Of a stretch of DNA of 64,000 nucleotides, positions 1-64,000 are shown one piece after another (position 1 is the first letter of the stretch; every line of letters starts with the position of its first letter). The notes under the pieces were generated by a model. That model ran no database searches and was not told the origin of the DNA. It saw nothing but the letters and a program-made list of their open reading frames with translations. The stretch is from an uncultured Geobacteraceae bacterium (GTDB taxonomy: Bacteria; Desulfobacterota; Desulfuromonadia; Geobacterales; Pseudopelobacteraceae). The stretch is taken from positions 1-64,000 of the forward strand of contig CAJAFV010000079.1 of NCBI GenBank assembly GCA_903939115.1, read 5' to 3'. The position numbers and the translations under genes were made by a program.

Positions 1-377
1 GGAAAGAAAAAGTATTGAAAAAACAGGAAGAAAACAGAAGAAGAGAATGGATTTTATGGATTAGGAAGAAAAAGGAGGAGCGGAAGAATAATCAATTTCA
101 AGAAGCCAAGAAAATGGCTCTATCAGAACACCGGTGGCACATGAGAGCCGATGCCGTAGTCCTGCTTCGAAAACCCACCCAAGCACTCTGTTTTATCCTC
201 GAAGTAGTTCACACCGAAACGGATAGTTATTTAAAAGGCAAGCACGACGAATGGCTCAGGCAAGGAGTTTCTAAAACCATGTCCGAGTTATTCGGGTTTC
301 ATATCCCACATGTCGCATTCTGCGTGGAGGGGCGGAGTGCCAGTTTTGCAAGTACCCTTTTGGAGGTTCTGTCATGA
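1..377 (+). CDS. Replication-relaxation-like protein, 5'-truncated by window edge
   Basis: The frame is open to the left edge, so the true start probably lies outside; the first start codon visible is a TTG at 15. About 120 residues are visible: a Lys/Arg/Glu-rich segment, then a domain with an acidic residue in ADAVVLL and a FILEV...ETDSYLKGK stretch. This pattern resembles the C-terminal part of replication-relaxation family proteins of plasmids and integrative elements, which have a restriction-endonuclease-like fold. The ATPase encoded three genes downstream is a usual partner of that family. The stop overlaps a downstream ATG at 374. The family assignment is from pattern only and is tentative. 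Confidence 0.45.
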   Translation, partial: KEKVLKKQEENRRREWILWIRKKKEERKNNQFQEAKKMALSEHRWHMRADAVVLLRKPTQALCFILEVVHTETDSYLKGKHDEWLRQGVSKTMSELFGFHIPHVAFCVEGRSASFASTLLEVLS

Positions 378-434
378 AACTTGTCGCATTGACTATCACG
401 CTGTTTACCCTTATCGCCTTAAAGGAGAATTACC

Positions 435-641
435 ATGGAATATCTGACAACGTATTACCGCCTGTTTCTGGAAATGTTCATCGTGATTATCGTTTACCAG
501 TATGCCCTTTCCAAGGGGAAGTCCGAGGCCATTATGTCCATAACCAAACAGAACATGAGAGCGGAAACGGAACGCTCTCAACAGCAGATGATAATGGATA
601 TGATGAATTCGATGAAGAGGGGGACTGACCATGAATCCTGA
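435..641 (+). CDS. Small single-pass membrane protein of the mobile element
   Basis: A 68-residue protein with a good ribosome binding site (AAGGAG at 421-426, 8 bases before ATG 435). Residues about 8-25 are hydrophobic (LFLEMFIVIIVYQYAL) and could form one membrane segment; the rest is polar, helical and Met/Gln-rich. It overlaps the next gene by 11 bases. I preferred this frame over a competing 84-residue frame starting at ATG 374, whose composition looks like an out-of-frame reading. Function unknown; in this position it could be a small anchor or structural component for the downstream ATPase. Confidence 0.6.
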   Translation: MEYLTTYYRLFLEMFIVIIVYQYALSKGKSEAIMSITKQNMRAETERSQQQMIMDMMNSMKRGTDHES

Positions 642-1128
642 ATATCTCCCTCCTGTAAAGCGTCAAGCACCACAGATGCCAGCGATGCCCCCACAGATTT
701 CTGCCAACCTTCCTAGTGCCTACGTCACGCCTATCGATATGGAGGCTGGATTATGGGATAGACTCTGGGAAAAGAAACGCATCAAAGATGTTTCCGAAAT
801 GGTTTCCTATCAGCGTAAAGCATCTGATGACATGCTTGTCATTGCCGAAAACACTGCCAAGTCCATGAAAACTATCATGACCTTTGGTGCTGAAGTTGAG
901 ATGGTTTTTGTCCGCCACGGCCATGAGAAGGCCATGTTCAGTATTGAGGAGCGTAAGGGCGAAGCAGATATTGTATACCGCGAAAAGGAAATCAGTGTCT
1001 TGGAGTTTCAGGCTCAGAGCATCCAGCTTGATAACAATATTAAGTTCTGGAACGGTAAGGAAGCGGAAATTTCCTACAACACTTCGCAGCTTAATTATGA
1101 GGCTCAGAAAAGAGCAATGGAATGCTAA
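631..1128 (+). CDS. Hypothetical protein of the mobile element
   Basis: 165 residues. The N-terminal 35 residues are Pro/Met-rich (PPVKRQAPQMPAMPP); the remainder is charged and probably helical or coiled coil (KRIKDVSEMVSYQRKA, EERKGEADIVYREKE). There are no membrane segments and no motif I recognise. It overlaps the upstream small membrane protein by 11 bases and the downstream ATPase by 7 bases, which indicates translational coupling in one operon. Its placement suggests an accessory factor of the ATPase, but this is inference only. Confidence 0.65.
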   Translation: MNPEYLPPVKRQAPQMPAMPPQISANLPSAYVTPIDMEAGLWDRLWEKKRIKDVSEMVSYQRKASDDMLVIAENTAKSMKTIMTFGAEVEMVFVRHGHEKAMFSIEERKGEADIVYREKEISVLEFQAQSIQLDNNIKFWNGKEAEISYNTSQLNYEAQKRAMEC

Positions 1129-2225
1129 TTGATCTCCGCGTAGGCAATACCCCCGAATACTCTCCAGTTAAAATTACTGAGGGTGAGCGGTACAAGCATA
1201 TTTTTATTGCTGGTATGCCTGGAGTCGGAAAGACGGCCCTGCTTTCGAACTTCTGGAGGCAGGACTGTCTTCTCCCGACAGCCAAAGTTTTAATAGACCC
1301 TTCGGGGTTCTTTGCTCAGGAAGCTCTTTCTATGGCTAAAAAGGCTATCTACTGTTCGATTGATTCTCCTGTGGGAATTAATCCAATGCTGGATGATTAC
1401 CACCCCGACGATATAGCCGATTGTCTCATTGAAGCCATTAACCAAGTGATTGAGTTATCTACTGAGAACGTCAAACTCACCGTCAGGATGAGATTCATTT
1501 TAAGGGAGGCAATCGTTTGGTGCGTGGAGAATAACCGCCGCCGACTGGATAGCGTGGTTGATTACCTTTCTAACCGTGGGGCTGGACACGCTGAAACACG
1601 CCAGGGATTGATTGACCGTATTAACATGTTTATCCAGGACAAGAGAATGAATGAGATTCTTTGTGAAGCTCCCGCGATTAGCTGGAGTGACATCATAGAG
1701 AATAAAAAGACTTTCATCTTGGATTGCCACGGTATGTCAGAAGATAAAATGGTGTTCCTTGGCACATTAATAACTCACGGCATCAAGAGTTATCTCAGAT
1801 ATTCCAAGAAAGATGAATATCCGCCGCTGGCTCTGTATGTCGATGAATGCCATCTGTTTATTAACCCGAACTACTTCACTATCCTAAAAGAGGGGAGAAA
1901 ATACCATGTCTCAGCTATCCTTGCGACTCAGGACTTCGCCAACATGCCAAAACAACTCACCGCCACTATCCTTTCCAATGTCGGAACGCTCTTATCATTC
2001 AGAGTCGGATTCATGGAAGCCTCGCTACTGTCACGAGAGTTCCCAAGCTTGCAGACTAAGGACCTGCAAAACCTGCCAAAATTTCACTGTGCATTTCGAA
2101 CTTTTAAATCTGAAGGCACATGCAAGACACTAGCACCGCCCTTTATCAAAAAAGCCAAGCCCACTCCTGTTGAAGTCTTTAAGGAGTTCTTTCAAAACAA
2201 GTGGTTCGACCATATTAATAGTTAG
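1122..2225 (+). CDS. VirD4/HerA-superfamily P-loop ATPase
   Basis: 367 residues. A Walker A motif GMPGVGKTAL lies at about residues 31-40, a Walker B LYVDECHLF near 245, and an ATQD motif near 275. This order is typical of the FtsK/HerA/VirD4 group of DNA- or protein-translocating ATPases. It is short for a conjugative coupling protein and has no N-terminal membrane segments; the 68-residue membrane protein encoded upstream could supply the anchor. Possible roles are DNA transfer of an integrative element or packaging in a small phage; the sequence does not decide between them. It starts with ATG 1122 inside the end of the preceding gene. No relaxase is visible in the window. Confidence 0.75.
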   Translation: MLIDLRVGNTPEYSPVKITEGERYKHIFIAGMPGVGKTALLSNFWRQDCLLPTAKVLIDPSGFFAQEALSMAKKAIYCSIDSPVGINPMLDDYHPDDIADCLIEAINQVIELSTENVKLTVRMRFILREAIVWCVENNRRRLDSVVDYLSNRGAGHAETRQGLIDRINMFIQDKRMNEILCEAPAISWSDIIENKKTFILDCHGMSEDKMVFLGTLITHGIKSYLRYSKKDEYPPLALYVDECHLFINPNYFTILKEGRKYHVSAILATQDFANMPKQLTATILSNVGTLLSFRVGFMEASLLSREFPSLQTKDLQNLPKFHCAFRTFKSEGTCKTLAPPFIKKAKPTPVEVFKEFFQNKWFDHINS

Positions 2226-2229
2226 ACAT

Positions 2230-2404
2230 GAACGAGTCCTGCCCTGCATTTTGACTTTGAACATAATGCAAAGGCGTTCGGTGACGTCCCTTAACAAAGG
2301 GATATGAAACCTTCCAGAAATGGGTATGGGTAACATACGGACTCTTTCGTGCCGAACAGCGGCCATTGCTCAATAGGGAAAGAGTGAGGGCTTTGGTTGG
2401 AAGG
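2230..2404 (+). ncRNA. Candidate structured RNA or ssDNA element upstream of HNH gene
   Basis: The 275-base gap between the ATPase and the HNH gene is full of mutually compatible perfect stems. GAACG 2230-2234 pairs with CGTTC 2275-2279 and encloses TGCATT 2245-2250 with AATGCA 2265-2270. TCCCTT 2287-2292 pairs with AAGGGA 2297-2302 across an AACA loop. CCTTCCA 2310-2316 pairs with TGGAAGG 2398-2404 and encloses GTATG/CATAC (2324-2328/2334-2338) and ACTCTTTC 2341-2348 with GAAAGAGT 2378-2385, the latter containing GCCG/CGGC (2351-2354/2360-2363). I do not recognise a known RNA family. It could be a noncoding RNA, a replication or transfer origin active as single-stranded DNA, or a long 3' structure of the ATPase mRNA. 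Confidence 0.5.
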
Positions 2405-2420
2405 ACTAACAGTTAGGTAT

Positions 2421-2446
2421 AACCCCCCTAAATTATTAGGGGGGTT
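2421..2446 (+). terminator. GC-rich hairpin, probable terminator of the ATPase operon
   Basis: A perfect inverted repeat: 11 bases (AACCCCCCTAA, 2421-2431), a 4-base loop and TTAGGGGGGTT (2436-2446). The T-run TTTTT lies at 2461-2465, 14 bases beyond the stem, so termination efficiency is uncertain. Its 3' arm runs into the -35 box of the HNH promoter. Confidence 0.5.
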
Positions 2447-2473
2447 GACACCCCTTAATCTTTTTAATATAAT
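2445..2473 (+). promoter_or_regulatory. Perfect consensus sigma-70 promoter for the HNH gene
   Basis: TTGACA at 2445-2450 and TATAAT at 2468-2473 are separated by exactly 17 bases. Transcription would start near 2480, about 20 bases before the ATG at 2501. There is no obvious Shine-Dalgarno sequence in the AT-rich leader. Confidence 0.85.
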
Positions 2474-2500
2474 TAATTAGTAATACTTAATTATATATTT

Positions 2501-3010
2501 ATGCGTCAATGTACTTCTTGTGGTGAGGTTAAGGAGCTTAGCAAATTTGGAATCGTTAAAGATGGTGATAAAAGATATTTCATGCGGTCTTGTAAGTCTT
2601 GTGCATATCTAGTTAAGAAAAAATGGAGGCATGATAATCCAGAAATACAAAAGAAAATGCAACGCGATAACTACGCAAAAAATAGTAAAAAATTAATTGC
2701 AATAAACTTGGCTTACCAAAATAGCATGAGAGATAAATATGGTTTTGGTATGAAGCCTATTCGGATGCTCGGTCTTAAGTTAACACTTTTTGTCTATGAT
2801 AGGGCTGGTAGAAAATGTGAATTATGTGGTGAGGAAAATGATTTGGTATTCCACCACAAAGATAATAAGGGCAGAAACTATATTGATTTAGGTCTTAAAC
2901 CTAATAACGACCCAGACAATATTCAATTATTGTGCCGTAGTTGCCATGGCAGCATTCATGGTAAGCAAGGTGTCGAGGCTAGAAGATTAAAAAAACTAGC
3001 TTTAGCATAA
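2501..3010 (+). CDS. HNH endonuclease
   Basis: 169 residues. The N-terminal half has two CxxC pairs (CTSCGEVKEL, CKSC), probably a zinc-binding treble-clef-type domain. The C-terminal half is an HNH nuclease: CELCGEEN, then HHKDNKG, then LLCRSCHGSIHG, giving the zinc cysteines and the catalytic His region. Codon use is AT-rich compared with its neighbours, which suggests separate acquisition. It has its own consensus promoter and is not followed by a terminator before the excisionase gene 18 bases downstream. It may be a homing-type or phage-type nuclease; it is too small for IscB, and no RuvC part is visible. Confidence 0.85.
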   Translation: MRQCTSCGEVKELSKFGIVKDGDKRYFMRSCKSCAYLVKKKWRHDNPEIQKKMQRDNYAKNSKKLIAINLAYQNSMRDKYGFGMKPIRMLGLKLTLFVYDRAGRKCELCGEENDLVFHHKDNKGRNYIDLGLKPNNDPDNIQLLCRSCHGSIHGKQGVEARRLKKLALA

Positions 3011-3028
3011 CAACCCCTGGAGGATGCC

Positions 3029-3334
3029 ATGAATATAATAACCGCTAAGGACGTTGCCGAACTACTAAAGGTGTCAGAGTGGTTCGTTTATAAACATTAC
3101 AGTGTTCTTGGCGGTTTTAAGATTCAAGGCGTAGTCCGCTTTGAAGAATCCCTAGTACTGGAGGCCATAAATGAGCGTATCAAAGATTCGAGACAAGTGG
3201 CGGTACGATGTGATGAGAAACGGCCAGAGATACGCCAAGAGCGGGTATCTGACCAAAACCGAAGCCAAAGCAGCGGAAGCGGAAGCCATAAAAAAAATAG
3301 GCACGATAAACACGGACTTCTTACTGCTGTGTAA
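3029..3334 (+). CDS. Excisionase-like helix-turn-helix protein
   Basis: 101 residues with SD GGAGG at 3020-3024 six bases before ATG 3029. Residues 5-55 form a winged-helix/HTH_17-type domain (TAKDVAELLKVSEWFVYKH), usual in excisionases and directionality factors. Residues after about 50 are charged, Ser/Gly/Arg-rich and of low complexity. They are read in another frame of the integrase gene, giving a 164-base overlap. The DNA-binding domain alone may be the functional part. Gene order with the integrase supports a role in excision. Confidence 0.7.
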   Translation: MNIITAKDVAELLKVSEWFVYKHYSVLGGFKIQGVVRFEESLVLEAINERIKDSRQVAVRCDEKRPEIRQERVSDQNRSQSSGSGSHKKNRHDKHGLLTAV

Positions 3335-4133
3335 CCGCACCCTTGATGATATTCAGCTCAAACGAACTGACGGTCATTACCGAGAGTGCAAAGCGATCTT
3401 TAAAAAGTTAATAGCCCTATGGGGTAGTCAAAAAGAAATTACCCGCGATGACGTGGAATCCTACATCAACGGCGTAGCTAAGGAGAGCTGCCCAAAAGCT
3501 AACAAATATCTGAGACGCATCAAAGCTCTATTTTCGTTTGGTGTTCAACGTGAATGGTTTTCCGTGAATCCTGCAGCCAAGCTCAAACCCTTTCCAGTTG
3601 AAAAATCCAAGAAGTACATTCCACCAGTTGAGGACATTATTAAAGTTTTAGGCCTTGCAAAGCCCATGGACAGACTCTACCTGCTCATGATTATCCACAC
3701 CCTCGCAAGGGTTAGAGAAATCAACAATCTAAAGTGGGAAGACGTACACGAGGAATATTTGACCTTATGGACAAGGAAAAGCCGCAACAGTAACCTTGTT
3801 CCGAGGGATATTCCGCTCAATAGCGTCTTAAAGGAGGTGCTAAATGCTATACCCAAATGTAGAATCCTACTTTTCGTTAACCCGAATACTGGGAAAAAGT
3901 ACGAATACCGAGATAAGTTTCTTGGTACGCTGTGCAAGAAAGCGGAAGTCCGTCGTTTCTGCTTTCACAACCTACGGCATTTCGGAGCATCTACGTTATC
4001 CAGTCAAGGAACAGGAATCGGAGATATACAAGCCGTGCTGGGCCATTCGGAAGCGTCTACAACCAGTATCTACATTCAGTCCTTGAATCCGAGCATGATT
4101 AATGCTATGAAAGGCATGGAGGGGATAAGATGA
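3171..4133 (+). CDS. Tyrosine-type site-specific integrase
   Basis: 320 residues. The N-terminus (SVSKIRDKWRYDVMRNGQRY) is an arm-type DNA-binding domain, followed by a core-binding domain at about 60-150 and a catalytic domain. Catalytic signatures visible are LARVREINNLKWEDV (first Arg), FHNLRHFGAST (H-x-x-R) and LGHSEASTTSIY (second His and the nucleophilic Tyr). It starts at ATG 3171, preceded by CTGGAGG. It sits about 150 bases from tRNA-Arg, the likely integration target. It is the last large gene of the element, and its stop overlaps the ATG of a 50-residue ORF. Confidence 0.9.
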   Translation: MSVSKIRDKWRYDVMRNGQRYAKSGYLTKTEAKAAEAEAIKKIGTINTDFLLLCNRTLDDIQLKRTDGHYRECKAIFKKLIALWGSQKEITRDDVESYINGVAKESCPKANKYLRRIKALFSFGVQREWFSVNPAAKLKPFPVEKSKKYIPPVEDIIKVLGLAKPMDRLYLLMIIHTLARVREINNLKWEDVHEEYLTLWTRKSRNSNLVPRDIPLNSVLKEVLNAIPKCRILLFVNPNTGKKYEYRDKFLGTLCKKAEVRRFCFHNLRHFGASTLSSQGTGIGDIQAVLGHSEASTTSIYIQSLNPSMINAMKGMEGIR

Positions 4134-4282
4134 AAGTCCACCTCAACCAGAACACCGCCAGTGTCATCTCGGTTTGTGGTCAGCGAAACGTCGCCACGAC
4201 CAATGATAAAGAGCTGGTAACTTGTAAAGTCTGTAAAAAGTCATTCACGCAACGCATTCACGCACAAGGGCAGCAAACATAG
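4130..4282 (+). CDS. 50-residue CxxC mini-protein at the element end
   Basis: ATG 4130 overlaps the integrase stop (ATGA), and the frame ends with TAG at 4280-4282, one base before the tRNA. The product has 50 residues and contains CKVCKKSF, one half of a zinc-ribbon or zinc-finger-like site, with a further Cys near residue 17. Tight coupling to the integrase suggests it is translated. It could modulate recombination or be a decayed fragment. It is a small coding call without homology support. Confidence 0.45.
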   Translation: MKVHLNQNTASVISVCGQRNVATTNDKELVTCKVCKKSFTQRIHAQGQQT

Positions 4283-4283
4283 A

Positions 4284-4360
4284 GGGCGGTTAGCTCAGCT
4301 GGATAGAGTACAGGCCTCCGAAGCCTGGGGTCGTGCGTTCGAATCGCATACCGCCCACCA
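4284..4360 (+). tRNA. tRNA-Arg, anticodon CCG
   Basis: 77 bases including encoded CCA. The acceptor stem is GGGCGGT (4284-4290) paired with ACCGCCC; the D-arm is GCTCAGCTGGATAGAGT; the anticodon stem is CAGGC/GCCTG with loop CTCCGAA, so the anticodon is CCG; the T-arm is GTGCG TTCGAAT CGCAT. The mobile element lies directly at its 5' side, and the gene is intact. Confidence 0.95.
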
Positions 4361-4365
4361 AAAAT

Positions 4366-4402
4366 AACAGCCACTTGCATTGATTTGTAGGTGGCTGTTT
4401 TT
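4366..4402 (+). terminator. Rho-independent terminator after tRNA-Arg
   Basis: AACAGCCAC (4366-4374) pairs with GTGGCTGTT (4391-4399) and is followed by a T stretch (4398-4402). It would end transcripts from the tRNA and from any read-through out of the integrase. Confidence 0.85.
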
Positions 4403-4650
4403 CATTTATTACGTTCATGCAACCTCTCATCTGGGTCAAGCTTCGAAGTCGATCCATTTATTTACATACTAATTGTGTCCTGCCGAGCCAACATTATGGT
4501 CATCTTATTCAAACTCGCTGTAAAAAACAGGGACAAAGTATCTATCCTTATACAGCCAAACTACTTGACCCTGAAATAGATGAAGTAGTACAGCTGACAG
4601 TACAAATTTTCAGTCGGAGCTTTCGGCCCTATCAACAAACGGAGGAACAG

Positions 4651-5517
4651 ATGAAGGAAAACAGTATCACGTCAAGCACGAAAATATGCGCAGTTATCGG
4701 TAATCCTGTTGGTCACAGTATGTCACCGGCGATACATAACGCCGCCCTGAATCTTCTGAATCTTGACTTGGTTTATGTTGCGTTTAAGGTTGAGGATTTG
4801 AAAAATGCTATGGCGGGGATGAGGTCCCTGCCGAGTTTTCGCGGCATGAGCGTTACCATCCCCCATAAAATTGAAGTGATCCAGTATGTTGATGAGATCA
4901 ATGACCTTGACCGTTCAATTGGATCAATAAACACAGTGGTCAACGAAAATGGTAAACTGGTCGGTATGGGAACTGACGGGCCTGGTGCGCTAAAAGCGTT
5001 GGTAGATGCCGGTGTAGAACTAAGTGGTAAGTGTGTCGCTATGGTAGGCGCAGGCGGTGTTGCTCGGGCGATAGCGTTTACTCTGATTCAGAAGGCGGGC
5101 GTACGAAAAGTATCACTCCTTGATATCGATGAGCAGATGCTCCAGGGGCTTGCGGACGACTTAAGGTCGGGCACCAGTGCCGAAGTTGAATCTTTTATCT
5201 CAAACAGTGACTCTATAGCCACGGTTATGGGGTATGCGGATGTTGTTGTTAACTGTACACCGATCGGGATGCATCCCAAGGAGGGTGTCTCCATAATTCC
5301 CGCAGAACTTTTTAGGAATGGACAAGCGGTCTTTGATGTCGTATATAACCCGATCGAAACAAAGCTGCTATGCGATGCGAAAGCACGAGGCCTTATTGCG
5401 GTTTCAGGCGTCGAGATGTTCATCAACCAGGCAGCGATGCAATTCGAATATTTTACGGGAGTCGGTGCGCCGGTCGAAGAGATGCGTCGGGTACTCATGG
5501 AGAAGTTGGGATCATGA
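4651..5517 (+). CDS. aroE: Shikimate dehydrogenase AroE
   Basis: 288 residues. It reduces 3-dehydroshikimate to shikimate with NADPH in the aromatic amino acid pathway, in the cytoplasm. Visible motifs are IGNPVGHSMSPAIHN (shikimate binding), SVTIPHK with the catalytic Lys, GTDGPG, and the Rossmann loop GAGGVARAIA. I chose ATG 4651 because GGAGG precedes it and the family N-terminus (KICAVIGNPVGHS) follows closely; the frame is open back to 4417, but that part is not AroE-like. It overlaps aroK by 4 bases. Confidence 0.95.
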   Translation: MKENSITSSTKICAVIGNPVGHSMSPAIHNAALNLLNLDLVYVAFKVEDLKNAMAGMRSLPSFRGMSVTIPHKIEVIQYVDEINDLDRSIGSINTVVNENGKLVGMGTDGPGALKALVDAGVELSGKCVAMVGAGGVARAIAFTLIQKAGVRKVSLLDIDEQMLQGLADDLRSGTSAEVESFISNSDSIATVMGYADVVVNCTPIGMHPKEGVSIIPAELFRNGQAVFDVVYNPIETKLLCDAKARGLIAVSGVEMFINQAAMQFEYFTGVGAPVEEMRRVLMEKLGS

Positions 5518-6062
5518 ATTTAGTTTTGATCGGGTATCGTGGTACGGGTAAGAGTACGGTCGGGGCATTGTTGGCCGAACGCCTTGGCATGCGCTATGTC
5601 TGTATGGACAATGAAATTACGAAACGGGCAAAAATGTCCACACCGGAAATTGTGGCTCAGTTTGGCTGGAAAAAATTTCGCGACATGGAGTCTGAGTTAA
5701 CGAAAGAACTGACTGCGCAAGACGGCCTGGTAATTGATACCGGAGGTGGAGTTATCGAACGTCAGGAAAACGTTGATGAACTGCGTGCAAATACCCAGGT
5801 TTTCTGGCTCCATGCATCGGTGGGCACCATCACGTCACGTATAAAGGGAGATTCGTCACGGCCGGCATTGGTTGCAGGAAAGACCTTTGTAGAAGAGATT
5901 GCCGAAGTTCTGGAAAGAAGAGAGCCGATCTACCGGGTTGCAGCACATCACAAAGTTGATACGAATGATACCACTCCGAGCCAGATTGCTGACAGCATAA
6001 TAGAAGTATGGATACAGCGACCACAGCAGGCATTGACCGCTCGTGGTGATACTTATAAATAG
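5514..6062 (+). CDS. aroK: Shikimate kinase AroK
   Basis: 182 residues, about the usual length. It phosphorylates shikimate to shikimate 3-phosphate with ATP. The Walker A motif is GYRGTGKST at residues 7-15, the shikimate-binding region includes FRDMES and DTGGG, and the lid contains SSRPAL. The start ATG 5514 overlaps the aroE stop (ATGA), so the two pathway-adjacent enzymes are translationally coupled. Confidence 0.95.
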   Translation: MNLVLIGYRGTGKSTVGALLAERLGMRYVCMDNEITKRAKMSTPEIVAQFGWKKFRDMESELTKELTAQDGLVIDTGGGVIERQENVDELRANTQVFWLHASVGTITSRIKGDSSRPALVAGKTFVEEIAEVLERREPIYRVAAHHKVDTNDTTPSQIADSIIEVWIQRPQQALTARGDTYK

Positions 6063-6130
6063 TGGATAACTTCGTCGACCCAATCTCCCAAGCAGGATAG
6101 GCTTGATGAAGAAAAAAGATTAATTCATGA

Positions 6131-6280
6131 CATAGAGCTGGGTGGGTAATACTCTTTACTCATGGCCTAACTTCCTGGGAGAGACGTTGAGGCGTTTAAT
6201 CGTGGGGAAAGCTTCCGCTTGCAGTGGCGATCCGGTGACCCGTGGATAAATGAGAGTTGAGGGGCTCCTTTTCTTCTTTT
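6131..6280 (+). ncRNA. Possible small RNA in the aroK-lipoprotein gap
   Basis: This 250-base gap has paired ends: GAGC 6135-6138 with GCTC 6264-6267, CTC 6152-6154 with GAG 6259-6261, and CTCAT 6159-6163 with ATGAG 6250-6254. A pyrimidine-rich T-run at 6269-6280 resembles a terminator tail. The architecture (long interrupted outer stem, about 150 bases) is loosely like 6S RNA, but I see no conserved 6S sequence. A separate hairpin (CTTCGTC 6070-6076 with GATGAAG 6105-6111) precedes it. Confidence 0.25.
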
Positions 6281-6316
6281 TGTGCTAATTGACCGGCTCA
6301 GCTGCCTGATCCTGAA

Positions 6317-6772
6317 TCAAGGAGAATCTGATTGATCCGAACTTTCGACCGTAATCCCGAATACGCTGCCTTTGCCGTCAACAAGCAATAAAAGAGAGAC
6401 GTCATGTCCATGATATCTGTACGGTGAGTCTTGGATAAAACCGGCCTTTTGTGCAAGGCGGTTTCCTTCTTCTGCTGAGACACCGGGTGAAATGCCGAAC
6501 AGACTGGTCCCCGGATTTCGTGAAGTAATCTTCCTGATTCTTCTGTTGAACCCGTACCCAATGGTGATGTCCAGCTTTTCAAAACTCCGCTCATACCCCT
6601 TCAAGCATGGCTCTTCGTTTGCCGGGACTCCACCGATCTCCCTGATGTCGACTGCCGAATACATCTCGATGCCAAAGACATGTACCTGGCTCGATACATC
6701 AGTTTTTACCCTATTCGCCATACAGCCAGTCAGGCACAGCAAAATGAGTATTGTTAGATATTTGCAATGCAT
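6317..6772 (-). CDS. Hypothetical lipoprotein
   Basis: 151 residues. The N-terminus MHCKYLTILILLCLTGC is a lipoprotein signal peptide with the lipidated Cys at 17, so the protein is probably membrane anchored and periplasmic. The mature part has no domain I recognise; RKITSRNPGTSLFG suggests a small beta-rich fold. It is on the same strand as the rhodanese gene upstream, but a terminator lies between them, so it probably has its own transcript. Confidence 0.7.
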   Translation of the reverse strand: MHCKYLTILILLCLTGCMANRVKTDVSSQVHVFGIEMYSAVDIREIGGVPANEEPCLKGYERSFEKLDITIGYGFNRRIRKITSRNPGTSLFGISPGVSAEEGNRLAQKAGFIQDSPYRYHGHDVSLLLLVDGKGSVFGITVESSDQSDSP

Positions 6773-6783
6773 TAGTCGCTCCG

Positions 6784-6817
6784 AAAAATAGACGGGCTAC
6801 CCTGGCTGGGTAGCCCG
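6784..6817 (-). terminator. Terminator of the rhodanese lipoprotein gene
   Basis: CGGGCTACCC (6793-6802) pairs with GGGTAGCCCG (6808-6817). On the minus strand the stem is followed, two bases on, by a run of T (6784-6788). Confidence 0.85.
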
Positions 6818-6860
6818 AATGTGTAATCAGTTGGAAGGCAACTGGTTACTCTGTACGCCA

Positions 6861-7364
6861 CTACTTTGTTAGGGGATAATTGGACTCACTCCATCCGGTA
6901 ACGCCTGCAGGGTAGCGATATACATTCTTGAAACCGTTATCAACAAGTATCTTTGCTCCAATGTGACTTCTTCTGCAGGCGACGAAACCGCAATAGACTA
7001 CAACCTGCTTTTCTTTGTCGGTTCCGGCAACAGTCAGCAGGTTGTCTTTGTCTGCCTGAGTAAGATCTTTTTCGGTTTTTGGCATTGCTCCATTTACCGC
7101 AGATGGGAGAGTGCCGAACTCTTTGTCTTCAGTCGCGGGTAGGGTGCTGATGATGGTCAGCTTTTTGCCCTCATCGAGCCATTTCTTCAGTTCGTCAGTG
7201 CTGACAACTTTGTAACCACCATCCTTGATGTCGGAGGAAAATTTCACTGCAGCCTTTTCTATGGGAAGCTCAAGTCCCTTGGGTGACGTGCCGTGGGATG
7301 TTGCGCATCCGGAAAGGGCAAGGGTTGTGACGGCAAACAGTACGAGGTAATTCATGGTTTTCAT
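6861..7364 (-). CDS. Rhodanese-domain lipoprotein
   Basis: 167 residues. The signal peptide ends in LALSGC (lipobox), predicting a periplasmic lipoprotein. A single rhodanese domain follows, with the active-site loop VVVYCGFVACRRSH. I placed the start at ATG 7364 (AAGGAG six bases upstream) rather than a start 14 codons earlier. Rhodanese-like lipoproteins occur in Geobacter extracellular-electron-transfer (ext) clusters, but no cytochrome gene is adjacent here, so sulfur handling or thiol redox is equally possible. Confidence 0.85.
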   Translation of the reverse strand: MKTMNYLVLFAVTTLALSGCATSHGTSPKGLELPIEKAAVKFSSDIKDGGYKVVSTDELKKWLDEGKKLTIISTLPATEDKEFGTLPSAVNGAMPKTEKDLTQADKDNLLTVAGTDKEKQVVVYCGFVACRRSHIGAKILVDNGFKNVYRYPAGVTGWSESNYPLTK

Positions 7365-7391
7365 AGAAGCTCCTTGTGATTTAGTCCGCAA

Positions 7392-7420
7392 TTTATACGG
7401 TTTCAACAGCCCATTGTCAA
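7392..7420 (-). promoter_or_regulatory. Sigma-70 promoter of the rhodanese gene
   Basis: On the minus strand there is TTGACA (7420-7415), a 17-base spacer and TATAAA (7397-7392). The predicted transcript starts near 7385, about 20 bases before ATG 7364. Confidence 0.8.
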
Positions 7421-7714
7421 ATTGGAATAACCGATTGAAAACGCTTTCGTCACAGTAAATGCCTATAATTCGGCCCTAAATATTGATCCATCCTTTATGC
7501 AAATATTAAAAAAGCTGGACGGTTATTGGAGATATTCTTCCCGCCCCGCCGATAAAAATTACCTCTCTTCGCTTATCCGGCTGAATACACTTTACGAAGT
7601 ATTAACACTTTTGCTATGATGCCGACGCTTAAACAATGGTTTCCAGGTGGCTGTTTTAATCGCTCCACGTCCCCGGCTGAAAGAATTACACTAACTGCGC
7701 AGTAAACATTCCGT
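7421..7714. other. Intergenic region before the glycogen debranching gene
   Basis: A divergent intergenic stretch between the rhodanese promoter and the debranching-enzyme gene. I see no ORF, tRNA or strong hairpin in it. It is AT-rich up to about 7620, and no convincing -35/-10 pair for the downstream gene was found. Confidence 0.5.
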
Positions 7715-9847
7715 TTGAGCAAGGGATATTATGAACACCTCTCCGTGGTCTTGAAACCTGGTCAAGGACTTCTGTCCGTTGTCACTGAACAGTTCAGTTT
7801 TGAACGAGGGCATCCGTTGCCGATGGGAGCAACCGTTGAACGTGGTGGTGTTAATTTCTCCATTTTCTCGCGGCATGCCTCTTCGGTGACCCTTGTTCTC
7901 TTTTCACCTTTTACCGGTGAGGAGCTTGCCGAATTTCCGCTGGAAAGCAGATACAATCGTACCGGAGATGTGTGGCATACCTTCATCGCCGGGCTTGATC
8001 CCGGCATTGGCTATGGCTACCGAATGAACGGTCCGAAGGGGCCCTCCCACTGTTTTAATCCGGATATTCTGCTTGCCGACCCCTACGCTGTTGCCCTTCA
8101 CAGTCCCTCACTCTGGGGAGGAACCGAACTTCCCTCTCCTGACTTCTTCAGGCGGGCGGTCGTGCTTCAACACGAATATGATTGGGAGTTTGACCAGCCT
8201 ATCAACAGGCCGCTTGCCGATTCAGTCATCTATGAACTGCATGTGAGAGGATTTACCCGTCACCCGTCTTCTCACACAATCCATCCCGGTACGTTTCGGG
8301 GGGTGATTGAAAAAATCCCGTATCTGAAAACGCTTGGCATCACAGCGGTGGAACTGCTGCCGGTCGCCGAATTTGACGAACGTGAAATCAACCGGGTCAA
8401 TCCTGAAGACGGCTCGCTCCTCTACAATCTTTGGGGGTACCACCCGCTTTCGTTTTTTGCTGTCAAAGCCGGATATGCAGCCACGTACGAACCGGGAGGA
8501 GCAGTCACCGAGTTCAAGGATATGGTCAAGGCACTGCACAGTGCGGGCATAGAGGTTATCCTCGACGTTGTCTACAACCATAGCGGCGAGGGGGATCAGC
8601 GCGGCCCGACGTATTCCTTTAAGGGCATCGACAACTCCGTGTACTACATGCTTGATGCCGACTCCCATCACATGAACTTCTCCGGCTGCGGCAACACCTT
8701 CAACTGCAACCACCCCTATGTACGCAATCTCATCATGGACAGCCTGCGCTACTGGGTGACAGAGATGCACGTAGACGGCTTCCGCTTCGACCTTGCCTCC
8801 ATTTTAGGGCGAGCCCAGGACGGCAGTGTGCTCGCCTGTCCGCCGCTTCTGGAACAGATTGCCGGGGATCCGGTGCTGGCCGGCACCAAGCTGATAGCGG
8901 AAGCATGGGATGCCGCCGGCCTGTATCAAGTCGGTGTCTTTCCCAACTGGGGGCGCTGGGCGGAATGGAACGGCCAATATCGTGACGATATCCGGCGCTT
9001 CGTGCGGGGGGACGCTGGTATGGTCGGGAAACTCGCGACACGGCTGGCCGGAAGTTCAGATCTCTTCCAGCATAGCAGGGAACCTGCCCATGGCATCAAT
9101 TTCATTACCTGTCACGACGGTTTCTGTCTGCAGGATCTCGTCAGCTACAACGAGAAGAATAACCGTGCGAACGGCGATAGCAACCGTGACGGGGAAAATC
9201 ATAATTTCAGCTGGAACTGCGGCCACGAAGGACCGGTAGAGGATCCGGAGATAGTAGCCCTGCGGGAGCGTCAGGCCCGTAACCTGGTAACGCTGCTGCT
9301 GTTGTCGCGCGGGGTGCCGATGATCCTGGCCGGTGACGAGATGGGACGAAGCCAGGGGGGAAATAACAACGCCTACTGTCAGGACAATACCGTCAGTTGG
9401 CTCGACTGGGAGGAGGTGGAGGCGAACAAAGGGCTCCATCGCTTCTTTCGCCTGCTGATTGCGTTCCGGAACAAACACGAGCTTCTCCGTAACAACAGTT
9501 TCGTACCGAGTGGCGCTACCGGCGTCCGCATTGACTGGCATGGTTTTCGGTTAGGGAAACCGGATTGGAGTGACGAATCCCGGAGCCTGGCGATGCATCT
9601 CCGCAGTATGACACCGGGTGGACGTGGAGAAGATCTGTATCTCATGGCAAACTCGTATGCCGAACCGCATGAATTCGTGTTGCCAAAAATCGGCTCAAAA
9701 CGATGGCAGCGGTTTATCGATACAGCTTTAGACTGGGATGAATCTATAGCGGAACCGGATGTGAAGCGGGTACGTACCGGACAGAAGGTGTGTCGGGTTG
9801 AGGGGAGGAGTGTTGTTGTAATGATTGCGAAAAGGCGTGACTCCTGA
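7715..9847 (+). CDS. glgX: Glycogen debranching enzyme GlgX / isoamylase family (GH13)
   Basis: About 700 residues. It hydrolyses alpha-1,6 branches of glycogen or limit dextrins. An N-terminal CBM48-type domain (GATVERGGVNFSIFSRH) precedes the GH13 barrel. The four conserved regions are visible: DVVYNHSGEG, GFRFDLA (nucleophile Asp), AEAWD (acid/base Glu) and FITCHDGF (transition-state Asp). The start is uncertain. TTG 7715 opens the frame but has no Shine-Dalgarno. TTG 7751 overlaps the stop of a 7-codon minicistron with a good Shine-Dalgarno. ATG 7823 is also in frame but would cut into the family domain. It converges with the glycosyltransferase gene 11 bases downstream. Confidence 0.9.
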   Translation: MSKGYYEHLSVVLKPGQGLLSVVTEQFSFERGHPLPMGATVERGGVNFSIFSRHASSVTLVLFSPFTGEELAEFPLESRYNRTGDVWHTFIAGLDPGIGYGYRMNGPKGPSHCFNPDILLADPYAVALHSPSLWGGTELPSPDFFRRAVVLQHEYDWEFDQPINRPLADSVIYELHVRGFTRHPSSHTIHPGTFRGVIEKIPYLKTLGITAVELLPVAEFDEREINRVNPEDGSLLYNLWGYHPLSFFAVKAGYAATYEPGGAVTEFKDMVKALHSAGIEVILDVVYNHSGEGDQRGPTYSFKGIDNSVYYMLDADSHHMNFSGCGNTFNCNHPYVRNLIMDSLRYWVTEMHVDGFRFDLASILGRAQDGSVLACPPLLEQIAGDPVLAGTKLIAEAWDAAGLYQVGVFPNWGRWAEWNGQYRDDIRRFVRGDAGMVGKLATRLAGSSDLFQHSREPAHGINFITCHDGFCLQDLVSYNEKNNRANGDSNRDGENHNFSWNCGHEGPVEDPEIVALRERQARNLVTLLLLSRGVPMILAGDEMGRSQGGNNNAYCQDNTVSWLDWEEVEANKGLHRFFRLLIAFRNKHELLRNNSFVPSGATGVRIDWHGFRLGKPDWSDESRSLAMHLRSMTPGGRGEDLYLMANSYAEPHEFVLPKIGSKRWQRFIDTALDWDESIAEPDVKRVRTGQKVCRVEGRSVVVMIAKRRDS
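7731..7754 (+). other. Seven-codon minicistron at the glgX start
   Basis: ATG 7731 is preceded by AAGGGA at correct spacing and reads MNTSPWS followed by TGA 7752-7754. The TGA overlaps an in-frame TTG (7751) of the debranching enzyme. It could couple translation onto the TTG start. Confidence 0.35.
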
Positions 9848-9858
9848 TTTCTAACAGA

Positions 9859-10857
9859 CTATGGCACTGCGCGTCCCCGGTTGCGCAACGGCGCCCCTCC
9901 GCAGCGGGTGCGGAGATACCTCAGAATGCCGAGGAACTGTGGATAGACGACGAAGGCGGCATGCAGTGTGTAGAGCAGGGCTACAGTGAAGGGTATCCGG
10001 TACTGTTTCATCGTGCGCGGTATTCGCAGCAGCGGTCTCAGGGCGACTGCCAGCGCCAGCAGCAGTCCAGGCAGAGGGTGACGGAACAGTGCCCCGCCGA
10101 AGATTAACAGGAAAGGGAGCAATGCCGTCAGGCTGACCCGCGCCAGTTCACGCGCCCACAGTTTCTCAGGTGAACTCAAGTGGCGCAACCCCACTTCGGC
10201 GTAGGCATGACCGCTCCGGTACGCCCGCTTCCAATACTGGGCAAAGGTGGTCATATTCAGGTCATGCAGGGTCATGGCAGCGGCGATGCGCCAGATAATC
10301 CACCCTTTTCTCCGCAACCGGGCGCTGAAATCCGGTTCCTCACCGGCAATGAGCAGATCGTCAAAGCCCCCTTCGATGGCCAGCGGTTCTCTCTGCGCCA
10401 GGAAATCTCCCCCGAAATAGCGGCACGGACCCTGTTCGTAGTGCCACTCAACAGAGGCGATGATGTGGTAATTGTTCTTATCCGGCCAGCGCTCACTCCG
10501 TTTTCCGCAGACCGCCACAATCTTCTCGTTAAAATATCCCAGCGCAGTTTTCAACCAGTCCCGATCAAGCAGCGTGTCGGCATCCATGAACTGTACAAAC
10601 GGCGCAGTGGCGGCAAAAAGCCCGGCATTGCGTCCCCGTCCCGGTGTTGGATACCGGTCGTTTAACTCGATCACCCGTACTCCGGTCTCCCTGCCGATGG
10701 CGACACTGCTGTCACTGGAACCGCCATCCACAAAGGTAATAGCCAGTAACTCCTGCGGGTAGTCAGCGGCACGGATGGAGGCGATGCAGTCACCAAGATA
10801 GCGCTGGACGTTAATGCCGATAATTATGACGTCTATGTTGGGGAGTGTGCTCATCAT
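9859..10857 (-). CDS. Family 2 glycosyltransferase with C-terminal membrane segments
   Basis: 332 residues. The N-terminal GT-A domain has DVIIIGINVQRYLGDCIASI, VDGGSSDSS and the metal-binding FMDADTLL (DxD), followed by GGDF and GEEPDFSAR, usual in family 2 transferases. After about residue 235 there are hydrophobic segments (LTALLPFLLIFGGALF, PFTVALLYTLHAAFVV) anchoring it to the inner membrane. It is the last gene of the minus-strand glycosyltransferase operon. The sugar and acceptor cannot be read from the sequence. Confidence 0.85.
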   Translation of the reverse strand: MMSTLPNIDVIIIGINVQRYLGDCIASIRAADYPQELLAITFVDGGSSDSSVAIGRETGVRVIELNDRYPTPGRGRNAGLFAATAPFVQFMDADTLLDRDWLKTALGYFNEKIVAVCGKRSERWPDKNNYHIIASVEWHYEQGPCRYFGGDFLAQREPLAIEGGFDDLLIAGEEPDFSARLRRKGWIIWRIAAAMTLHDLNMTTFAQYWKRAYRSGHAYAEVGLRHLSSPEKLWARELARVSLTALLPFLLIFGGALFRHPLPGLLLALAVALRPLLRIPRTMKQYRIPFTVALLYTLHAAFVVYPQFLGILRYLRTRCGGAPLRNRGRAVP

Positions 10858-10866
10858 TTCATCCTG

Positions 10867-12510
10867 TTAAACCGGCTTTTCCTCTGTTACTGCTGCAGGT
10901 TTCTTCTTCGGTATCAGCTTGGCCGGAATCCCTGCGGCGATATGGTCGTCCGGCACGTCCACCATCAGTACGGTATTGGCGCCGATGTCTACGTTGTTGC
11001 CGACGACGATCCGCCCCAGTACCTTGGCACCGGTGCCGATGTTGACGTTGTTGCCGAGCTGCGGTGCGCAGGGATCGTCCACACGCTTCAGGCCGACCGT
11101 GACACCGTTGCGGATGATGCAGTCGTCACCGAACTTCGCAAAGCCGCTGACGATGATATCGCCGAAGTGGTCGATGCGGAAGTTTCTGCCAACCGGGACT
11201 TCACACGGCATTTCAACTCCGGTTACTATCTGTACCACCTTGAAGAGGAACTTGTAGAGCAGTGAAAACGGCTTGCGGAGCAGGCTGCTACCGATTGTGT
11301 AGCGCCAGCGCCCGAGGCGGTAAACGAGCATAACCCAATAGCCCTGTCGCCCCCAGTCGTAAAAGTGAGTGCGCAGATCGCGTTTGATATTGAGCCGCAG
11401 CTTGCGATCCTCGTTGATAATGCGGTTCTGCAGTGCCTCGCGGGGGAGCCCGTCAGTCGTGGTATCAAGCGGCGCATCGAGCGGATTGATCCGTTCCGGC
11501 GGCGGAGCCGGCATTCCCGAACCGGTCAGTTCCTTTCCGTAGCCATCCCGTTCAAGTGTCGCCATAATAAGCTCCATGGTCTGGGCTGCGTCCTCCCGTT
11601 TAACCCGGGCCTGCCCGCCCCCCTTGATGCTGTTTTTCAGTCTGATGACACTCTTCCAGAATAGTTCCACTCCGGCTGCCAGCAGCACCTTCAGCAAGCC
11701 ATAGTTGGCGCGGTAATAGCGGAATTCACTCTGCACTCGCAGGTAGGTCAGCTGCCGTCCCGCTTTCGTTACCTTGCCGGTAGATTCGGAACTTTGCCCC
11801 CCCAGATGGATACATTTTGTGTATGGGTAGAAAACCACCGGCCAACCCGCTTTGGCTGATTTCAGGCAGAATTCGATCTCCTCAAAATAGAGGAAATAGC
11901 GCTCCTCATTCAGCAGGCCGATGGCGTCAAAAACGTCACGCCGCACCAGAAAAAAGGCCCCCGGCACCCAGCCGACGATCTTCTCGGTTGAGTGATCCCA
12001 CCAGGTGTAATCCGGTCCGCCCAGGGTTGGAGAATGCTTGAACTTATTGGCGACCCCGGAAATGACCAGCAGCTTTGTCCAGGGTGATGGCAGCATGCGC
12101 GCTGACGGCTGCATGGCATCATCCTGGCCCACCAGTTTGACGCCGAGAATACCCCATTGCGGATGCTCTTCCATCGCGTTAAGCGTGGCGAACAAGGTGT
12201 CGGGAAAAAGGTAGGCATCGGAGTTGAGCAGCAGCAGGAAGCGCCCCTTCGCTACACGGATACCAACATTATTGCCGCCGGCAAAGCCCAGGTTCTTATT
12301 GGTTCGCAGCAGCGTTGCCCGGGGGAATTCAGCCGCTATCATGCCAGCCGAATCATCACGGGAGGCGTTGTCAACGACAATGACCTCCATATCCAGTCCG
12401 GCGCCGTATTCGTAGACGCGTTTCAGGCATTCACGGGTGACATCGCGGGTGTTGAAGCTGACGACTATTACCGAGAGCAGCATGGAAGGCTGGTGGGTTA
12501 TAACACTCAT
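10867..12510 (-). CDS. Fusion: family 2 glycosyltransferase and serine-acetyltransferase-like domain
   Basis: 547 residues. Residues about 10-300 are a GT2 domain (SVIVVSFNTRDVTRECL, VDNASRDDSAGM, LLLNSDAYLF) of the rhamnosyltransferase-like subgroup. Residues about 370-535 are a left-handed beta-helix acetyltransferase of CysE type (DHFGDIIVSG, NVNIGTGAKVLG, NNVDIGANTVLM, AAGIPAKLIPKK). The fusion suggests transfer of a sugar plus O- or N-acetylation in one protein. It overlaps the upstream glycosyltransferase gene by 4 bases and lies 9 bases from the downstream one. Confidence 0.85.
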   Translation of the reverse strand: MSVITHQPSMLLSVIVVSFNTRDVTRECLKRVYEYGAGLDMEVIVVDNASRDDSAGMIAAEFPRATLLRTNKNLGFAGGNNVGIRVAKGRFLLLLNSDAYLFPDTLFATLNAMEEHPQWGILGVKLVGQDDAMQPSARMLPSPWTKLLVISGVANKFKHSPTLGGPDYTWWDHSTEKIVGWVPGAFFLVRRDVFDAIGLLNEERYFLYFEEIEFCLKSAKAGWPVVFYPYTKCIHLGGQSSESTGKVTKAGRQLTYLRVQSEFRYYRANYGLLKVLLAAGVELFWKSVIRLKNSIKGGGQARVKREDAAQTMELIMATLERDGYGKELTGSGMPAPPPERINPLDAPLDTTTDGLPREALQNRIINEDRKLRLNIKRDLRTHFYDWGRQGYWVMLVYRLGRWRYTIGSSLLRKPFSLLYKFLFKVVQIVTGVEMPCEVPVGRNFRIDHFGDIIVSGFAKFGDDCIIRNGVTVGLKRVDDPCAPQLGNNVNIGTGAKVLGRIVVGNNVDIGANTVLMVDVPDDHIAAGIPAKLIPKKKPAAVTEEKPV

Positions 12511-13424
12511 GGGTAGAGCCCCGCCGGCGGCGCCGGGATGTTCTCCAGCCGTGTACCTATCTTCAGCTTCTCAAACTGCCAGGCGTGCAGCGACTCACGA
12601 AACCCCGGATCTTCGAAGCGCTTCATTCCCTCCAGCATGGCTTTAAAATAGCCGCAGATAATCCCGAGGCCACCGATAATGAACGGTTTCTCTGCCATTC
12701 TATAGATTCCCATCGGGACAATATAGATGGGGTGAGTCCCCATGAAATACTGGCCACGTCCCCAGCGCATGCGGCCGTGCCAGATGCTTTGGTGCGATGA
12801 ACCCATCAGGCGTTTATGTATGATGTCGAGCTTCGGATTGCGGACGCTGCGGGTGCGCCAACCGGTGATACGAGCCTTGTGGTAGGCGATGCCGTCCCAA
12901 TGTACCTGACGTACAAAGCCGCCGATCGCCTCAAAGCATTTCCGCCGATAAAAGTTGACCATACCGGCCACCATTTCATCACTGGCACGCTCCTCCACCA
13001 AACCGCCACCCTCTTCAATAAAAATCTTGCCGCTGCCGGAGCCGAGCTGCGGATCCTTCTCGAAATATTCGACCAGGGTGGAGAAGTACTCCGGCCCGAT
13101 CTCGATATCGCCGTCCATCTTGCAGATGTAGTCGTACTCTTTCGTAAGGATCTGGTCGTAACCGAAATAAAAAGCTTCAACTACGCCCGGACCAACTGCC
13201 CGCACACCTCGATCCTGACGTTTGACCACCCGTATCCAGGGATACTGCCGGGAGGCGCGCTCTGCAATAGCATAGGTGTCGTCAGTTGAACCGTCATCCA
13301 CCAGCAGCCACTCCACCGGCTTCAGTGACTGTGCCGCGAGACAGTCGATGGTTCCCTGGAGATATTTTGCTTCGTCGCGTACCGGGGCGACTATGACGAT
13401 GCGTCTTCCTGCTGTTTCACTCAT
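12507..13424 (-). CDS. Family 2 glycosyltransferase
   Basis: About 305 residues. Motifs are RIVIVAPVRDEAKYLQGTID, LVDDGSTDDT and CKMDGDIEIG (the DxD metal site). I set the start at ATG 13424, which overlaps the stop of the upstream gene (ATGA); the frame extends 42 codons further but without family similarity. No clear membrane segment except a weak hydrophobic stretch near residues 240-265. It probably assembles EPS repeat units. Confidence 0.85.
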   Translation of the reverse strand: MSETAGRRIVIVAPVRDEAKYLQGTIDCLAAQSLKPVEWLLVDDGSTDDTYAIAERASRQYPWIRVVKRQDRGVRAVGPGVVEAFYFGYDQILTKEYDYICKMDGDIEIGPEYFSTLVEYFEKDPQLGSGSGKIFIEEGGGLVEERASDEMVAGMVNFYRRKCFEAIGGFVRQVHWDGIAYHKARITGWRTRSVRNPKLDIIHKRLMGSSHQSIWHGRMRWGRGQYFMGTHPIYIVPMGIYRMAEKPFIIGGLGIICGYFKAMLEGMKRFEDPGFRESLHAWQFEKLKIGTRLENIPAPPAGLYP

Positions 13425-14683
13425 GGTTTTGATCCTGACAAAATGGATTTGAATAACTGCGACAGTTTTTCTGCGTTGACCTCTTCCGAAAACTCTCCTT
13501 CGATTTTCACTCTGCCGCCAGCTATACAGCGGCTTCGGAGTTCCGCGCAATCAATTAATCCGGCTATCGCATCGGCAAGAGCCTGAGAATCAGCCGGTGG
13601 TACAATCAGTCCGGACGTTTCATTTTCAATCAACTCCGGAATTGCGGAAACCGTCGTGGAAATCACCGGAATGCCGGCGGCCATGGACTCCATCAGCGCT
13701 ACGGGGATACCATCCATGTCGCCATTGCTGTCCACGCGGCAGGCGAGCACAAACTGATTCAGCCCGCAGAGCCATTCGGGAACGGTATCGTTTGCGACAG
13801 GTCCAAGAAAAGTAATACGGTCGGCAACGCCTTCCTGTTCGGCCTGTTTCAGCAGCTCTGTTTTAAGCGGGCCGTCGCCGGCGATTTCCATGCGGAAATC
13901 TCTCCCGCTCCTGAACAGAATGCCTGCTGCGGCGATCAGGGTGTCGAAACCTTTCTTTTCTACCAGGCGACCGAGGGAACCGATAACCGGAATCGTTACC
14001 CCACTTTGTAAAGGGGGGCCAGGGGGGATTTGGCTTGCAACTCCATCAAACCGCCCACTGTCAACTCCGCAGCGCACGATGGTAATCTTTGCCCCGTCCG
14101 CTCCCTGTGACACCAGAAAACGGCGATTATATTCTGATATGGTCATTGCCTGTGCGGATCGTGCAACTTTCTCTTTCAGCAGCCAGCCCCGCTCAAACAG
14201 GTCGTTGGCGTGAGAGGTAAAGCTGAAGGTGATGCCGGTAAAACGTGCCGCATACATGGCGATATCGGTTGGAACATGGGCAAAGTGAACGTGCAGGTGG
14301 CGGCAGCCATGTTCTTCCAGAATCCGGGCGAGTCTCGCACCAGCCAGGAAGCGGTAGAGAAGGCCGACTGCCGCGCGGCTGAAAAAACCGACGCGTGCCA
14401 TATCGCCAAGCAGCATGCAGGCGGCTGAGAGGTAGCGCAAAGGATGACGCACTTTCATAAAAACCGCTGCAGTCAGAAATGATACGGCTCCTTGCGGGTA
14501 GAGCTGAATCGTTTCGGCCGCCAGCAGACTGGCGCACTCTTCCGTTGCCGGTGATGACGGCGGATGTACCGAAACCGGCAGCACGTCAAACCCCTTGTCG
14601 CGCAGGGCCAGTATCTCATGATACACAAAGGTGGCGGACAGTGCCGGTATTTCGGGTGCAAGATAGGCGATACGCGGTCTCAT
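13421..14683 (-). CDS. Family 4 glycosyltransferase
   Basis: About 420 residues. The GT-B fold shows an N-terminal domain (RIAYLAPEIPALSATFVYHE) and a C-terminal GT1-type domain with IPVIGSLGRLVEKKGFD, AGDGPLKTEL and GIPVALMESMAAGIPVIST (the E-x7-E-type sugar-nucleotide site). The start ATG 14683 follows the upstream stop by one base. A stretch encoding SQIPPGPPLQSG between the two domains coincides with a C/G-rich repeat in the DNA (see the repeat entry), so a repeat seems inserted in frame without breaking the gene. Confidence 0.88.
   Translation of the reverse strand: MRPRIAYLAPEIPALSATFVYHEILALRDKGFDVLPVSVHPPSSPATEECASLLAAETIQLYPQGAVSFLTAAVFMKVRHPLRYLSAACMLLGDMARVGFFSRAAVGLLYRFLAGARLARILEEHGCRHLHVHFAHVPTDIAMYAARFTGITFSFTSHANDLFERGWLLKEKVARSAQAMTISEYNRRFLVSQGADGAKITIVRCGVDSGRFDGVASQIPPGPPLQSGVTIPVIGSLGRLVEKKGFDTLIAAAGILFRSGRDFRMEIAGDGPLKTELLKQAEQEGVADRITFLGPVANDTVPEWLCGLNQFVLACRVDSNGDMDGIPVALMESMAAGIPVISTTVSAIPELIENETSGLIVPPADSQALADAIAGLIDCAELRSRCIAGGRVKIEGEFSEEVNAEKLSQLFKSILSGSKP
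13999..14031. repeat. C/G-rich dispersed-type repeat inside a glycosyltransferase gene
   Basis: The bases CCCCACTTTGTAAAGGGGGG followed by CCAGGGGGGATTT form an imperfect palindrome of a kind found dispersed between genes in many bacterial genomes. Here it lies within coding sequence in frame. Only one copy is in this window, so repeat status rests on recognition of the pattern. Confidence 0.5.
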
Positions 14684-14684
14684 A

Positions 14685-15542
14685 TCAAGGTTTTCCTTTG
14701 GTCTGCACACGCACCATGCGCGGCGGTTTGTCGAAGCGGTTGTCGAGGTTGACCGTAATATCGTCATTCAGCAGCAGCCCGCTCCGATTTTTATCCTGTC
14801 CATACAGACCCCAGTGCGCCTCGCACAGGCCGACCCCCTCCGCTCCCCACTCTTTTTTTGCTTCGGCGATAAGACGGTCATCCTGAAGCAGCATGATGCC
14901 ACTGTCATCAACCGTAACTTCAACCTTCACCCATTGACGCATCGGAAAGCGGATGCTGGAAATTCTTGTAAAGGTTCCCTTGCTGAAAACCGGAACATGA
15001 AACAGTACCAACCGATCCTCACCCTGCTCAAAGCCAAGGTTGACGCCGAACAGATCTTTCCACTCTTTCTTATGGCTGTAGGTGGCAAAACTGATCCAGC
15101 CACGCTGAGCGGGAGAGGGGAGGTCAGCCCAGACAAGAAAAGAGGAACGGTACCCGCCGCGATAACATTCCGGTAGTAAAAGTGCCGGATATATCCGGTG
15201 ACTGTCACCGCCGGGTGGAGCGGCGGAGGTAATTTCACCGCGCAGTACGGAACCGCGCCCTGATCCGGTCGGATCGGGGATGACCTTGAGTGTCCCTGTG
15301 GGAACGCCTTCGAAATGCCACCAACTATATTCTTCGAGGTTGCCGGTTTCGTGGCGGGCCTGCCAATACTGGGCACTTTTTCCATCTGCGGACGGAATGG
15401 ATTTCGATTCAGCCGCAGGTGGATTAACAGTGCCAGCGTGCGTTGCATGAGGCAGGCTGCTGACTATGTTACGAATAACAAGCACCGCTGCAACAGCGAC
15501 AAGCCCTGATAGTGCATACTGGGTAATTTTCATGATCGGCAT
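14685..15542 (-). CDS. Polysaccharide-lyase-like exported protein
   Basis: About 285 residues. A hydrophobic N-terminus (YALSGLVAVAAVLVIRNIV) is a signal anchor or signal peptide. The mature part has features of the concanavalin-like polysaccharide lyase family (heparin lyase I-type fold): the EYSWWHFEG region, RSSFLVWADLPS, a WVKVEVTVDDSG strand and VGLCEAHWGLYGQDKN near the end. Start is ATG 15542 or 15533; a TTG at 15569 is also in frame. It heads the minus-strand glycosyltransferase operon, so it may trim or process the polysaccharide. Catalytic activity is not proven by the sequence. Confidence 0.6.
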   Translation of the reverse strand: MPIMKITQYALSGLVAVAAVLVIRNIVSSLPHATHAGTVNPPAAESKSIPSADGKSAQYWQARHETGNLEEYSWWHFEGVPTGTLKVIPDPTGSGRGSVLRGEITSAAPPGGDSHRIYPALLLPECYRGGYRSSFLVWADLPSPAQRGWISFATYSHKKEWKDLFGVNLGFEQGEDRLVLFHVPVFSKGTFTRISSIRFPMRQWVKVEVTVDDSGIMLLQDDRLIAEAKKEWGAEGVGLCEAHWGLYGQDKNRSGLLLNDDITVNLDNRFDKPPRMVRVQTKGKP

Positions 15543-15722
15543 AGTGTCAAACGGGGAGCATTTGTTCAAGGGGTAAAATTCAAACCTATTCTATGGCAAT
15601 ATGATCTTTTCCACCATCTTGAGAAGTTACAAAATTTCTTTATCTGTGTTTGATGCCGATTTCCTCATCCAGAACCGGAGAGATCCGTCGATGGAGAAGT
15701 GGGCTTTGGCTGATAATTGTCG

Positions 15723-17666
15723 CTACATATTTAACTTCATTACCCTTTTTATCTCATTAATCAATTCCTGCTGTTCCATTGGTTTTGACAGATACCCGTC
15801 AAATCCTTCACTAAGGAAGCGTTCCTTTTCGCCGCGTAACGCCCGGGCGGTGAGCGCAATAACCAGTTGGTGGCAAGAGGTTCCCTGCTCTTTCGTGCGG
15901 ATGGCACGGAGAGCTTCCTCGCCATTCATCACCGGCATCTGAATATCCATCAGGACGAGATCAAATGTACCTTGATCAAGTGCCTCCAGGCTCTCTGTGC
16001 CATTCTCGGCTATCACTACCTGGTGGCCATGCTTGCCAAGCAGTACGGTGCCGAATTTCAGATTGACTGGACTGTCTTCCACTAACAGAATCCGCAACGA
16101 CGGACCATCCCAGGTTGGAGTGACGAACGGAAATGCAATGTCGGTTACATATTGTAAGGTCGGAATTGCGAACGGAAGTGTTAGCATGAAGCTGCTGCCG
16201 ACACCTTGGCTGCTTTTGACAGAAATATCTCCACCCATAAGCTCTGCCAGACTGCGGCTGATAGTGAGGCCGAGCCCGGTACCGCCAAACCGGCGGGTCG
16301 TTGAGCCATCCTCCTGAACAAAGGGATTGAAGATTCTGTCGAGCGCCTCCGCTGAAATGCCGATACCGGTATCGGTAACCGAAATCTGAATGATTAGGCT
16401 ACCATAATGCCGTTCAAGCACCGCTGCTGCTATGGTGACGCCTCCGGACTTTGTAAACTTCGCTGCATTACCGAGCAGGTTGAGGATTATCTGCTTGACC
16501 CGCAGTTGATCGCCAATGATCACGTTGGGAATATCTTCAGCGACGGTGATATCAAACGAAAGCTTCTTCCCGAATATGAACGATTTTTGCATCAAATAGA
16601 CTTCATTGATTGCACGACGCAGATCAAATTCTATCGGTGCTATCGTGATCTTTCCGGCTTCAACCTTGGACAGGTCTAGGATGTCGTTGACCAGTGACAT
16701 CAGGGCTTTTCCGGACAGCTTAAGGGCAACCATGTACTCCTGCTGCTCGTGCGTCAGATCAGTCATCTCCAGAAGTTGGGTCATACCCAGCAGGCCGTTC
16801 ATGGGGGTGCGGATTTCATGACTCATGTTGGCCAGAAACTCAGATTTGGCACGGTTGGCAAATTCGGCGGTTTCCCGGGCCTGTTTGAGGTCGTGCTCAT
16901 GCTGCTTTGTTTCTGTGATGTTGGTATGGGAAACGACAGCAAACAGTGAGTCGCCGACAAAAAACGAGTTAACCACACAGATAAACCAGCGTTCCTTATC
17001 AGGGCTATTACAGGAGTATTCCTTTATGAACTCTGGAATGGTTCCGCTTAATACCCGCTTAATGCCAGTTACAAAGTCGTTGGCAGGATTGCAATCCTGT
17101 CCATCGATTGGCTGACACACTGAAACATAGTTAGTACCAACACCACACCGTGCATAAACTCCATCATTTTCTCTGGCAAAATTGTTCCACGCACGGTTGG
17201 TAGTAACAATGGTTCCCTGTGCATCGATAACGCAAATATTTGCTGGCAGACCGTCGAGAATTGCCGCGCGGTGTAATAACTCTTTCTCAACCTTATTAAA
17301 ATCTGTGATGTCGGCGAACATTACCATCAGATTGTCAGAGTCTATTTTGTGAACACTTATCTTGAGTGCCAGAGCAGTGCGACCCACGATATCTGCTGCA
17401 ATTGTCACGTTCAGATTGTCGCAAACGACTCCATAGCTGCCTGCATATTCGTCGCTTAATCTCCTGATTTGTGGCGCTACAGGGTCAAGGACGGTAAAGA
17501 GATTGCTGAAAAAACCTTCGCCTGACAGAGGGGTGAGCAATGCCGTCGCACGCGGCGAAAGCATTTTGATCTCACCGTCAGTTGAAATCTGAGCCACAGC
17601 AACGGGCATCCGGTAAAGAAAAGCCATCATTTCATTATTGTCTAAGCCAGGCTCTGTAATATGCAT
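15723..17666 (-). CDS. Hybrid histidine kinase (PAS-PAS-HisKA-HATPase-REC)
   Basis: 647 residues, no membrane segment, so cytoplasmic. Two PAS-type regions lie at about 10-125 and 130-255. The HisKA H-box is [20 protein letters not shown]. The ATPase domain has N (NLLGNAAKF), G1 (DTGIGIS), F and G2 ([10 protein letters not shown]) boxes. A C-terminal receiver has LLVEDSPVN, the phospho-acceptor [12 protein letters not shown] and the Lys in YLSKPM. It starts 5 bases after the stop of the PYP-like gene, so the PYP homologue is very likely its input or partner. No DNA-binding output is present. Confidence 0.93.
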
Positions 17667-17671
17667 ACGCG

Positions 17672-18049
17672 TTACCTTGGTTGAACCAATACATAACGGG
17701 TCGAATACCCTGGTGAGTAGAGCAATCGCAGTTGTACTTTGGTAGGGCGCATACGCCAGCTAAATATGAATTCGACAGTTGCGTCCAGTGATGCTCCTTC
17801 AGTAATGGCATCTTCAAAGCGCACTGCAACCAGGAAGTTGTTCATACACTGTGCAAGTTCGGTGAACACATTTTTTCCAAGAGCATCGGCTGGCCTGAGC
17901 CCTGCCAGTTTAGCCTCACAGGTATTGTACCTGCACACTGCATTGTCGCCATTGAAACCAATCACACCAAAATCAAGTGTATCAAGCGTAATATCGTCCA
18001 ATGTTTCTAAACACGCCAAGATGTCAGTCTGCTCAAACGAGATCGTCAT
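17672..18049 (-). CDS. Photoactive yellow protein homologue
   Basis: 125 residues, exactly the length of Halorhodospira PYP. The alignment is collinear with an offset of one residue. Tyr41 (RYN), Glu45 and Cys68 (LAQCMNN) fall on PYP Tyr42, Glu46 and the chromophore-binding Cys69. [17 protein letters not shown] and [12 protein letters not shown] also match the PYP pattern (LAFGAIQLDGDG, GKNFF, QMTPTKVKVHMK). PYP Thr50 and Arg52 are replaced by Ala and Leu, so spectral tuning would differ. SD AGGAG lies 6 bases before ATG 18049. It is co-transcribed with a hybrid kinase. Whether it binds p-coumarate is unknown; no chromophore-synthesis genes are visible nearby. Confidence 0.85.
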
Positions 18050-18498
18050 ATAAGTCTCCTGTGTTTTTTTCAGAAAGAGTTCTCCTGCCCCGAATTTGCT
18101 TTACTAACGAATATGGTTTGTTTCGGTACTACGACCGGCAAGCCTTTACGAACATGGCTCCAGTCGTTAAGAGTTACATTTATCGTGCCGAGTTGCTGAA
18201 ACAAATAGAGCTTATAAGACAGTGTGTTAACTTGTTGCCGGTATGCAGGTGTTCCGGTTGTCTGCTAGTGACGCTAGTTGACGTCTGCGGGTGAAATTAA
18301 GGTAAATTGCTGAAATAAATTAATTTATGTCGGGTAGACATACGTTGACGCTGCAACTTTTGTCCAGAATCTGATACACCCTCAGTTTAGACTCAACCAA
18401 TGTACCGTGCGCAAAAGATTAAAGCAATCAGGTGAAAAATGACACTATAAAGCACGTATTAAACTTGATGCGCCTCTGTCGAACTCCTCACCATTGTC
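18050..18498. other. Divergent intergenic region between PYP and phosphatase genes
   Basis: About 450 bases with no convincing gene. A 97-codon frame on the plus strand overlaps the PYP gene and has no ribosome binding site. The region is AT-rich near 18290-18330 and probably holds the promoter of the PYP-kinase operon, but I could not identify one clearly. Confidence 0.5.
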
Positions 18499-18526
18499 TT
18501 GATAAATTACCAAAGCCTGCTATAGT
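18499..18526 (+). promoter_or_regulatory. Sigma-70 promoter giving a nearly leaderless transcript
   Basis: TTGATA at 18499-18504, a 16-base spacer and TATAGT at 18521-18526. Transcription would start near 18533, only about 3 bases before ATG 18536, and no Shine-Dalgarno precedes that ATG. Confidence 0.6.
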
Positions 18527-18535
18527 CGGCGAACT

Positions 18536-19732
18536 ATGCGCATCCTCTATATCGACGACAAGCCTGACATTCGTAATCTGTTGCAGCGCTACCTGACATC
18601 CTGGGGGTATGAAGCGGTTGGTGCGGCTGATGGTGAAGAGGGGTGGCAGCTGATTCAGTCACTGTGCCCAGATATTGTCGTCACAGACTGGATGATGCCC
18701 GGTCTGGACGGGTTGGAATTGTGCAGACGTATTCGTACTGCGGGTCTTCCCCGTTATGTGTATGTGATTTTACTGACCGCACGGAATGTCAAGGAGGATC
18801 TGGTTGTCGGCATGGAAGCCGGCGCGGATGACTTTATTGGTAAGCCGTTCGAGAAGCTGGAGCTAAAAGCCCGTCTCAATGCCGCGGCCCGCATCATCTC
18901 ACTTGAACGCGCGTTGGAAGAGAAAAATCGCAAACTTGAAGACGCGTACGATGTTATCAAAGACGACCTTGAGGCTGCAGCCAGGATTCAGAACAGTCTT
19001 ATTCCTCAAAAAGTTGAAATATTCAGCGGGATTACTTTTGATTGGTTATTCTGCCCTTCGCTGTTTGTAGCGGGTGACATCTTCAATATTATCAGCATCG
19101 ATGAAAAAACGCTCGCCTTTTACCTGCTTGATGTAAGCGGACATGGCATACCGGCCGCGCTTCTTTCAACGACCCTCAGTCGTGTACTGACACCGACGCC
19201 GAACTTTGCGGGGCCGATGCGGCATCCACTGGTCGCACCGCCATTCTACGGTATAACTGCACCACGAAATGTCGTTGCCGAACTGAATGAACGTTTTATG
19301 AACGACAATGTCCAGACACAGTATTTCACCATTGTATACGGTATTATAGATATACAGTCCGCGTCAGGAACCCTCACTCAGGCCGGTCATCCCTCGCCGA
19401 TTCACCAGTCTGCTGACGGATCGGTTCGCCTGATAGGCGATGGCGGTTTTCCGGTCGGAATGATTCCAGAGGCTGAATATGAAGAGCATTCTTTCACCAT
19501 CAATGTAGGTGAACGTCTGTTTCTCTATTCTGACGGCATTACCGAATGTCGCGGCACCGATGGAGTAATGTTTGGTACCGACCGGTTGCTGAAGATTATT
19601 CGCGACGGCTACCGGCTCTCGCTCCGCGAACTGATGGCCCGCATTGAACGTGAACTCGCCGAATTTCAGGGCAGCTCACAGTTTGAAGATGACATTTCTT
19701 TGTTGGTAATGGAACGGAGGGAGGAAGTATGA
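18536..19732 (+). CDS. Response regulator with PP2C-type (RsbU/SpoIIE) phosphatase output
   Basis: 398 residues. The receiver domain occupies 1-120 (ILYIDDKPDIRNLL, phospho-acceptor in VVTDWMMPGLDG, Lys in FIGKPFEKL). A coiled linker (ERALEEKNRKLEDAYDVIKD) leads to a SpoIIE-type PPM phosphatase domain with GDIFNIISIDEKT, LLDVSGHGIPAALLS, FTIVYGIID and DDISLLVM. Such proteins dephosphorylate STAS anti-anti-sigma proteins in partner-switching cascades. A STAS protein and an RsbW-like kinase are encoded 2-3 kb downstream. The stop overlaps the next gene (ATGA). Confidence 0.92.
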   Translation: MRILYIDDKPDIRNLLQRYLTSWGYEAVGAADGEEGWQLIQSLCPDIVVTDWMMPGLDGLELCRRIRTAGLPRYVYVILLTARNVKEDLVVGMEAGADDFIGKPFEKLELKARLNAAARIISLERALEEKNRKLEDAYDVIKDDLEAAARIQNSLIPQKVEIFSGITFDWLFCPSLFVAGDIFNIISIDEKTLAFYLLDVSGHGIPAALLSTTLSRVLTPTPNFAGPMRHPLVAPPFYGITAPRNVVAELNERFMNDNVQTQYFTIVYGIIDIQSASGTLTQAGHPSPIHQSADGSVRLIGDGGFPVGMIPEAEYEEHSFTINVGERLFLYSDGITECRGTDGVMFGTDRLLKIIRDGYRLSLRELMARIERELAEFQGSSQFEDDISLLVMERREEV

Positions 19733-20895
19733 AGGCAATGATTCTGGGGGCAGGAAAGGGAACGCGGGTGCGACCGATTACCTATACCGTCCCCAAGCCG
19801 ATGATCAGTCTGGCCGGCAAGCCGGTGCTGGAATTCATCATCGAACACCTCGTCTCTCAAGGGTTTGACGAAATAGTCATCAACACCAGTTACATGGCGG
19901 ATTCCATTGAAGGCTATTTCCGTGATGGTTCCCGTTTCGGCGCGAATATCGCCTATTCCTTTGAAGGGAAGCTGGTGGATGGTGAACTTCAAGGTGAAGC
20001 GCTTGGTTCCGCCGGGGGAATGAAACGGGTTCAGGATTTTTCCCGTTTTTTTGATGACACATTTGCCGTGTTGTGCGGCGATGCGGTGATTGATGTTGAC
20101 CTGCAGGCCGCTCTGGCGTTCCACAAAAGCAGCGGAGCGGTGGCGACCATTATCCTCAAGGAGGTGGCAGCGGACGAGGTCTCCAGCTACGGCATCGTCG
20201 AGTTGGGTGAAGACGGGCGGATTCTCCGTTTCCAGGAGAAACCGAAACCGGAAGAGGCTGTGTCCAGGGTTGCCAATACCGGCATCTACCTGTTTGAGCC
20301 GGAGGTATTCTCTTATATCCCCTCCGGCGCGGAATATGATATCGGCTCCCAGCTTTTCCCGGCGCTGGTTGCCGCCGGTGCGTCGCTGTATGGCATTGCG
20401 CTCCCCTTTACCTGGCTTGATATCGGCAATGTCCGCTCATGGTGGGACGCCACCCGTTCCATCATCTCCGGAGAGGTGGACGGTTTCCGCCTGCCGGGAA
20501 AAGAGCTGCGTCACGGAATTTTCTGCGGTCTGAACTGCTCGATCGACTTTGATGTAATTGACATCGTTCCGCCGGTGCTGATCGGCGGCAGCGTCAGCAT
20601 CGGTGCCGGTTCGCGCATTGTCGGCCCCACCGTTATTGGTTCCGGTTCCGTTATAGAGGCGGGTGCAGAGATCTCCGAATGTATCATCGACAGCTATACC
20701 AGGGTCAGCGGGATAGCAACTCTGGAGGGGAAAATAATTTTCGGAAATCGTTGTATTTCACCGGACGGAGTTTCCATAAAAATCGCCGAGCATGATATCG
20801 GCTGGATTCTCGGCGACGCGCGGGAACAGGGACCGCCGAACCCGGTGCATGAGGCGTTGCAGGAGCTTGCGAGTGAGTTGCGCGGGGCGAAATAG
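19729..20895 (+). CDS. NDP-sugar pyrophosphorylase (nucleotidyltransferase)
   Basis: 388 residues. The N-terminal nucleotidyltransferase domain begins with AMILGAGKGTRVRPIT and has VPKPMISLAGKPVLE and LCGDAVIDVD (metal site). Its C-terminal third has hexapeptide-like repeats (SIGAGSRIVGPTVIGSGSVI) forming a left-handed beta helix. This architecture is shared by mannose-1-phosphate guanylyltransferase-like and glucose-1-phosphate uridylyl/thymidylyltransferase-like enzymes; the cupin gene downstream makes mannose activation plausible. It supplies sugar nucleotide for EPS synthesis. Confidence 0.85.
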   Translation: MKAMILGAGKGTRVRPITYTVPKPMISLAGKPVLEFIIEHLVSQGFDEIVINTSYMADSIEGYFRDGSRFGANIAYSFEGKLVDGELQGEALGSAGGMKRVQDFSRFFDDTFAVLCGDAVIDVDLQAALAFHKSSGAVATIILKEVAADEVSSYGIVELGEDGRILRFQEKPKPEEAVSRVANTGIYLFEPEVFSYIPSGAEYDIGSQLFPALVAAGASLYGIALPFTWLDIGNVRSWWDATRSIISGEVDGFRLPGKELRHGIFCGLNCSIDFDVIDIVPPVLIGGSVSIGAGSRIVGPTVIGSGSVIEAGAEISECIIDSYTRVSGIATLEGKIIFGNRCISPDGVSIKIAEHDIGWILGDAREQGPPNPVHEALQELASELRGAK

Positions 20896-20920
20896 ATTAC
20901 CTCAGTGATTGCGAGGGATC

Positions 20921-21466
20921 ATGGATTTTAAAACCGTCACATCAAATCTGCTGACCGCATTTGCGCTGGGACATGTCAGTTATGCCCTGATTGGCGGGTT
21001 TGCCGTCAGTTTGTGGGGCTATCAGCGGGCTACCGTTGACATTGATTTTCTGGTGAATAGCAATGATATGGAAAAAGTGAGGCAGATTGTCGAAGGTATG
21101 GGGTACCGCTGTATCCATGTCTCGGAAAATGTCACCCAGTTTTCATCTGATGACAAACGGCAGGGTACGCTGGACTTCCTGCATGCCTTTCGGCCTGCTT
21201 CCCTGCAAATGTTGGAACGCGCCAAACTCAAGTCTATTTTCGACGGTGAACAGAGTATTCCTGTTATAGTGCCGGAAGACCTGATCGGGCTAAAAATTCA
21301 GGCTCTTAATAATGACCCTTCCCGAACTCTGCTTGACATGGCTGATATTGAGGCTTTGATGAAAATATTTGGCGGTGCGCTCGACTGGACGAGAATTGAG
21401 GGATACTTTGAACTTTTTGGCAGAACGGAAGCATGTGCAAAACTGAGGCACACATACGATGTCTGA
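20921..21466 (+). CDS. Nucleotidyltransferase-fold protein (AbiEii/MNT-like)
   Basis: About 181 residues. YALIGGFAVSLWGYQRATVDIDFLV holds the GG-x-A...D-x-D signature of the minimal nucleotidyltransferase fold, as in AbiEii-type toxins and uncharacterised DUF6036-like proteins. The start ATG 20921 has GAGGG just upstream; a TTG four codons earlier is less likely. It overlaps a 68-codon gene downstream. No HEPN partner or antitoxin of known type is adjacent, so a toxin role is not shown. It sits as an apparent passenger within the EPS operon. Confidence 0.7.
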   Translation: MDFKTVTSNLLTAFALGHVSYALIGGFAVSLWGYQRATVDIDFLVNSNDMEKVRQIVEGMGYRCIHVSENVTQFSSDDKRQGTLDFLHAFRPASLQMLERAKLKSIFDGEQSIPVIVPEDLIGLKIQALNNDPSRTLLDMADIEALMKIFGGALDWTRIEGYFELFGRTEACAKLRHTYDV

Positions 21467-21665
21467 ATTCAGGATCGAAGAAACCCTGCTTGTTGGTACG
21501 GACGCTGAGTCGCTTACTCGGGATTGCCGTCTGCTTCGGCACTATTCAAGTACAGATCTGCCCAGTGCGGATGAGGTGATTGCTTTTCTTGATGGCTATA
21601 ATTCCTTTATCAACCATGAAACCCGTCCCTTTTTGCCTATGCGGGAATGCACTATGTTGTTGTGA
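21459..21665 (+). CDS. Small hypothetical protein paired with the nucleotidyltransferase
   Basis: 68 residues, overlapping the upstream nucleotidyltransferase gene by 8 bases. The sequence is polar with FLDGYNSFINHETRPFLPM near the end and has no signal peptide. It might be the partner of the nucleotidyltransferase. I do not recognise it. Confidence 0.5.
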   Translation: MSEFRIEETLLVGTDAESLTRDCRLLRHYSSTDLPSADEVIAFLDGYNSFINHETRPFLPMRECTMLL

Positions 21666-21730
21666 GATTGATCGGTTGGGTGCAGTGTGAACTGCTTTGA
21701 TATATCAATATATCCATAGGAGATTTTTTC

Positions 21731-22066
21731 ATGTCAATCAATGTAAATCAGGAAACAGGCATCACCGTTATTACGCTTTCCGGGCGCTTTGACGCGCTGA
21801 TGGCAAAAGAGTTCAAGGCCTGTATTGGCGACCTGATCGAAAAGCAGAATGTGATGATCGCAATCGACATGGCAGCTATTGCTTTTATTGACAGCTCCGG
21901 ACTCGGTTCTCTTGTGGGAGGCTTGAAGGGGATAGCCAAGGAAAAAGGGGAGATAAGGATTGCCGGTCTGTCGCCTGAAGTACGGACTATCTTTGAGCTG
22001 ACGCGCCTGCATCGGATTTTTGATATTTACGAAAACATAGAAACTGCGCGTGCCAGTTTTGTGTAA
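21731..22066 (+). CDS. STAS-domain anti-anti-sigma factor (RsbV/SpoIIAA-like)
   Basis: 111 residues, a single STAS domain. VITLSGRFDALMAKEF opens the domain, and IAFIDSSGLGSLVGGL carries the D-S-x-G-L motif with the phosphorylatable serine. An AGGAG sequence precedes ATG 21731. Partners in the same operon are the PP2C-type phosphatase at 18536 and the RsbW-like kinase at 22457, the complete set needed for a partner switch. The final target, a sigma factor or another protein, is not visible. Confidence 0.9.
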   Translation: MSINVNQETGITVITLSGRFDALMAKEFKACIGDLIEKQNVMIAIDMAAIAFIDSSGLGSLVGGLKGIAKEKGEIRIAGLSPEVRTIFELTRLHRIFDIYENIETARASFV

Positions 22067-22081
22067 TTCCGGGGGTAACTA

Positions 22082-22453
22082 ATGGAACGAGGCGAACGTC
22101 CGTGGGGCACGTATACCGTGCTTGATGAAAAAAGTAACTACAAGATCAAGCGCATTGAGGTGCTGCCGGGGCAGCGACTGTCGCTGCAGAAGCATCATCA
22201 TCGCAGCGAGCACTGGATTGTCGTATCAGGGACAGCGATGGTCACCTGTGGCGACAAGGTGTTTCAAATCAACGTCAATGAGTCAACCTATATTCCTATC
22301 GGTAGCAACCATCGACTGGAAAACCCGGGCAAGATTCTTCTGGTGATTATTGAAGTCCAGAACGGCGAGTATCTCGGTGAAGATGATATCATCCGCTTTG
22401 ATGACGACTATCACCGCTGCGATGCAGCAACTGAAGCTCATACAACCGGCTAG
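22082..22453 (+). CDS. Stand-alone mannose-6-phosphate isomerase-type cupin
   Basis: 123 residues: ERGERPWGTYTVLDE, IKRIEVLPGQRLSLQKHHHRSEHWIVVSGTA with metal-binding His residues, and YIPIGSNHRLENPG. This corresponds to the C-terminal cupin of bifunctional ManC/type II phosphomannose isomerase, here as a separate gene. It could interconvert fructose 6-phosphate and mannose 6-phosphate for GDP-mannose formation, with the nucleotidyltransferase at 19729 as the pyrophosphorylase. Confidence 0.88.
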   Translation: MERGERPWGTYTVLDEKSNYKIKRIEVLPGQRLSLQKHHHRSEHWIVVSGTAMVTCGDKVFQINVNESTYIPIGSNHRLENPGKILLVIIEVQNGEYLGEDDIIRFDDDYHRCDAATEAHTTG

Positions 22454-22456
22454 CCG

Positions 22457-22867
22457 ATGCTTCACTACTCGATTGAGATGCCCTGTTTACTTGAATCACT
22501 GCGTATTGCGGCCCCTTTTACGGATGCGGTTCTTCACGAGCTTCCTGACGTGCCGGAACGTGCCAGGCTGATTCATGACCTGACGCTGGTCTCAAGCGAA
22601 GCGCTGACTAATGGCCTGCGCCACGGAGAACGTTCAGGAGCGCAGATCCGGCTCGCATATACCTTAAATCCTTATGGAATCGTGATTACTATTACGGATC
22701 ATGGTGTCGGTTTTGATCCGGATGCGGTTGAGTTGCCTGATTTTGAGGAGTGCCCGGAAGGTGGCTACGGGATTTACATCATGAAAACGATCATGGATGA
22801 CATGCGCTATGAAAAGACAGCCGACGGCAACAATCTTATCCTTACCAAGAGCTGGGTGGTGCGCTGA
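22457..22867 (+). CDS. RsbW-like anti-sigma serine/threonine kinase (HATPase_c_2)
   Basis: 136 residues. LVSSEALTNGLRHGERSG is the N box, ITDHGVGFDPDAV the G1 box and GGYGIYIMKTIMD the G2 box of GHKL kinases of RsbW/SpoIIAB type. It starts 4 bases after the cupin gene and ends one base before the Wza-like gene. It is expected to phosphorylate the STAS protein of 21731 or 30640 and to sequester a partner when the STAS protein is phosphorylated. Confidence 0.88.
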   Translation: MLHYSIEMPCLLESLRIAAPFTDAVLHELPDVPERARLIHDLTLVSSEALTNGLRHGERSGAQIRLAYTLNPYGIVITITDHGVGFDPDAVELPDFEECPEGGYGIYIMKTIMDDMRYEKTADGNNLILTKSWVVR

Positions 22868-22868
22868 T

Positions 22869-23882
22869 ATGCCTTCATTTTTGATAATGAGGGCTCTTCT
22901 GCTCTGCTCTGTAGTGCTAATGCTGCTGGTCGGCTGTAGCGGTGCGCCACGTACGCTGCCTCCCGGTTTTCTTGCCGAACGGGACATTCAATCTGTTGAG
23001 TACGCACCTCCCGAAGTGATGCAGGCTTTTGAAGCGGCACTCAATAAGGAATATCTTCTGGGTCCCGGTGACGTAGTTGAAATTGTGGCGCCGGTGTATC
23101 CCGAAATTGCCGGAGAGCAGACCGTCAGCCCCGAAGGTGTCATGACCGTCTACCCGGTTGGCGGTGTTCAGGTGGGTGGCCTCAGCAGAAACGATGCGGA
23201 AGTGCGCTTGAAAACTGTGTTGACAAAATATTTTTCTCCACCGACGCTGACACTACGGATAAAATCCTTTGAAAATAATCAGGTGCTGGTACTCGGCAAA
23301 GTAGCGACTCCCGGCGCAGTCAAGTTCAGATCCCGCCCCAATCTGCTGGAAGCTTTGGCGAAATCGGGGGCATTCTCACCTACCGGCCTGGAGCGGCGTA
23401 TTACCCGCTGCGACATCATCCGTGGTAAAGATCAGATTCTGCGCGTATCAATTGACGAACTACTGAAAGGTGGGGCGAATGGCCGCAACGTTGATCTGGC
23501 CAACAACGATGTCGTCTATATTCACGAAAATAATGACAACAATGTCTATATAATGGGTGAAGTCGGCAAGCCGGGAGCCTACGAAATCCGCTCTTCATTG
23601 TCGCTGCTGAATGCCGTCATGCTGGCTGGCGGTCCGACCGAGGATGCCGTGACAAGTGAAATAATGCTGGTGCGTGAACAGACACCGGAGGCGGAGCCTC
23701 TCACGGTAAGCTTTGATCGAATGGTGAATTCCGCTGACTATGGCGGCAATGTCATTCTGGCTCGTAATGATATTATATTTGTTCCCCGACGAGGCATGGC
23801 GAAATTTAACTACTACCTGCGGATGCTCAACCCGTTTACGCAGATGGTTCTTTTCAACAAAGCCGTCGGCACTTACAAATAG
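22869..23882 (+). CDS. Polysaccharide export lipoprotein (Wza/OMA family)
   Basis: About 337 residues. The signal peptide ends in LLVGC (lipobox). Poly_export domain: YLLGPGDVVEIVAPVYPE and VSPEGVMTVYPVGGVQVGG, followed by two SLBB domains (NNQVLVLGKVATPGAVKF and NNVYIMGEVGKPGAYEIR). It probably forms the outer-membrane channel for EPS with the Wzz/Wzc-like protein encoded next. ATG 22869 was chosen because the signal peptide starts there; the frame is open 24 codons further upstream, over the kinase gene. Confidence 0.92.
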   Translation: MPSFLIMRALLLCSVVLMLLVGCSGAPRTLPPGFLAERDIQSVEYAPPEVMQAFEAALNKEYLLGPGDVVEIVAPVYPEIAGEQTVSPEGVMTVYPVGGVQVGGLSRNDAEVRLKTVLTKYFSPPTLTLRIKSFENNQVLVLGKVATPGAVKFRSRPNLLEALAKSGAFSPTGLERRITRCDIIRGKDQILRVSIDELLKGGANGRNVDLANNDVVYIHENNDNNVYIMGEVGKPGAYEIRSSLSLLNAVMLAGGPTEDAVTSEIMLVREQTPEAEPLTVSFDRMVNSADYGGNVILARNDIIFVPRRGMAKFNYYLRMLNPFTQMVLFNKAVGTYK

Positions 23883-23888
23883 GAAACC

Positions 23889-26135
23889 ATGGACACAAAC
23901 TCTAACCAAAGCGAACCGCACCGCAAACCGCGCAGAACCTTCAGTAAACCGTTCAATCCGATCGGCGCCGTTATCGAATACCTGCATATCGTGGTTGCCA
24001 TCACCCTGATCGGCACCCTGCTCACAGTACCCTATGTCATCCTCAAAAAGAAGCCGGGATACGCTGCTGAGGGGATTATCATGATCAATCCCTACATGCC
24101 CAAGATCCTTTACCGGGTGGAGGACAGTAATTTCATCCATTCGTTTGAAGACTGGATGCGAACCCAAATCAAGGTGATCACCAGTTATCCCGTGCTGGAG
24201 TGGTCCATAAAGGATTATGAAGCGCAGGGCTTTAAATGGCGGCTTCCGGGCGAATCAACATTGTCTGCTGTTAACCGGCTCAACAGCCGTGTCAAGGTCG
24301 TGCAGATCCGCGACACCCAGCTCATTACCATTTCGACGGAGAACATGCGCAGCGACGGTATGGCGGAGATTATCAACAGCGTCATAAAAGGGTATATCAA
24401 TTCCATCGATTCGGCGACACATACTCAGGACAGCTATAAGCTGGACGTGCTTGGAAAAGAACGGCAGAAAGTCCAGAAAGAGTTGGATGAGGGGTATCGG
24501 AAGCTGGAGGAAATCTCCAGCAAATACGGTACCGCCATCACCGAAGAAAAAAATCTGTACATCTATTTCGAGACTCTCGCAGACCTGAAAAAAACATACA
24601 ACAAGATGGTCGCCGAGCGGATTATGGCTGACAGCCGCATGAAGGCTCTGAGTCAAAAGGGCGGCACGCTGAAAGGGATGCCGCTTTCCGGGTTGGTTGC
24701 TGATCGGGTAGACGCGGGGCTCGGCATGTCGGGTCTGATAGTCCAGATCAGCGCCCGTATTCAGGATGCCAAAGAGCAGATGGTCGGGTTGACCGAGGAT
24801 AATCCTCGCTACATTCTGACCAAGCGTCGGTTACAGGAGATGGAAAGTCAGGTAGCACGACTGCAGGAGTGGCTCTCGAAAAACCAGGATCAGGTAGTGC
24901 GGGGTAAGCTTCTGGATGACAACCAGCTTGCTATTGAAAATTCCCGGGTTGATTACCGGACGTCAATTGCTGCGGAAAAGCTACTGTTGAAAGAGCTTGA
25001 TCGGGCCCAGAAAGATGTGCTGGATTATAACACCGCCGTGCTGCGCGCTCAGACCAAACGGCAGGAGATTGTGCGGTTGATGGAAACCTTGACCCGCATT
25101 AACGAGCGCACCGATCAGATTCAGATGGAGTTTGCTTCGCCCGGACGTATTACGGTCACCGCATGGGCGCAGAAACCGGAGAATCCCAACGTTGACCCAC
25201 GCGGTAAGCTCGTGCCTATCTGCTTTATCGTATCGCTTATGGCTGGAGTCGGTGTCGCGCTGGGGCGCGAAATGATGGACAGTCGCATCAAGCGTCCCGC
25301 TGACGTGGAAAAACTATTGGGCTTCCCGCTCACCGGTTTCGTGCTGCGCGCTGATGAAGAAAAAATCCCGGAGGGGGACCTCTACTCCCTTCACAGGCTG
25401 CATCCGCGTTCTTTCATAACGCAGCAGTTAGCTGAAATCGTTGTGAAAATAGACCGGGAACGGCTGGAGCACGGTTCGAAGGTATTCGCCTTTACCGGCC
25501 TTGGTGATGGTTGCGGAGTCACTATGTTGGCTATGAATGTGCTGGCCATGAGTTCCGTGCCGAGAAACCGTCGTTTATACATTGATCTGAACACGCGTGC
25601 CCCACTTGGCAGCAGCGAGCCGCTGAAAAATATTCTGGGGAATGCAATCGCCAAAGGATTCTCTGGTAATGCCAACGAAGAATTCCCGTTCGCCTTCTAC
25701 CCAAGTGCCGCGGATATGCATGAGGGGCGTGCTCACTCCAGTGAAGATCTCAAAATCCTGCTTGAAGAGCTGAAAAACTCCTTCGACATGATTGTTATGG
25801 ATCTCCCGCCAATACTGCTTTCTGCCGATACCCAGGCAATTACCAGTATTGCCGATGTGGTTATTTTGACTGCTCTGGCCCGCCATTCTCTCTGGGGGCA
25901 GTTAATGCGCTCAGTTACAATGCTCGATGATAGCGGCGTAAAAGTTATTTCTGTGGTGCTGAACCGGGTCGGGTTCGTTCGGGGCGGGTACCTGAGCAAA
26001 AACCTGCAGGCCTATCTGACTCTGGGGCGGGAGAGGAAACGTCACCTGTTCGGTGTCGTCAGCGCCACCGATTTACTGCACTCTTACCGCACTTCGGGAC
26101 TCCAAACGTTAAGGCGCATTTTCGGCAAAGGGTGA
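23889..26135 (+). CDS. Wzz/Wzc-type polysaccharide co-polymerase with degenerate kinase domain
   Basis: 748 residues. The Wzz domain has TM1 near residues 37-57 and a long periplasmic coiled coil (about 190-410), with TM2 near 440-458 (LVPICFIVSLMAGVGVAL). The C-terminal BY-kinase-like domain is altered: the Walker A equivalent is TGLGDGCGVTML, without the usual lysine, and Walker A' is LYIDLNTRAP, with Asn where the second Asp is expected. Walker B (MIVMDLPP) remains. There is no Tyr-rich tail. It probably controls chain length and export but is unlikely to be an active tyrosine kinase. Confidence 0.9.
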   Translation: MDTNSNQSEPHRKPRRTFSKPFNPIGAVIEYLHIVVAITLIGTLLTVPYVILKKKPGYAAEGIIMINPYMPKILYRVEDSNFIHSFEDWMRTQIKVITSYPVLEWSIKDYEAQGFKWRLPGESTLSAVNRLNSRVKVVQIRDTQLITISTENMRSDGMAEIINSVIKGYINSIDSATHTQDSYKLDVLGKERQKVQKELDEGYRKLEEISSKYGTAITEEKNLYIYFETLADLKKTYNKMVAERIMADSRMKALSQKGGTLKGMPLSGLVADRVDAGLGMSGLIVQISARIQDAKEQMVGLTEDNPRYILTKRRLQEMESQVARLQEWLSKNQDQVVRGKLLDDNQLAIENSRVDYRTSIAAEKLLLKELDRAQKDVLDYNTAVLRAQTKRQEIVRLMETLTRINERTDQIQMEFASPGRITVTAWAQKPENPNVDPRGKLVPICFIVSLMAGVGVALGREMMDSRIKRPADVEKLLGFPLTGFVLRADEEKIPEGDLYSLHRLHPRSFITQQLAEIVVKIDRERLEHGSKVFAFTGLGDGCGVTMLAMNVLAMSSVPRNRRLYIDLNTRAPLGSSEPLKNILGNAIAKGFSGNANEEFPFAFYPSAADMHEGRAHSSEDLKILLEELKNSFDMIVMDLPPILLSADTQAITSIADVVILTALARHSLWGQLMRSVTMLDDSGVKVISVVLNRVGFVRGGYLSKNLQAYLTLGRERKRHLFGVVSATDLLHSYRTSGLQTLRRIFGKG

Positions 26136-26141
26136 CGGGGG

Positions 26142-27500
26142 ATGGACAAGATCATCCTCCTTTTCATGCTGGCGAGTATAGCCCTGCTCATGTACAAAGA
26201 GCCGAAGGAGCTGTTCCTCTACTTTTTTCTGCCGGTTCTGACGATGATGCCCGTGTATTACCAGACCAAGGTCGTTTCCGGCATACCGGAGATCAGTTTC
26301 TGGAGCGCAGTTCTGCTGCCGATCGCTTTCGTCTGGATTCTCAACAAACATGGCGAAGGTTACCGTTTTTCTCCCCTCGATCTTATCATCCTCCTGCATC
26401 TCGTTCTCGTTTTTTCCGGCGAATGGCACAATACCACCTACAAAGAGGCGCAAAAGGTTTTCTACAATGACCTGACAATACGGCTGCTCCCCTGCGTCAT
26501 GGCGCGGGCCTGGTTTATGGACTCTGACAGCCGTATCAAAATGTTCAAAATAATCATTGTGTGCGGCGCGATAGTGGCTGTTTTTCAAATCATCGAATTT
26601 CGTTTATGGTTCAACGTGTTTGACGATATTTTGCGGAAAATATGGCCTCATTCCGTCCCTTGGGGTGGCGGCATGAAGCGAGGTGGACTTAAACGCGCCG
26701 CCGGGCCGTTTGGGCATCCCATCTGCTCCGGCTATTTTTTTACCATGTTTGTGCCGCTGGCGATCTGGCTCTGGAAAAACGACTATTTCGAAATGAAAAA
26801 GCATGGCCTCTGGATGGTCCTGCTCTGTGTAACGGGTGCGGTAACCTCAATTTCGCGCGCTCCCATCGCCTGTGTTTTCATTGGGTTCGTTATAATCTGG
26901 TATGGATGGACAATAAACAAGGCTGTCGCGACCATGTTTCTGGCCAGTTTCCTCGTTGTTGCCGCCATTTTTGTCGTGCCTAAATTTATTGCCTACGTTA
27001 ATGTCAGTCGTGCCACAGCGGAAACAGAGGATCAGCGCAATGCCGCCTACCGGGCGGAGCTGCTGGAAAATTACAAAGAGGTCATTGCCGAAAAGCCGTT
27101 GTTCGGCTGGGGGCGTTTTGGCGTCCCGGTGGTCAAGGGTCAGGACTCGGTTGATAACGAATATCTGGTTATCGTGCTGGCGTCGGGCTACATGTCTCTC
27201 TACGCCTACCTCGCAAGTATGGTATGGGTATTGATACGGTTAAGCATGTTTGCTATTTTCAGCGATCCCTCCTCTCGCGAGGGGCGCCTGGCCTGGTGCC
27301 TGCTGGCGGGGTTCATTGCCGCCGCCTTCACGCAGACAACGGTCTATGCCGGGACACAGACAATACAGTTTTTCTATATGCTGATGGGCTTTTCGGAAGG
27401 TTTGGTGCAACTGAAGAATTTTGATGACCGGCAGCAGCCGGTTCTTGCACGGACGCTTGGAGGAGATGACTATGGATATAACTTTTCTCGTACCCTGTAA
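26142..27500 (+). CDS. O-antigen polymerase/ligase family membrane protein (Wzy-like)
   Basis: 452 residues with about ten hydrophobic segments (ILLFMLASIALLM, LFLYFFLPVLTMM, AVATMFLASFLVVAAIFVV). A large loop near 285-330 contains RNAAYRAELLENYKEVIAEKPLFGWG, with the conserved Arg and the PLFGWG signature of the Wzy_C (O-antigen ligase) family. In this context it most likely polymerises EPS repeat units at the periplasmic face. Its 3' end overlaps the next gene by 29 bases. Confidence 0.85.
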   Translation: MDKIILLFMLASIALLMYKEPKELFLYFFLPVLTMMPVYYQTKVVSGIPEISFWSAVLLPIAFVWILNKHGEGYRFSPLDLIILLHLVLVFSGEWHNTTYKEAQKVFYNDLTIRLLPCVMARAWFMDSDSRIKMFKIIIVCGAIVAVFQIIEFRLWFNVFDDILRKIWPHSVPWGGGMKRGGLKRAAGPFGHPICSGYFFTMFVPLAIWLWKNDYFEMKKHGLWMVLLCVTGAVTSISRAPIACVFIGFVIIWYGWTINKAVATMFLASFLVVAAIFVVPKFIAYVNVSRATAETEDQRNAAYRAELLENYKEVIAEKPLFGWGRFGVPVVKGQDSVDNEYLVIVLASGYMSLYAYLASMVWVLIRLSMFAIFSDPSSREGRLAWCLLAGFIAAAFTQTTVYAGTQTIQFFYMLMGFSEGLVQLKNFDDRQQPVLARTLGGDDYGYNFSRTL

Positions 27501-28524
27501 AGACCTGGCGGGCGGGTTGCGGGTAGTCGCCTGCTACGGCAATGCGCTGATCCGGCGTGGCCATCGTGTCACGGTTGTCTATCCGCAGCGGGATTTACCG
27601 CTGAAGGAGAGGCTGAGGCGGCAGGCAAAGCGGGCTATTTTTCACGAAAAAGACCACCTGGACTATTTCCGGGGAAGGCTACTGGAGGTGCCAGCCATAA
27701 CCGAGGAGCACGTTCCTGACGGAGCGTGCCTCATTGCTACGTCATTCCAGACCGCCGAATGGGCAGTCGATTTTCCGCTACGGTGCGGGCGGAAGTTCTA
27801 CCTGATTCAGGGTTATGAAAAAATATGGGCAAAAGAAGATGAGGACGTGGATGCTACCTTCCGGATGCCGTTTAAAAAAATCGTCATTTCCCGCTGGCTG
27901 AAAGAGACGGTGGAGCAGACCACCGGTGAAACGAATATCCCTATGATTGCCAACGGCAGGGACTTTTTCCTTTCCGAATTTCTGGCTGAAGGCCTTGAGA
28001 GGGAGTTTCATGTCGGCTGCCTTTATTCGCCTGTGCCGTTAAAAAGAACCGGACTTGCCCTTGAAACATTCCAGATACTTCGCCAACAGATTCCGGGCCT
28101 GAAGATTACGATGTTCGGATCCCAGGATCCGGACCGGGATCAATACCCCGACTTTCCCTTCGATACGGTGACGTTCCAGCGCAAACCGTCGCCGGAGCAG
28201 ATTCGTGCAACCTATCTGAACACCCGGGTCTGGCTTGTGCCGAGCGGTACGGAAGGTTTCTGCCTCCCCGCTCTGGAGGCGATTTCTCTCGGTTGCACGG
28301 TGGTGTCGGTGGACAATGGCGGTATTCTTGACATAATCACGGACGGCGTTGAAGGCTATATCGTCAAGCAGGCTTCCCCGGAAATTCTGGCTGACAAGGT
28401 GGCCTCAATCCTGAATAACCGGGTTCTCGGAATCCGCATGAGTGCCGCCGCCCTGCGCCGGGCCGACGACTTTTCGTGGGAACGCGCAACGGATATGCTG
28501 GAAAATGTGTTGGCGGGAGCATGA
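27472..28524 (+). CDS. Family 4 glycosyltransferase
   Basis: 350 residues. MDITFLVPCKDLAGGLRVV opens a GT-B fold; the C-terminal half has VWLVPSGTEGFCLPALEAISLGCTVVS, the nucleotide-sugar site of GT4 enzymes. I chose ATG 27472, with GGAGGAG 6 bases upstream, rather than an earlier ATG inside the polymerase gene. The stop overlaps the next start (ATGA). Similar to rhamnosyltransferase WsaF-like proteins, but the substrate is unknown. Confidence 0.85.
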   Translation: MDITFLVPCKDLAGGLRVVACYGNALIRRGHRVTVVYPQRDLPLKERLRRQAKRAIFHEKDHLDYFRGRLLEVPAITEEHVPDGACLIATSFQTAEWAVDFPLRCGRKFYLIQGYEKIWAKEDEDVDATFRMPFKKIVISRWLKETVEQTTGETNIPMIANGRDFFLSEFLAEGLEREFHVGCLYSPVPLKRTGLALETFQILRQQIPGLKITMFGSQDPDRDQYPDFPFDTVTFQRKPSPEQIRATYLNTRVWLVPSGTEGFCLPALEAISLGCTVVSVDNGGILDIITDGVEGYIVKQASPEILADKVASILNNRVLGIRMSAAALRRADDFSWERATDMLENVLAGA

Positions 28525-29684
28525 CCAGCGCCATCCGTATCGCTTACATATCGCTCGCCGACCCTGACGACCGCCGCTCCTGGTCAGGTGGCATCTGGTC
28601 CATGGCGCGGGCGCTCGAACGCCATGCCGGCGAAGTGACCTGTCTTGGTCCGGTGAATCATCAACTGTTGGAACTGAAGAGCGGCAGGCTGCTGGCATCT
28701 CTGGCCCACACCACAACCGGTAAACGCTATGCCCCCCATCACTCCCTGTTCTGGGCTCGTCGCCATGCCCGTTTTTTTGAGCAGCAACTGGCCGGCAAAA
28801 AGTTTGACATAATCTTTGCCCCGGCGGCGTCGTCGGCGCTTGCTTTTCTGGAAACCGACATACCGATAATTTCTCTTTCCGACGCTACCTTTGCGGCGAT
28901 GGAAGGATACTACGAAAACTACAGCGAACTGTTGGCGTCATCCCGCAAAGCCGGTCATGAGCTGGAGCGGCGCACCCTTGAGAAATCAGTGCGTGCGGTA
29001 TATCCCTCCCCATGGGCGGCAGAATCGGCAGTACAGGATTACGGCATGCCGCGTGAACGGACCGCCATCTATCCGTTGGGAGCAAATCTCGACGATACGC
29101 CAACCCGCGATGAGGCGCTGGCACGACACCGTGGCAGTGAATGCCGGTTGCTGCTTTTGGGGCGCGACTGGGAGCGCAAGGGGGGCGATATCGCCCTCGA
29201 CGCACTGCGGGAGCTGCTGCAACTCGGCATACCCGCCACCCTCACGGTTGTCGGTTGTCGCCCGCCCGCAGGCGTGGAGCACCCCCGCATGGAAGTGGTG
29301 CCGTTCGTCAATAAGAATGAACCGGCGGGGCGTCTCCGTTTCCGTGAACTACTCCTCTCTTCTGATTTTCTGGTCCTTCCGACCCGTGCCGAATGTTATG
29401 GCTATGTATTTGCGGAAGCGTCAGCTTTTGGGCTGTTTTCTTTTGCAACCTACACCGGCGGGGTGCCGGGGGTGGTTACAAACGGTGACAATGGCCGCCT
29501 ATTGCCGCTTTTGGCTGGTGGCAGGGAATGGGCGGAGGCAATTGCAGAGCAGTTTTCCGATCATGAACGCTACATGCAGGGGCGGTTGCGTGCGCGCAAC
29601 GCTTTTGAGCAGCGGTTGAACTGGGATGCGTGGGGGATCAGGACCGCAGAAATTATGCGGGAAGTTCTGCTGGAGAAAGGATAG
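28521..29684 (+). CDS. Family 4 glycosyltransferase
   Basis: 387 residues. A GT-B N-terminal domain (IRIAYISLADPDDRRSWSG), a central FDIIFAPAASSALAFLE and the C-terminal LLLLGRDWERKGGDIALDA and LPTRAECYGYVFAEASAFGL give the GT4 pattern with the catalytic E-x7-E region partly conserved. It starts in the stop codon of the previous glycosyltransferase gene. It is presumably one of three consecutive transferases building the repeat unit. Confidence 0.85.
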   Translation: MTSAIRIAYISLADPDDRRSWSGGIWSMARALERHAGEVTCLGPVNHQLLELKSGRLLASLAHTTTGKRYAPHHSLFWARRHARFFEQQLAGKKFDIIFAPAASSALAFLETDIPIISLSDATFAAMEGYYENYSELLASSRKAGHELERRTLEKSVRAVYPSPWAAESAVQDYGMPRERTAIYPLGANLDDTPTRDEALARHRGSECRLLLLGRDWERKGGDIALDALRELLQLGIPATLTVVGCRPPAGVEHPRMEVVPFVNKNEPAGRLRFRELLLSSDFLVLPTRAECYGYVFAEASAFGLFSFATYTGGVPGVVTNGDNGRLLPLLAGGREWAEAIAEQFSDHERYMQGRLRARNAFEQRLNWDAWGIRTAEIMREVLLEKG

Positions 29685-29693
29685 GGGGATTAA

Positions 29694-30626
29694 GTGAACT
29701 TTTTCGGCTACTATGTACTCAATCTGGAACCGACCATTCTGGCTTTTCTCGGTCAGAGGCACCCGGCGCCCGATTGGCTGAAGCCGGTGGCGGTGATCGA
29801 ACATGTCCCCTGGTGGCACGGTCGACCCTGGACGATGCTGAAACGGAAGGCGCAGCAGCTATCGCACTCGATGAAAGGTCTGGATCATCATCTGATGGTG
29901 CATGCGGCAGATGAAGAGCGGATGCGCAAACTGTGCGGCGTGCGCGGTGCCTTTGTCAGCCAGAACATCTATGTTGATTGCGACAGCTATCGCCCCCAGG
30001 CTCTTGAAAAGGAGTATGACGCCATTTACGTGGCCCAGATGAAACCGTTCAAACGCCACCACCTTGCCGCTCAGGTGAAAAAACTGTATATTGCCACCGC
30101 CTGGGGAGGCGACCTCCCTTCATTCTGTCGTCAGGTGAGCCACGCGACATTCAATGAGAAGCGCCTGGATAAGGCGGAGCTTGCCGCTATGTACAGTCGA
30201 TCCCGCTGCAGTCTGGCTCTGTCGGCGGTCGAGGGGGCCATGCTGGCCAGTTATGAAAGCCTGCTCTGTGGTACGCCTGTTGTGACCACTGCATCGCGTG
30301 GCGGGCGGGACGAGTTTTTCGATCAAACCAACAGTATCATTGTAGAAGCGAACGAAGATGCCGTGTTTGCTGCAGTGGAACATTTCAAGTCATCGCCTCC
30401 GGATCCCGAGTTGATACGAGCCGGAACGCTGGCGAGGACAGACGAACATCGCCGCCGCTTCTGCAGATATGTGGCGGATCTGATCTCGTCCCACGGCGGT
30501 GGCACAATATCCGCAGAGCGCCTCTACCAGCGTTATTTTTGCAAGCCGGGGGGGATCAGCGGGCGTTTTATCTGGGCTGACACGTTTGACAAGCCGGAGC
30601 AGTTGGTGCGGGTACAGAACGACTGA
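29694..30626 (+). CDS. Glycosyltransferase (GT4-like)
   Basis: 310 residues, starting with GTG 29694 (AAAGGATAGGGGG upstream). YDAIYVAQMKPFKRHHLAAQ and LALSAVEGAMLASYESLLCGTPVV are the usual GT1/GT4 C-terminal elements. The N-terminal Rossmann half is short compared with typical GT4 enzymes (about 370-400 residues), so it may be a compact variant. Third member of the glycosyltransferase run. Confidence 0.75.
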   Translation: MNFFGYYVLNLEPTILAFLGQRHPAPDWLKPVAVIEHVPWWHGRPWTMLKRKAQQLSHSMKGLDHHLMVHAADEERMRKLCGVRGAFVSQNIYVDCDSYRPQALEKEYDAIYVAQMKPFKRHHLAAQVKKLYIATAWGGDLPSFCRQVSHATFNEKRLDKAELAAMYSRSRCSLALSAVEGAMLASYESLLCGTPVVTTASRGGRDEFFDQTNSIIVEANEDAVFAAVEHFKSSPPDPELIRAGTLARTDEHRRRFCRYVADLISSHGGGTISAERLYQRYFCKPGGISGRFIWADTFDKPEQLVRVQND

Positions 30627-30639
30627 TTATGGAGTGCAT

Positions 30640-31008
30640 ATGATGGAAATAATAGTGGAAATGGACAACAACGTTATTATCTTAAAGCCGATCGGCAGGC
30701 TTGACGCCAGCAGCGTAGCGTCACTGCAGTCGCAGGTGACAAAGCTTATAGAGAAGAACTATCTCTATTTTCTTTTTGATATGAGCAGGGTTGATTTTAT
30801 TGACAGTATGGGGCTTGGTGCCTGTATCGGCATCTATAAAAAACTGGGTGCCATTGGCGGGGCTTTGGTCTGCGCAATCACTAACGAAGCGCTCCGCACA
30901 ATCTTTCATCTGACTCGTACGGACGAAAAAATATCCATGGCCGCTTCTCGTTTTGAGGCATTAAAAACCCTTCAGGATAAGGCGTTTCAGTCGGGGGGCC
31001 GGATATGA
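30640..31008 (+). CDS. Second STAS-domain protein
   Basis: 122 residues. NVIILKPIGRLDASSVASLQ begins a STAS domain; VDFIDSMGLGACIGIYKK keeps the D-S-x-G-L motif, with Met replacing the more usual Ser/Thr after the phospho-serine position. GGAG precedes ATG 30640. The stop overlaps the ATG of the GspE-like ATPase. It may be an alternative substrate of the RsbW-like kinase at 22457, possibly acting on the ATPase beside it. Confidence 0.88.
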   Translation: MMEIIVEMDNNVIILKPIGRLDASSVASLQSQVTKLIEKNYLYFLFDMSRVDFIDSMGLGACIGIYKKLGAIGGALVCAITNEALRTIFHLTRTDEKISMAASRFEALKTLQDKAFQSGGRI

Positions 31009-32747
31009 AGCCGGATGAAAAAGTGATCCCACCGCTTCAGGACATTCTTGTGCGGCACAGATTTCTTGCCGCAAAGGACGTCGCTATCGCGCTGGAGATG
31101 AGTATTAACGAAGGTATCTCCCTCGGGCAGGTACTGCTTAACCTTGAAAATATCGACCTGCAGACTCTCGCCAGCGCGATCGCCCTTCAGCACGATCTCC
31201 CTTTTGTACAGATTAACAATGCGTTCATAGATTCGTCTCTCTCAGAAAAAATTCCACTCGGCTATGCCGAAAAACATTATTTAGTGCCACTTTCACGGGA
31301 TGCCACCGCTGCAACTATTGCCGTTTCCCTGCCTCTTGCGAACGATGAACTTCTCCAATTAGCGGAATCCCTGCATCTGAAAATTCTACAGGTAGTGGCC
31401 CCGGCTGACGAAATAGTGATCGCCCGGGCCAAACTTTATCACCTGAGCGGCGGGGAGGAAACTCTCTCTGTCAGCGAGCTTATCGCCAGCGGTGAGGTGG
31501 AAGAGAGCGAGCCGGACGTAGAGAATGAGGCTCAGAGAGCAACGGAAAAGGACAGCTTCATTATTCAGCTGGTTAACAAGATCATTAGTGACGCTCATGC
31601 CCGGGGTGCTTCCGATATTCATATCGAGCCGTATCCGGGGAAAGAGGATATTGAAGTACGCTTCCGCATCGATGGTTGTTGTGAAGTATACCAGCAGCTC
31701 CCGTATCGTTATAAATTCGCCATCCCGTCCCGTCTCAAAATCATGGCCAACCTGGATATTGCCGAGCGGCGCAAGCCACAGGATGGTAAAATAAACTTCA
31801 AACGCTTCAGCGCTATTGACCTGGAATTGCGCATTGCAATCATGCCGACAGCCGGCGGTCTGGAGGATGTGGTAATCAGATTGCTTAACAGCGGCGAACC
31901 GATCTCTATTGACATGCTCGGCTTAACGGAACGGAACCGCACTCTTCTTGACAAGGCGCTTACCAAACCGTTTGGCCTGATTCTCGCCGCAGGCCCAACC
32001 GGTTCCGGCAAGACGACGACACTTCACGCCGGCGTCGCCCGGATCAACACGCCCAAGGTAAAGATCTGGACCGCTGAAGATCCGGTAGAAATAACCCAGA
32101 AGCGTCTCCGGCAGGTACAGGTGCAGCCAAAGATCGGTTTTACCTTTGCGACGGCGCTCCGCTCGTTCCTCCGCCTTGACCCGGACGTGATCATGATTGG
32201 CGAGATGCGTGACATTGAAACGGCCTCGATAGCAATAGAAGCATCGCTTACCGGACATCTAGTCCTTTCAACCCTGCACACCAATTCGGCTTCAGAGACG
32301 GTCAGTCGCCTTCTGGAGATGGGGCTTGACCCCTATAGTTTTTCAGACTCTATTCTCCTTGTCCTGGCGCAGCGACTGGCCCGCCGGCTCTGCGCCCACT
32401 GCAGAGTGATGTGCCGCCCGGATGCCGGAGAGCTTGAAGAGCTAATTACCGAGTATGGGACTGCTGCTTTTGAGGCGACCGAACTCAGTCGTGAAGGCAT
32501 CAATCTGCCTCGCGCGGTCGGGTGCAGAGCCTGCTTTAACAGCGGCTACAAAGGAAGAATCGGCCTGCATGAACTTCTCAGCGGCAGCGATGCGATGAAA
32601 CGGCTCATCAAACAACGAGCCGAAACGCACCTGATTCGTTCCCAGGCAATTGCAGATGGGATGACAACGCTCAAGCAGGATGGTATGTTGAAAATGTTTC
32701 AAGGCTTAACGGACATTCACGAGGTACGCAGGGTGTGTGTTGATTGA
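31005..32747 (+). CDS. GspE/PilB-family secretion ATPase
   Basis: 580 residues. The N-terminal GspE_N-type region (FLAAKDVAIALEMSINEG; LASAIALQHDLPFVQI) resembles MshEN/GspE N-domains, which bind c-di-GMP in some homologues. The ATPase core has ASDIHIEPY, Walker A GPTGSGKTTTLH, Walker B VIMIGEMRD and GHLVLSTLHTNSA. A four-Cys zinc motif (CAHC...CRAC) follows. No PilC, PilT, secretin or pilin genes accompany it. It is translationally coupled to a STAS protein within an EPS locus, which is unusual for this family. Confidence 0.9.
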   Translation: MKPDEKVIPPLQDILVRHRFLAAKDVAIALEMSINEGISLGQVLLNLENIDLQTLASAIALQHDLPFVQINNAFIDSSLSEKIPLGYAEKHYLVPLSRDATAATIAVSLPLANDELLQLAESLHLKILQVVAPADEIVIARAKLYHLSGGEETLSVSELIASGEVEESEPDVENEAQRATEKDSFIIQLVNKIISDAHARGASDIHIEPYPGKEDIEVRFRIDGCCEVYQQLPYRYKFAIPSRLKIMANLDIAERRKPQDGKINFKRFSAIDLELRIAIMPTAGGLEDVVIRLLNSGEPISIDMLGLTERNRTLLDKALTKPFGLILAAGPTGSGKTTTLHAGVARINTPKVKIWTAEDPVEITQKRLRQVQVQPKIGFTFATALRSFLRLDPDVIMIGEMRDIETASIAIEASLTGHLVLSTLHTNSASETVSRLLEMGLDPYSFSDSILLVLAQRLARRLCAHCRVMCRPDAGELEELITEYGTAAFEATELSREGINLPRAVGCRACFNSGYKGRIGLHELLSGSDAMKRLIKQRAETHLIRSQAIADGMTTLKQDGMLKMFQGLTDIHEVRRVCVD

Positions 32748-32802
32748 GAAGAATGCCGATCTGAGTGACATGTGATGGTCGATACGGGAGAAAAAAATAC
32801 TA

Positions 32803-34722
32803 ATGCAGTCTGACATACAAAGAGAACCATCCACAGAAAAAGTTAAAATTACCATCGGCAGGGTGCCGGTTGCGGCCTTGATGCTGCTCTGGACGCTCCT
32901 GATTGCCGGCTTTGCCGGTTGGGAGATAAGAGAGTCCTGGAAATCTGAATACACCATTGCCGTCTCTATGGCGCAAAATAGTTACGACAAAGACCTTTTA
33001 TACCGCCGCTGGGCAACCATGCATGGAGGTGTCTATGTGCCGGTAACCCCTGAAACGCCCCCCAACCCAAATCTTAGCCATATTCCCGACAGGGATATAA
33101 CGCTCCCTTCGGGGAAAAAGCTCACCCTGATGAATCCGGCATATATGACCCGTCAAGTACATGAATTAGGCTTGACGCAGCATGAAGTACGCGGACACCT
33201 CACCAGTTTAAAACCGATTCGTGATCAGAACGCAGCTGATGATTGGGAAAAAGCGGCGCTGCAGTCGTTTGAAAAGGGTGTGAAGGAACATCATTCTATC
33301 GAAACTCTCGATGGCAAACCGTTTTTACGGTTTATTCGCCCCTTGATATCTGAAACCGGCTGCCTTAAGTGTCATGCCCATCAAGGGTATAAAACCGGAG
33401 ATGTGCGCGGCGGCTTGAGTATCTCAATCCCCTGGACACCGCATAAAGAACGCTTTTTATCCGATGTTTACACTGCTGTTGCCGGACTCGGCGGAATCTG
33501 GTTTTTAGGAATTGTCGGCATTATTGTTTCCGGCCGCCGGATTAAAATCAGCCTGTCAGCAAGGGAAAAACTCTTTGAGGAGCTGCAAAAGAGCTCTGGG
33601 CGATTCAAACAACTCGCCGACATGTTCCCGGAAACGATATTTGAAGCAACTACCGATGGCACTGTGACTTACACAAACGGGCACGGTTTCGAAGCCTTTC
33701 GATATTCGAAGGCGGAATTAGCAAAGGGAGTAAATATTTTCAGCCTGGTGTCTCCCGAATATCATCAGATTGTACGGGAACGGATTGAGAAGCGGCTTCG
33801 TGGAGCTGAAGTTGGTCATGCCTATCTTGAATACAAGGCCGTAAGAGCTGACGGTACCACATTTGATGCCATGGGTTTAACAGTGCCAATCACTGATAAT
33901 GGAGTAACAACCGGTATTCGTGGTTTTGTGCTTGATATCACCGAGAGCAAGCAACAAGAGGAAGCGTTACGCCAGGCACTTGTTGCGGCCGAAGTTTCAA
34001 ACCGGGCGAAGAGAGAATTCCTCGCCACCATGAGTCATGAACTTCGCACACCGATGAACGGTGTCATCGGTATGACCGACCTGCTGCTGGAAACTGAGCT
34101 GACCGACGAACAACATGAATATGCCGAGATAGTTCAAAAGTGCGGGAAAAATATGCATCTGCTGATTAACGATATCCTGGATTTTTCGAAAATCGAGTCT
34201 CAGCAGTTATATATTGATGTAGTGGATTTTGATCTGCATTCAACAGTGGCAGAGGCTGTGGCGGTATTGTCTCAGCGGGCCAAGGATGCCGGGTTGCAAC
34301 TCACCTGCAGGATCGAAGCGGATGTACCGCTCTATTTGAAAGGCGACCCGCTCCGTTTGTCTCAGGTGATCACCAATCTGCTCGATAATGCGATTAAGTT
34401 CACCCATGCGGGTGAGATCGATGTACGTGTATCACTGAAATCGGAACATGACAGCATTGTCGATATTCTTTTTGAAGTTCAAGATACCGGCATCGGAATT
34501 CCGTACGAGCAACAAGCGGTCGTCTTCGCACCATTTACCCAGGCGGATGGCTCTACCACCCGCAAATACGGTGGAACCGGTCTTGGACTTGCCATCTGCA
34601 GTCGGCTCGCCGGGTTGATGGGAGGAGAGATCGGTCTGAAGAGTGAGGAAGGGAACGGCTCCACCTTCTGGTTTACGGCACGGTTTGAAAAACAAGCCAA
34701 GATTGAAAGGGTATCGTTATGA
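32803..34722 (+). CDS. Membrane histidine kinase with periplasmic heme-type (DUF3365) sensor
   Basis: 639 residues. TM1 near 24-44, then a periplasmic DUF3365/Tll0287-like domain with RFIRPLISETGCLKCHAHQG, whose CLKCH at about 187-191 is a c-type heme attachment motif, then TM2 near 220-240. A PAS domain (about 260-385), HisKA (TMSHELRTPMNGVIGM) and HATPase (DTGIGIP; GGTGLGLAI) follow; there is no receiver. It would sense redox state, gas or a small ligand through heme. The stop overlaps the acyltransferase gene (ATGA). No cognate regulator is adjacent on this strand. Confidence 0.9.
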   Translation: MQSDIQREPSTEKVKITIGRVPVAALMLLWTLLIAGFAGWEIRESWKSEYTIAVSMAQNSYDKDLLYRRWATMHGGVYVPVTPETPPNPNLSHIPDRDITLPSGKKLTLMNPAYMTRQVHELGLTQHEVRGHLTSLKPIRDQNAADDWEKAALQSFEKGVKEHHSIETLDGKPFLRFIRPLISETGCLKCHAHQGYKTGDVRGGLSISIPWTPHKERFLSDVYTAVAGLGGIWFLGIVGIIVSGRRIKISLSAREKLFEELQKSSGRFKQLADMFPETIFEATTDGTVTYTNGHGFEAFRYSKAELAKGVNIFSLVSPEYHQIVRERIEKRLRGAEVGHAYLEYKAVRADGTTFDAMGLTVPITDNGVTTGIRGFVLDITESKQQEEALRQALVAAEVSNRAKREFLATMSHELRTPMNGVIGMTDLLLETELTDEQHEYAEIVQKCGKNMHLLINDILDFSKIESQQLYIDVVDFDLHSTVAEAVAVLSQRAKDAGLQLTCRIEADVPLYLKGDPLRLSQVITNLLDNAIKFTHAGEIDVRVSLKSEHDSIVDILFEVQDTGIGIPYEQQAVVFAPFTQADGSTTRKYGGTGLGLAICSRLAGLMGGEIGLKSEEGNGSTFWFTARFEKQAKIERVSL

Positions 34723-35300
34723 AAAATCTGATTCTCTCAGTTTTTGCGACAATTTTCTCCATCCCCTTTCGCCTGCTGCGTCCGTTCGACTATTACTGGG
34801 GAAGAATCTGGAATGGCGGACGGGCGGCGGCTCAGATTCGTGGCCTTGATCCGTCGGTACAGTTTGACGGTTCTGTTACCGTGCTCGGCACCGGAAATGT
34901 GAAGATTGGCGAAAAGGCCCGCATCGGTGATCTGGCGGAGCTTACCACCAATCACGATGGAGTCATCAGGATAGGGCGCGAAGTGCGGCTCAATAGGGGG
35001 GCGACCATCTGTGCCTATACGGAGGTGTCAATTGGTGATTTCAGCATGGTGGGTGAATTTGTGTCAATTCGTGATGCAAACCACGGCATAGCACGGGGTG
35101 AGCTGGTACGCAGCCAGACGCACGATGCAAAACCGATCCGCATCGGCAGCGATGTCTGGGTAGGGCGGGGCGCCTGCATTCTGCCGGGTGTCACCATCGG
35201 TGATGGCGCAATCATCGGTGCCAACAGTATCGTGACGAAAGATGTCCCCTCAAATTGTATCGCAGCCGGGATACCGGCAAAAGTTATCAGGGAGAGGTGA
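34719..35300 (+). CDS. Left-handed beta-helix acyltransferase (WcaF/NodL-like)
   Basis: 193 residues. Hexapeptide repeats include VKIGEKARIGDLAELTTN, VSIGDFSMVGEFVSIRDANH and VWVGRGACILPGVTIGDGA, ending in CIAAGIPAKVIRER. This matches O-acetyltransferases that decorate EPS. The His in DANHG is the likely catalytic base. It ends the plus-strand operon, 9 bases from a convergent glycosyltransferase gene. Confidence 0.88.
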   Translation: MKNLILSVFATIFSIPFRLLRPFDYYWGRIWNGGRAAAQIRGLDPSVQFDGSVTVLGTGNVKIGEKARIGDLAELTTNHDGVIRIGREVRLNRGATICAYTEVSIGDFSMVGEFVSIRDANHGIARGELVRSQTHDAKPIRIGSDVWVGRGACILPGVTIGDGAIIGANSIVTKDVPSNCIAAGIPAKVIRER

Positions 35301-35309
35301 TTATTAAAA

Positions 35310-36239
35310 TCAACGCCCCCGCAGCACGTATCCGCAAACCCGCCACGCTTCCCGATTCAGCGGTTGTTCCTTCAGCGCTTTCAGGGCATATTTTCGTGCC
35401 GTCGGTAGATGCCCCGCCTTTAACGCCCACCATGACCATTTGATATACGCATCGCCAATATCCTGCCGATCTTTTGCCGGTTGCGGGCGGAGTGACAAAT
35501 TATTGTAATCAATCCCCCTGCGCCGGCAGGCATCCTTGATCGCACGCATGGCCGAATCGGCCTGCTTGTTCCCGTGAAGATACCCGATGCTGGAGAGATG
35601 CTGCCGGTATTTCAGCAATACCTCCGGTATATTGGCCAGCGTACCGATCTCCGCCAGGCGCAGGAAGAGGTCAAAATCCTCGGCGCATGGGAACTCATCC
35701 CGGTACCCACCCACCTGTTCCACCGCAGCTTTTCGCAGTGCCACCGTCGGCTGGAAGAATATCGAGTCGCCGGACATATTGGTTGAGTCGATATCCTCAT
35801 GACTGAATTTGTTGCCCATCTCCGTAATCGGCATGTCATCGGCGTCAACAAGGAGTATCTTCGAACCGACGGCGACGCAGTCCGGGTTTTCATGTAAAAA
35901 GCGAATCTGCTTTTCAAAACGGTCCGGCATGCAGATATCATCAGAATCCATCAGAATTATGATGTCGGCTTTTGCCAGCCGGTTCCCTTCATTCCGTGTT
36001 GCAATAATCCCTCTGTTCGGCCAGTGATACACCCGACAGCGACTGTCTCTCTGCTGATAGCGATCAAGAATTGCCGATGACCCGTCGCTGCTGCCGTCAT
36101 CAAGCAGCAGCAGTTCGAAATCGGTAAAGGACTGCCCCAGAACGGAATCAACCGCCCGCTCAAGATATGTTACGGTGTTGAAAACCGGCATGACCACACT
36201 TGCAGCAGGTTGTGGGCTGCTGCTGTCCGATTCGGACAT
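35310..36239 (-). CDS. Family 2 glycosyltransferase
   Basis: 309 residues. SVVMPVFNTVTYLERAVDSVL, LLDDGSSDGS, IILMDSDDICMPDRFEKQ (DxD) and CAEDFDLFLRLAEIG are the GT2 motifs. The C-terminal 60 residues (WSWWALKAGHLPTARKYAL) resemble a short TPR-like helix pair, as seen in some EPS glycosyltransferases. It is last in the long minus-strand series and lacks membrane segments. Confidence 0.87.
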   Translation of the reverse strand: MSESDSSSPQPAASVVMPVFNTVTYLERAVDSVLGQSFTDFELLLLDDGSSDGSSAILDRYQQRDSRCRVYHWPNRGIIATRNEGNRLAKADIIILMDSDDICMPDRFEKQIRFLHENPDCVAVGSKILLVDADDMPITEMGNKFSHEDIDSTNMSGDSIFFQPTVALRKAAVEQVGGYRDEFPCAEDFDLFLRLAEIGTLANIPEVLLKYRQHLSSIGYLHGNKQADSAMRAIKDACRRRGIDYNNLSLRPQPAKDRQDIGDAYIKWSWWALKAGHLPTARKYALKALKEQPLNREAWRVCGYVLRGR

Positions 36240-36281
36240 AGGAGACTCCAGAATTGAAAAAAAGGATAACGGTCAGACTTA

Positions 36282-38537
36282 TCAGCTGTCCAGCACCTCA
36301 CGCACCTTGACTGACAGTTCAGGAAACGTGAACGGCTTTTGAATGAAATGCACATCTTCGTCAAGTACGCCGTGGTGGCCGATGATATCTGCCGTATATC
36401 CGGACATGAACAGACATTTGAGCTGAAGAGATTTTGATTTCAGGATACCGGCTAGCTCCTTGCCGCTCATCCCGGGCATTATCACGTCGGTTACAAGCAG
36501 GCTGATTTCGCCTGCATGATCCTCGGCCAGAGAGATTGCTTTGGCCGGAGTGTCCGCCTGATGCACCGTGTAGCCCTGTTTTGCGAGAATCATTGCGGTT
36601 ACATTCAGGATTTCCAGTTCGTCTTCGACCAGCAGAATGACTTCCCGGCCACAGGGGGGTGGCATCTTTACGTCTTGATTCACCGCATACCCGGTTTCAT
36701 CTGCATACCGGGGGAGATAGATCGTGAACGTTGTTCCGACACCCGGTTTGCTGTTGACGGTGATGAAGCCATTGTGCTGTCTCACGATGCCGAACACCGT
36801 CGCCAGTCCCAGTCCGGTCCCCTTGCCGGTCTCCTTGGTTGTAAAGAACGGTTCGAATATGCGGTCCAGAGTCGCCTCGTCCATGCCGATGCCGTTGTCG
36901 CTGACGATAAGCTGTACGTACTCGCCTGGCAATGCATCTGTGCGATTAGCGCAAAACTGCTCGTCAATACTGATGTTCCGCGTCTCGATAATTATCCTGC
37001 CGGTGCCGGTAATTGCATCGCGGGCGTTGACGCAGAGGTTGGCCATGATCTGGTCGATCTGGGAGAGATCAAATTTTATCTGCCACAGGTCGGTTGCAGG
37101 CTGCCAGGCGAGATCGATGTTCTCGCCGATAAGCCGGTGCAGCATCCTGAGCATGTTCGAGACGGCCCCGTTCAGATTCAGCACCTTGGGGGCTATGGTC
37201 TGTTTGCTGGCAAAGGCCAGTAATTGCCTGGTCAGATCGGCAGACCGCTCGGCTGTGGAACGGATTACGGCCAGGTGATTATAGAGCGGTTTGGTTGAAT
37301 CCATGCCGATGAGCGCAAGTTCCGCATGACCAAGGATAACACTCAGCATGTTGTTGAAGTCATGCGCCACCCCACCGGCCAGGTTGCCGATCGATTCCAT
37401 CTTCTGGGACTGCTGGAGCTGCTGCTCGACTCTGCGGTGGTCGGTAATATCAAGCGCAATGGAAAGCAGGCGATTTACTCCCGCAACCGATACTATCTCA
37501 CCCCAGTATTTACAGAGTCTCTTTTGACCGGACTTTGATCGCAGCATCAATTCATGATCATGTATTTTGCCGTTCTGCTTTATTTCCTCTATCAGCAGCA
37601 TCCAGTCAGATTGACTGATAAAGTCGAGCTCGACGGATGTTTTTCCGATAACTTCATCCCTGCTGAATCCGGAAACATCAAGAAACTGGCGGTTGACATC
37701 CAGATAGGCACCATCGTCGATAGTGCTGAAGGCAATAATGATAGGTGCGTTATTGAATGCTACGGTGAATCTTTCGTCACTCTCGCGAAGGGATTCTGAA
37801 ATCTGTTTTCGTTCGGCAATGCGCTGTTTCAAGTCGGAAACCATATCAATAGCCATAGCATCGAACGCGTGTGACACCTCTCCCAGCTCGTCATCAGTGC
37901 CGGTTGCGCTGCGCACCGACAAATCGCCGTTCATCACCGCACGAACAGCCTGAAGGAGCCTTTTCAAAGGACTCAGCACGCGTTTATGAAGGATGAAAGC
38001 CAGGAGTGCCAGGATGAGGGACATCATGATTGGAATGGAGATGGTCAGGAAGAAAAATGTTTGTTCGGATTTATGGCGCTCTTCAGCAATTGCATTGCTC
38101 CAGCGATGTATCGATTCGGCGAGGGCTTGAGATCTGTTCTGCATCTGATCGAGCAGTAACTGTTTCTGATAGCTTTGAATGGCTGGCCGGTTAGATGTTG
38201 AGCCAACCAGTTGCTGAAATAATTCGGACAACACTGCTGCATCTTTTATCGCTTCGGGTGGTGCCGGTACGACATCTTTTACCTCGGCCTCCAGGTTCTT
38301 TATAATAGTGGCATGCCGTAACCTCCATTGCTGTGCGGCCCTTTCTCCAGAATAAATAGCGTATTCATGAGTCAGCACCAGCAAATTTGCGATGTCACGT
38401 GCGGCGGTCTGAGCCTGGTCCTGTTTCGCCGAAAGCAGAGCAAGTTTGGTCGCTGTAAACCAATTGGTCACGGCCAGACCCACCACCATTAACATGGCGA
38501 CTGCAACGGATATCTTGAGTAGAGTACTGATGCGCAT
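36282..38537 (-). CDS. Transmembrane hybrid histidine kinase (HAMP-PAS-HisKA-HATPase-REC)
   Basis: 751 residues. TM1 about 7-29, a periplasmic domain of about 130 residues, TM2 about 165-187, HAMP, PAS at about 250-375. The kinase core has GGVAHDFNNMLSVILGHAE (H box of the HisKA subgroup common in NtrB-like hybrids), DNGIGMDEATLDRIFEPFFTTKE and GTGLGLATV. A receiver (LLVEDELEILNV, LLVTDVIMPGMSG) closes it. Gene start is 3 bases after the stop of a periplasmic binding protein gene, which suggests ligand sensing through that protein. Confidence 0.92.
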   Translation of the reverse strand: MRISTLLKISVAVAMLMVVGLAVTNWFTATKLALLSAKQDQAQTAARDIANLLVLTHEYAIYSGERAAQQWRLRHATIIKNLEAEVKDVVPAPPEAIKDAAVLSELFQQLVGSTSNRPAIQSYQKQLLLDQMQNRSQALAESIHRWSNAIAEERHKSEQTFFFLTISIPIMMSLILALLAFILHKRVLSPLKRLLQAVRAVMNGDLSVRSATGTDDELGEVSHAFDAMAIDMVSDLKQRIAERKQISESLRESDERFTVAFNNAPIIIAFSTIDDGAYLDVNRQFLDVSGFSRDEVIGKTSVELDFISQSDWMLLIEEIKQNGKIHDHELMLRSKSGQKRLCKYWGEIVSVAGVNRLLSIALDITDHRRVEQQLQQSQKMESIGNLAGGVAHDFNNMLSVILGHAELALIGMDSTKPLYNHLAVIRSTAERSADLTRQLLAFASKQTIAPKVLNLNGAVSNMLRMLHRLIGENIDLAWQPATDLWQIKFDLSQIDQIMANLCVNARDAITGTGRIIIETRNISIDEQFCANRTDALPGEYVQLIVSDNGIGMDEATLDRIFEPFFTTKETGKGTGLGLATVFGIVRQHNGFITVNSKPGVGTTFTIYLPRYADETGYAVNQDVKMPPPCGREVILLVEDELEILNVTAMILAKQGYTVHQADTPAKAISLAEDHAGEISLLVTDVIMPGMSGKELAGILKSKSLQLKCLFMSGYTADIIGHHGVLDEDVHFIQKPFTFPELSVKVREVLDS

Positions 38538-38540
38538 AGG

Positions 38541-39524
38541 CTACCTGATGATACTGACGGCTGAAGGCCGAACCCTGTTCAACAGGGTGGGATGGATGAA
38601 ATTGAGGTAATTGGGAATTTTATCGCCCTTCACCAGACCCTCCCGCCATGCCCAGCGAGCTTCACCTTCCAATGTTGTGATCAGTGACTGATCAAGTGAG
38701 AGACGATACTTGTTTGCTGGCCAGATCCAGTCGATGAAAGCTTTGTCGAGTTTGAGGCGGTCAATAAGTATGGTTTTGGCTTTTTGTGGCTCTGCGCTGA
38801 TGAATTGCTCGGCACGGTCCAGTGCCCGAAGAAGCTTGACCAGCTCTTCGTCGCGTGTTCCGAGCAGTTTTCTGTTCACAATGAGGTTGAAGAACAACCG
38901 GTACGCACCAGACTTGGCCAGCATTTTGGCACCCGGCACCTCTTTAAGGGCCTTGAAGGGGAAAGGTTCCCAAATTGCTATGGCGTCTACTTCTCCTTTC
39001 TTTAACGCTTCGGCCATAACCTCGGGTTGAAGGTTGCGAACCCGCACCGACTTGGGATCAATGCCGTTCAACAGCAGCAGCGTTTCAAGGTAATAGTGGC
39101 TCGCTGCCCCGGTTACCGTGCCGACAATTTTACCCTTCAGCTGCTGTGGCTGATGTATTTCTGCAGAAGCAGCGGTGATGATCTTCACATCGTCATCGCT
39201 GGTGACAAACGAAGCAATGACAGTGAACTCGGAGCTGTGAAAGCTGTTAAACATCACAACGGCCTCGGATGAGGTCGCAAGATCGGCTGTTCCTTCCAGC
39301 AACTGCTGCATGGTGCGATGGCCGCCAACAACATCGGTTATCTTGAGCTTCACCCCTTCAGCCGCAAAATATCCCTGCTTCTCGGCAACATAGAAAGGGA
39401 GTGATAAGGGCGTTTGCGATAGCGAAATTCTAAGTGGCTCTGCTGACGATGCGACGGCAATGCAGAAAAACGTCGCAACCAGAAATACAACTGCTGTCGC
39501 AGGGAGTCGTAAGCGGTGCATCAT
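38541..39524 (-). CDS. Periplasmic substrate-binding protein (NMT1/SsuA-like)
   Basis: About 327 residues. A signal peptide (ATAVVFLVATFFCIAVASSA) precedes LRISLSQTPLSLPFYVAEKQGYF, the typical start of the NMT1/THI5-like or SsuA-type binding fold, with LKGKIVGTVTGAASHYYLE and VDAIAIWEPFPF further on. No permease or ATPase of an ABC transporter is adjacent; the downstream partner is a sensor kinase. The start ATG 39524 begins the signal peptide; the frame extends 21 codons further. Confidence 0.88.
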   Translation of the reverse strand: MMHRLRLPATAVVFLVATFFCIAVASSAEPLRISLSQTPLSLPFYVAEKQGYFAAEGVKLKITDVVGGHRTMQQLLEGTADLATSSEAVVMFNSFHSSEFTVIASFVTSDDDVKIITAASAEIHQPQQLKGKIVGTVTGAASHYYLETLLLLNGIDPKSVRVRNLQPEVMAEALKKGEVDAIAIWEPFPFKALKEVPGAKMLAKSGAYRLFFNLIVNRKLLGTRDEELVKLLRALDRAEQFISAEPQKAKTILIDRLKLDKAFIDWIWPANKYRLSLDQSLITTLEGEARWAWREGLVKGDKIPNYLNFIHPTLLNRVRPSAVSIIR

Positions 39525-39681
39525 GCATTGAAGGGGAGATGAATGAGGGGAGCATGCCTGCACCCGGATCGGTCGATTGCCTGTCATGTCTCCTCCGGTA
39601 TATAAGTGGTCTGCAAAAAGTGCTGAAAATATATACCAGTAATCAAGCTTTTAAAAGATAATATAATCTGAAACGCAGCAC

Positions 39682-41082
39682 TCACCCCAGCAGGAGCGCC
39701 AGGCCTTTACCGATAAGCGCACCGATTGCCAGAGCCGGCAGGACCAATAGTTCGCGCTTGATATCGAGGATGCCGTTTACTTTTTTGAAATAATAGGTTA
39801 GCGGAATACTGACGAATGAATTGGTTGCGATCACCCAGAGCGCTCCGTCAAAACCGTACAGTTTGAAAACTATGGGCAGCACGATATAGAGCGGCAACAG
39901 CCTGCAGCCGATGAGCGGAATGAGCAGTTTGGGTGTTCCCCTCGCCATATAATATTGACCGGTGACGCCGAAGCGGGTTTCGAACAGTGCCAGAGACAAA
40001 ATCTCCAGCATCGGCCCCGCAGAGGCATAGCGGGCGTCATAGAGCGAGGTGATAAGAACACGTCCGGAAAAGAAGAGGAAGCCGGTTAAAAAGAGCAGCA
40101 CAAGATCAATAGGCACCCGCAGTTTGTAATATTTGCTGAGCAGCTGTTCCGGCTTATCGCGGATTATCTCGCTTAATAAAGGAAACGAAATATTGTCGAT
40201 TAATTTTGCCGCCACCTGCTGAATAGAAGAGATCATCATAAATGCTATGGAATAGAGGCCAAGGGTTTTGGCGTCCACCAGACCTCCGAGCATCAAACGG
40301 TCACCGCTGGCAACCAGAAAGCCGAGTATCGATGAAAAAAATACCCACTTGCCGTAGCCGATTATTTCGCGGAAACAGTCTCGATCCCAGGCCAATTTGT
40401 TTTTGGGGCCGCTGAGCAGTGTGTGGCTGAGAATAACCCGCACCAGAGCGGCAACCAGGGCGCCTGCCACCAGCACCCAGATTGTTTTACTCACCAGCGC
40501 CCAGCCAAGCATAAAAATGAGCGCCACTATCTGGCTGGCCAGTTCAATCTGGGTAACTCGTCCCAGTTCCATTTTGCGCCGGGCAAGGGCCAGTTTGTTC
40601 GACTCGAATCCGGAGAACAGCGCCGAAAATGAGAGCGCAAGGATGACAGACGGCAGAATACTATTCGCGTAGGCGCTCCCCGCCGGCAGCAGATGATATA
40701 TTCCTGCCAGATACAGTGCCCCAGCAATCAGCATGGCCACTGCCCAGAGAACGGCGCCGCGCAGGATCTGAACGACCCAGGCGGTATTGAGGAACACCGG
40801 GTCTTCTCCGCGCCGACTCTGGATGATGCTTTGGCCAAGTCCGAAATCGGAGAACAGCGCCAGGCCGAATAAAATGATATTGGCAATCGCCATGACCCCG
40901 AACATTTCCGGGACCAGCAAGCGGGTCATGACGAGATTGCTCCCCAGGCGCAGTACCTGGCTCACGCTGTAGCCGACCAACGTCCAGCTGCCGGCGTGCA
41001 GTACGCGGGATTTAAGTGATTTGGCAGGCGGAGAGGTTTTTGTCTGATCAGGATGGGGGAGGGGGGTGGTGCTGTTTGTCAT
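39682..41082 (-). CDS. Wzx-type polysaccharide flippase
   Basis: 466 residues with about 12-14 hydrophobic segments. VLHAGSWTLVGYSVSQVLRLGSNLV and FGVMAIANIILFGLALFSDFGLG are typical of the polysaccharide biosynthesis (MVF/Wzx-like, WzxC) family. It would move undecaprenyl-linked repeat units across the inner membrane for the Wzy-like polymerase at 26142. Together with the Wza- and Wzz-like proteins this completes a Wzx/Wzy-dependent pathway. Confidence 0.9.
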   Translation of the reverse strand: MTNSTTPLPHPDQTKTSPPAKSLKSRVLHAGSWTLVGYSVSQVLRLGSNLVMTRLLVPEMFGVMAIANIILFGLALFSDFGLGQSIIQSRRGEDPVFLNTAWVVQILRGAVLWAVAMLIAGALYLAGIYHLLPAGSAYANSILPSVILALSFSALFSGFESNKLALARRKMELGRVTQIELASQIVALIFMLGWALVSKTIWVLVAGALVAALVRVILSHTLLSGPKNKLAWDRDCFREIIGYGKWVFFSSILGFLVASGDRLMLGGLVDAKTLGLYSIAFMMISSIQQVAAKLIDNISFPLLSEIIRDKPEQLLSKYYKLRVPIDLVLLFLTGFLFFSGRVLITSLYDARYASAGPMLEILSLALFETRFGVTGQYYMARGTPKLLIPLIGCRLLPLYIVLPIVFKLYGFDGALWVIATNSFVSIPLTYYFKKVNGILDIKRELLVLPALAIGALIGKGLALLLG

Positions 41083-41163
41083 GGATAATCCTAAAAGCGG
41101 TTTTTGAACAAATGTATTTGAATTAACAAGAATTAAATAAAAATTCGTGGCTGCCGGAATTCG

Positions 41164-42264
41164 TTAAGCAATTTTGCAGTTAACGGCGAAACTGAACCTG
41201 CTGCCGCCGGGGCTGCTTTCGATGCTGAGGGGGCTGCCCATCAGCTGCGCTATGCGACTCGCAATTGAGAGTCCAATGCCAAGCCCGCCAAATTTGCGTA
41301 TCGATGACCCATCACCCTGGGTAAATGGTTCAAATATGAGTGTCTGCATTTCAGCCGGTACTCCAATGCCGGTATCGGCTACGGAGCAGCAGAGCTGGAC
41401 GTTCGTTGCATCCCGATCACCCGCTTCAATATGTACAGAAACGATGCCGGAGGGGGAAAACTTGATGCCGTTACTGAGGAGGTGATGGAATATCAGTTTG
41501 AGTTTATCGGGCAGTCCGGTCAGGTTGTCAGGGACATTCGGGTGGATATCAACATTCAAAGTAACGCTATTCATTTTCGCTTCTGAGGCCATCTCCTCAA
41601 TGGACCGCTGCACTGTTTCCCGCACGGAGAAGGGGGTAAGCGGCAGGTAGTAGAGGGGATTTTCACTTTGCAGGAAGCTGAAAACATCATTAACAATGGT
41701 CATCATATGATGTGCGCTACGTTCGAGCACTTCAACATATTCTGTCTGCTCATCCGACAGCTCGGTTGTTTGTAGCAATTGCGTCATACCGAGGACACCA
41801 TTCATCGGTGTCCGTAATTCATGACTGACGGTAGTCATAAAGGTGATCTTTGTCTGTTCGCCTGCTTCGGCCTGGTGTTTGCCTTCAATAAGATTCAAGA
41901 TCCTCAGCATGATTTCCGCAAAGTCGCCCGGTTTGGTGACATAGTCTCGAGCGCCTAGTTTCAAGGCATTGGCAGCATCACTCGAACTGCTGCTGAAGAC
42001 AAAAACTGGGATAGAGCGAAAGCGGAGATCTTCCCTGGCTTTGTCCAGGAACTCGAAGCCGGTCATAACCGGCATTTCCAGATCCAGAATGATAACATCG
42101 GTGCCCGGATTCTTTGCAAGCAGGTCCAGTGCTTCCTGGCCGTTATCAGCATGGATGAGTACATACAGCTGACCGACTGATCTTCCGTATGCCTTAAAGT
42201 GAAGTTCCAATAAGTCGTGTATTTCCGGATTGTCATCGACAATAAGAATTTTAGCGAAATACAT
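41164..42264 (-). CDS. Receiver-histidine kinase fusion (REC-HisKA-HATPase)
   Basis: 366 residues, cytoplasmic. The N-terminal receiver has KILIVDDNPEIHDLLE, phospho-acceptor in VIILDLEMPVMTG and Lys in YVTKPGDF. HisKA H box is MTTVSHELRTPMNGVLGMTQ; the ATPase has SNGIKFSPSG, DTGIGVPAEM and GGLGIGLSI. Such REC-first kinases relay between kinases. It lies between the flippase and the glycoside hydrolase genes. Confidence 0.92.
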   Translation of the reverse strand: MYFAKILIVDDNPEIHDLLELHFKAYGRSVGQLYVLIHADNGQEALDLLAKNPGTDVIILDLEMPVMTGFEFLDKAREDLRFRSIPVFVFSSSSSDAANALKLGARDYVTKPGDFAEIMLRILNLIEGKHQAEAGEQTKITFMTTVSHELRTPMNGVLGMTQLLQTTELSDEQTEYVEVLERSAHHMMTIVNDVFSFLQSENPLYYLPLTPFSVRETVQRSIEEMASEAKMNSVTLNVDIHPNVPDNLTGLPDKLKLIFHHLLSNGIKFSPSGIVSVHIEAGDRDATNVQLCCSVADTGIGVPAEMQTLIFEPFTQGDGSSIRKFGGLGIGLSIASRIAQLMGSPLSIESSPGGSRFSFAVNCKIA

Positions 42265-42367
42265 ATATTACACCCTCCCCCAAAAAAAATGCCGCAGGCT
42301 GTAAAATAACCCCGTTCTCTCGTCAGTTATGAAAAGACATTACTCGTGGCTGAAACAGGTTTCGGGA

Positions 42368-44983
42368 TTATAGTCCAATTTTTGAGCGTTGCAACGTAGA
42401 ATTTGGCTGCAAAATAAACCAGTGTGCTGCTGCAGCGGGAAAAATAATCGAATAGCGGCCATTTACATACGTTGCCGCCACAGGCGTATTAAGCGTGCCG
42501 GATTTGGTAACCGGGTACAATCGCAGGCCCTTCGGTGCGGCAAACGATATCTCTCCGGTTACCGGTTCGGAGAGAAAACGTGATCTATCAGCTGGATCCG
42601 GCTGCGAACGTGCCATCAGCGTAATGAAAATACGGTTGGACCTCTTAATAGGCGTGTCTTCCAGGCTCTGAATCGCCACCACGGCTTTTTTCGTACGGAT
42701 TGCAAAGGCGGCATTGTTCAATCTGATGTTTTCGCCGCCGATGCTGCCTGCGGCGATCTGGGATTTTTCTGTGTTGACCGTTTGAATCCCTTTTTCCCAA
42801 TCCCGCTTCAGTTCACCGGTATCCGAAGTAACGTATGACGCTCCTGCCGGGATGAAATCCCTGTTCATATCATGAATTACGGAGATGTTCCTGTCCGATG
42901 CTGCAGCACTCTTTAGCCAGGGGAGTTCCGGCGTGTCCGGAATACGAACGCTGAAGCGACTGGTTTCAAGCAGGGTACGGATTGCTTTTGAAGTCGATGG
43001 ATCCTGACGGGTGAAGAAAAATGCGTTGCGGTCAGGTTGTAACTCGAAATTGTTTCTGGCCGGGGCAACATGGCTTTGACGATAAAGGAGCGCGGCAGCA
43101 GGCATCACCCCCATAATTGCGGGGTCGTTAAACGACGAGTAGTTGCTGCCTGTCACTGTGCCGTTCAGGGGTGCCTGACTGTAGCCGTACAGCATCACTG
43201 CATCCCACCCCTGCAGGCTGGCAATGCTGGCGGTAAAGAGCGGCGCGGTAAAGCGATCCGCTGCCGGGAATGGTTCGATGTTCCACTCCGTCACGGTAAG
43301 CGGTTTTTCTGAAACCTGTGCGGCGCCGATCCAGGCGAGAAAGCCGGGATAAAAGCGCGGATTGCGCGTCATATCTTCTGCTGTGCCGTACGAATGGGCA
43401 TCGATTACGTCGCCGTCAGTCAGTGAAGGGAGTCCGGACAGCCCCATGCCGCCCCAACTGCTGGTAGTTGCGATCAGAGACGTTACGCCGAGTTTGTGTA
43501 AATGGTCAGTCATGGCCCGGTTGAAACGGTGCTCCACATCGTTCAGGTAGATTCGGGACTCTCCCGTTTCCCACGTCCGCACGGTTTTCTCATAAGAGAG
43601 GTTGCGGGCTTTCGAAAATTGTTTAGCATCGGTGGTGAGCAGTTTGTTGTGCAGCGGCACCCCTTTGTTGCCAAGCAGGGCGTTGCCGAAATGCCGTGAC
43701 AGGTCATTCTCGTTGGTCAGCAACAGCCCGAATACGGCCGGGTCATCCTTGTAAGCGATGCCGGTAAACGCGTTGACGTGCGTCAGGTAGGCCGTGTTGA
43801 ATGCCTGCATCTGCGCCTGAATACTGCTGTTGAAGTAATTGAAACCCTTGACCTCGCCGAATTCTTTGCCCTTGGCAAGATCGGCAAAATTGTCGATACC
43901 GTCATTTTTGGTGAATGTCCTGCCGACATGGAGATCCAGCCAAAGATATACTCCCTGTTCTTTGAGGGCCGCGATCCACAGATCCAGTTTGTGCAATGAT
44001 TCAGGTGACAATTCTCTGCTGTTGTCGTCCGGATTTTTAAAAATGTTCGGCTTGACCCATTTTGAATCATGGTGATGGATCCTCATCAGATTGAAGCCGA
44101 GCTGCGCAATGCGCCGGGCATGCTTTTTGATCTGTTCATCGCTGGTGCTGAACAGCGTATGTGCCTGCAGGTTAGCCCCCCAGAATCTGGCCGGCGTGCC
44201 ATCGGAGAAGACGAGTTCCGCGCCTCGCGCCTTGATAAAACCGTGATTGCCGGCGGGTCTGTCACGTTTGTTGAGAAATGACAAATCCACCGGAGAGGCG
44301 CCCCCCGGCAGTACATCGGCGTGCCATGTGGTGAGGTCGATATCGTCATAATCAAGGCTTGCCGGGCCGGACAGTTTGACCGCATCATCTACAGTAACCG
44401 TCATGACTGTCTGCAGCGTACCCTGTTTAATATCTGTAAAGAACAGGGCGCGGATGGTATCCTTCTGCTGTTTTTCAAAGTAAATGCGGGCAAGGGGAGG
44501 TGTGAATTGTGTCGTCACCTGTCGTCCGTCAGTGGTGCGCCAACGCCACCCCTTATTGCCGGGCAGTAATTCAGGAGGTTCCGGCGTAGCAGCGAAGGAG
44601 GGTGAGTTCAGTAAAAATTTAAATTCAATGCCGAATCCGGTTGAATCGGGAATGTTATTCTGTTTGTCCCACTGGTAGTTCCAGGTGAAACGCTGTGGAT
44701 ACTCGCCCTTCTGTAACGTTCCGGCGAAATCGATGCCGAGATCAGGCACATGGCCTGTAAACGTAGAGCGCGCATTACCGCGCTGATAGGCGGGATGAAC
44801 CCGCGTATCAGCCCATTTCCAGTTTTTGCCCCAGCCGATGTATGATGAAGTGACAATCGGAACTGTTTTGTCAAACGTGGAAAACAGGGAGCTTTTCTCA
44901 TCGATCCGTATGCTGTCGAGGGCGTAACTCTTGGGGGGAAGCAAGAGTGCCGCAAGAATGACACCCGCAAGCCAGATGTTCAT
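42368..44983 (-). CDS. Secreted glycoside hydrolase, GH-A clan (cellulase-like)
   Basis: 871 residues with a signal peptide (IWLAGVILAALLLPPKSYA). An N-terminal beta-rich domain (about 30-270) is followed by a TIM barrel: FWGANLQAHTLFS, LGFNLMRIHHHDSKW, YLWLDLHVGRTF. Acid/base Glu is in LLLTNEND (near 425) and the nucleophile in LTVTEWNIEP (near 567), as in GH5-like clan A enzymes. A C-terminal beta domain (about 700-870) ends the protein. It may be an EPS-remodelling hydrolase rather than one for growth on cellulose, judging by neighbours. Confidence 0.82.
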   Translation of the reverse strand: MNIWLAGVILAALLLPPKSYALDSIRIDEKSSLFSTFDKTVPIVTSSYIGWGKNWKWADTRVHPAYQRGNARSTFTGHVPDLGIDFAGTLQKGEYPQRFTWNYQWDKQNNIPDSTGFGIEFKFLLNSPSFAATPEPPELLPGNKGWRWRTTDGRQVTTQFTPPLARIYFEKQQKDTIRALFFTDIKQGTLQTVMTVTVDDAVKLSGPASLDYDDIDLTTWHADVLPGGASPVDLSFLNKRDRPAGNHGFIKARGAELVFSDGTPARFWGANLQAHTLFSTSDEQIKKHARRIAQLGFNLMRIHHHDSKWVKPNIFKNPDDNSRELSPESLHKLDLWIAALKEQGVYLWLDLHVGRTFTKNDGIDNFADLAKGKEFGEVKGFNYFNSSIQAQMQAFNTAYLTHVNAFTGIAYKDDPAVFGLLLTNENDLSRHFGNALLGNKGVPLHNKLLTTDAKQFSKARNLSYEKTVRTWETGESRIYLNDVEHRFNRAMTDHLHKLGVTSLIATTSSWGGMGLSGLPSLTDGDVIDAHSYGTAEDMTRNPRFYPGFLAWIGAAQVSEKPLTVTEWNIEPFPAADRFTAPLFTASIASLQGWDAVMLYGYSQAPLNGTVTGSNYSSFNDPAIMGVMPAAALLYRQSHVAPARNNFELQPDRNAFFFTRQDPSTSKAIRTLLETSRFSVRIPDTPELPWLKSAAASDRNISVIHDMNRDFIPAGASYVTSDTGELKRDWEKGIQTVNTEKSQIAAGSIGGENIRLNNAAFAIRTKKAVVAIQSLEDTPIKRSNRIFITLMARSQPDPADRSRFLSEPVTGEISFAAPKGLRLYPVTKSGTLNTPVAATYVNGRYSIIFPAAAAHWFILQPNSTLQRSKIGL

Positions 44984-45013
44984 GATTGAATTCCTTACGT
45001 AGATTCTCCCTGA

Positions 45014-45724
45014 TTATGCCGCCAACACCTTTTTTTCCCGGAACTCTCTGATAAGAGATGTCTGTTTCTGGTTAAGGTATCGAGTCAGCAAATCCTGGTC
45101 TGATGGCGTGCCGATGAATTCAAGACAGCAGTAATTGATGTCGTCACTGCAATATGCTTTGACGACTTTGGCGGCAATGCTGCGGGTCAGTTCCTTGTCT
45201 TTACTCGAGTCGAAGATCTGGATTTCCAGTACAACAAGCAGTCCGGTCGGCACATTGCCTGACTCGAACTTTATCCGGCAGCCTGTCATGGAGATATCAA
45301 CCATCCGGGCAGCGATCTTCCCCTCCTGGTTTCTGAAATCGACAATCAGGTCGGCATCGACATTCAGCCGGAATGCTTCCCGTTTTGCAGCATGCAGTTC
45401 GATATAGCGGAAGCCTGAAATCACCAGGCTGTTCTTTTGGTAGTTAACGGAAGAGCACTCTGCCAGTACGGTACACCCCTCCAGGCACAGTATCGTCTGC
45501 AGTTGCTGCCTGATAACCTGCAGGTGTATCTCGGAAACCGTGATCTCAAATTTGCCGTAATCAGGCCGACTGAGTAATGATGTTGATGTGATGGGTAATT
45601 CCCGGTAATAGTTCATAATATGTATCGGTCTGGACAGTGTCTGATATTCACTCAACAGACTGATGATTTCGTCTCTGTCAAGGCTGACGGCATTTTTGGT
45701 TGCAAATGTATATTGGACATTCAT
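45014..45724 (-). CDS. PilZ-domain c-di-GMP receptor protein
   Basis: 236 residues. The N-terminal half (about 1-100) is a YcgR-N-like domain. The PilZ domain begins with AKREAFRLNV, containing the RxxxR motif, and continues to DISMTGCRI, the [DN]xSxxG motif; both c-di-GMP-binding elements are intact. It sits within the EPS/sensory series, consistent with c-di-GMP control of polysaccharide output. Confidence 0.88.
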   Translation of the reverse strand: MNVQYTFATKNAVSLDRDEIISLLSEYQTLSRPIHIMNYYRELPITSTSLLSRPDYGKFEITVSEIHLQVIRQQLQTILCLEGCTVLAECSSVNYQKNSLVISGFRYIELHAAKREAFRLNVDADLIVDFRNQEGKIAARMVDISMTGCRIKFESGNVPTGLLVVLEIQIFDSSKDKELTRSIAAKVVKAYCSDDINYCCLEFIGTPSDQDLLTRYLNQKQTSLIREFREKKVLAA

Positions 45725-45754
45725 CTTTTTACCTCAGCCGTATAGTAACTGAAT

Positions 45755-48073
45755 TTAATTCTCAAGGATATCTCGCATTCTCTTTAATAATTCAAACGGC
45801 AGGATCGGCTTTATTATTATTTCCGTGTCCACGCCGAAATTGCCCTCCCGCTCAATGACATGATCTGAATGACCGCTGACAAAGACGAATTTCACTGTGT
45901 CGGACATCCCCCTGATTTCGTCAGACGCAGCCTTGCCGCTTTTCCGGGGCATAATGACATCGGAAATGACCAGGTCGATTTCGCCTCTGCGGGCGGTAAA
46001 CTTTTCCACGGCATCCTGGCCATCTATAGCGGTAATAACCGTGTAGCCGGCCATTTTCAGGAAATCCTCCAGAACGGAAAGCGTCGCCGGATCATCTTCG
46101 GCTATCAGGATTGTCCCTAAGCCCCTGTCAAGTGGAAGATTTTCTTCTGCAGTGAGTGCGGCAACCGCTCCGGTATCCGCCAGCGGCAGATAGAGCCGAA
46201 AGACACTGCCTCTGCCAGGTTCACTCTGCAGGTCAATAAAACCGCCATGCTGTTTGATGATGCCCATTACCATCGACAAGCCGAGACCGGTCCCCTTGCC
46301 AACCTCTTTGGTGGTAAAAAATGGACTAAACGCCTTGCGCTTTGTCTGATTATCCATGCCGTGGCCGCTATCTGTAACGGTTATAATGGCATAAAGGCCA
46401 ACCTTTCCATAGCCGTGGGTCGCAATGAACGTTTCATCCATATCTCCGGCAACGGTGGCAATAGTGAATGAGCCGCCGTGCGGCATCGCATCCCGGGCGT
46501 TAGTGGCAAGATTCAGCAGTACCTGCTCGATCTGAACCGTATCGACGTACGCGACAAGAGGATCATCGTGCAGTGAAAGGGTGAATTCGATATTGTCATG
46601 GATTACCCGGGAGATAAATGAGCCAACGGTCGTAATCAGGGCGTTCAGGTTTTGATTATGCTGACTCATTTCCTGTTTCCGGCTGTACGCCAACAGGCTG
46701 TTGGTAAGTGAGGCGGCCCGTGATGACGCCGTGATGACCTCATTGAGATAGTTGAATTGTTTCGTGTCTTTGTCCGTATCAAGCTGCGCCAGAGCAGCAT
46801 AGCCATTAATCACGCTGAGAATGTTGTTCAGGTCATGAGCCAGGCCGCCAGCCAACTGCCCGATGGATTCCAACTTTTGAGAATGGAGCAACTGTGCCAT
46901 GGTACTTTTTTGCTCAGTAATGTCTTCCTTGACCGCCAGATAGTGAGTAACGCGCCCCTTCCCGTCATGAAACGGTGCAATCGTGGCATGCACCCAGTAC
47001 ACTCCGCCATCTTTGCGCTTATTCAGCAACTCCCCTTCCCATGTATTTCCAGATGAGATAGTCGCCCAGAGTTTTTTGTGCAGTTCAGGCGGAGTCCGGT
47101 CCGATGATAACAGGCTGATATTGTGACCAACAGCTTCGTCAGTGCCATAACCGGTAACCTCAGTAAACTTGGGATTGACATATTCAATCGTGCCGTGAAG
47201 ATCCGTTATTTCGATGATAACCGGGCTCTGCTCGACAACGCGCGACAGCCTGTACATTTTGGCTTCAACCCGATGGTTCTCGATTAGGTAGCCGATTTTT
47301 TCGGCTATGGCGTCGAGCAGATGGCGTTCCTCAATCAGAAACGGCCCGTTTGCGCCCAGAGGTCGCTCCTCAAGATAACAGACAGTCACCTGGCCGATCT
47401 GTGTGCCAGTCACCATAATATTGCTGACCTGCATCCAGGGCGTTTCCCGGAAACGTGCTGTCTGAAACGACTGGCCATCCAATTCGATTCTGGCCTCGAC
47501 GATCTCGGTAAACTGCCATGCCGAAGGGATACACATGACGGTCCGCGTCAGCAATGCGTCTAAAGGGACATCCGGCAAGTTAAACAGAGTGATAATGCTG
47601 TAAAGACAATTAAGTTCCTTGATCCGTTCGTTGAGTGACAGTTCCGTCTGTTTGCGATCGGTGATGTCATCCATAGCCAGAAGAATAATCTGTGACCCGA
47701 TATCTTTACGGAAAATCTGCCGGGCGTTGAGCAGAATGGTTCGGTGGCCGATATTTTGAAAAACATGGTCGACTTCGTAATCATTACATATTTTATTCTG
47801 AGGGAGAATCTCCTCAAGAAGAACCCGCAACCCCGGAATATCCCACTGCCTGTTACCAAGGTCATAGATGAAATTCCCGATTGTTTCTGATGGCGTCACT
47901 TTAAAGGTTCTGTAGAAACTGTCGTTAACAGTGAGAATCTTCAGTTCTGAATTCATTACCACCAGTGGTTCACGCACGGTTTCTATTATATTTTCGGCAT
48001 ATTCAATTGCTGATTCAATTGCTGATTCAAGTGCTGATTCAAGTGCCGATTCTGCTGCAGTCACTCTCTTCAT
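45755..48073 (-). CDS. Hybrid histidine kinase with repeat N-terminus (PAS-GAF-like-PAS-HisKA-HATPase-REC)
   Basis: 772 residues, no membrane segment. The N-terminus has four-residue repeats (ESALESALESAIESAI) coded by 12-base tandem units. Then PAS (about 25-145), a GAF-like region (about 160-290), PAS (about 295-415, GTIEYVNPKFTEVTGY), HisKA (GGLAHDLNNILSVINGYA), HATPase (DSGHGMDN; GTGLGLSMV) and a receiver (ILIAEDDPATLSV; VISDVIMPRKSG). It overlaps the stop of a single-domain receiver gene (ATGA), its probable partner. Confidence 0.92.
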   Translation of the reverse strand: MKRVTAAESALESALESAIESAIEYAENIIETVREPLVVMNSELKILTVNDSFYRTFKVTPSETIGNFIYDLGNRQWDIPGLRVLLEEILPQNKICNDYEVDHVFQNIGHRTILLNARQIFRKDIGSQIILLAMDDITDRKQTELSLNERIKELNCLYSIITLFNLPDVPLDALLTRTVMCIPSAWQFTEIVEARIELDGQSFQTARFRETPWMQVSNIMVTGTQIGQVTVCYLEERPLGANGPFLIEERHLLDAIAEKIGYLIENHRVEAKMYRLSRVVEQSPVIIEITDLHGTIEYVNPKFTEVTGYGTDEAVGHNISLLSSDRTPPELHKKLWATISSGNTWEGELLNKRKDGGVYWVHATIAPFHDGKGRVTHYLAVKEDITEQKSTMAQLLHSQKLESIGQLAGGLAHDLNNILSVINGYAALAQLDTDKDTKQFNYLNEVITASSRAASLTNSLLAYSRKQEMSQHNQNLNALITTVGSFISRVIHDNIEFTLSLHDDPLVAYVDTVQIEQVLLNLATNARDAMPHGGSFTIATVAGDMDETFIATHGYGKVGLYAIITVTDSGHGMDNQTKRKAFSPFFTTKEVGKGTGLGLSMVMGIIKQHGGFIDLQSEPGRGSVFRLYLPLADTGAVAALTAEENLPLDRGLGTILIAEDDPATLSVLEDFLKMAGYTVITAIDGQDAVEKFTARRGEIDLVISDVIMPRKSGKAASDEIRGMSDTVKFVFVSGHSDHVIEREGNFGVDTEIIIKPILPFELLKRMRDILEN
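48000..48060 (-). repeat. 12-bp tandem repeat in a kinase gene
   Basis: Five units of 12 bases (plus-strand form ATTCAATTGCTG, ATTCAATTGCTG, ATTCAAGTGCTG, ATTCAAGTGCCG, ATTCTGCTGCAG) encode the repeated ESAx tetrapeptide. The unit keeps the reading frame, so copy-number change would alter length, not frame. Confidence 0.9.
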
Positions 48074-48447
48074 GCACGAATCTCCAGCACTTCATTCACC
48101 GCTGTCAGCAGTTTTATGAAATCAAGCGGTTTTGCAAGCACCCTGTCGACGCCCATAAATTGTGCCGTTGTCAGGAGGCTTCCGACATTGAGTCTGGCCG
48201 TCCCGCCGGTCATGGCAATAATTCTGACAAGCGGATACAGCTGTTTGAACCCCATGATGACTTCAAGTCCGTCATGTTCCGGCATTACAATATCGGTGAT
48301 TACCAGGTCATAGGCATTGAGCCCGGCAAGTTGCATGCCGACCCTGCCGTTCTCGGCCAGATCCGCGGTATGCCCCTCGGCTGTGAGGAAATGTTCTATG
48401 ATAGTGCAAATATGGCTTTGATCGTCAATTACCAGTACGTGTGCCAT
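48070..48447 (-). CDS. Single-domain response regulator
   Basis: 125 residues, receiver only: HVLVIDDQSHICTIIEHF, phospho-acceptor in LVITDIVMPEHDG, T in IIAMTGG and Lys in VLAKPLD. There is no output domain, as in CheY-type or relay regulators. It lies 3 bases after the FapA-family gene and overlaps the hybrid kinase gene. Confidence 0.92.
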   Translation of the reverse strand: MAHVLVIDDQSHICTIIEHFLTAEGHTADLAENGRVGMQLAGLNAYDLVITDIVMPEHDGLEVIMGFKQLYPLVRIIAMTGGTARLNVGSLLTTAQFMGVDRVLAKPLDFIKLLTAVNEVLEIRA

Positions 48448-48450
48448 CGG

Positions 48451-49899
48451 TTACTCCTTGTGTAATGATTTCTGCTCCATGATAAACGCCAGCTCTATAT
48501 CGGTGGCCTTGACATCCATGCCGCTCATTGGAATAAAGCGCAGCCCCCCCTCGCTGATGTTTTCGACAATGGTGATCGGGCCATCTCTCCCCTCGGTCAC
48601 CGTTTCAGTCGCATCGCCAAGCGCCATGCGTACGTTTTCGTGCAGCGTAGCCTTTACGTTGATCTTGGCATTTGCTGCTGCGACAGTTTTATGACGGATG
48701 TTTACGATCCGTGCATTCAAGCGGGCCGCTCTTTTCCGCAATTCTGTCATTTCCTCCAGCGAAGCGGCTTCCCCGATCTCGGTCTGTGTTGCAGTCAGCT
48801 CCTCAAGAAGCTGTTTAAGCTCTTCGACATAGTGATAATCAACACCGACAAGCAGACTCGTGTGTCTCGCCGACGGCGAACCGAGCTTATTGGCCTCAAT
48901 CCCCCCCTGGGCGATGCATGACCCGCCGGAGATGGTATCCTTGTTGACGATAATCTGCCCGAGGGTTTTGATGACGCAGTCATGAATCTCGACATCGACA
49001 ATGACGTCACCGGCACACTCTATGTCCGTGTCGTGAATATGATGAGCCCGCAGCGTTCCGCCACAGACGATGCTCCCCCGCCCCTGGCCATCCATGCCGC
49101 AGAAGGAGATGTCGCCGCTACTGACGATGCTGCAGACACCGATATTACCGGTGACGGTAACTCCCTTGGTCGCCGCAATGTCGAAATTATCGAGGACATC
49201 GCCTCGTACTTCCAGAAAACCTTTGAAATTGAGCGATCCGGTTTTGAACCCGAGATCTCCCTTGACAACATACTCTTCCTCAACGGAGAACTCCGTACCG
49301 GATTGGCAGAAGCGTCCGGTTGCCGCCGCAGTCAGAGTCGAGCCATCCTCTTCGAGACGTATATTCTTGCCGAGAGTGTATTTCAGCACCTTCCCTGGCT
49401 GAGGCGGAATCGGCAGCCCCTTGATATTTCGTCCCGGCGTGCCCGGTGTGGCAGGGATGATGCGTCCTATCTCTTCACCGGTGGAGACGTTGACAAATGT
49501 TTGGACACGATACATATCAACGATGGCTTCCTCGTCATTTCCGCTCTGCACAACCGTAGTAGACGGCACCGTTAACTGAAAATATTCATTTGTTCCATCG
49601 ACCTGCCGCGTTCCGGCAGCCAGCAGCACATTGAGCTGCTGGCTGCCGGAGGCGGCCATGATAACAAAATCTTCACACGCTTCCCGATCGATCAAATCCA
49701 GGACATCGTGTTTTGTCAGCGTCTCTGCCAGTTCGTCAGAGGTCAGCATGGCACCCTGCTCATGTGGGACATAACTGCAGCGGCATTCCAGATAATTGTC
49801 CGGTATCAGCAGGTGCAGGGTGTAACCCGGCTGTTCGACTTCAATGCCGCTTGCGTCCGGAGTGGCAGAAGGAGGGATGTTACCAATGTCATCAGACAT
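48451..49899 (-). CDS. FapA/DUF342-family protein
   Basis: 482 residues. The DUF342 region includes GRIIPATPGTPGRNIKGLPIPP and GKVLKYTLGKNIRLEEDG, followed by a right-handed beta-helix-like repeat section (VTGNIGVCSIVSSGDISFCG, GTLRAHHIHDTDIECAGDVI). A coiled coil (KQLLEELTATQTEIGEAASL) and a C-terminal domain complete it. FapA proteins are polymer-forming or cell-pole/flagellar assembly related in other bacteria. Here it is embedded between two-component genes, and its role is not known. Confidence 0.85.
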   Translation of the reverse strand: MSDDIGNIPPSATPDASGIEVEQPGYTLHLLIPDNYLECRCSYVPHEQGAMLTSDELAETLTKHDVLDLIDREACEDFVIMAASGSQQLNVLLAAGTRQVDGTNEYFQLTVPSTTVVQSGNDEEAIVDMYRVQTFVNVSTGEEIGRIIPATPGTPGRNIKGLPIPPQPGKVLKYTLGKNIRLEEDGSTLTAAATGRFCQSGTEFSVEEEYVVKGDLGFKTGSLNFKGFLEVRGDVLDNFDIAATKGVTVTGNIGVCSIVSSGDISFCGMDGQGRGSIVCGGTLRAHHIHDTDIECAGDVIVDVEIHDCVIKTLGQIIVNKDTISGGSCIAQGGIEANKLGSPSARHTSLLVGVDYHYVEELKQLLEELTATQTEIGEAASLEEMTELRKRAARLNARIVNIRHKTVAAANAKINVKATLHENVRMALGDATETVTEGRDGPITIVENISEGGLRFIPMSGMDVKATDIELAFIMEQKSLHKE

Positions 49900-49911
49900 G
49901 TTGTCCCCCTT

Positions 49912-51063
49912 TCAGGCAGTCGGCAGCCAGATATGGAAGGTGGTACCGTTGCCAGGTGTCGATTCGGCGGCAATACAGCCACCATGTCTCATTATGACGG
50001 TGCGGCAGAGTGCCAGGCTCATCCCCATCCCTCTTTGGCGTGATCTCTGCTTGGTGCTGAAATACGGGTCGAAAATCTTCGGCAGTACCGCTGCGGGAAT
50101 GCCGGTGCCGCTATCTGTCAGAGAAAGACGGATATATTTTCCCGGCTTGATAGGCAAAAAATCATGTTCGGATATATCAGCCGTCTGCGCAGACAGCCGC
50201 AGTATTCCGCCTGTAGGCATGGCAGCAACAGCATTGGTGGCTAAGCCGGAAAACACGAGATGTATCTGCTGTGCATCAAACCCGATATGCGGCAGTTCTT
50301 CGGGGCAATCAGCGCTCAAAGAGACGGTCGTGCCTTCCAGTACATGATTGATTGAGCTCATGACGTACGGCATTAAGAGACCTTGTCGCTTCTCTTCGTA
50401 GTAATCATTACCCAGAAATCTCAACAGCTGACCGAGTTTACACACTTCATCGGAGCATTTCTCAACCTTCTCGAGGTAATTGCTCGGCTCGCTGCCCGGT
50501 TCCAGTTTCATTTTGGCAAGCGCTGCATAGCCGAGGATTGCCTGCATCATATTGTTATAGTCGTGGGCAATGCCACCGGCCAGTATGGCGATGGTTTCGT
50601 TCTGTTTCGACCACGCATCCCGGATCTCCTGCTGATGCTGAAGCTTGATCTGCTCCTCCGCTCTCAGGCGGTGCGCGCATTCAAGCAGGGTTTCAAACAG
50701 TATGTAGCTGTTGACCGGTTTAGTGACATATTTTTCAATACCCATATTGATTGCCCGCATCAGATAGTCGGTCTGCTCAAAAGCGGTTACGACAATAATC
50801 GGCACTGACGGCGTCTTTGCAAGGATTTTGCCCGCCATGGTCAAGCCATCGATCTGCGGCATAAGGATGTCAGTTACCACAATATCCGGCGCATGTTTTT
50901 TAAAGGCTTCAAAGCCCGCCACCCCATTTTCCGCAGTTATCAGGATACCGACAGAACGGCTCAGAAAATCGCTGAACTGTTCCCTGGTATCGATATCATC
51001 CTCGACATACAAAACGGTGAGGGTTTTGAGATAATCCTGATCCCGTCGGTTATTGATTTTCAT
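49912..51063 (-). CDS. Receiver-histidine kinase fusion (REC-HisKA-HATPase)
   Basis: About 383 residues. Receiver: TVLYVEDDIDTREQFSDFL, phospho-acceptor in VVTDILMPQIDGL, Lys in YVTKPVN. Kinase core: LAGGIAHDYNNMMQAILGYA and DSGTGIPAAVLPKIFDPYF, RGMGMSLAL. ATG 51063 was chosen with GGAG upstream; a start 7 codons earlier is also possible. It appears to head the long minus-strand sensory/EPS series that runs down to 35310. Confidence 0.9.
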   Translation of the reverse strand: MKINNRRDQDYLKTLTVLYVEDDIDTREQFSDFLSRSVGILITAENGVAGFEAFKKHAPDIVVTDILMPQIDGLTMAGKILAKTPSVPIIVVTAFEQTDYLMRAINMGIEKYVTKPVNSYILFETLLECAHRLRAEEQIKLQHQQEIRDAWSKQNETIAILAGGIAHDYNNMMQAILGYAALAKMKLEPGSEPSNYLEKVEKCSDEVCKLGQLLRFLGNDYYEEKRQGLLMPYVMSSINHVLEGTTVSLSADCPEELPHIGFDAQQIHLVFSGLATNAVAAMPTGGILRLSAQTADISEHDFLPIKPGKYIRLSLTDSGTGIPAAVLPKIFDPYFSTKQRSRQRGMGMSLALCRTVIMRHGGCIAAESTPGNGTTFHIWLPTA

Positions 51064-51371
51064 GGAGGGCTCCTTTTCATACATACTGGCGTGTACGTTA
51101 CAAAAGGAGTGCCATTAGGAGGCTCTTGTATTGTTTATGTATTTCAGTATGTTATCGCGTAGGTCGTGTCAGGTGGAGATGAAGAGGAAGGACGATTATT
51201 GACAGCTGAATGCAGATATTTGCTAACTGGCTTGAATTATTTAAGTATCACATATGCAACATGTGTCGCTACAGCAACTATTGTCTTGTTTTGGCGCGGG
51301 GCAAGCTACCCTCAACATCCGGGGCAGATTGCTACATAGCAGTCATTGCCGGAACAACCCCCCCAAATATC
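51064..51371. other. Intergenic region between sensory series and cytochrome genes
   Basis: About 300 bases, no ORF that I support. It should carry the promoter of the minus-strand kinase series; no clear -35/-10 or sigma-54 match was found. Confidence 0.5.
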
Positions 51372-51406
51372 AAAAAAAACTCCCCCCGCCTTGTCGGCGG
51401 AGGGAG
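51372..51406 (-). terminator. Terminator of tetraheme cytochrome gene 2
   Basis: CTCCCCCCGCC (51380-51390) pairs with GGCGGAGGGAG (51396-51406) with one mismatch; on the minus strand it is followed by a T-run (51379-51372). Nearly identical to the terminator after the paralogue at 52638-52672. Confidence 0.9.
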
Positions 51407-51421
51407 CGTGTAATGAGAACA

Positions 51422-52213
51422 TTACTTGATGTGGCAGGAGAGGCAGATTGCGGAACCTTCTTCTTTTGCGAGCAGGAAGTAGTTGTAGCTGTGGCCGGCA
51501 TCAGGCTTGGCGTTGTTGGTGTTATGAACTTCGTGGCAGGAAGCACATGTCATGTAACCACCGTACAGTGTGTCAGAGATTTTTTTGCCATCGGTGGCAA
51601 TGGTACGGTTTTTAGTATCAAAGCCGGCTGCCAGAAGCGTTGCGGTCGGACCGGTGATGAACTTGTTGGTTGCAGGTACGATTTCTACGTTTGAACCACG
51701 CTCATTAAGAGCATCCTGGTACAGGAAGCCGATTGGATGAGTTACGGTCAGGTCTTTGACAAAACGTTTTGCGTCGCCGCCGATGCCATCGGTGTAATGC
51801 GATGTCATTAAGGTTGTGCCGCTTGCTGCGGAGTTGCCGAGGCCGCCATTACCATGGGAGTCTACAGCAGTTACGCCGTCATGGCAGGCCATACAGAGAC
51901 GGCTCGGTCCGATCAGTGGATCTGCATTAAAAGCGATCGGTTGGTTTGCCGGTGCTGCCCATTTGTACGGATCAAGAGTTACGTTGGATGGTGCATGGTT
52001 CCATAATGGTGCCGGTACGGAACCATTTGGCTGTGCGTTGTGCGGTGTATGACAGAATACACAGCTTCGTTGCAGGACATCACCGGTATACCCTGCTGCA
52101 GAATTGATGTCGTGCATTGAACCGTTAATACCTGTTCCTGCTCCAGACCCCGCATACGCAAAACCGGCCATCAGGCCAACAAACGCTACAACTACTGCAG
52201 TTCTTTTTAACAT
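51422..52213 (-). CDS. Tetraheme c-type cytochrome, copy 2
   Basis: 263 residues. The signal peptide is LKRTAVVVAFVGLMAGFAYA. Four CXXCH heme motifs are visible: CVFCHTPH, CMACHDG, CASCHEVH and CLSCH four residues from the C-terminal end of its segment. It is a secreted or periplasmic electron carrier. It is nearly identical to the upstream copy at 52688 and has its own sigma-54 promoter and terminator. Size and heme number fit the range of OmcE-type nanowire cytochromes, but homology to OmcE is not established here. ATG 52213 follows AAAGGAG by the usual distance. Confidence 0.9.
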   Translation of the reverse strand: MLKRTAVVVAFVGLMAGFAYAGSGAGTGINGSMHDINSAAGYTGDVLQRSCVFCHTPHNAQPNGSVPAPLWNHAPSNVTLDPYKWAAPANQPIAFNADPLIGPSRLCMACHDGVTAVDSHGNGGLGNSAASGTTLMTSHYTDGIGGDAKRFVKDLTVTHPIGFLYQDALNERGSNVEIVPATNKFITGPTATLLAAGFDTKNRTIATDGKKISDTLYGGYMTCASCHEVHNTNNAKPDAGHSYNYFLLAKEEGSAICLSCHIK

Positions 52214-52280
52214 GATATTTCTCCTTTGTTTGTGCGCACCAGATTTAAACGGTGCTGAGTGATTTGAACATTTTCGAACT

Positions 52281-52296
52281 AGCAAATGCTGCGCCA
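52281..52296 (-). promoter_or_regulatory. Sigma-54 promoter of tetraheme cytochrome copy 2
   Basis: On the minus strand TGGCGCA-N4-TTGCT matches the -24/-12 consensus TGGCRCR-N4-TTGCW. The predicted start lies near 52270, leaving a leader of about 57 bases that contains GGTGCGCAC and the ribosome binding site. Confidence 0.8.
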
Positions 52297-52637
52297 ATTT
52301 ATTATGTTGGCTTTGGATTATCAAAAAAAAACTAAAAAATGTAACATGCTGATATTGAACAATATATTTATTGGCACGTGACTCGTTTCGGCCAAAATCA
52401 AGCGGGGTATCCCGCTTTGATTAATCCCGCTTTGCGTGTTACGGCATATAGCGGCACACAGATACGCTATTACACCAAGTCGAAGCCATTGTACAGAATA
52501 TTATAGTAAAATCAATGGTAAATTAGTTTGGTCAGTACGCGTAAAGCCGTGTAGAGGGAGATAACTGTTTGACGATGCGTCATTTTAGACACAGCAGAGG
52601 AGGAAAGTTGCGAAATAAGAAAAGGGAAGTCTGCCTC
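52297..52637. other. Spacer between the two tetraheme cytochrome genes
   Basis: Upstream of the sigma-54 promoter lies an AT-rich region. It includes a hairpin CAAGCGGG/CCCGCTTTG near 52402-52421 and a possible enhancer region for a bacterial enhancer-binding protein. No ORF is supported. Confidence 0.4.
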
Positions 52638-52672
52638 AAAAAAAACTCCCCCCGCCTTGGTGGCGGAGGGAG
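52638..52672 (-). terminator. Terminator of tetraheme cytochrome gene 1
   Basis: CTCCCCCCGCC (52646-52656) pairs with GGCGGAGGGAG (52662-52672) with one mismatch; T-run on the minus strand at 52645-52638. Confidence 0.9.
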
Positions 52673-52687
52673 CGTGTACTGAGAAAT

Positions 52688-53479
52688 TTACTTGATGTGG
52701 CAGGAGAGGCAGATTGCAGAGCCTTCTTCTTTTGCAAGCAGGAAGTAGTTGTAGCTGTGACCGGCATCAGGCTTGGCGTTGTTGGTGTTATGAACTTCGT
52801 GGCAGGAAGCACAGGTCATATAACCACCGTACAGCGTATCAGAGATTTTTTTGCCGTCGGTTGCAATGGTACGATTCTTCGTATCAAAGTTAGCTGCATA
52901 CAACTCAGAAGTTGCACCGGTGATGAATTTGTTACTTGCAGGTACGATCTCTACGTTTGAACCACGTTCATTAAGAGCATCCTGGTACAGAAAGCCGATT
53001 GGGTGAGTTACGGTCAGGTCTGTGATAAAACGTTTCGCATTGCCGCCGATGCCATCGGTGTAATGCGATGTCATTAAGGTTGTACCGCTTGCAGCGGAGT
53101 TACCGAGGCCGCCATTACCATGGGAGTCTACAGCTGTTACGCCGTCATGGCAGGCCATACAGAGACGGCTTGGTCCGATCAGTGGATCTGTATTAAAAGC
53201 GATCGGTTGGTTTGCCGGTGCTGCCCAGGTGTATGGGGCAAGAGTTACGGCGGATGGCGCGTGGTTCCATAATGGTGCCGGTACGGAGCCATTTGCCTGT
53301 GCGTTGTGTGGTGTATGGCAGAATACACAGCTACGTTGCAGAACATCACCGGTATATCCTGCTGCAGAGTTGATATCGTGCATTGAGCCGTTAATACCTG
53401 TTCCTGCCCCAGATCCAGCATACGCAAAACCGGCCATCAGACCAATAAACGCTATAACTGCAGCAGCTCTTTTTAACAT
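52688..53479 (-). CDS. Tetraheme c-type cytochrome, copy 1
   Basis: 263 residues, with signal peptide (AAAVIAFIGLMAGFAYA) and four CXXCH motifs at the same positions as copy 2 (CVFCHTPH, CMACHDG, CASCHEVH, CLSCH). Differences from copy 2 are few and concentrated around residues 185-215 (GATSELYAANFD versus GPTATLLAAGFD). ATG 53479 follows AAAGGAG. It lies downstream of the conduit operon but is separately transcribed, as the upstream operon ends in a terminator. Confidence 0.9.
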   Translation of the reverse strand: MLKRAAAVIAFIGLMAGFAYAGSGAGTGINGSMHDINSAAGYTGDVLQRSCVFCHTPHNAQANGSVPAPLWNHAPSAVTLAPYTWAAPANQPIAFNTDPLIGPSRLCMACHDGVTAVDSHGNGGLGNSAASGTTLMTSHYTDGIGGNAKRFITDLTVTHPIGFLYQDALNERGSNVEIVPASNKFITGATSELYAANFDTKNRTIATDGKKISDTLYGGYMTCASCHEVHNTNNAKPDAGHSYNYFLLAKEEGSAICLSCHIK

Positions 53480-53544
53480 GATTTTTCTCCTTTGTTTGTG
53501 CGCACCCATAAGCGGTGCCGATCAATTATTGAATAGTAATGATA

Positions 53545-53560
53545 TGCAAATGTCGCGCCA
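53545..53560 (-). promoter_or_regulatory. Sigma-54 promoter of tetraheme cytochrome copy 1
   Basis: On the minus strand TGGCGCG-N4-TTGCA is a full match to the -24/-12 consensus. It lies about 66 bases upstream of ATG 53479, the same arrangement as for copy 2. Confidence 0.88.
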
Positions 53561-53785
53561 ACTTTTAATGATGGCTTTTGATTCTCTGAAAAAAATCGAA
53601 ATATATTTATAATAATCTGAAACTACACAATATTTATTTTATTACAGTTAGAGCTGCGTTAGCATATTCCAATCAAAATATCCTGTCTCATCGACTCCTG
53701 TCACATGAATTACGGCATATAACGTCATAATAATACGTTTATCGCAAAAAACACCGTGAATTAACCGCTAGCCGATAAGCACGAT
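53561..53785. other. AT-rich region upstream of tetraheme copy 1
   Basis: Between the sigma-54 promoter and the conduit-operon terminator. It is strongly AT-rich and suited to hold enhancer-binding sites or IHF sites. No ORF seen. Confidence 0.4.
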
Positions 53786-53813
53786 AAAAAAACCCTCCCC
53801 AAAAAGGGGAGGG
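53786..53813 (-). terminator. Terminator of the cytochrome conduit operon
   Basis: CCCTCCCC (53793-53800), loop AAAAA, GGGGAGGG (53806-53813); T-run on the minus strand at 53792-53786. Confidence 0.92.
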
Positions 53814-53850
53814 GGAATCGGTTTTCCGTATTATGCCTACTAAGCAGATC

Positions 53851-55734
53851 TCAGCGTGAGTAAATGTGGATACTGCCTTTACTGGTATGGCAGGAGACGG
53901 TGCAACTTCCCCTGCCGCTACCCAGGGATTTGTATTGCGGTTTTGGGACCGAGCGACTGGCCGCATAATCTCTGTCAAAGTTGATCAAGTGGGCATTGTT
54001 AGCGGTTGTTGCCCCCCTTTGCAACGACACTCCGTGGGGGTCGTGGCAGGCGGAGCAGGGTATGCAGCGGTCTACCACATGGCGGGTATGTTCGTTGACG
54101 CTGCTATTAGCAAAGGCGCTGCCGGACACCATGACATAATTATCCGAGTGGCAGCGGAAGCAGAGGTCATAGTTGGTCCGGTAGTTGTTGCAGTTCCGCT
54201 GACTGTTGCCGCCGGCCGGCGGCATTTCATAACGAGCCATGAGGATATGTTCAAAACGTGAGGCGTGAGGTCCGTTCGGGCCGCTTCGGCCCGCTTTTTT
54301 ACTTTCATCGCTGTTGTGGCAGTCGCTGCAGTCGATCCTGACCATGCTGGTGCGAAATTCATCCAGCAGACTTTCACCCCTGCCGCTCCGGTCAACGGTG
54401 ACCGGATGTAATGAAGGATTTGACGGACGGAAGCGTTTTGACTGATCCGGTTCCTGGATCATCCGGTTGCCCTTGCGAATGCCGACAAAGTTGCCTGAGG
54501 CGCCTCCGGAATGACATTTGTAGCAGATCTCATATTCTCTTGTGGCCACCGAACTGGTAAGAGATTCGCCGGTTACCCCGGTAACCCCCTTGAGTGACCG
54601 CTTCACTCCGCCCGGTACTTCGGCGCCGCCGGCCAGATGGGCGTTGTGGCAGTCAACGCATTCCACATGTGGTTTTTTCATTGGCAGGCGTTCCTTCCGG
54701 TCGTGCGCGCCCTGGTTCAGGCCGATCGGATGGCGGTAGATTTTTCGGTCAAAGACCGATTTCAGGTCAGTGCCCCGCTCGCGCTCGGAGCGGCGGTCGC
54801 GTTCCGGTTCATTGGCCAGAAAGAGCGAACCCTGGATAACACCCCAGAGGTATTGTACCGGTCCGGCGGCAACCCGCACCGGGTCAAGCTCAACATGCCC
54901 CGGTGAACTCCCCGGCGTTGTCCCGCTGCTGTGACAACCACCGACAAAACAGGCCTGATCAATTGAGGTTCTGAGGAGATACTGCGCAATCGAGGCGGTG
55001 TGTGAGCTATGGCAATTCAGGCAGCCGTTGCCGCTGTTATGAACAGAGCTGCTCCAGTCAGGCGGGGCGTGACAGGTGATACAGAGCGGCGAGGGGAGGG
55101 CGGCATTATACCCCGGTTTGGTCGAATCGCCGTTATTCATGACCAGAAAATTGCCGAACTCGTTGTCATGCGGATTATGACAAGAGGTACACTGGACTGA
55201 GCCGCTCTTGTCCAGTTTAACCGGTCCGGTAAGCTGGGCGGGGGGGACGAGATGAGCGCTCAGGGCAAGTTCGGCGGTATAGGGAAAAGAGATCGGGTGG
55301 TCATCCGACAGATTGGTCGTAAGATTGGCTTTTCCGGTCAGATACTGTGGTGCTCCCTGGGTCCCCAACACTGTTCCGCCGTAGCGGTTCAGGGCCAGCG
55401 TGCCGTCATGGCAGCTGAGGCAGATCCGTGAAGCGCCGGTCGGCTTGCTGGAGGCCAGGGGCACTTTGGCGTTAAAGTTCGGTGATTGATACATCTGGTA
55501 CAGGTTTTCAGCCGGCAGCGCCCGGTTCCAGAGAGGTGCCAGCGAAGTCGGCTGGGCATTGTGCGGGGTGTGGCAAAAAACACAGACCCGGATCTCGTCA
55601 AAGGCGTAGAGCGGGTTCGGACCGCCGACCGAGAGGTTGTGGGGTGACGCATTAACTCCGCGCCCGGCGGCAGTGGCTATGGTGGGGATGATCAAGGCGC
55701 AGATGCTTATCAGCGGCAATATATTTCGAAACAT
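53851..55734 (-). CDS. Dodecaheme c-type cytochrome
   Basis: 627 residues, with a signal peptide (LPLISICALIIPTIATAAG). Ten CXXCH motifs are visible, plus CFVGGCH (CX4CH) and a near-C-terminal CTVSCH (CX3CH), so up to 12 hemes. The first segment (CVFCHTPHNAQP, CLSCHDGT) resembles the tetraheme cytochromes downstream. An insertion rich in Arg/Glu (NEPERDRRSERERG) lies near 300-320. In an operon with a beta-barrel and NHL lipoproteins, it is a candidate outer-surface or barrel-associated cytochrome of an electron conduit. It is the last gene before the terminator. Confidence 0.92.
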   Translation of the reverse strand: MFRNILPLISICALIIPTIATAAGRGVNASPHNLSVGGPNPLYAFDEIRVCVFCHTPHNAQPTSLAPLWNRALPAENLYQMYQSPNFNAKVPLASSKPTGASRICLSCHDGTLALNRYGGTVLGTQGAPQYLTGKANLTTNLSDDHPISFPYTAELALSAHLVPPAQLTGPVKLDKSGSVQCTSCHNPHDNEFGNFLVMNNGDSTKPGYNAALPSPLCITCHAPPDWSSSVHNSGNGCLNCHSSHTASIAQYLLRTSIDQACFVGGCHSSGTTPGSSPGHVELDPVRVAAGPVQYLWGVIQGSLFLANEPERDRRSERERGTDLKSVFDRKIYRHPIGLNQGAHDRKERLPMKKPHVECVDCHNAHLAGGAEVPGGVKRSLKGVTGVTGESLTSSVATREYEICYKCHSGGASGNFVGIRKGNRMIQEPDQSKRFRPSNPSLHPVTVDRSGRGESLLDEFRTSMVRIDCSDCHNSDESKKAGRSGPNGPHASRFEHILMARYEMPPAGGNSQRNCNNYRTNYDLCFRCHSDNYVMVSGSAFANSSVNEHTRHVVDRCIPCSACHDPHGVSLQRGATTANNAHLINFDRDYAASRSVPKPQYKSLGSGRGSCTVSCHTSKGSIHIYSR

Positions 55735-55766
55735 GGTTCCTCCTGTACTGCTGCCCGGATAACCGT

Positions 55767-56894
55767 TCAGTGCGATGGTTTCAGTGGTTTGTCAAATAGA
55801 TCTGCGTCATTTCCCTCATCCTCGTCGCTTCCGTGAGGCAGGTATCTGAATATCTGGATACGCCGGTTGTAGGTGTCAGCCACATAAATCTGGTCATATC
55901 GGTCGATAAAAAGCCCCGATGGCAGCCAGAACTGTCCCGGATCACTGCCATTCCTGCCGAACAGCAGCTGCAGTGCACCGTTCTGGTTAAAAACCTGGAC
56001 AGCATCAATCAGTGCATCAGCGATATAAATGTTGCCGACGCTGTCAACGGCGATTCCTTTCGGCCTGCTGAAGGAGCCTCCGGCATCGCCCGGCGCCCCG
56101 AACTGGCGCACTACCTGACCTTCGGGCGTCAAAACCGTTATCCGGAAATTGAGAGAATCGGTGACATAGATCTGTCCACGGGCATCAATGACAAGATCGG
56201 TCGGACGGTTGAAGCCGGCTTCCCCCTCACCATGTTTGCCGATTCGCCATTTTATGAGTCCGTTCTGATCTATAACGACAATCTGGCTTGCCAGAGTATC
56301 AGCCACATACAACAATTTGTTAACCGGATTGAAGGCGATGCCGGTCGGGCGCTCCATCGGTTGGGACAGCAACGGTTTCAAAGAGCCGTCACCCGGAGTG
56401 AAGCGATACACCATGGCGGTCATTGAGTCGGTAATGTAGAGGCGACCAAGATTGTCTTCGGCCAGACCGATGGGGCTGCGAAGAGGCACTCCCTCCCGGC
56501 CGCTGATTACCGTATAGGCGCGATTCGTAATGTCCAGGCCATGCACCACCCCCCTGCCGGGATCGGCCAGATAGAGCCCGCCAGCTGCCGTACGCAGAAC
56601 GCTGTGCGGACGCACAATGCTGCTGTTATCTCCGCCGCTGACCACATCCAGCATCCGCTGCCAGAGTCCTGTGCCGATACCGATATCAGCAGGGGAGGTG
56701 ATGTTTCTGACCCAGACGACTTTGCCTTCTGCGGAGCCGACCGGCCATGAGATGGAGGTGCGGGGGGGGGTAGCAGCGGGTTGAGCTGTGGCACAGGCGG
56801 CAAGAACGCTGAACAGCGGGATCAGGGCTAAAAACCGTGTAACAACACGCAGTGCGGTGTGTCTAATGTTTTGGTATATCGGGTATGCAGGCAT
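55767..56894 (-). CDS. NHL-repeat six-bladed beta-propeller lipoprotein
   Basis: 375 residues. The lipoprotein signal peptide ends in LAAC. NHL-type blades recur: PIGLAEDNLGRLYITDSM, PTDLVIDARGQIYVTDSL, PKGIAVDSVGNIYIADAL, LPSGLFIDRYDQIYVADTY. ATG 56894 is 8 bases after AAGGAG; an ATG two codons earlier is too close. NHL propellers are common beside multiheme cytochromes in Geobacter and may scaffold or dock them. No heme motif. Confidence 0.9.
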   Translation of the reverse strand: MPAYPIYQNIRHTALRVVTRFLALIPLFSVLAACATAQPAATPPRTSISWPVGSAEGKVVWVRNITSPADIGIGTGLWQRMLDVVSGGDNSSIVRPHSVLRTAAGGLYLADPGRGVVHGLDITNRAYTVISGREGVPLRSPIGLAEDNLGRLYITDSMTAMVYRFTPGDGSLKPLLSQPMERPTGIAFNPVNKLLYVADTLASQIVVIDQNGLIKWRIGKHGEGEAGFNRPTDLVIDARGQIYVTDSLNFRITVLTPEGQVVRQFGAPGDAGGSFSRPKGIAVDSVGNIYIADALIDAVQVFNQNGALQLLFGRNGSDPGQFWLPSGLFIDRYDQIYVADTYNRRIQIFRYLPHGSDEDEGNDADLFDKPLKPSH

Positions 56895-56919
56895 TACCAT
56901 AGCTCCTTGTAAGGGCGAT

Positions 56920-56956
56920 ACGATGAGGGATGAGGGAAAAACGATGAGGGATGAGG
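56920..56956. repeat. Short direct repeats between barrel and propeller genes
   Basis: The 16-base sequence ACGATGAGGGATGAGG occurs at 56920-56935 and again at 56941-56956. A further run of ATCACTA units follows at about 56975-56990. All lie in the 119-base gap between two operon genes. Confidence 0.8.
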
Positions 56957-57013
56957 TATGTAAACAATCTCTTATCACTAATCACTAATCACTCATCATC
57001 CTTCCACTCAACA

Positions 57014-59050
57014 CTAATCAAAATACCTGGTGATATCAATGTGAAACGTATCATTGCGCGTTGTGCCATTTGCATCGAATATCCAGGCGGTTTGCCCGTT
57101 CACGTTGATAGTGATCATATTTATTATGATCAGGCAGTTCGCCATGAGCGACAAAGAATCCTTGGCGGGTTGCAGGCCAGAACGCATATCATTGGCAGTG
57201 CCCCGAAGCGTGAGTTTCGCGTACGTTAGAATATTCCGTACATACGAAACGGTTAAATCTGTTGTGTTCTCTTTGTACGCCACGGAGGTCGAAGTGGCCT
57301 CATATTTGTTGAAGTTATTCCGGAGTACCAGAGAAAGTAATGATTCGGATGTTTCCCGGCGTGCCGAACCATTCACTTCATAGGTTTGATACGCCAGACT
57401 ACCTGATACCGCATTTTGGTAGGAGAGACGATAATCATAATTATCATATATGCCGCCGGCATACAACAGCATCGAACGTGAAGACTGCAGGCTGTTGGTG
57501 GCGGGTCCGTTGATCAGAATCGGCTTGTCTTCGGACCAGGCAGCCCCGAAACTTACCTGCTTGTTAAAAAGTGTCACATCTGAAGTCAGTGATAATCTGT
57601 TGGTGGAATATTTAAGTTTAGGATCTTTATAGACCGTATACGAGAGGTATAAATCCGTTCCGTTACCGTCCATATCGATTCTGACCCCTCCTCCTGACAG
57701 AATGGTAATGCGGCCGAGACTGTAGTTAACAGTATAGTCAACCCCTTCAACATAGGTAAATACGGGATTTCTGCTCTTGACACTGGCGACATTGAGCAGG
57801 GTGCCGTCGCCGAGTGACAGCTTGATGACATCACCCTGGTGTGCGGCGGCGTGGAGTTCGTTATTTACCTCCGTGTTGCCGGAAAGAACATTGCGATCTA
57901 CGAGAGTGTACCCTTCGCTGATGCCTAGTCCCAACTGGCTCCCGGCCGGAAGATTTTTCAGGTATTTAAGGCTCCCACTGGCTTCATAACTATTGTCAGT
58001 GCCGTCACTCAATGTATTGAGGCTGACACGGCCAAGCAGGTCGGTGCGAAGACTGTCAAAGAGTTTATGTTTGACACGTACTTCACCCTGATTCAGAGTG
58101 TTTTCCTGGATAAGCAGCGTATTTTCCTGGGAAAGCAGCGTGTTGCGGGAGGTGTTGCGGACATTGGTCAGCGTGTAGGTTGCATCTATCGTCAGGACAC
58201 GTCCGAGAGCGGCTCCTAAAGATTCCCCGAAAGCGAAGGATTGCTGGGGAAGGTTGTCGGTAGTGGCATTATCCATTGAAAATGATGACAGGAGCGTATA
58301 GTTGTGCTCGGCCCCTAAATTAAGCGAATTGGTAAGCGCCAGGGAGTTGGCGGTTGAGCTCAGATTTGATCCGCTGGTCGAACTGCCGGTCTGGTCGAAA
58401 AAGGACGTATTCAGCGTAGATTTACAATAAGCGCCACAGTCGTGTGCGGCAGCATAGGAGTATGAATTGGAGAGGGAACTGCTTGTCGTACCCCCGGTCG
58501 TACTGTCGGAGCTGTTGCGGGAAAAATGAAAATTCGACTGCAGTCGACTGTTCAGATAGGAGATCTCAAAATCATTGCCGTTAATATCATTTGAGGTTGG
58601 TGTCGTAAACGTATTCTGCACGGTGTCGATCGAGCGGAAGCTGAGCATACTAAACGGAATCCGGCTCTTGTCGAGGCCAATGCCTGTGAAACTGTATTGA
58701 TACGTTGCATTGTTGCTGGAGGATGAGGAAGAGGAACTTGTTCCTCCGCTGTTGCTCCGGTTCTGGTCAAAATAAATAGACCCCTGCAGCGAGGCATCAA
58801 ATACATGCGGATCAAACAGGGCTACCTGCAGAGCTGCGTTGTAGCTCTCCTTGAGGGCGTGGCTGGAGCTTGTGTTGAGACGGGATGCCCTGTCCTGGAA
58901 ATCATATCCGATGGTGAGCCAGTGGCGGAAATCCTCATAGAGAAACAGCCCCTGCTGTGCTCTATACTCAGTAGTGCTTTCAGCCTGCGCTATTCCAGGG
59001 GCGCAGGTCAAAAACAGCACGGATATGATTAGAAGTAGCAGCGTCGGCAT
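57014..59050 (-). CDS. Outer-membrane beta-barrel protein (porin of an electron conduit)
   Basis: 678 residues, with a signal peptide ending AQA. The mature protein is a long series of alternating amphipathic strands (FRHWLTIGYDFQDRAS, YNAALQVALFDPHVFDASLQ, ATYQYSFTGIGLDKSR) and ends with ...TFHIDITRYFD, compatible with a C-terminal barrel strand. A Ser-rich loop (GGTSSSSSSSSNN) lies near 105. It has no heme motifs. By position among multiheme cytochrome genes it is the likely barrel component, as in porin-cytochrome conduits, though it is not similar enough to name as a known family from sequence alone. Confidence 0.82.
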   Translation of the reverse strand: MPTLLLLIISVLFLTCAPGIAQAESTTEYRAQQGLFLYEDFRHWLTIGYDFQDRASRLNTSSSHALKESYNAALQVALFDPHVFDASLQGSIYFDQNRSNSGGTSSSSSSSSNNATYQYSFTGIGLDKSRIPFSMLSFRSIDTVQNTFTTPTSNDINGNDFEISYLNSRLQSNFHFSRNSSDSTTGGTTSSSLSNSYSYAAAHDCGAYCKSTLNTSFFDQTGSSTSGSNLSSTANSLALTNSLNLGAEHNYTLLSSFSMDNATTDNLPQQSFAFGESLGAALGRVLTIDATYTLTNVRNTSRNTLLSQENTLLIQENTLNQGEVRVKHKLFDSLRTDLLGRVSLNTLSDGTDNSYEASGSLKYLKNLPAGSQLGLGISEGYTLVDRNVLSGNTEVNNELHAAAHQGDVIKLSLGDGTLLNVASVKSRNPVFTYVEGVDYTVNYSLGRITILSGGGVRIDMDGNGTDLYLSYTVYKDPKLKYSTNRLSLTSDVTLFNKQVSFGAAWSEDKPILINGPATNSLQSSRSMLLYAGGIYDNYDYRLSYQNAVSGSLAYQTYEVNGSARRETSESLLSLVLRNNFNKYEATSTSVAYKENTTDLTVSYVRNILTYAKLTLRGTANDMRSGLQPAKDSLSLMANCLIIINMITINVNGQTAWIFDANGTTRNDTFHIDITRYFD

Positions 59051-59057
59051 GCCGATC

Positions 59058-59621
59058 CTATCTCAAGAAGAAGCGATTGCTCCCACCGTGAGGATCATGG
59101 CAGTTGGTGCATACCATCCCCTTGGCCTGACTTGTGGAGTGGAGCGATACAGTGGTTCGCGGTTCGGCATGACAGGCAACGCAGAGCTCCTCCGGCGGTT
59201 TGGTCAGCAGGTTGGGGTTGTCAGCGCTATGGGGCGAATGGCATTTGCGGCAGGCGCCGACAGCAGCCGGCCCATGCAGGAAATCGCCTGTGGGGAAACC
59301 TTTATGACAATGGGCGCAGAGGGCTTCAGCCGGTACGACGAAGCCGGAGTCGGTGTTCTTGTCATGGCAGTCGTTACACCGCTTTTCGGCGTATGGCGGG
59401 TGCGTGGATTCCTGCTTGATACCTTTTTTTTTCAGAGCTGCGGCCAATTCATCCTGGGTTGCCTGGATGTGATAATCACGACAGTACTGGTCCGCTGGCG
59501 GCATGCTGGGAACACCGTCGAAAATGGTGCTGGTGACCTTATGCACCGTCAGTGGGTCGCACGCGCAGATTAAAAGGGCACCGGCACTGAGCAGGAATAT
59601 GAAGAGTGAATTAATTTTCAT
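59058..59621 (-). CDS. Pentaheme cytochrome lipoprotein
   Basis: 187 residues. The N-terminus (SLFIFLLSAGALLICAC) is probably a lipoprotein signal. Five CXXCH motifs: CNDCH, CAHCH, CRKCHSPH, CVACH, CTNCHDPHG, of the paired-CXXCH type. It starts 16 bases after the NHL gene and ends 7 bases before the barrel gene, so tight coupling with the barrel suggests it is part of the conduit. Confidence 0.9.
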   Translation of the reverse strand: MKINSLFIFLLSAGALLICACDPLTVHKVTSTIFDGVPSMPPADQYCRDYHIQATQDELAAALKKKGIKQESTHPPYAEKRCNDCHDKNTDSGFVVPAEALCAHCHKGFPTGDFLHGPAAVGACRKCHSPHSADNPNLLTKPPEELCVACHAEPRTTVSLHSTSQAKGMVCTNCHDPHGGSNRFFLR

Positions 59622-59637
59622 GGTTTCAGTAGGGTAC

Positions 59638-60768
59638 CTACTTTTTCTCCATCTGGCCCAGTCCGTATACCGTTATCCGTGGGATACAGAACTCCTGACC
59701 GAACTGGCTGATGACATAGATCAGTGCGTTTATCTTAAAACCGGGTGCAGCGTATTTCTGAAAATAGGCGATGTTTTCTGTCGAAATTGTTATGCCGGCC
59801 GGCCCATTAAGCGCCCCATGCTCCAGGCCGGGCCAGCCGAAGTAGGTAAGGATTCGGAATTTATCGTTAAATAGCTGGACCACGTTGGTTCCGCCGTCAA
59901 CCACGTAGATCTGCTTGTCATTGTCCAGGGTGATTCCCTTCGGCTTGGAAAACTGGCCGAATTGATCGCCGACGCCGCCAAATGAATCGAGGAAGTTGCC
60001 GTCCTGATCAAGCTTGATCACTTTGTTGCTGGCGATATTAGTGATGTAGAGGTTGCCGTCAGGATCAATGGTGAAGTTGCCGGGAAGAGCGAGCCGCTGA
60101 TCCGGTTTGCCGGTGTTGCCGAATTCAGCCTGCTGTTCGCCGGTTACCCGGTCCAGTATCCGCACGAGGTTACTGCCTAAATCAAGGGCGAAGAGTTTGC
60201 CTTTGTATATCTTGACATCGGTTATTTTGGATTTTGGGCCGAGCCCTTTGCCGTAGGATGTCTTGAAATTGCCCTGCGCATCATAGACAACGATTTCGCG
60301 CCTCGCCGTATCTGCAACATAGAGGTTGTCATCGTCATCCAGGGTCAGGTTGATCGGATAGCCAAGCGCCCCCCGGGGTATTTTGGTCCCCTCCGGTACT
60401 TCGAAGGTCCCTTTGTTCAGATCGATAATAGTTACACGCCGGTCCATCCCCTCGGCAACGTAGATTTTACCCTTGTGCACTTCGATTCCGTAGGCTTTAC
60501 CGAGCTTTTTCACAACGTCGGCCTGCTCCTTGCCGGTGACCAGCAGCGCAATCCCCCCCGACTTCTTCTTCTCGTCACGAATGTCATCGGTTGAATTGAT
60601 GCCGGTCAGATACTGGATGTGCGGCTCATCCGGTGGCGGCGGAAAAAAAATCGGGGTTTTTGCTATATACCTGCAGGTCTTATCTGCAGCGCACCCTGCC
60701 AGCAGCAGGCATGTCAACAGAGCGTAACATACGTTTTTGAATGTTCTGGCGTGACGACTCATGGGCAT
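59638..60768 (-). CDS. NHL-repeat beta-propeller lipoprotein
   Basis: About 376 residues. Signal peptide ends in LLLAGC. Blades: AYGIEVHKGKIYVAEGMDRR, YPINLTLDDDDNLYVADTA, LPGNFTIDPDGNLYITNIA, PKGITLDNDKQIYVVDGG. ATG 60768 has AAAGGAG six bases upstream; the frame extends 23 codons further without a signal peptide. It resembles the second NHL lipoprotein at 55767 in architecture but not closely in sequence. Confidence 0.9.
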   Translation of the reverse strand: MPMSRHARTFKNVCYALLTCLLLAGCAADKTCRYIAKTPIFFPPPPDEPHIQYLTGINSTDDIRDEKKKSGGIALLVTGKEQADVVKKLGKAYGIEVHKGKIYVAEGMDRRVTIIDLNKGTFEVPEGTKIPRGALGYPINLTLDDDDNLYVADTARREIVVYDAQGNFKTSYGKGLGPKSKITDVKIYKGKLFALDLGSNLVRILDRVTGEQQAEFGNTGKPDQRLALPGNFTIDPDGNLYITNIASNKVIKLDQDGNFLDSFGGVGDQFGQFSKPKGITLDNDKQIYVVDGGTNVVQLFNDKFRILTYFGWPGLEHGALNGPAGITISTENIAYFQKYAAPGFKINALIYVISQFGQEFCIPRITVYGLGQMEKK

Positions 60769-60787
60769 TTTCACTCCTTTGGTAATG

Positions 60788-62143
60788 TTACTTTTTTCTG
60801 TTCGTCGAATACGTTTTATACACCACAGCTTTTTCACGATCGTAAGTGAAGGCCTGGTGACAGCCGGGAGCGCATCTGCCGCCAGAGGTTGAGATTGTTA
60901 GATTGACCGGTATGTCCCATACACCGAATTTCAAGACCTCTTTATCGATCAACTTCTCGCCGTTGCTGGCGTGGGCCTGGTGGCAGACGCGGCAGCTGCG
61001 GCTCTTGCGACTGTTGACGACGTGGACATAATGAAGGTTACGTTTACCGTTGCGAAATTTAGTGTAAATAGTGGTTTCGGCAAAACGGAGAAGGTTTTTC
61101 TCATGACATGAAAGGCATGCGCTGTAGATACCCTCTTTGTACGGAACGTAGATTTCGGCCGGGTAGCTCCCTCGGAGCATGCGGAAATTGTCAGAACCAT
61201 GCGGATCATGGCAGGCCGCGCATTGGCCCTTTTTTATCGGTCCATGCAGATATTTCTTGTCCTCAAGATCTTTCTTCATATTGCGCAACGGAGGAGTACC
61301 TAAATTGTCTTTATCGTGACAGTTCAGGCAGGCGGACATTTCATCAAACGGCAGGAGTCGCTTGTTGTCGGAATAATGAGCAGAGTGGCAGGAACTGCAG
61401 CCCCCCTCCTGACTCAACGGTTTGTGCGGCACCTTTACGCCGGCCAGTTTTTTGGCTATCTTGCCGTGGCACTCAATGCAGAGTTCCGGAATTTTCTGTT
61501 TCAGGATCTTGCTGACCGACGAACCATGAGGGTTGTGACAGGCGGTGCAGGGACCGTCCTTGACCGGCGGATGGGTGACTTTAGCGTTCTTCAGCTCAGT
61601 AGCGAAGTCGTTGTGGCATGAGAGACAGAGATTTCTGACCGGAGCGTCGAGGAGTGCTTTTTCGTTGGCTTCATGCGCGGCATGACACTTGTTGCAGGCG
61701 CCGACGGCAACAGGGCCATGCATGAAGCGCTGCTTGAACGGTTCAGGGTTATGACACGTAACACAAAGTTCCGTTCTGTCTTCACGAACGTCCAGCAAAA
61801 ATTTGCCAGCGGCGCCGTGAGGTTTGTGACAGGCGAGGCAGTCGCCCTCTTTTACCGGCGAATGCATTACTTTCTTACTGCCAAAGGGGGTGTGACATTG
61901 AGCGCAAAGAACGGGTACCTTGACAACCAGTTCCCAACTCTTCCCCCCCAGTAACGGATGGGTCGTGTTTTTTTGGTGGTGACATGACAGGCACTCTTGT
62001 CCCTGTACCGGGGCATGCGGTTTTTCCGTGCCGAGAATCGCCTGGTGACAGGAGGTCGCCGAGCAGGTCTGCGCGGAGGAGGAACCCTGGAATAGAATGA
62101 CCAGGAGTAGCGCGAAATATGAAATGCTGAGGAATCTGTTCAT
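60788..62143 (-). CDS. Multiheme c-type cytochrome (about 15 heme motifs)
   Basis: 451 residues. The signal peptide is ISYFALLLVILFQGSSSA. Thirteen CXXCH motifs of the paired type (CLACHKPHG, CNKCHAAH, CTACHNPHG, CSSCHSAH, CAACHDPHG, and others) plus CSATSCH (CX4CH) near the N-terminus and CAPGCH (CX3CH) near the C-terminus. ATG 62143 was chosen because the signal peptide starts there. Repeated HGP...C/HPP...C spacing indicates internal duplication. It is a candidate periplasmic-to-outer-membrane wire of the operon. Confidence 0.92.
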   Translation of the reverse strand: MNRFLSISYFALLLVILFQGSSSAQTCSATSCHQAILGTEKPHAPVQGQECLSCHHQKNTTHPLLGGKSWELVVKVPVLCAQCHTPFGSKKVMHSPVKEGDCLACHKPHGAAGKFLLDVREDRTELCVTCHNPEPFKQRFMHGPVAVGACNKCHAAHEANEKALLDAPVRNLCLSCHNDFATELKNAKVTHPPVKDGPCTACHNPHGSSVSKILKQKIPELCIECHGKIAKKLAGVKVPHKPLSQEGGCSSCHSAHYSDNKRLLPFDEMSACLNCHDKDNLGTPPLRNMKKDLEDKKYLHGPIKKGQCAACHDPHGSDNFRMLRGSYPAEIYVPYKEGIYSACLSCHEKNLLRFAETTIYTKFRNGKRNLHYVHVVNSRKSRSCRVCHQAHASNGEKLIDKEVLKFGVWDIPVNLTISTSGGRCAPGCHQAFTYDREKAVVYKTYSTNRKK

Positions 62144-62267
62144 TGCATACCTGTTCAATAGAGAGAGGCTGGTTTTTAACGGTGGCATTTATCGCCGATT
62201 ACGATACTGATCAGATTGTGAAAAATCAAGTCAAAACGTCAGTCAGAGAGTCAGAACGGCGTATTCC

Positions 62268-63020
62268 TCAATTCCTCACACGGAACAGCGATAGTGGTGC
62301 TTTAATTCTGAGCGGCGCCCGAAACTGGTCCATGGGGTATGATGACGGTAGAGGCGACAATGGCGAAGCTTTTTTGATTATCTCAGCGATCAACCGGTCA
62401 GCTTCGCTTGAGCCGGTGCTCCGCACAAGCTGCTGCGCCTCAATGGTGCCGTCCCGATGAATTATTATTTCAAAGTAGCCATCCTCGCGAAGCGGATCTT
62501 TGAGAAGCCCGGCTTTGTCCCACCACTCCCGGTTAATTTTTTCTACCATCTCGGAATAATACGCCCGAACGTCATCCCGCAACGTTTTGCCATCAGCCAA
62601 CATGCTGAAATAGCCATGCGTCATTCCTAAGCCAAGAGGGGTCGATATCAGGCCACCCTCTTTTCCGGCATTTACGGTCTCTGGAGGCTGAGGTGCAGCA
62701 GGTGGCTCCTGCAGCGGTTCCTGAACAGCTCTTTCCGCTTCCCGGGCTGGCTGTGGAGGAACTGCCATTGCAGGAAGCTGGTCAGGAGGAGCGGGGAGCG
62801 GTTGTGACGGAGCGGAAAGCGATGGAGAAAGTTCAATTTCCTGAATCATAAGGGGGGCGGAATGTTTTCCACTGGTACTGAAACCGCTGAAAAAAATGAC
62901 CAGCAGTGCAGCACCGCCATGGAATAGCAGAGAAATCACAAGCGCCCACTGCATCAAGCGCGTCCTGAAATTGGGGAGAGGGGGGGTGGTTGTGGTGTCT
63001 AGTAGTGCTGATGAGGTCAT
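62268..63020 (-). CDS. TonB-like energy-transducing protein
   Basis: About 250 residues. One membrane segment (MQWALVISLLFHGGAALLVIFF) near 25-45, a Pro/Ala/Gln-rich spacer (PSQPLPAPPDQLPAMAVPPQ) and a C-terminal domain of the TonB/TolA C type (YFEIIIHRDGTIEAQQLVRSTG). No ExbB or ExbD is in the window. ATG 63020 was taken as the start; the frame extends 26 codons further across the repeat. It may energise an outer-membrane component of the cytochrome operon. Confidence 0.8.
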   Translation of the reverse strand: MTSSALLDTTTTPPLPNFRTRLMQWALVISLLFHGGAALLVIFFSGFSTSGKHSAPLMIQEIELSPSLSAPSQPLPAPPDQLPAMAVPPQPAREAERAVQEPLQEPPAAPQPPETVNAGKEGGLISTPLGLGMTHGYFSMLADGKTLRDDVRAYYSEMVEKINREWWDKAGLLKDPLREDGYFEIIIHRDGTIEAQQLVRSTGSSEADRLIAEIIKKASPLSPLPSSYPMDQFRAPLRIKAPLSLFRVRN

Positions 63021-63047
63021 AGATGCTTTGGATATTCGAACTGACGT

Positions 63048-63136
63048 AGGGGCGCACTGCGTGCGCCCCTTGTGTGGATATCGGATGACTATGGGCACTG
63101 CTGATTAACCAGGCACAGGGCGCACGCAGTGCGCCC
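63048..63136. repeat. Pair of inverted palindromic hairpins (MITE/REP-like)
   Basis: AGGGGCGCAC-TGC-GTGCGCCCCT (63048-63070) is a perfect 10-bp hairpin. The second hairpin GGGCGCAC-GCA-GTGCGCCC (63118-63136) is its reverse complement over 19 bases. The pair brackets a 47-base spacer between the cytochrome stop and the TonB-like start. Confidence 0.8.
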
Positions 63137-63148
63137 CTGCCAAGGTTA

Positions 63149-64000
63149 CTATTTCTTCTTTGTTTTAATCACCGCTGGCGGCTTTACCGCAGCCGCAGCT
63201 GGTGGAGCGGCATCTTTGAAGTTGTTCAGGTCATGGGCGATACTGTGGCAGAAGCCGCAATTCGGGAATTTGGCCAGCATGGCTGCCGGGTGACGTGTGC
63301 CGTGACAGCTTTGGCACTGCGGCACCATTTTGTGTTTTGCTTGATGGCAGGCGACACATGCCAGTTTGCTATGTTTAAATTTGCTGGCCGAAAGCAGGTC
63401 ATACGCTTTCTTATGGCAGGCAGCGCAGTCTTTTGACGGAGTTTTCTCATTGTAGGCGACGTTCTTCGGCATATGCGCCTGGTGGCATTTTTTACAGTCG
63501 GCGGTGGTCTGCTCGGCGAAGTGCGTTTTATGACACTTGGTGCAGTCCGGAATTTTGCCGTGAGTATTATGGCAGAAGCTGCAGGCAAGGGCGGTATGTT
63601 TGCTCTTGTTGTCGCGCAGCTTAACGATCTGGCCGGCATGGCAGGTCACGCATGGGTCGGTTACATTGTTGCCGAATGTGATTTTGAGAGGTGTGTGGGG
63701 ATTCGAATGGCAACTCGTACACGCAGCCAGTTTGAAATGCGCTTTCCCTTCGTGGCATTGGCTGCAGAGCGGAATAATCTTCTTAGTCGTAGGAGGGTGC
63801 CCATTGTGACAGTCCTGGCAGCCGATCTCGGTTTTGTGTTTGCGGCCTTCCGCTGCAATGTCTGCCGGTGGTTTGCTGTGACATTTGGCGCAGTCATCAT
63901 TCGCCAGTTTCGGGGCTGCAGAAGCCGTTACAGGATCGGCGGCATAAACCAAGCTCTGAACCAAAAGAAGGGCCAGTCCGGCCAGTAAGACAATCCATAC
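63149..64000 (-). CDS. Dodecaheme c-type cytochrome, 5' end outside window
   Basis: At least 283 residues; the frame is open to the right edge, and WIVLLAGLALLLVQSLVYAADP is the visible part of a signal peptide, so the start lies just beyond 64000. Twelve CXXCH motifs are visible (CAKCH, CQDCHNGH, CSQCH, CTSCH, CVTCH, CSFCHNTHG, CTKCH, CKKCHQAH, CAACH, CVACHQAKH, CQSCHGTRH, CGFCH). The C-terminal tail is Pro/Ala/Lys-rich. A periplasmic cytochrome at the head of the visible conduit operon. Confidence 0.92.
   Translation of the reverse strand, partial: VWIVLLAGLALLLVQSLVYAADPVTASAAPKLANDDCAKCHSKPPADIAAEGRKHKTEIGCQDCHNGHPPTTKKIIPLCSQCHEGKAHFKLAACTSCHSNPHTPLKITFGNNVTDPCVTCHAGQIVKLRDNKSKHTALACSFCHNTHGKIPDCTKCHKTHFAEQTTADCKKCHQAHMPKNVAYNEKTPSKDCAACHKKAYDLLSASKFKHSKLACVACHQAKHKMVPQCQSCHGTRHPAAMLAKFPNCGFCHSIAHDLNNFKDAAPPAAAAVKPPAVIKTKKK

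Follow-up and report, generated by a model that had tools for sequence, protein, structure and literature searches.

A clade C-type photoactive yellow protein homologue and a proposed partner histidine kinase in an exopolysaccharide cluster of a Geobacteraceae bacterium

How photoactive yellow protein (PYP) transfers its signal was called an important knowledge gap in a survey of 2025 (PMC12826048). The described systems closest to the one presented here are the PYP of Halorhodospira halophila (PDB 1nwz and 1kou), the fusion of PYP, phytochrome and kinase in Ppr of Rhodospirillum centenum (PDB 1mzu), and the PYP of Idiomarina loihiensis with its adjacent GGDEF protein (PMC9664959; PMC12826048). 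Among the groups of PYPs, clade C of Xing, Gumerov and Zhulin (2022; PMC9664959) is of particular relevance. It is equated in that paper with group 6 of its reference 43, its members were found mostly in Burkholderiales and misannotated as phosphonate transporter, and none of them had been characterised by then. GGDEF and kinase neighbours of PYPs were reported in both studies, and the published PYP operons contain a lyase in 5% and a ligase in 32% of the cases (PMC12826048).

The window, i.e., the whole stretch of DNA analysed, comprises 64,000 nucleotides of a contig from an uncultured Geobacteraceae bacterium. The original prediction was that a PYP homologue of 125 residues is encoded at 17672..18049, and this was borne out. 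The reading frame is open on the minus strand, from an ATG at 18049 to a TAA at 17674-17672, and it is located in the following context.

9859..14767, minus strand: glycosyltransferases of the exopolysaccharide cluster, three of family 2 and one of group 1 (domains, congener comparison)
14685..15569, minus strand: protein of 294 amino acids that matches no Pfam family and borders the empty site on the left (domains, congener comparison)
15723..17666, minus strand: hybrid histidine kinase of 647 amino acids (domain search, motif check)
17262..17639, minus strand: N-terminal PAS-like partner domain of this kinase, which is proposed to receive the signal from PYP (profile comparison)
17672..18049, minus strand: pyp homologue of clade C type, 125 amino acids, with Tyr41, Glu45, Cys68 and Met100 (ORF, profile and structure-database matches, alignment)
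18056..18060, minus strand: probable ribosome-binding site AGGAG of pyp, a few nucleotides before the ATG (read from the sequence)
18536..19732, plus strand: response regulator with a phosphatase output of the SpoIIE type, transcribed away from pyp and bordering the empty site on the right (domains, congener comparison)
19729..27500, plus strand: nucleotidyltransferases, STAS protein, mannose-6-phosphate isomerase cupin, anti-sigma-type ATPase, polysaccharide export protein (SLBB), Wzc-like and Wzy-like proteins

The ORF is real and its product is a PYP homologue, hence a probable sensor of blue light, with a resemblance far beyond chance. In the PDB, PYP and Ppr match it best (E about 1e-17), and residues 2-120 match the NCBIfam model TIGR02373 (photo_yellow) with an E-value of 5.4e-22. 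The family-model search that had been proposed thus gave a match, but at 78.2 bits this match stays below the curated equivalog cut-off of 143.05 bits. The same cut-off is missed by three other clade C proteins and by every PYP match from the 146 Myxococcota genomes searched, and TIGR02373 matched about 20% of the PYPs in PMC9664959. In the PDB alignments, Tyr41, Glu45 and Cys68 correspond to Tyr42, Glu46 and Cys69 of the H. halophila protein, as predicted, and the protein therefore has the Cys69 by which the family was delimited (Xing et al., 2022), in combination with Tyr42 and Glu46. The predicted offset of one residue was also found, but the alignment is not free of gaps, since one extra residue is present near position 85; thereafter, the numbering equals that of H. 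halophila PYP, and Met100 corresponds to Met100. Pocket positions that differ between the two proteins are Val62, Leu66, Gln68, Val92 and Trp98, the latter being the sole tryptophan of the window's PYP.

Replacement of Thr50 by Ala and of Arg52 by Leu, noted earlier as well, is seen in the alignment, but these residues are not special: Ala50 is present in 75 and Leu52 in 79 of 84 compared sequences, and both are also the consensus residues among 984 PYPs in print (Dohmen, 2025; PMC12826048). The idea of an unusual, spectrally shifted receptor on account of Ala50 and Leu52 was therefore rejected.

Bacterial and archaeal genomes were scanned with A1, an alignment of 11 copies from Geobacterales. 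This yielded 226 stretches encoding a relative, the best 80 of which were kept as loci. These best 80 of 226 are mostly from Burkholderiales (Massilia, Duganella, Sphaerotilus and others), with MAGs titled Archangium, Gemmatimonadaceae and Pseudohongiella as further hosts. On 13 plasmid records with a match, the protein is named "phosphonate transporter" in five cases and "PAS domain-containing protein" or "hypothetical protein" in the others. In a FastTree tree that also included 29 Myxococcota PYPs and fragments of H. halophila PYP and Ppr, but no clade B references (Leptospira, Salinibacter), the window's PYP falls in a clade of 86 members (local support 0.874; next node 0.982). This clade excludes H. 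halophila PYP, Ppr and the 29 Myxococcota PYPs and includes three plasmid proteins labelled phosphonate transporter (L165, L166 and L167); its inner nodes, and with them the order of branching within it, are mostly weakly supported. The residues typical of clade C lead to the same assignment: Met100 is present, Phe92 is replaced by Val and there is no Trp119, with Phe96 retained in the window copy, as in 8 of the 84 compared sequences. Tyr41, Asn42, Glu45, Cys68 and Met100 are invariant throughout the alignment of 84 sequences, a set that includes the second copies of L079 and L108, both of which fall outside the 86-member clade. Judged by both tree and residues, the window's PYP belongs with the published clade C. 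A placement outside the PYP family would have spoken against the original prediction; the one obtained is within it.

The Geobacter lineage is known for dark, anaerobic metal reduction, and a PYP had been considered unexpected here. PYPs are indeed rare in this lineage. A match was found in six of 98 relatives, and five genomes with 13 places were left after G096 had been dropped: one place each in G000 and G069, three each in G004 and G014, and five in G021, one of which is a contig-end fragment and another is cut by a contig end. The candidate in G096 (contig C34) was rejected, as its match (E 3.2e-4) covers 46 residues of a receiver-PAS protein. A phylum-wide scan of 395 genomes with TIGR02373 gave four weak matches besides the window's own. 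The occurrence is, however, not unprecedented, and a claim to that effect was rejected: Thermodesulfobacteriota are already in print, together with Campylobacterota, as a group holding <1% of the PYPs (PMC12826048).

Close copies of the window's PYP, 93% and 86% identical, are present in two other MAGs, the latter being isolate Loc090721-6m, titled Desulfobacteraceae. Stratified lakes are places where light and anoxia can meet. Several of the PYP host MAGs appear, from their record names, to originate from such lakes, and Lake Loclat is one lake of the stratified-lake dataset of PMC8121793, to which these MAGs may belong, judging by their names. In Myxococcota, PYPs were detected in 29 of 146 genomes in a search with TIGR02373 only, i.e., not with the clade C alignment (39 matches, 30 taken as loci and 29 included in the tree).

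The new finding here is that PYPs of this clade are nearly always paired with one and the same partner domain, whatever the output domain of the protein that carries it. In the window, the partner is the hybrid histidine kinase, the ORF of which begins 5 nt after the pyp stop codon. It consists of HisKA (residues 273-338), HATPase_c (385-500) and receiver (526-639) domains preceded by a weak PAS_4 match, under its cut-off, at residues 137-253. The H-box, the N-box and the receiver Asp are intact, and a crude hydropathy peak of 1.84 leaves a membrane helix conceivable though not obvious. In G021 (contig C252; L015:82-1610), two overlapping frames in place of one encode the kinase that follows the PYP of 93% identity, owing to either a frameshift or an assembly error.

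A shared pattern, with a consensus of about ExLxQFLYxAPVGLVQxxxDGxIxMINPxAAxLLxPL..LDNLF in an alignment of 20 copies (A2), occupies the first ~125 residues of the protein directly downstream of almost every PYP scanned. In a profile search, it was detected in 76 of the best 80 of 226 loci, at a distance of 21-131 nt (median 40) downstream of the PYP match. The figure of 76 is partly circular because the HMM was seeded with 60 sequences from these loci. The four loci without a downstream partner are L034, where the contig ends 293 nt further on, L077, which has a divergent copy about 1.3 kb off, and L036 and L053, in which none was found. Ten of the 13 PYP places in the relatives have the domain; two of the misses are at a contig end and that in G004 (contig C167) is a real one. 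No Pfam family matches the window's copy at E 0.1, and four copies compared with NCBIfam reached no cut-off, with one chance-level match (E 0.058). As only one of five full-length partner proteins tested (that of L037) matches PAS_4 over the domain, it is called PAS-like. The outputs of 76 scanned partner proteins are GGDEF in 63, HisKA in 10, EAL in nine and HD in one. This set comprises one protein from each of 74 loci among the 76, an additional one from L035 and the window's kinase; L031 and L100 were omitted because of short matched frames, and at least the protein of L033 is cut by a contig end. In the sections of PMC9664959 and PMC12826048 consulted and in the open-licence literature searched, no description of a shared input domain of PYP neighbours was found.

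Searches of whole genomes with A2, with scoring confined to the best 17-44 first-look candidates of each genome, are a cleaner test of the pairing, with the proviso that A2 itself was also derived from such loci. In the 98 relatives (4 to 118 first-look candidates per genome), the domain was found in the same five PYP-containing genomes and in no other at E 1e-5. Among 250 Burkholderiales genomes, PYP was found in five, the domain in five and both in four. The odd ones are G641, which has no partner domain and whose four PYP-like copies are weaker (E 4e-23 to 8e-22) and fall outside the clade of 86, and G537, with a weak domain match (1.5e-6) within a frame of 1855 residues and no PYP. The PYP-like copies of G641, which have Ala or Val at position 68, surround a ligase-like gene as two tandem pairs, and a BLUF-like match lies close by (L176:5879-9945). 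In Myxococcota, the domain is present only in the Archangium-titled MAG, in two copies that each directly follow a PYP. Pooled over 494 genomes, PYP and domain are found together in 10; besides these, there are two weaker PYP-like cases, one weak domain match and the 28 Myxococcota genomes that have other PYPs and no domain. When G000, G488 and G514, which were picked for holding such PYPs, are omitted, seven genomes with both are left.

An ordinary light receptor next to a PAS domain that is merely co-inherited in the operon and makes no specific contact with PYP is an alternative. Long shared descent could explain both the linkage and the correlation between PYP and partner distances (r 0.82 over 76 pairs), a correlation also expected from common descent. 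However, the pairing persists across Geobacteraceae, Burkholderiales, a myxobacterial MAG and others despite changing outputs, and the domain was not found by A2 search in 28 of the 29 PYP-bearing Myxococcota genomes, which makes this alternative improbable. The co-occurrence by genome and the absence from these 28 genomes indicate that the domain tracks clade C and not PYPs generally, and we propose that it is the receiver of the clade C PYP signal.

The PYP-containing genomes G004, G014 and G021 also hold copies of the domain without an adjacent PYP; hence, one PYP may serve several outputs. Partner-domain genes with no PYP in the fetched stretch are L170, L171, L172, L173 and L174, all from these three genomes. 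In many Burkholderiales loci (L050, L060, L061, L064 and others), a second domain copy is located ~1.3 kb on (at about 6750-7150), apparently in the next gene. On a Comamonadaceae plasmid (L166:4986-10048), a clade C PYP gene is convergent with a 4.1-kb gene for a PAS protein, which is followed by a BLUF gene, and no partner-domain match was found in the fetched stretch.

The search for chromophore genes that had been proposed with the original prediction turned out negative. Aromatic ammonia-lyase (PF00221) was found in none of seven genomes, i.e., the five PYP-containing Geobacterales, including the window's, and two comparators, and no close homologue of the PYP-type coumaroyl-CoA ligase was found in the five PYP-containing ones (best E-value 5.9e-7). 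The best ligase match in the window's genome (E 4.4e-5) is partial and of the generic fold, congeners without PYP reaching 6.4e-10; the chromophore pathway proper to PYP, i.e., lyase plus PYP-type ligase, was thus not detected in this genome. Elsewhere in the clade, in 21 of the best 80 of 226 loci, the clade C gene has a 4-coumarate-CoA ligase homologue at a distance of 54-254 nt; in three further loci, such a homologue is located 2-3 kb off, beside a second PYP. Four such neighbours (L061, L102 and L106, which are among the 21, and additionally L167 on a Caballeronia plasmid) score 317-325 bits on TIGR02372, slightly below the cut-off of 334.7. A coumaroyl-type chromophore is hence very probable for clade C as a whole. 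BLUF is found in three of the five PYP-containing Geobacterales genomes (G004, G014 and G069) vs. none of 22 PYP-free congeners; searches of the window's own genome and of G021 revealed none. Together, the ligase genes beside 21 of the 80 clade C genes and the presence of BLUF in these three genomes favour light sensing. In G004 (contig C31; L020:8169-8588), a BLUF gene (PF04940, E 1e-30) lies directly downstream of a PYP-kinase pair, and BLUF is also found near PYP in the Burkholderiales loci L055, L097 and L109.

Beyond the window's order, a PF00221 protein, which may be a histidine ammonia-lyase, is encoded in 29 of 33 hosts. Those without it are Leptothrix, two Sphaerotilus and Schlegelella; only S. 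natans among them has a ligase, and no PYP lies near this ligase within the fetched stretch. In the Archangium-titled MAG, PF00221 proteins were found but no close ligase. The simplest guess would be that the chromophore in the window's host is obtained by uptake of p-coumarate of plant or humic origin and its activation by a broad aromatic-acid CoA ligase.

Pro68, which adjoins the chromophore-binding Cys, is replaced by Gln in 17 of the 84 sequences: ten of the Geobacterales type, including the window's, four of the Sphaerotilus/Leptothrix type and three others. Two Geobacterales copies, i.e., that of G069 (L047) and a second one of G014 (in L035), keep Pro68. A ligase gene is present in the fetched flank of none of 16 Gln68 loci vs. 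24 of 64 Pro68 loci, in a set of related rows with several short Gln68 flanks. Other hosts lacking both lyase and ligase are Leptothrix and S. sulfidivorans, both with Gln68, and Schlegelella, with Pro68. The tie between Gln68 and missing genes is weakened by the related rows and short contigs, by the ligase that the Gln68 host S. natans (L045) has elsewhere in its genome, and by the two PF00221 proteins of the Gln68 host Ideonella (L077; G504). As a lead, Gln68 may mark a branch with another chromophore source or another ligand.

These data also bear on the possibility that the window's protein is a clade C-type sensor that has kept Cys68 and lost its light sense, and responds to another thioester-bound or aromatic ligand or to redox, so that the kinase would report chemistry, e.g., humic aromatics. 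The five host genomes without detected lyase or close PYP-type ligase, the Gln68 forms with their ligase-free flanks, and the three other hosts devoid of both genes would fit such a sensor. On the other hand, Tyr41, Glu45 and Met100 are as invariant as Cys68, BLUF is commoner in PYP-containing genomes, most published PYP operons lack lyase and ligase as well (see above), and Gln68 is not strictly tied to the absence of the genes, as the S. natans, Ideonella and two Pro68 Geobacterales copies illustrate. Overall, we consider loss of the light sense rather doubtful. A tentative variant combines the two themes: clade C PYPs would be the interchangeable sensor subunits of a split photoreceptor, docking on a single dedicated PAS receiver with kinase, diguanylate cyclase or phosphodiesterase outputs, and the Gln68 forms of Geobacteraceae and some Sphaerotilus/Leptothrix would take their chromophore or another Cys-bound aromatic from the environment, so that light would be reported only in the presence of aromatics from plants or humic matter. 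It is made somewhat less likely by S. natans and Ideonella each holding one chromophore gene.

The PYP-kinase pair is located within an exopolysaccharide cluster. In two congeners without PYP, G007 and G033, this cluster is collinear and the site of the pair is empty; G037 was outside this comparison. The order in these congeners is four glycosyltransferases, the 294-aa protein, REC-SpoIIE, nucleotidyltransferase, STAS and cupin, followed by the anti-sigma-type ATPase and the Wza-, Wzc- and Wzy-like genes. Measured from the matched part of the 294-aa protein to that of REC-SpoIIE, the gap is 133 nt in G007 and 120 nt in G033, vs. 2966 nt in the window, where it is occupied by the pair. The 294-aa protein is present in five of 39 genus members searched, including the window's. 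Another congener, G019, has other genes at the insertion site. A 58-aa stretch encoded in this genome (L194:8489-8662) is 65.5% identical to the receiver end of the kinase and is perhaps the remnant of a lost kinase; because of it, gain in the window's line and loss elsewhere are not separable for sure.

The patchy distribution (five of 98 relatives) could suggest a non-functional relic or a contaminated MAG. Contamination is unlikely in view of the synteny of the flanks with the two congeners, at 56-93% protein identity, and the intact ORF with its ribosome-binding site, the intact kinase motifs and the close copies in two other MAGs likewise speak against a relic; taken together, they leave very little probability for either.

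On balance, the clade C PYP is probably a detachable sensory subunit of a two-protein receptor formed with the downstream kinase. A chromophore of the hydroxycinnamoyl type would be bound to Cys68 through a thioester, its phenol end lying at Tyr41 and Glu45. Light would switch the PYP, which could then act on the PAS-like N-terminal domain of the kinase, and this contact would alter autophosphorylation and the phosphorelay. The output would most likely be control of exopolysaccharide or attachment, judging from the position of the two genes in an exopolysaccharide cluster, with the REC-SpoIIE phosphatase beside them and a pair of STAS and anti-sigma-type genes nearby. If this is true, a light response exists, with the chromophore pathway missing, in a lineage of dark metal reducers. 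A domain that co-occurs nearly one-to-one with clade C PYPs by genome is a concrete candidate for the signal receiver, and PYP signal transfer becomes testable with two small proteins.

The system in the window can now be compared with those described. With clade C, the window's PYP shares the retention of Tyr42/Glu46/Cys69 and Met100, the loss of Phe92, the lack of Trp119, the single-domain architecture, the vicinity of signal-output genes and relatives annotated as phosphonate transporter. It differs in its Geobacteraceae-type host, in having a histidine kinase and not a diguanylate cyclase as neighbour, in Gln68, Trp98 and the kept Phe96, and in a genome without detected lyase or close PYP-type ligase. 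The H. halophila PYP also has 125 residues, and residues 3-112 align with it with one inserted residue, the three chromophore residues being common to both; in contrast, the window's PYP is in a separate clade, has no ligase or lyase genes alongside and has a kinase partner. In Ppr, a PYP feeds a histidine kinase, as is proposed here, whereas the window encodes two separate proteins, the kinase of which starts with a PAS-like domain and has no phytochrome domain that could be found. In I. loihiensis, PYP and the adjacent output protein are also separate and a biofilm-type output has been proposed, as it is for the window, with a GGDEF protein in the former and a kinase in the latter (PMC9664959; PMC12826048).
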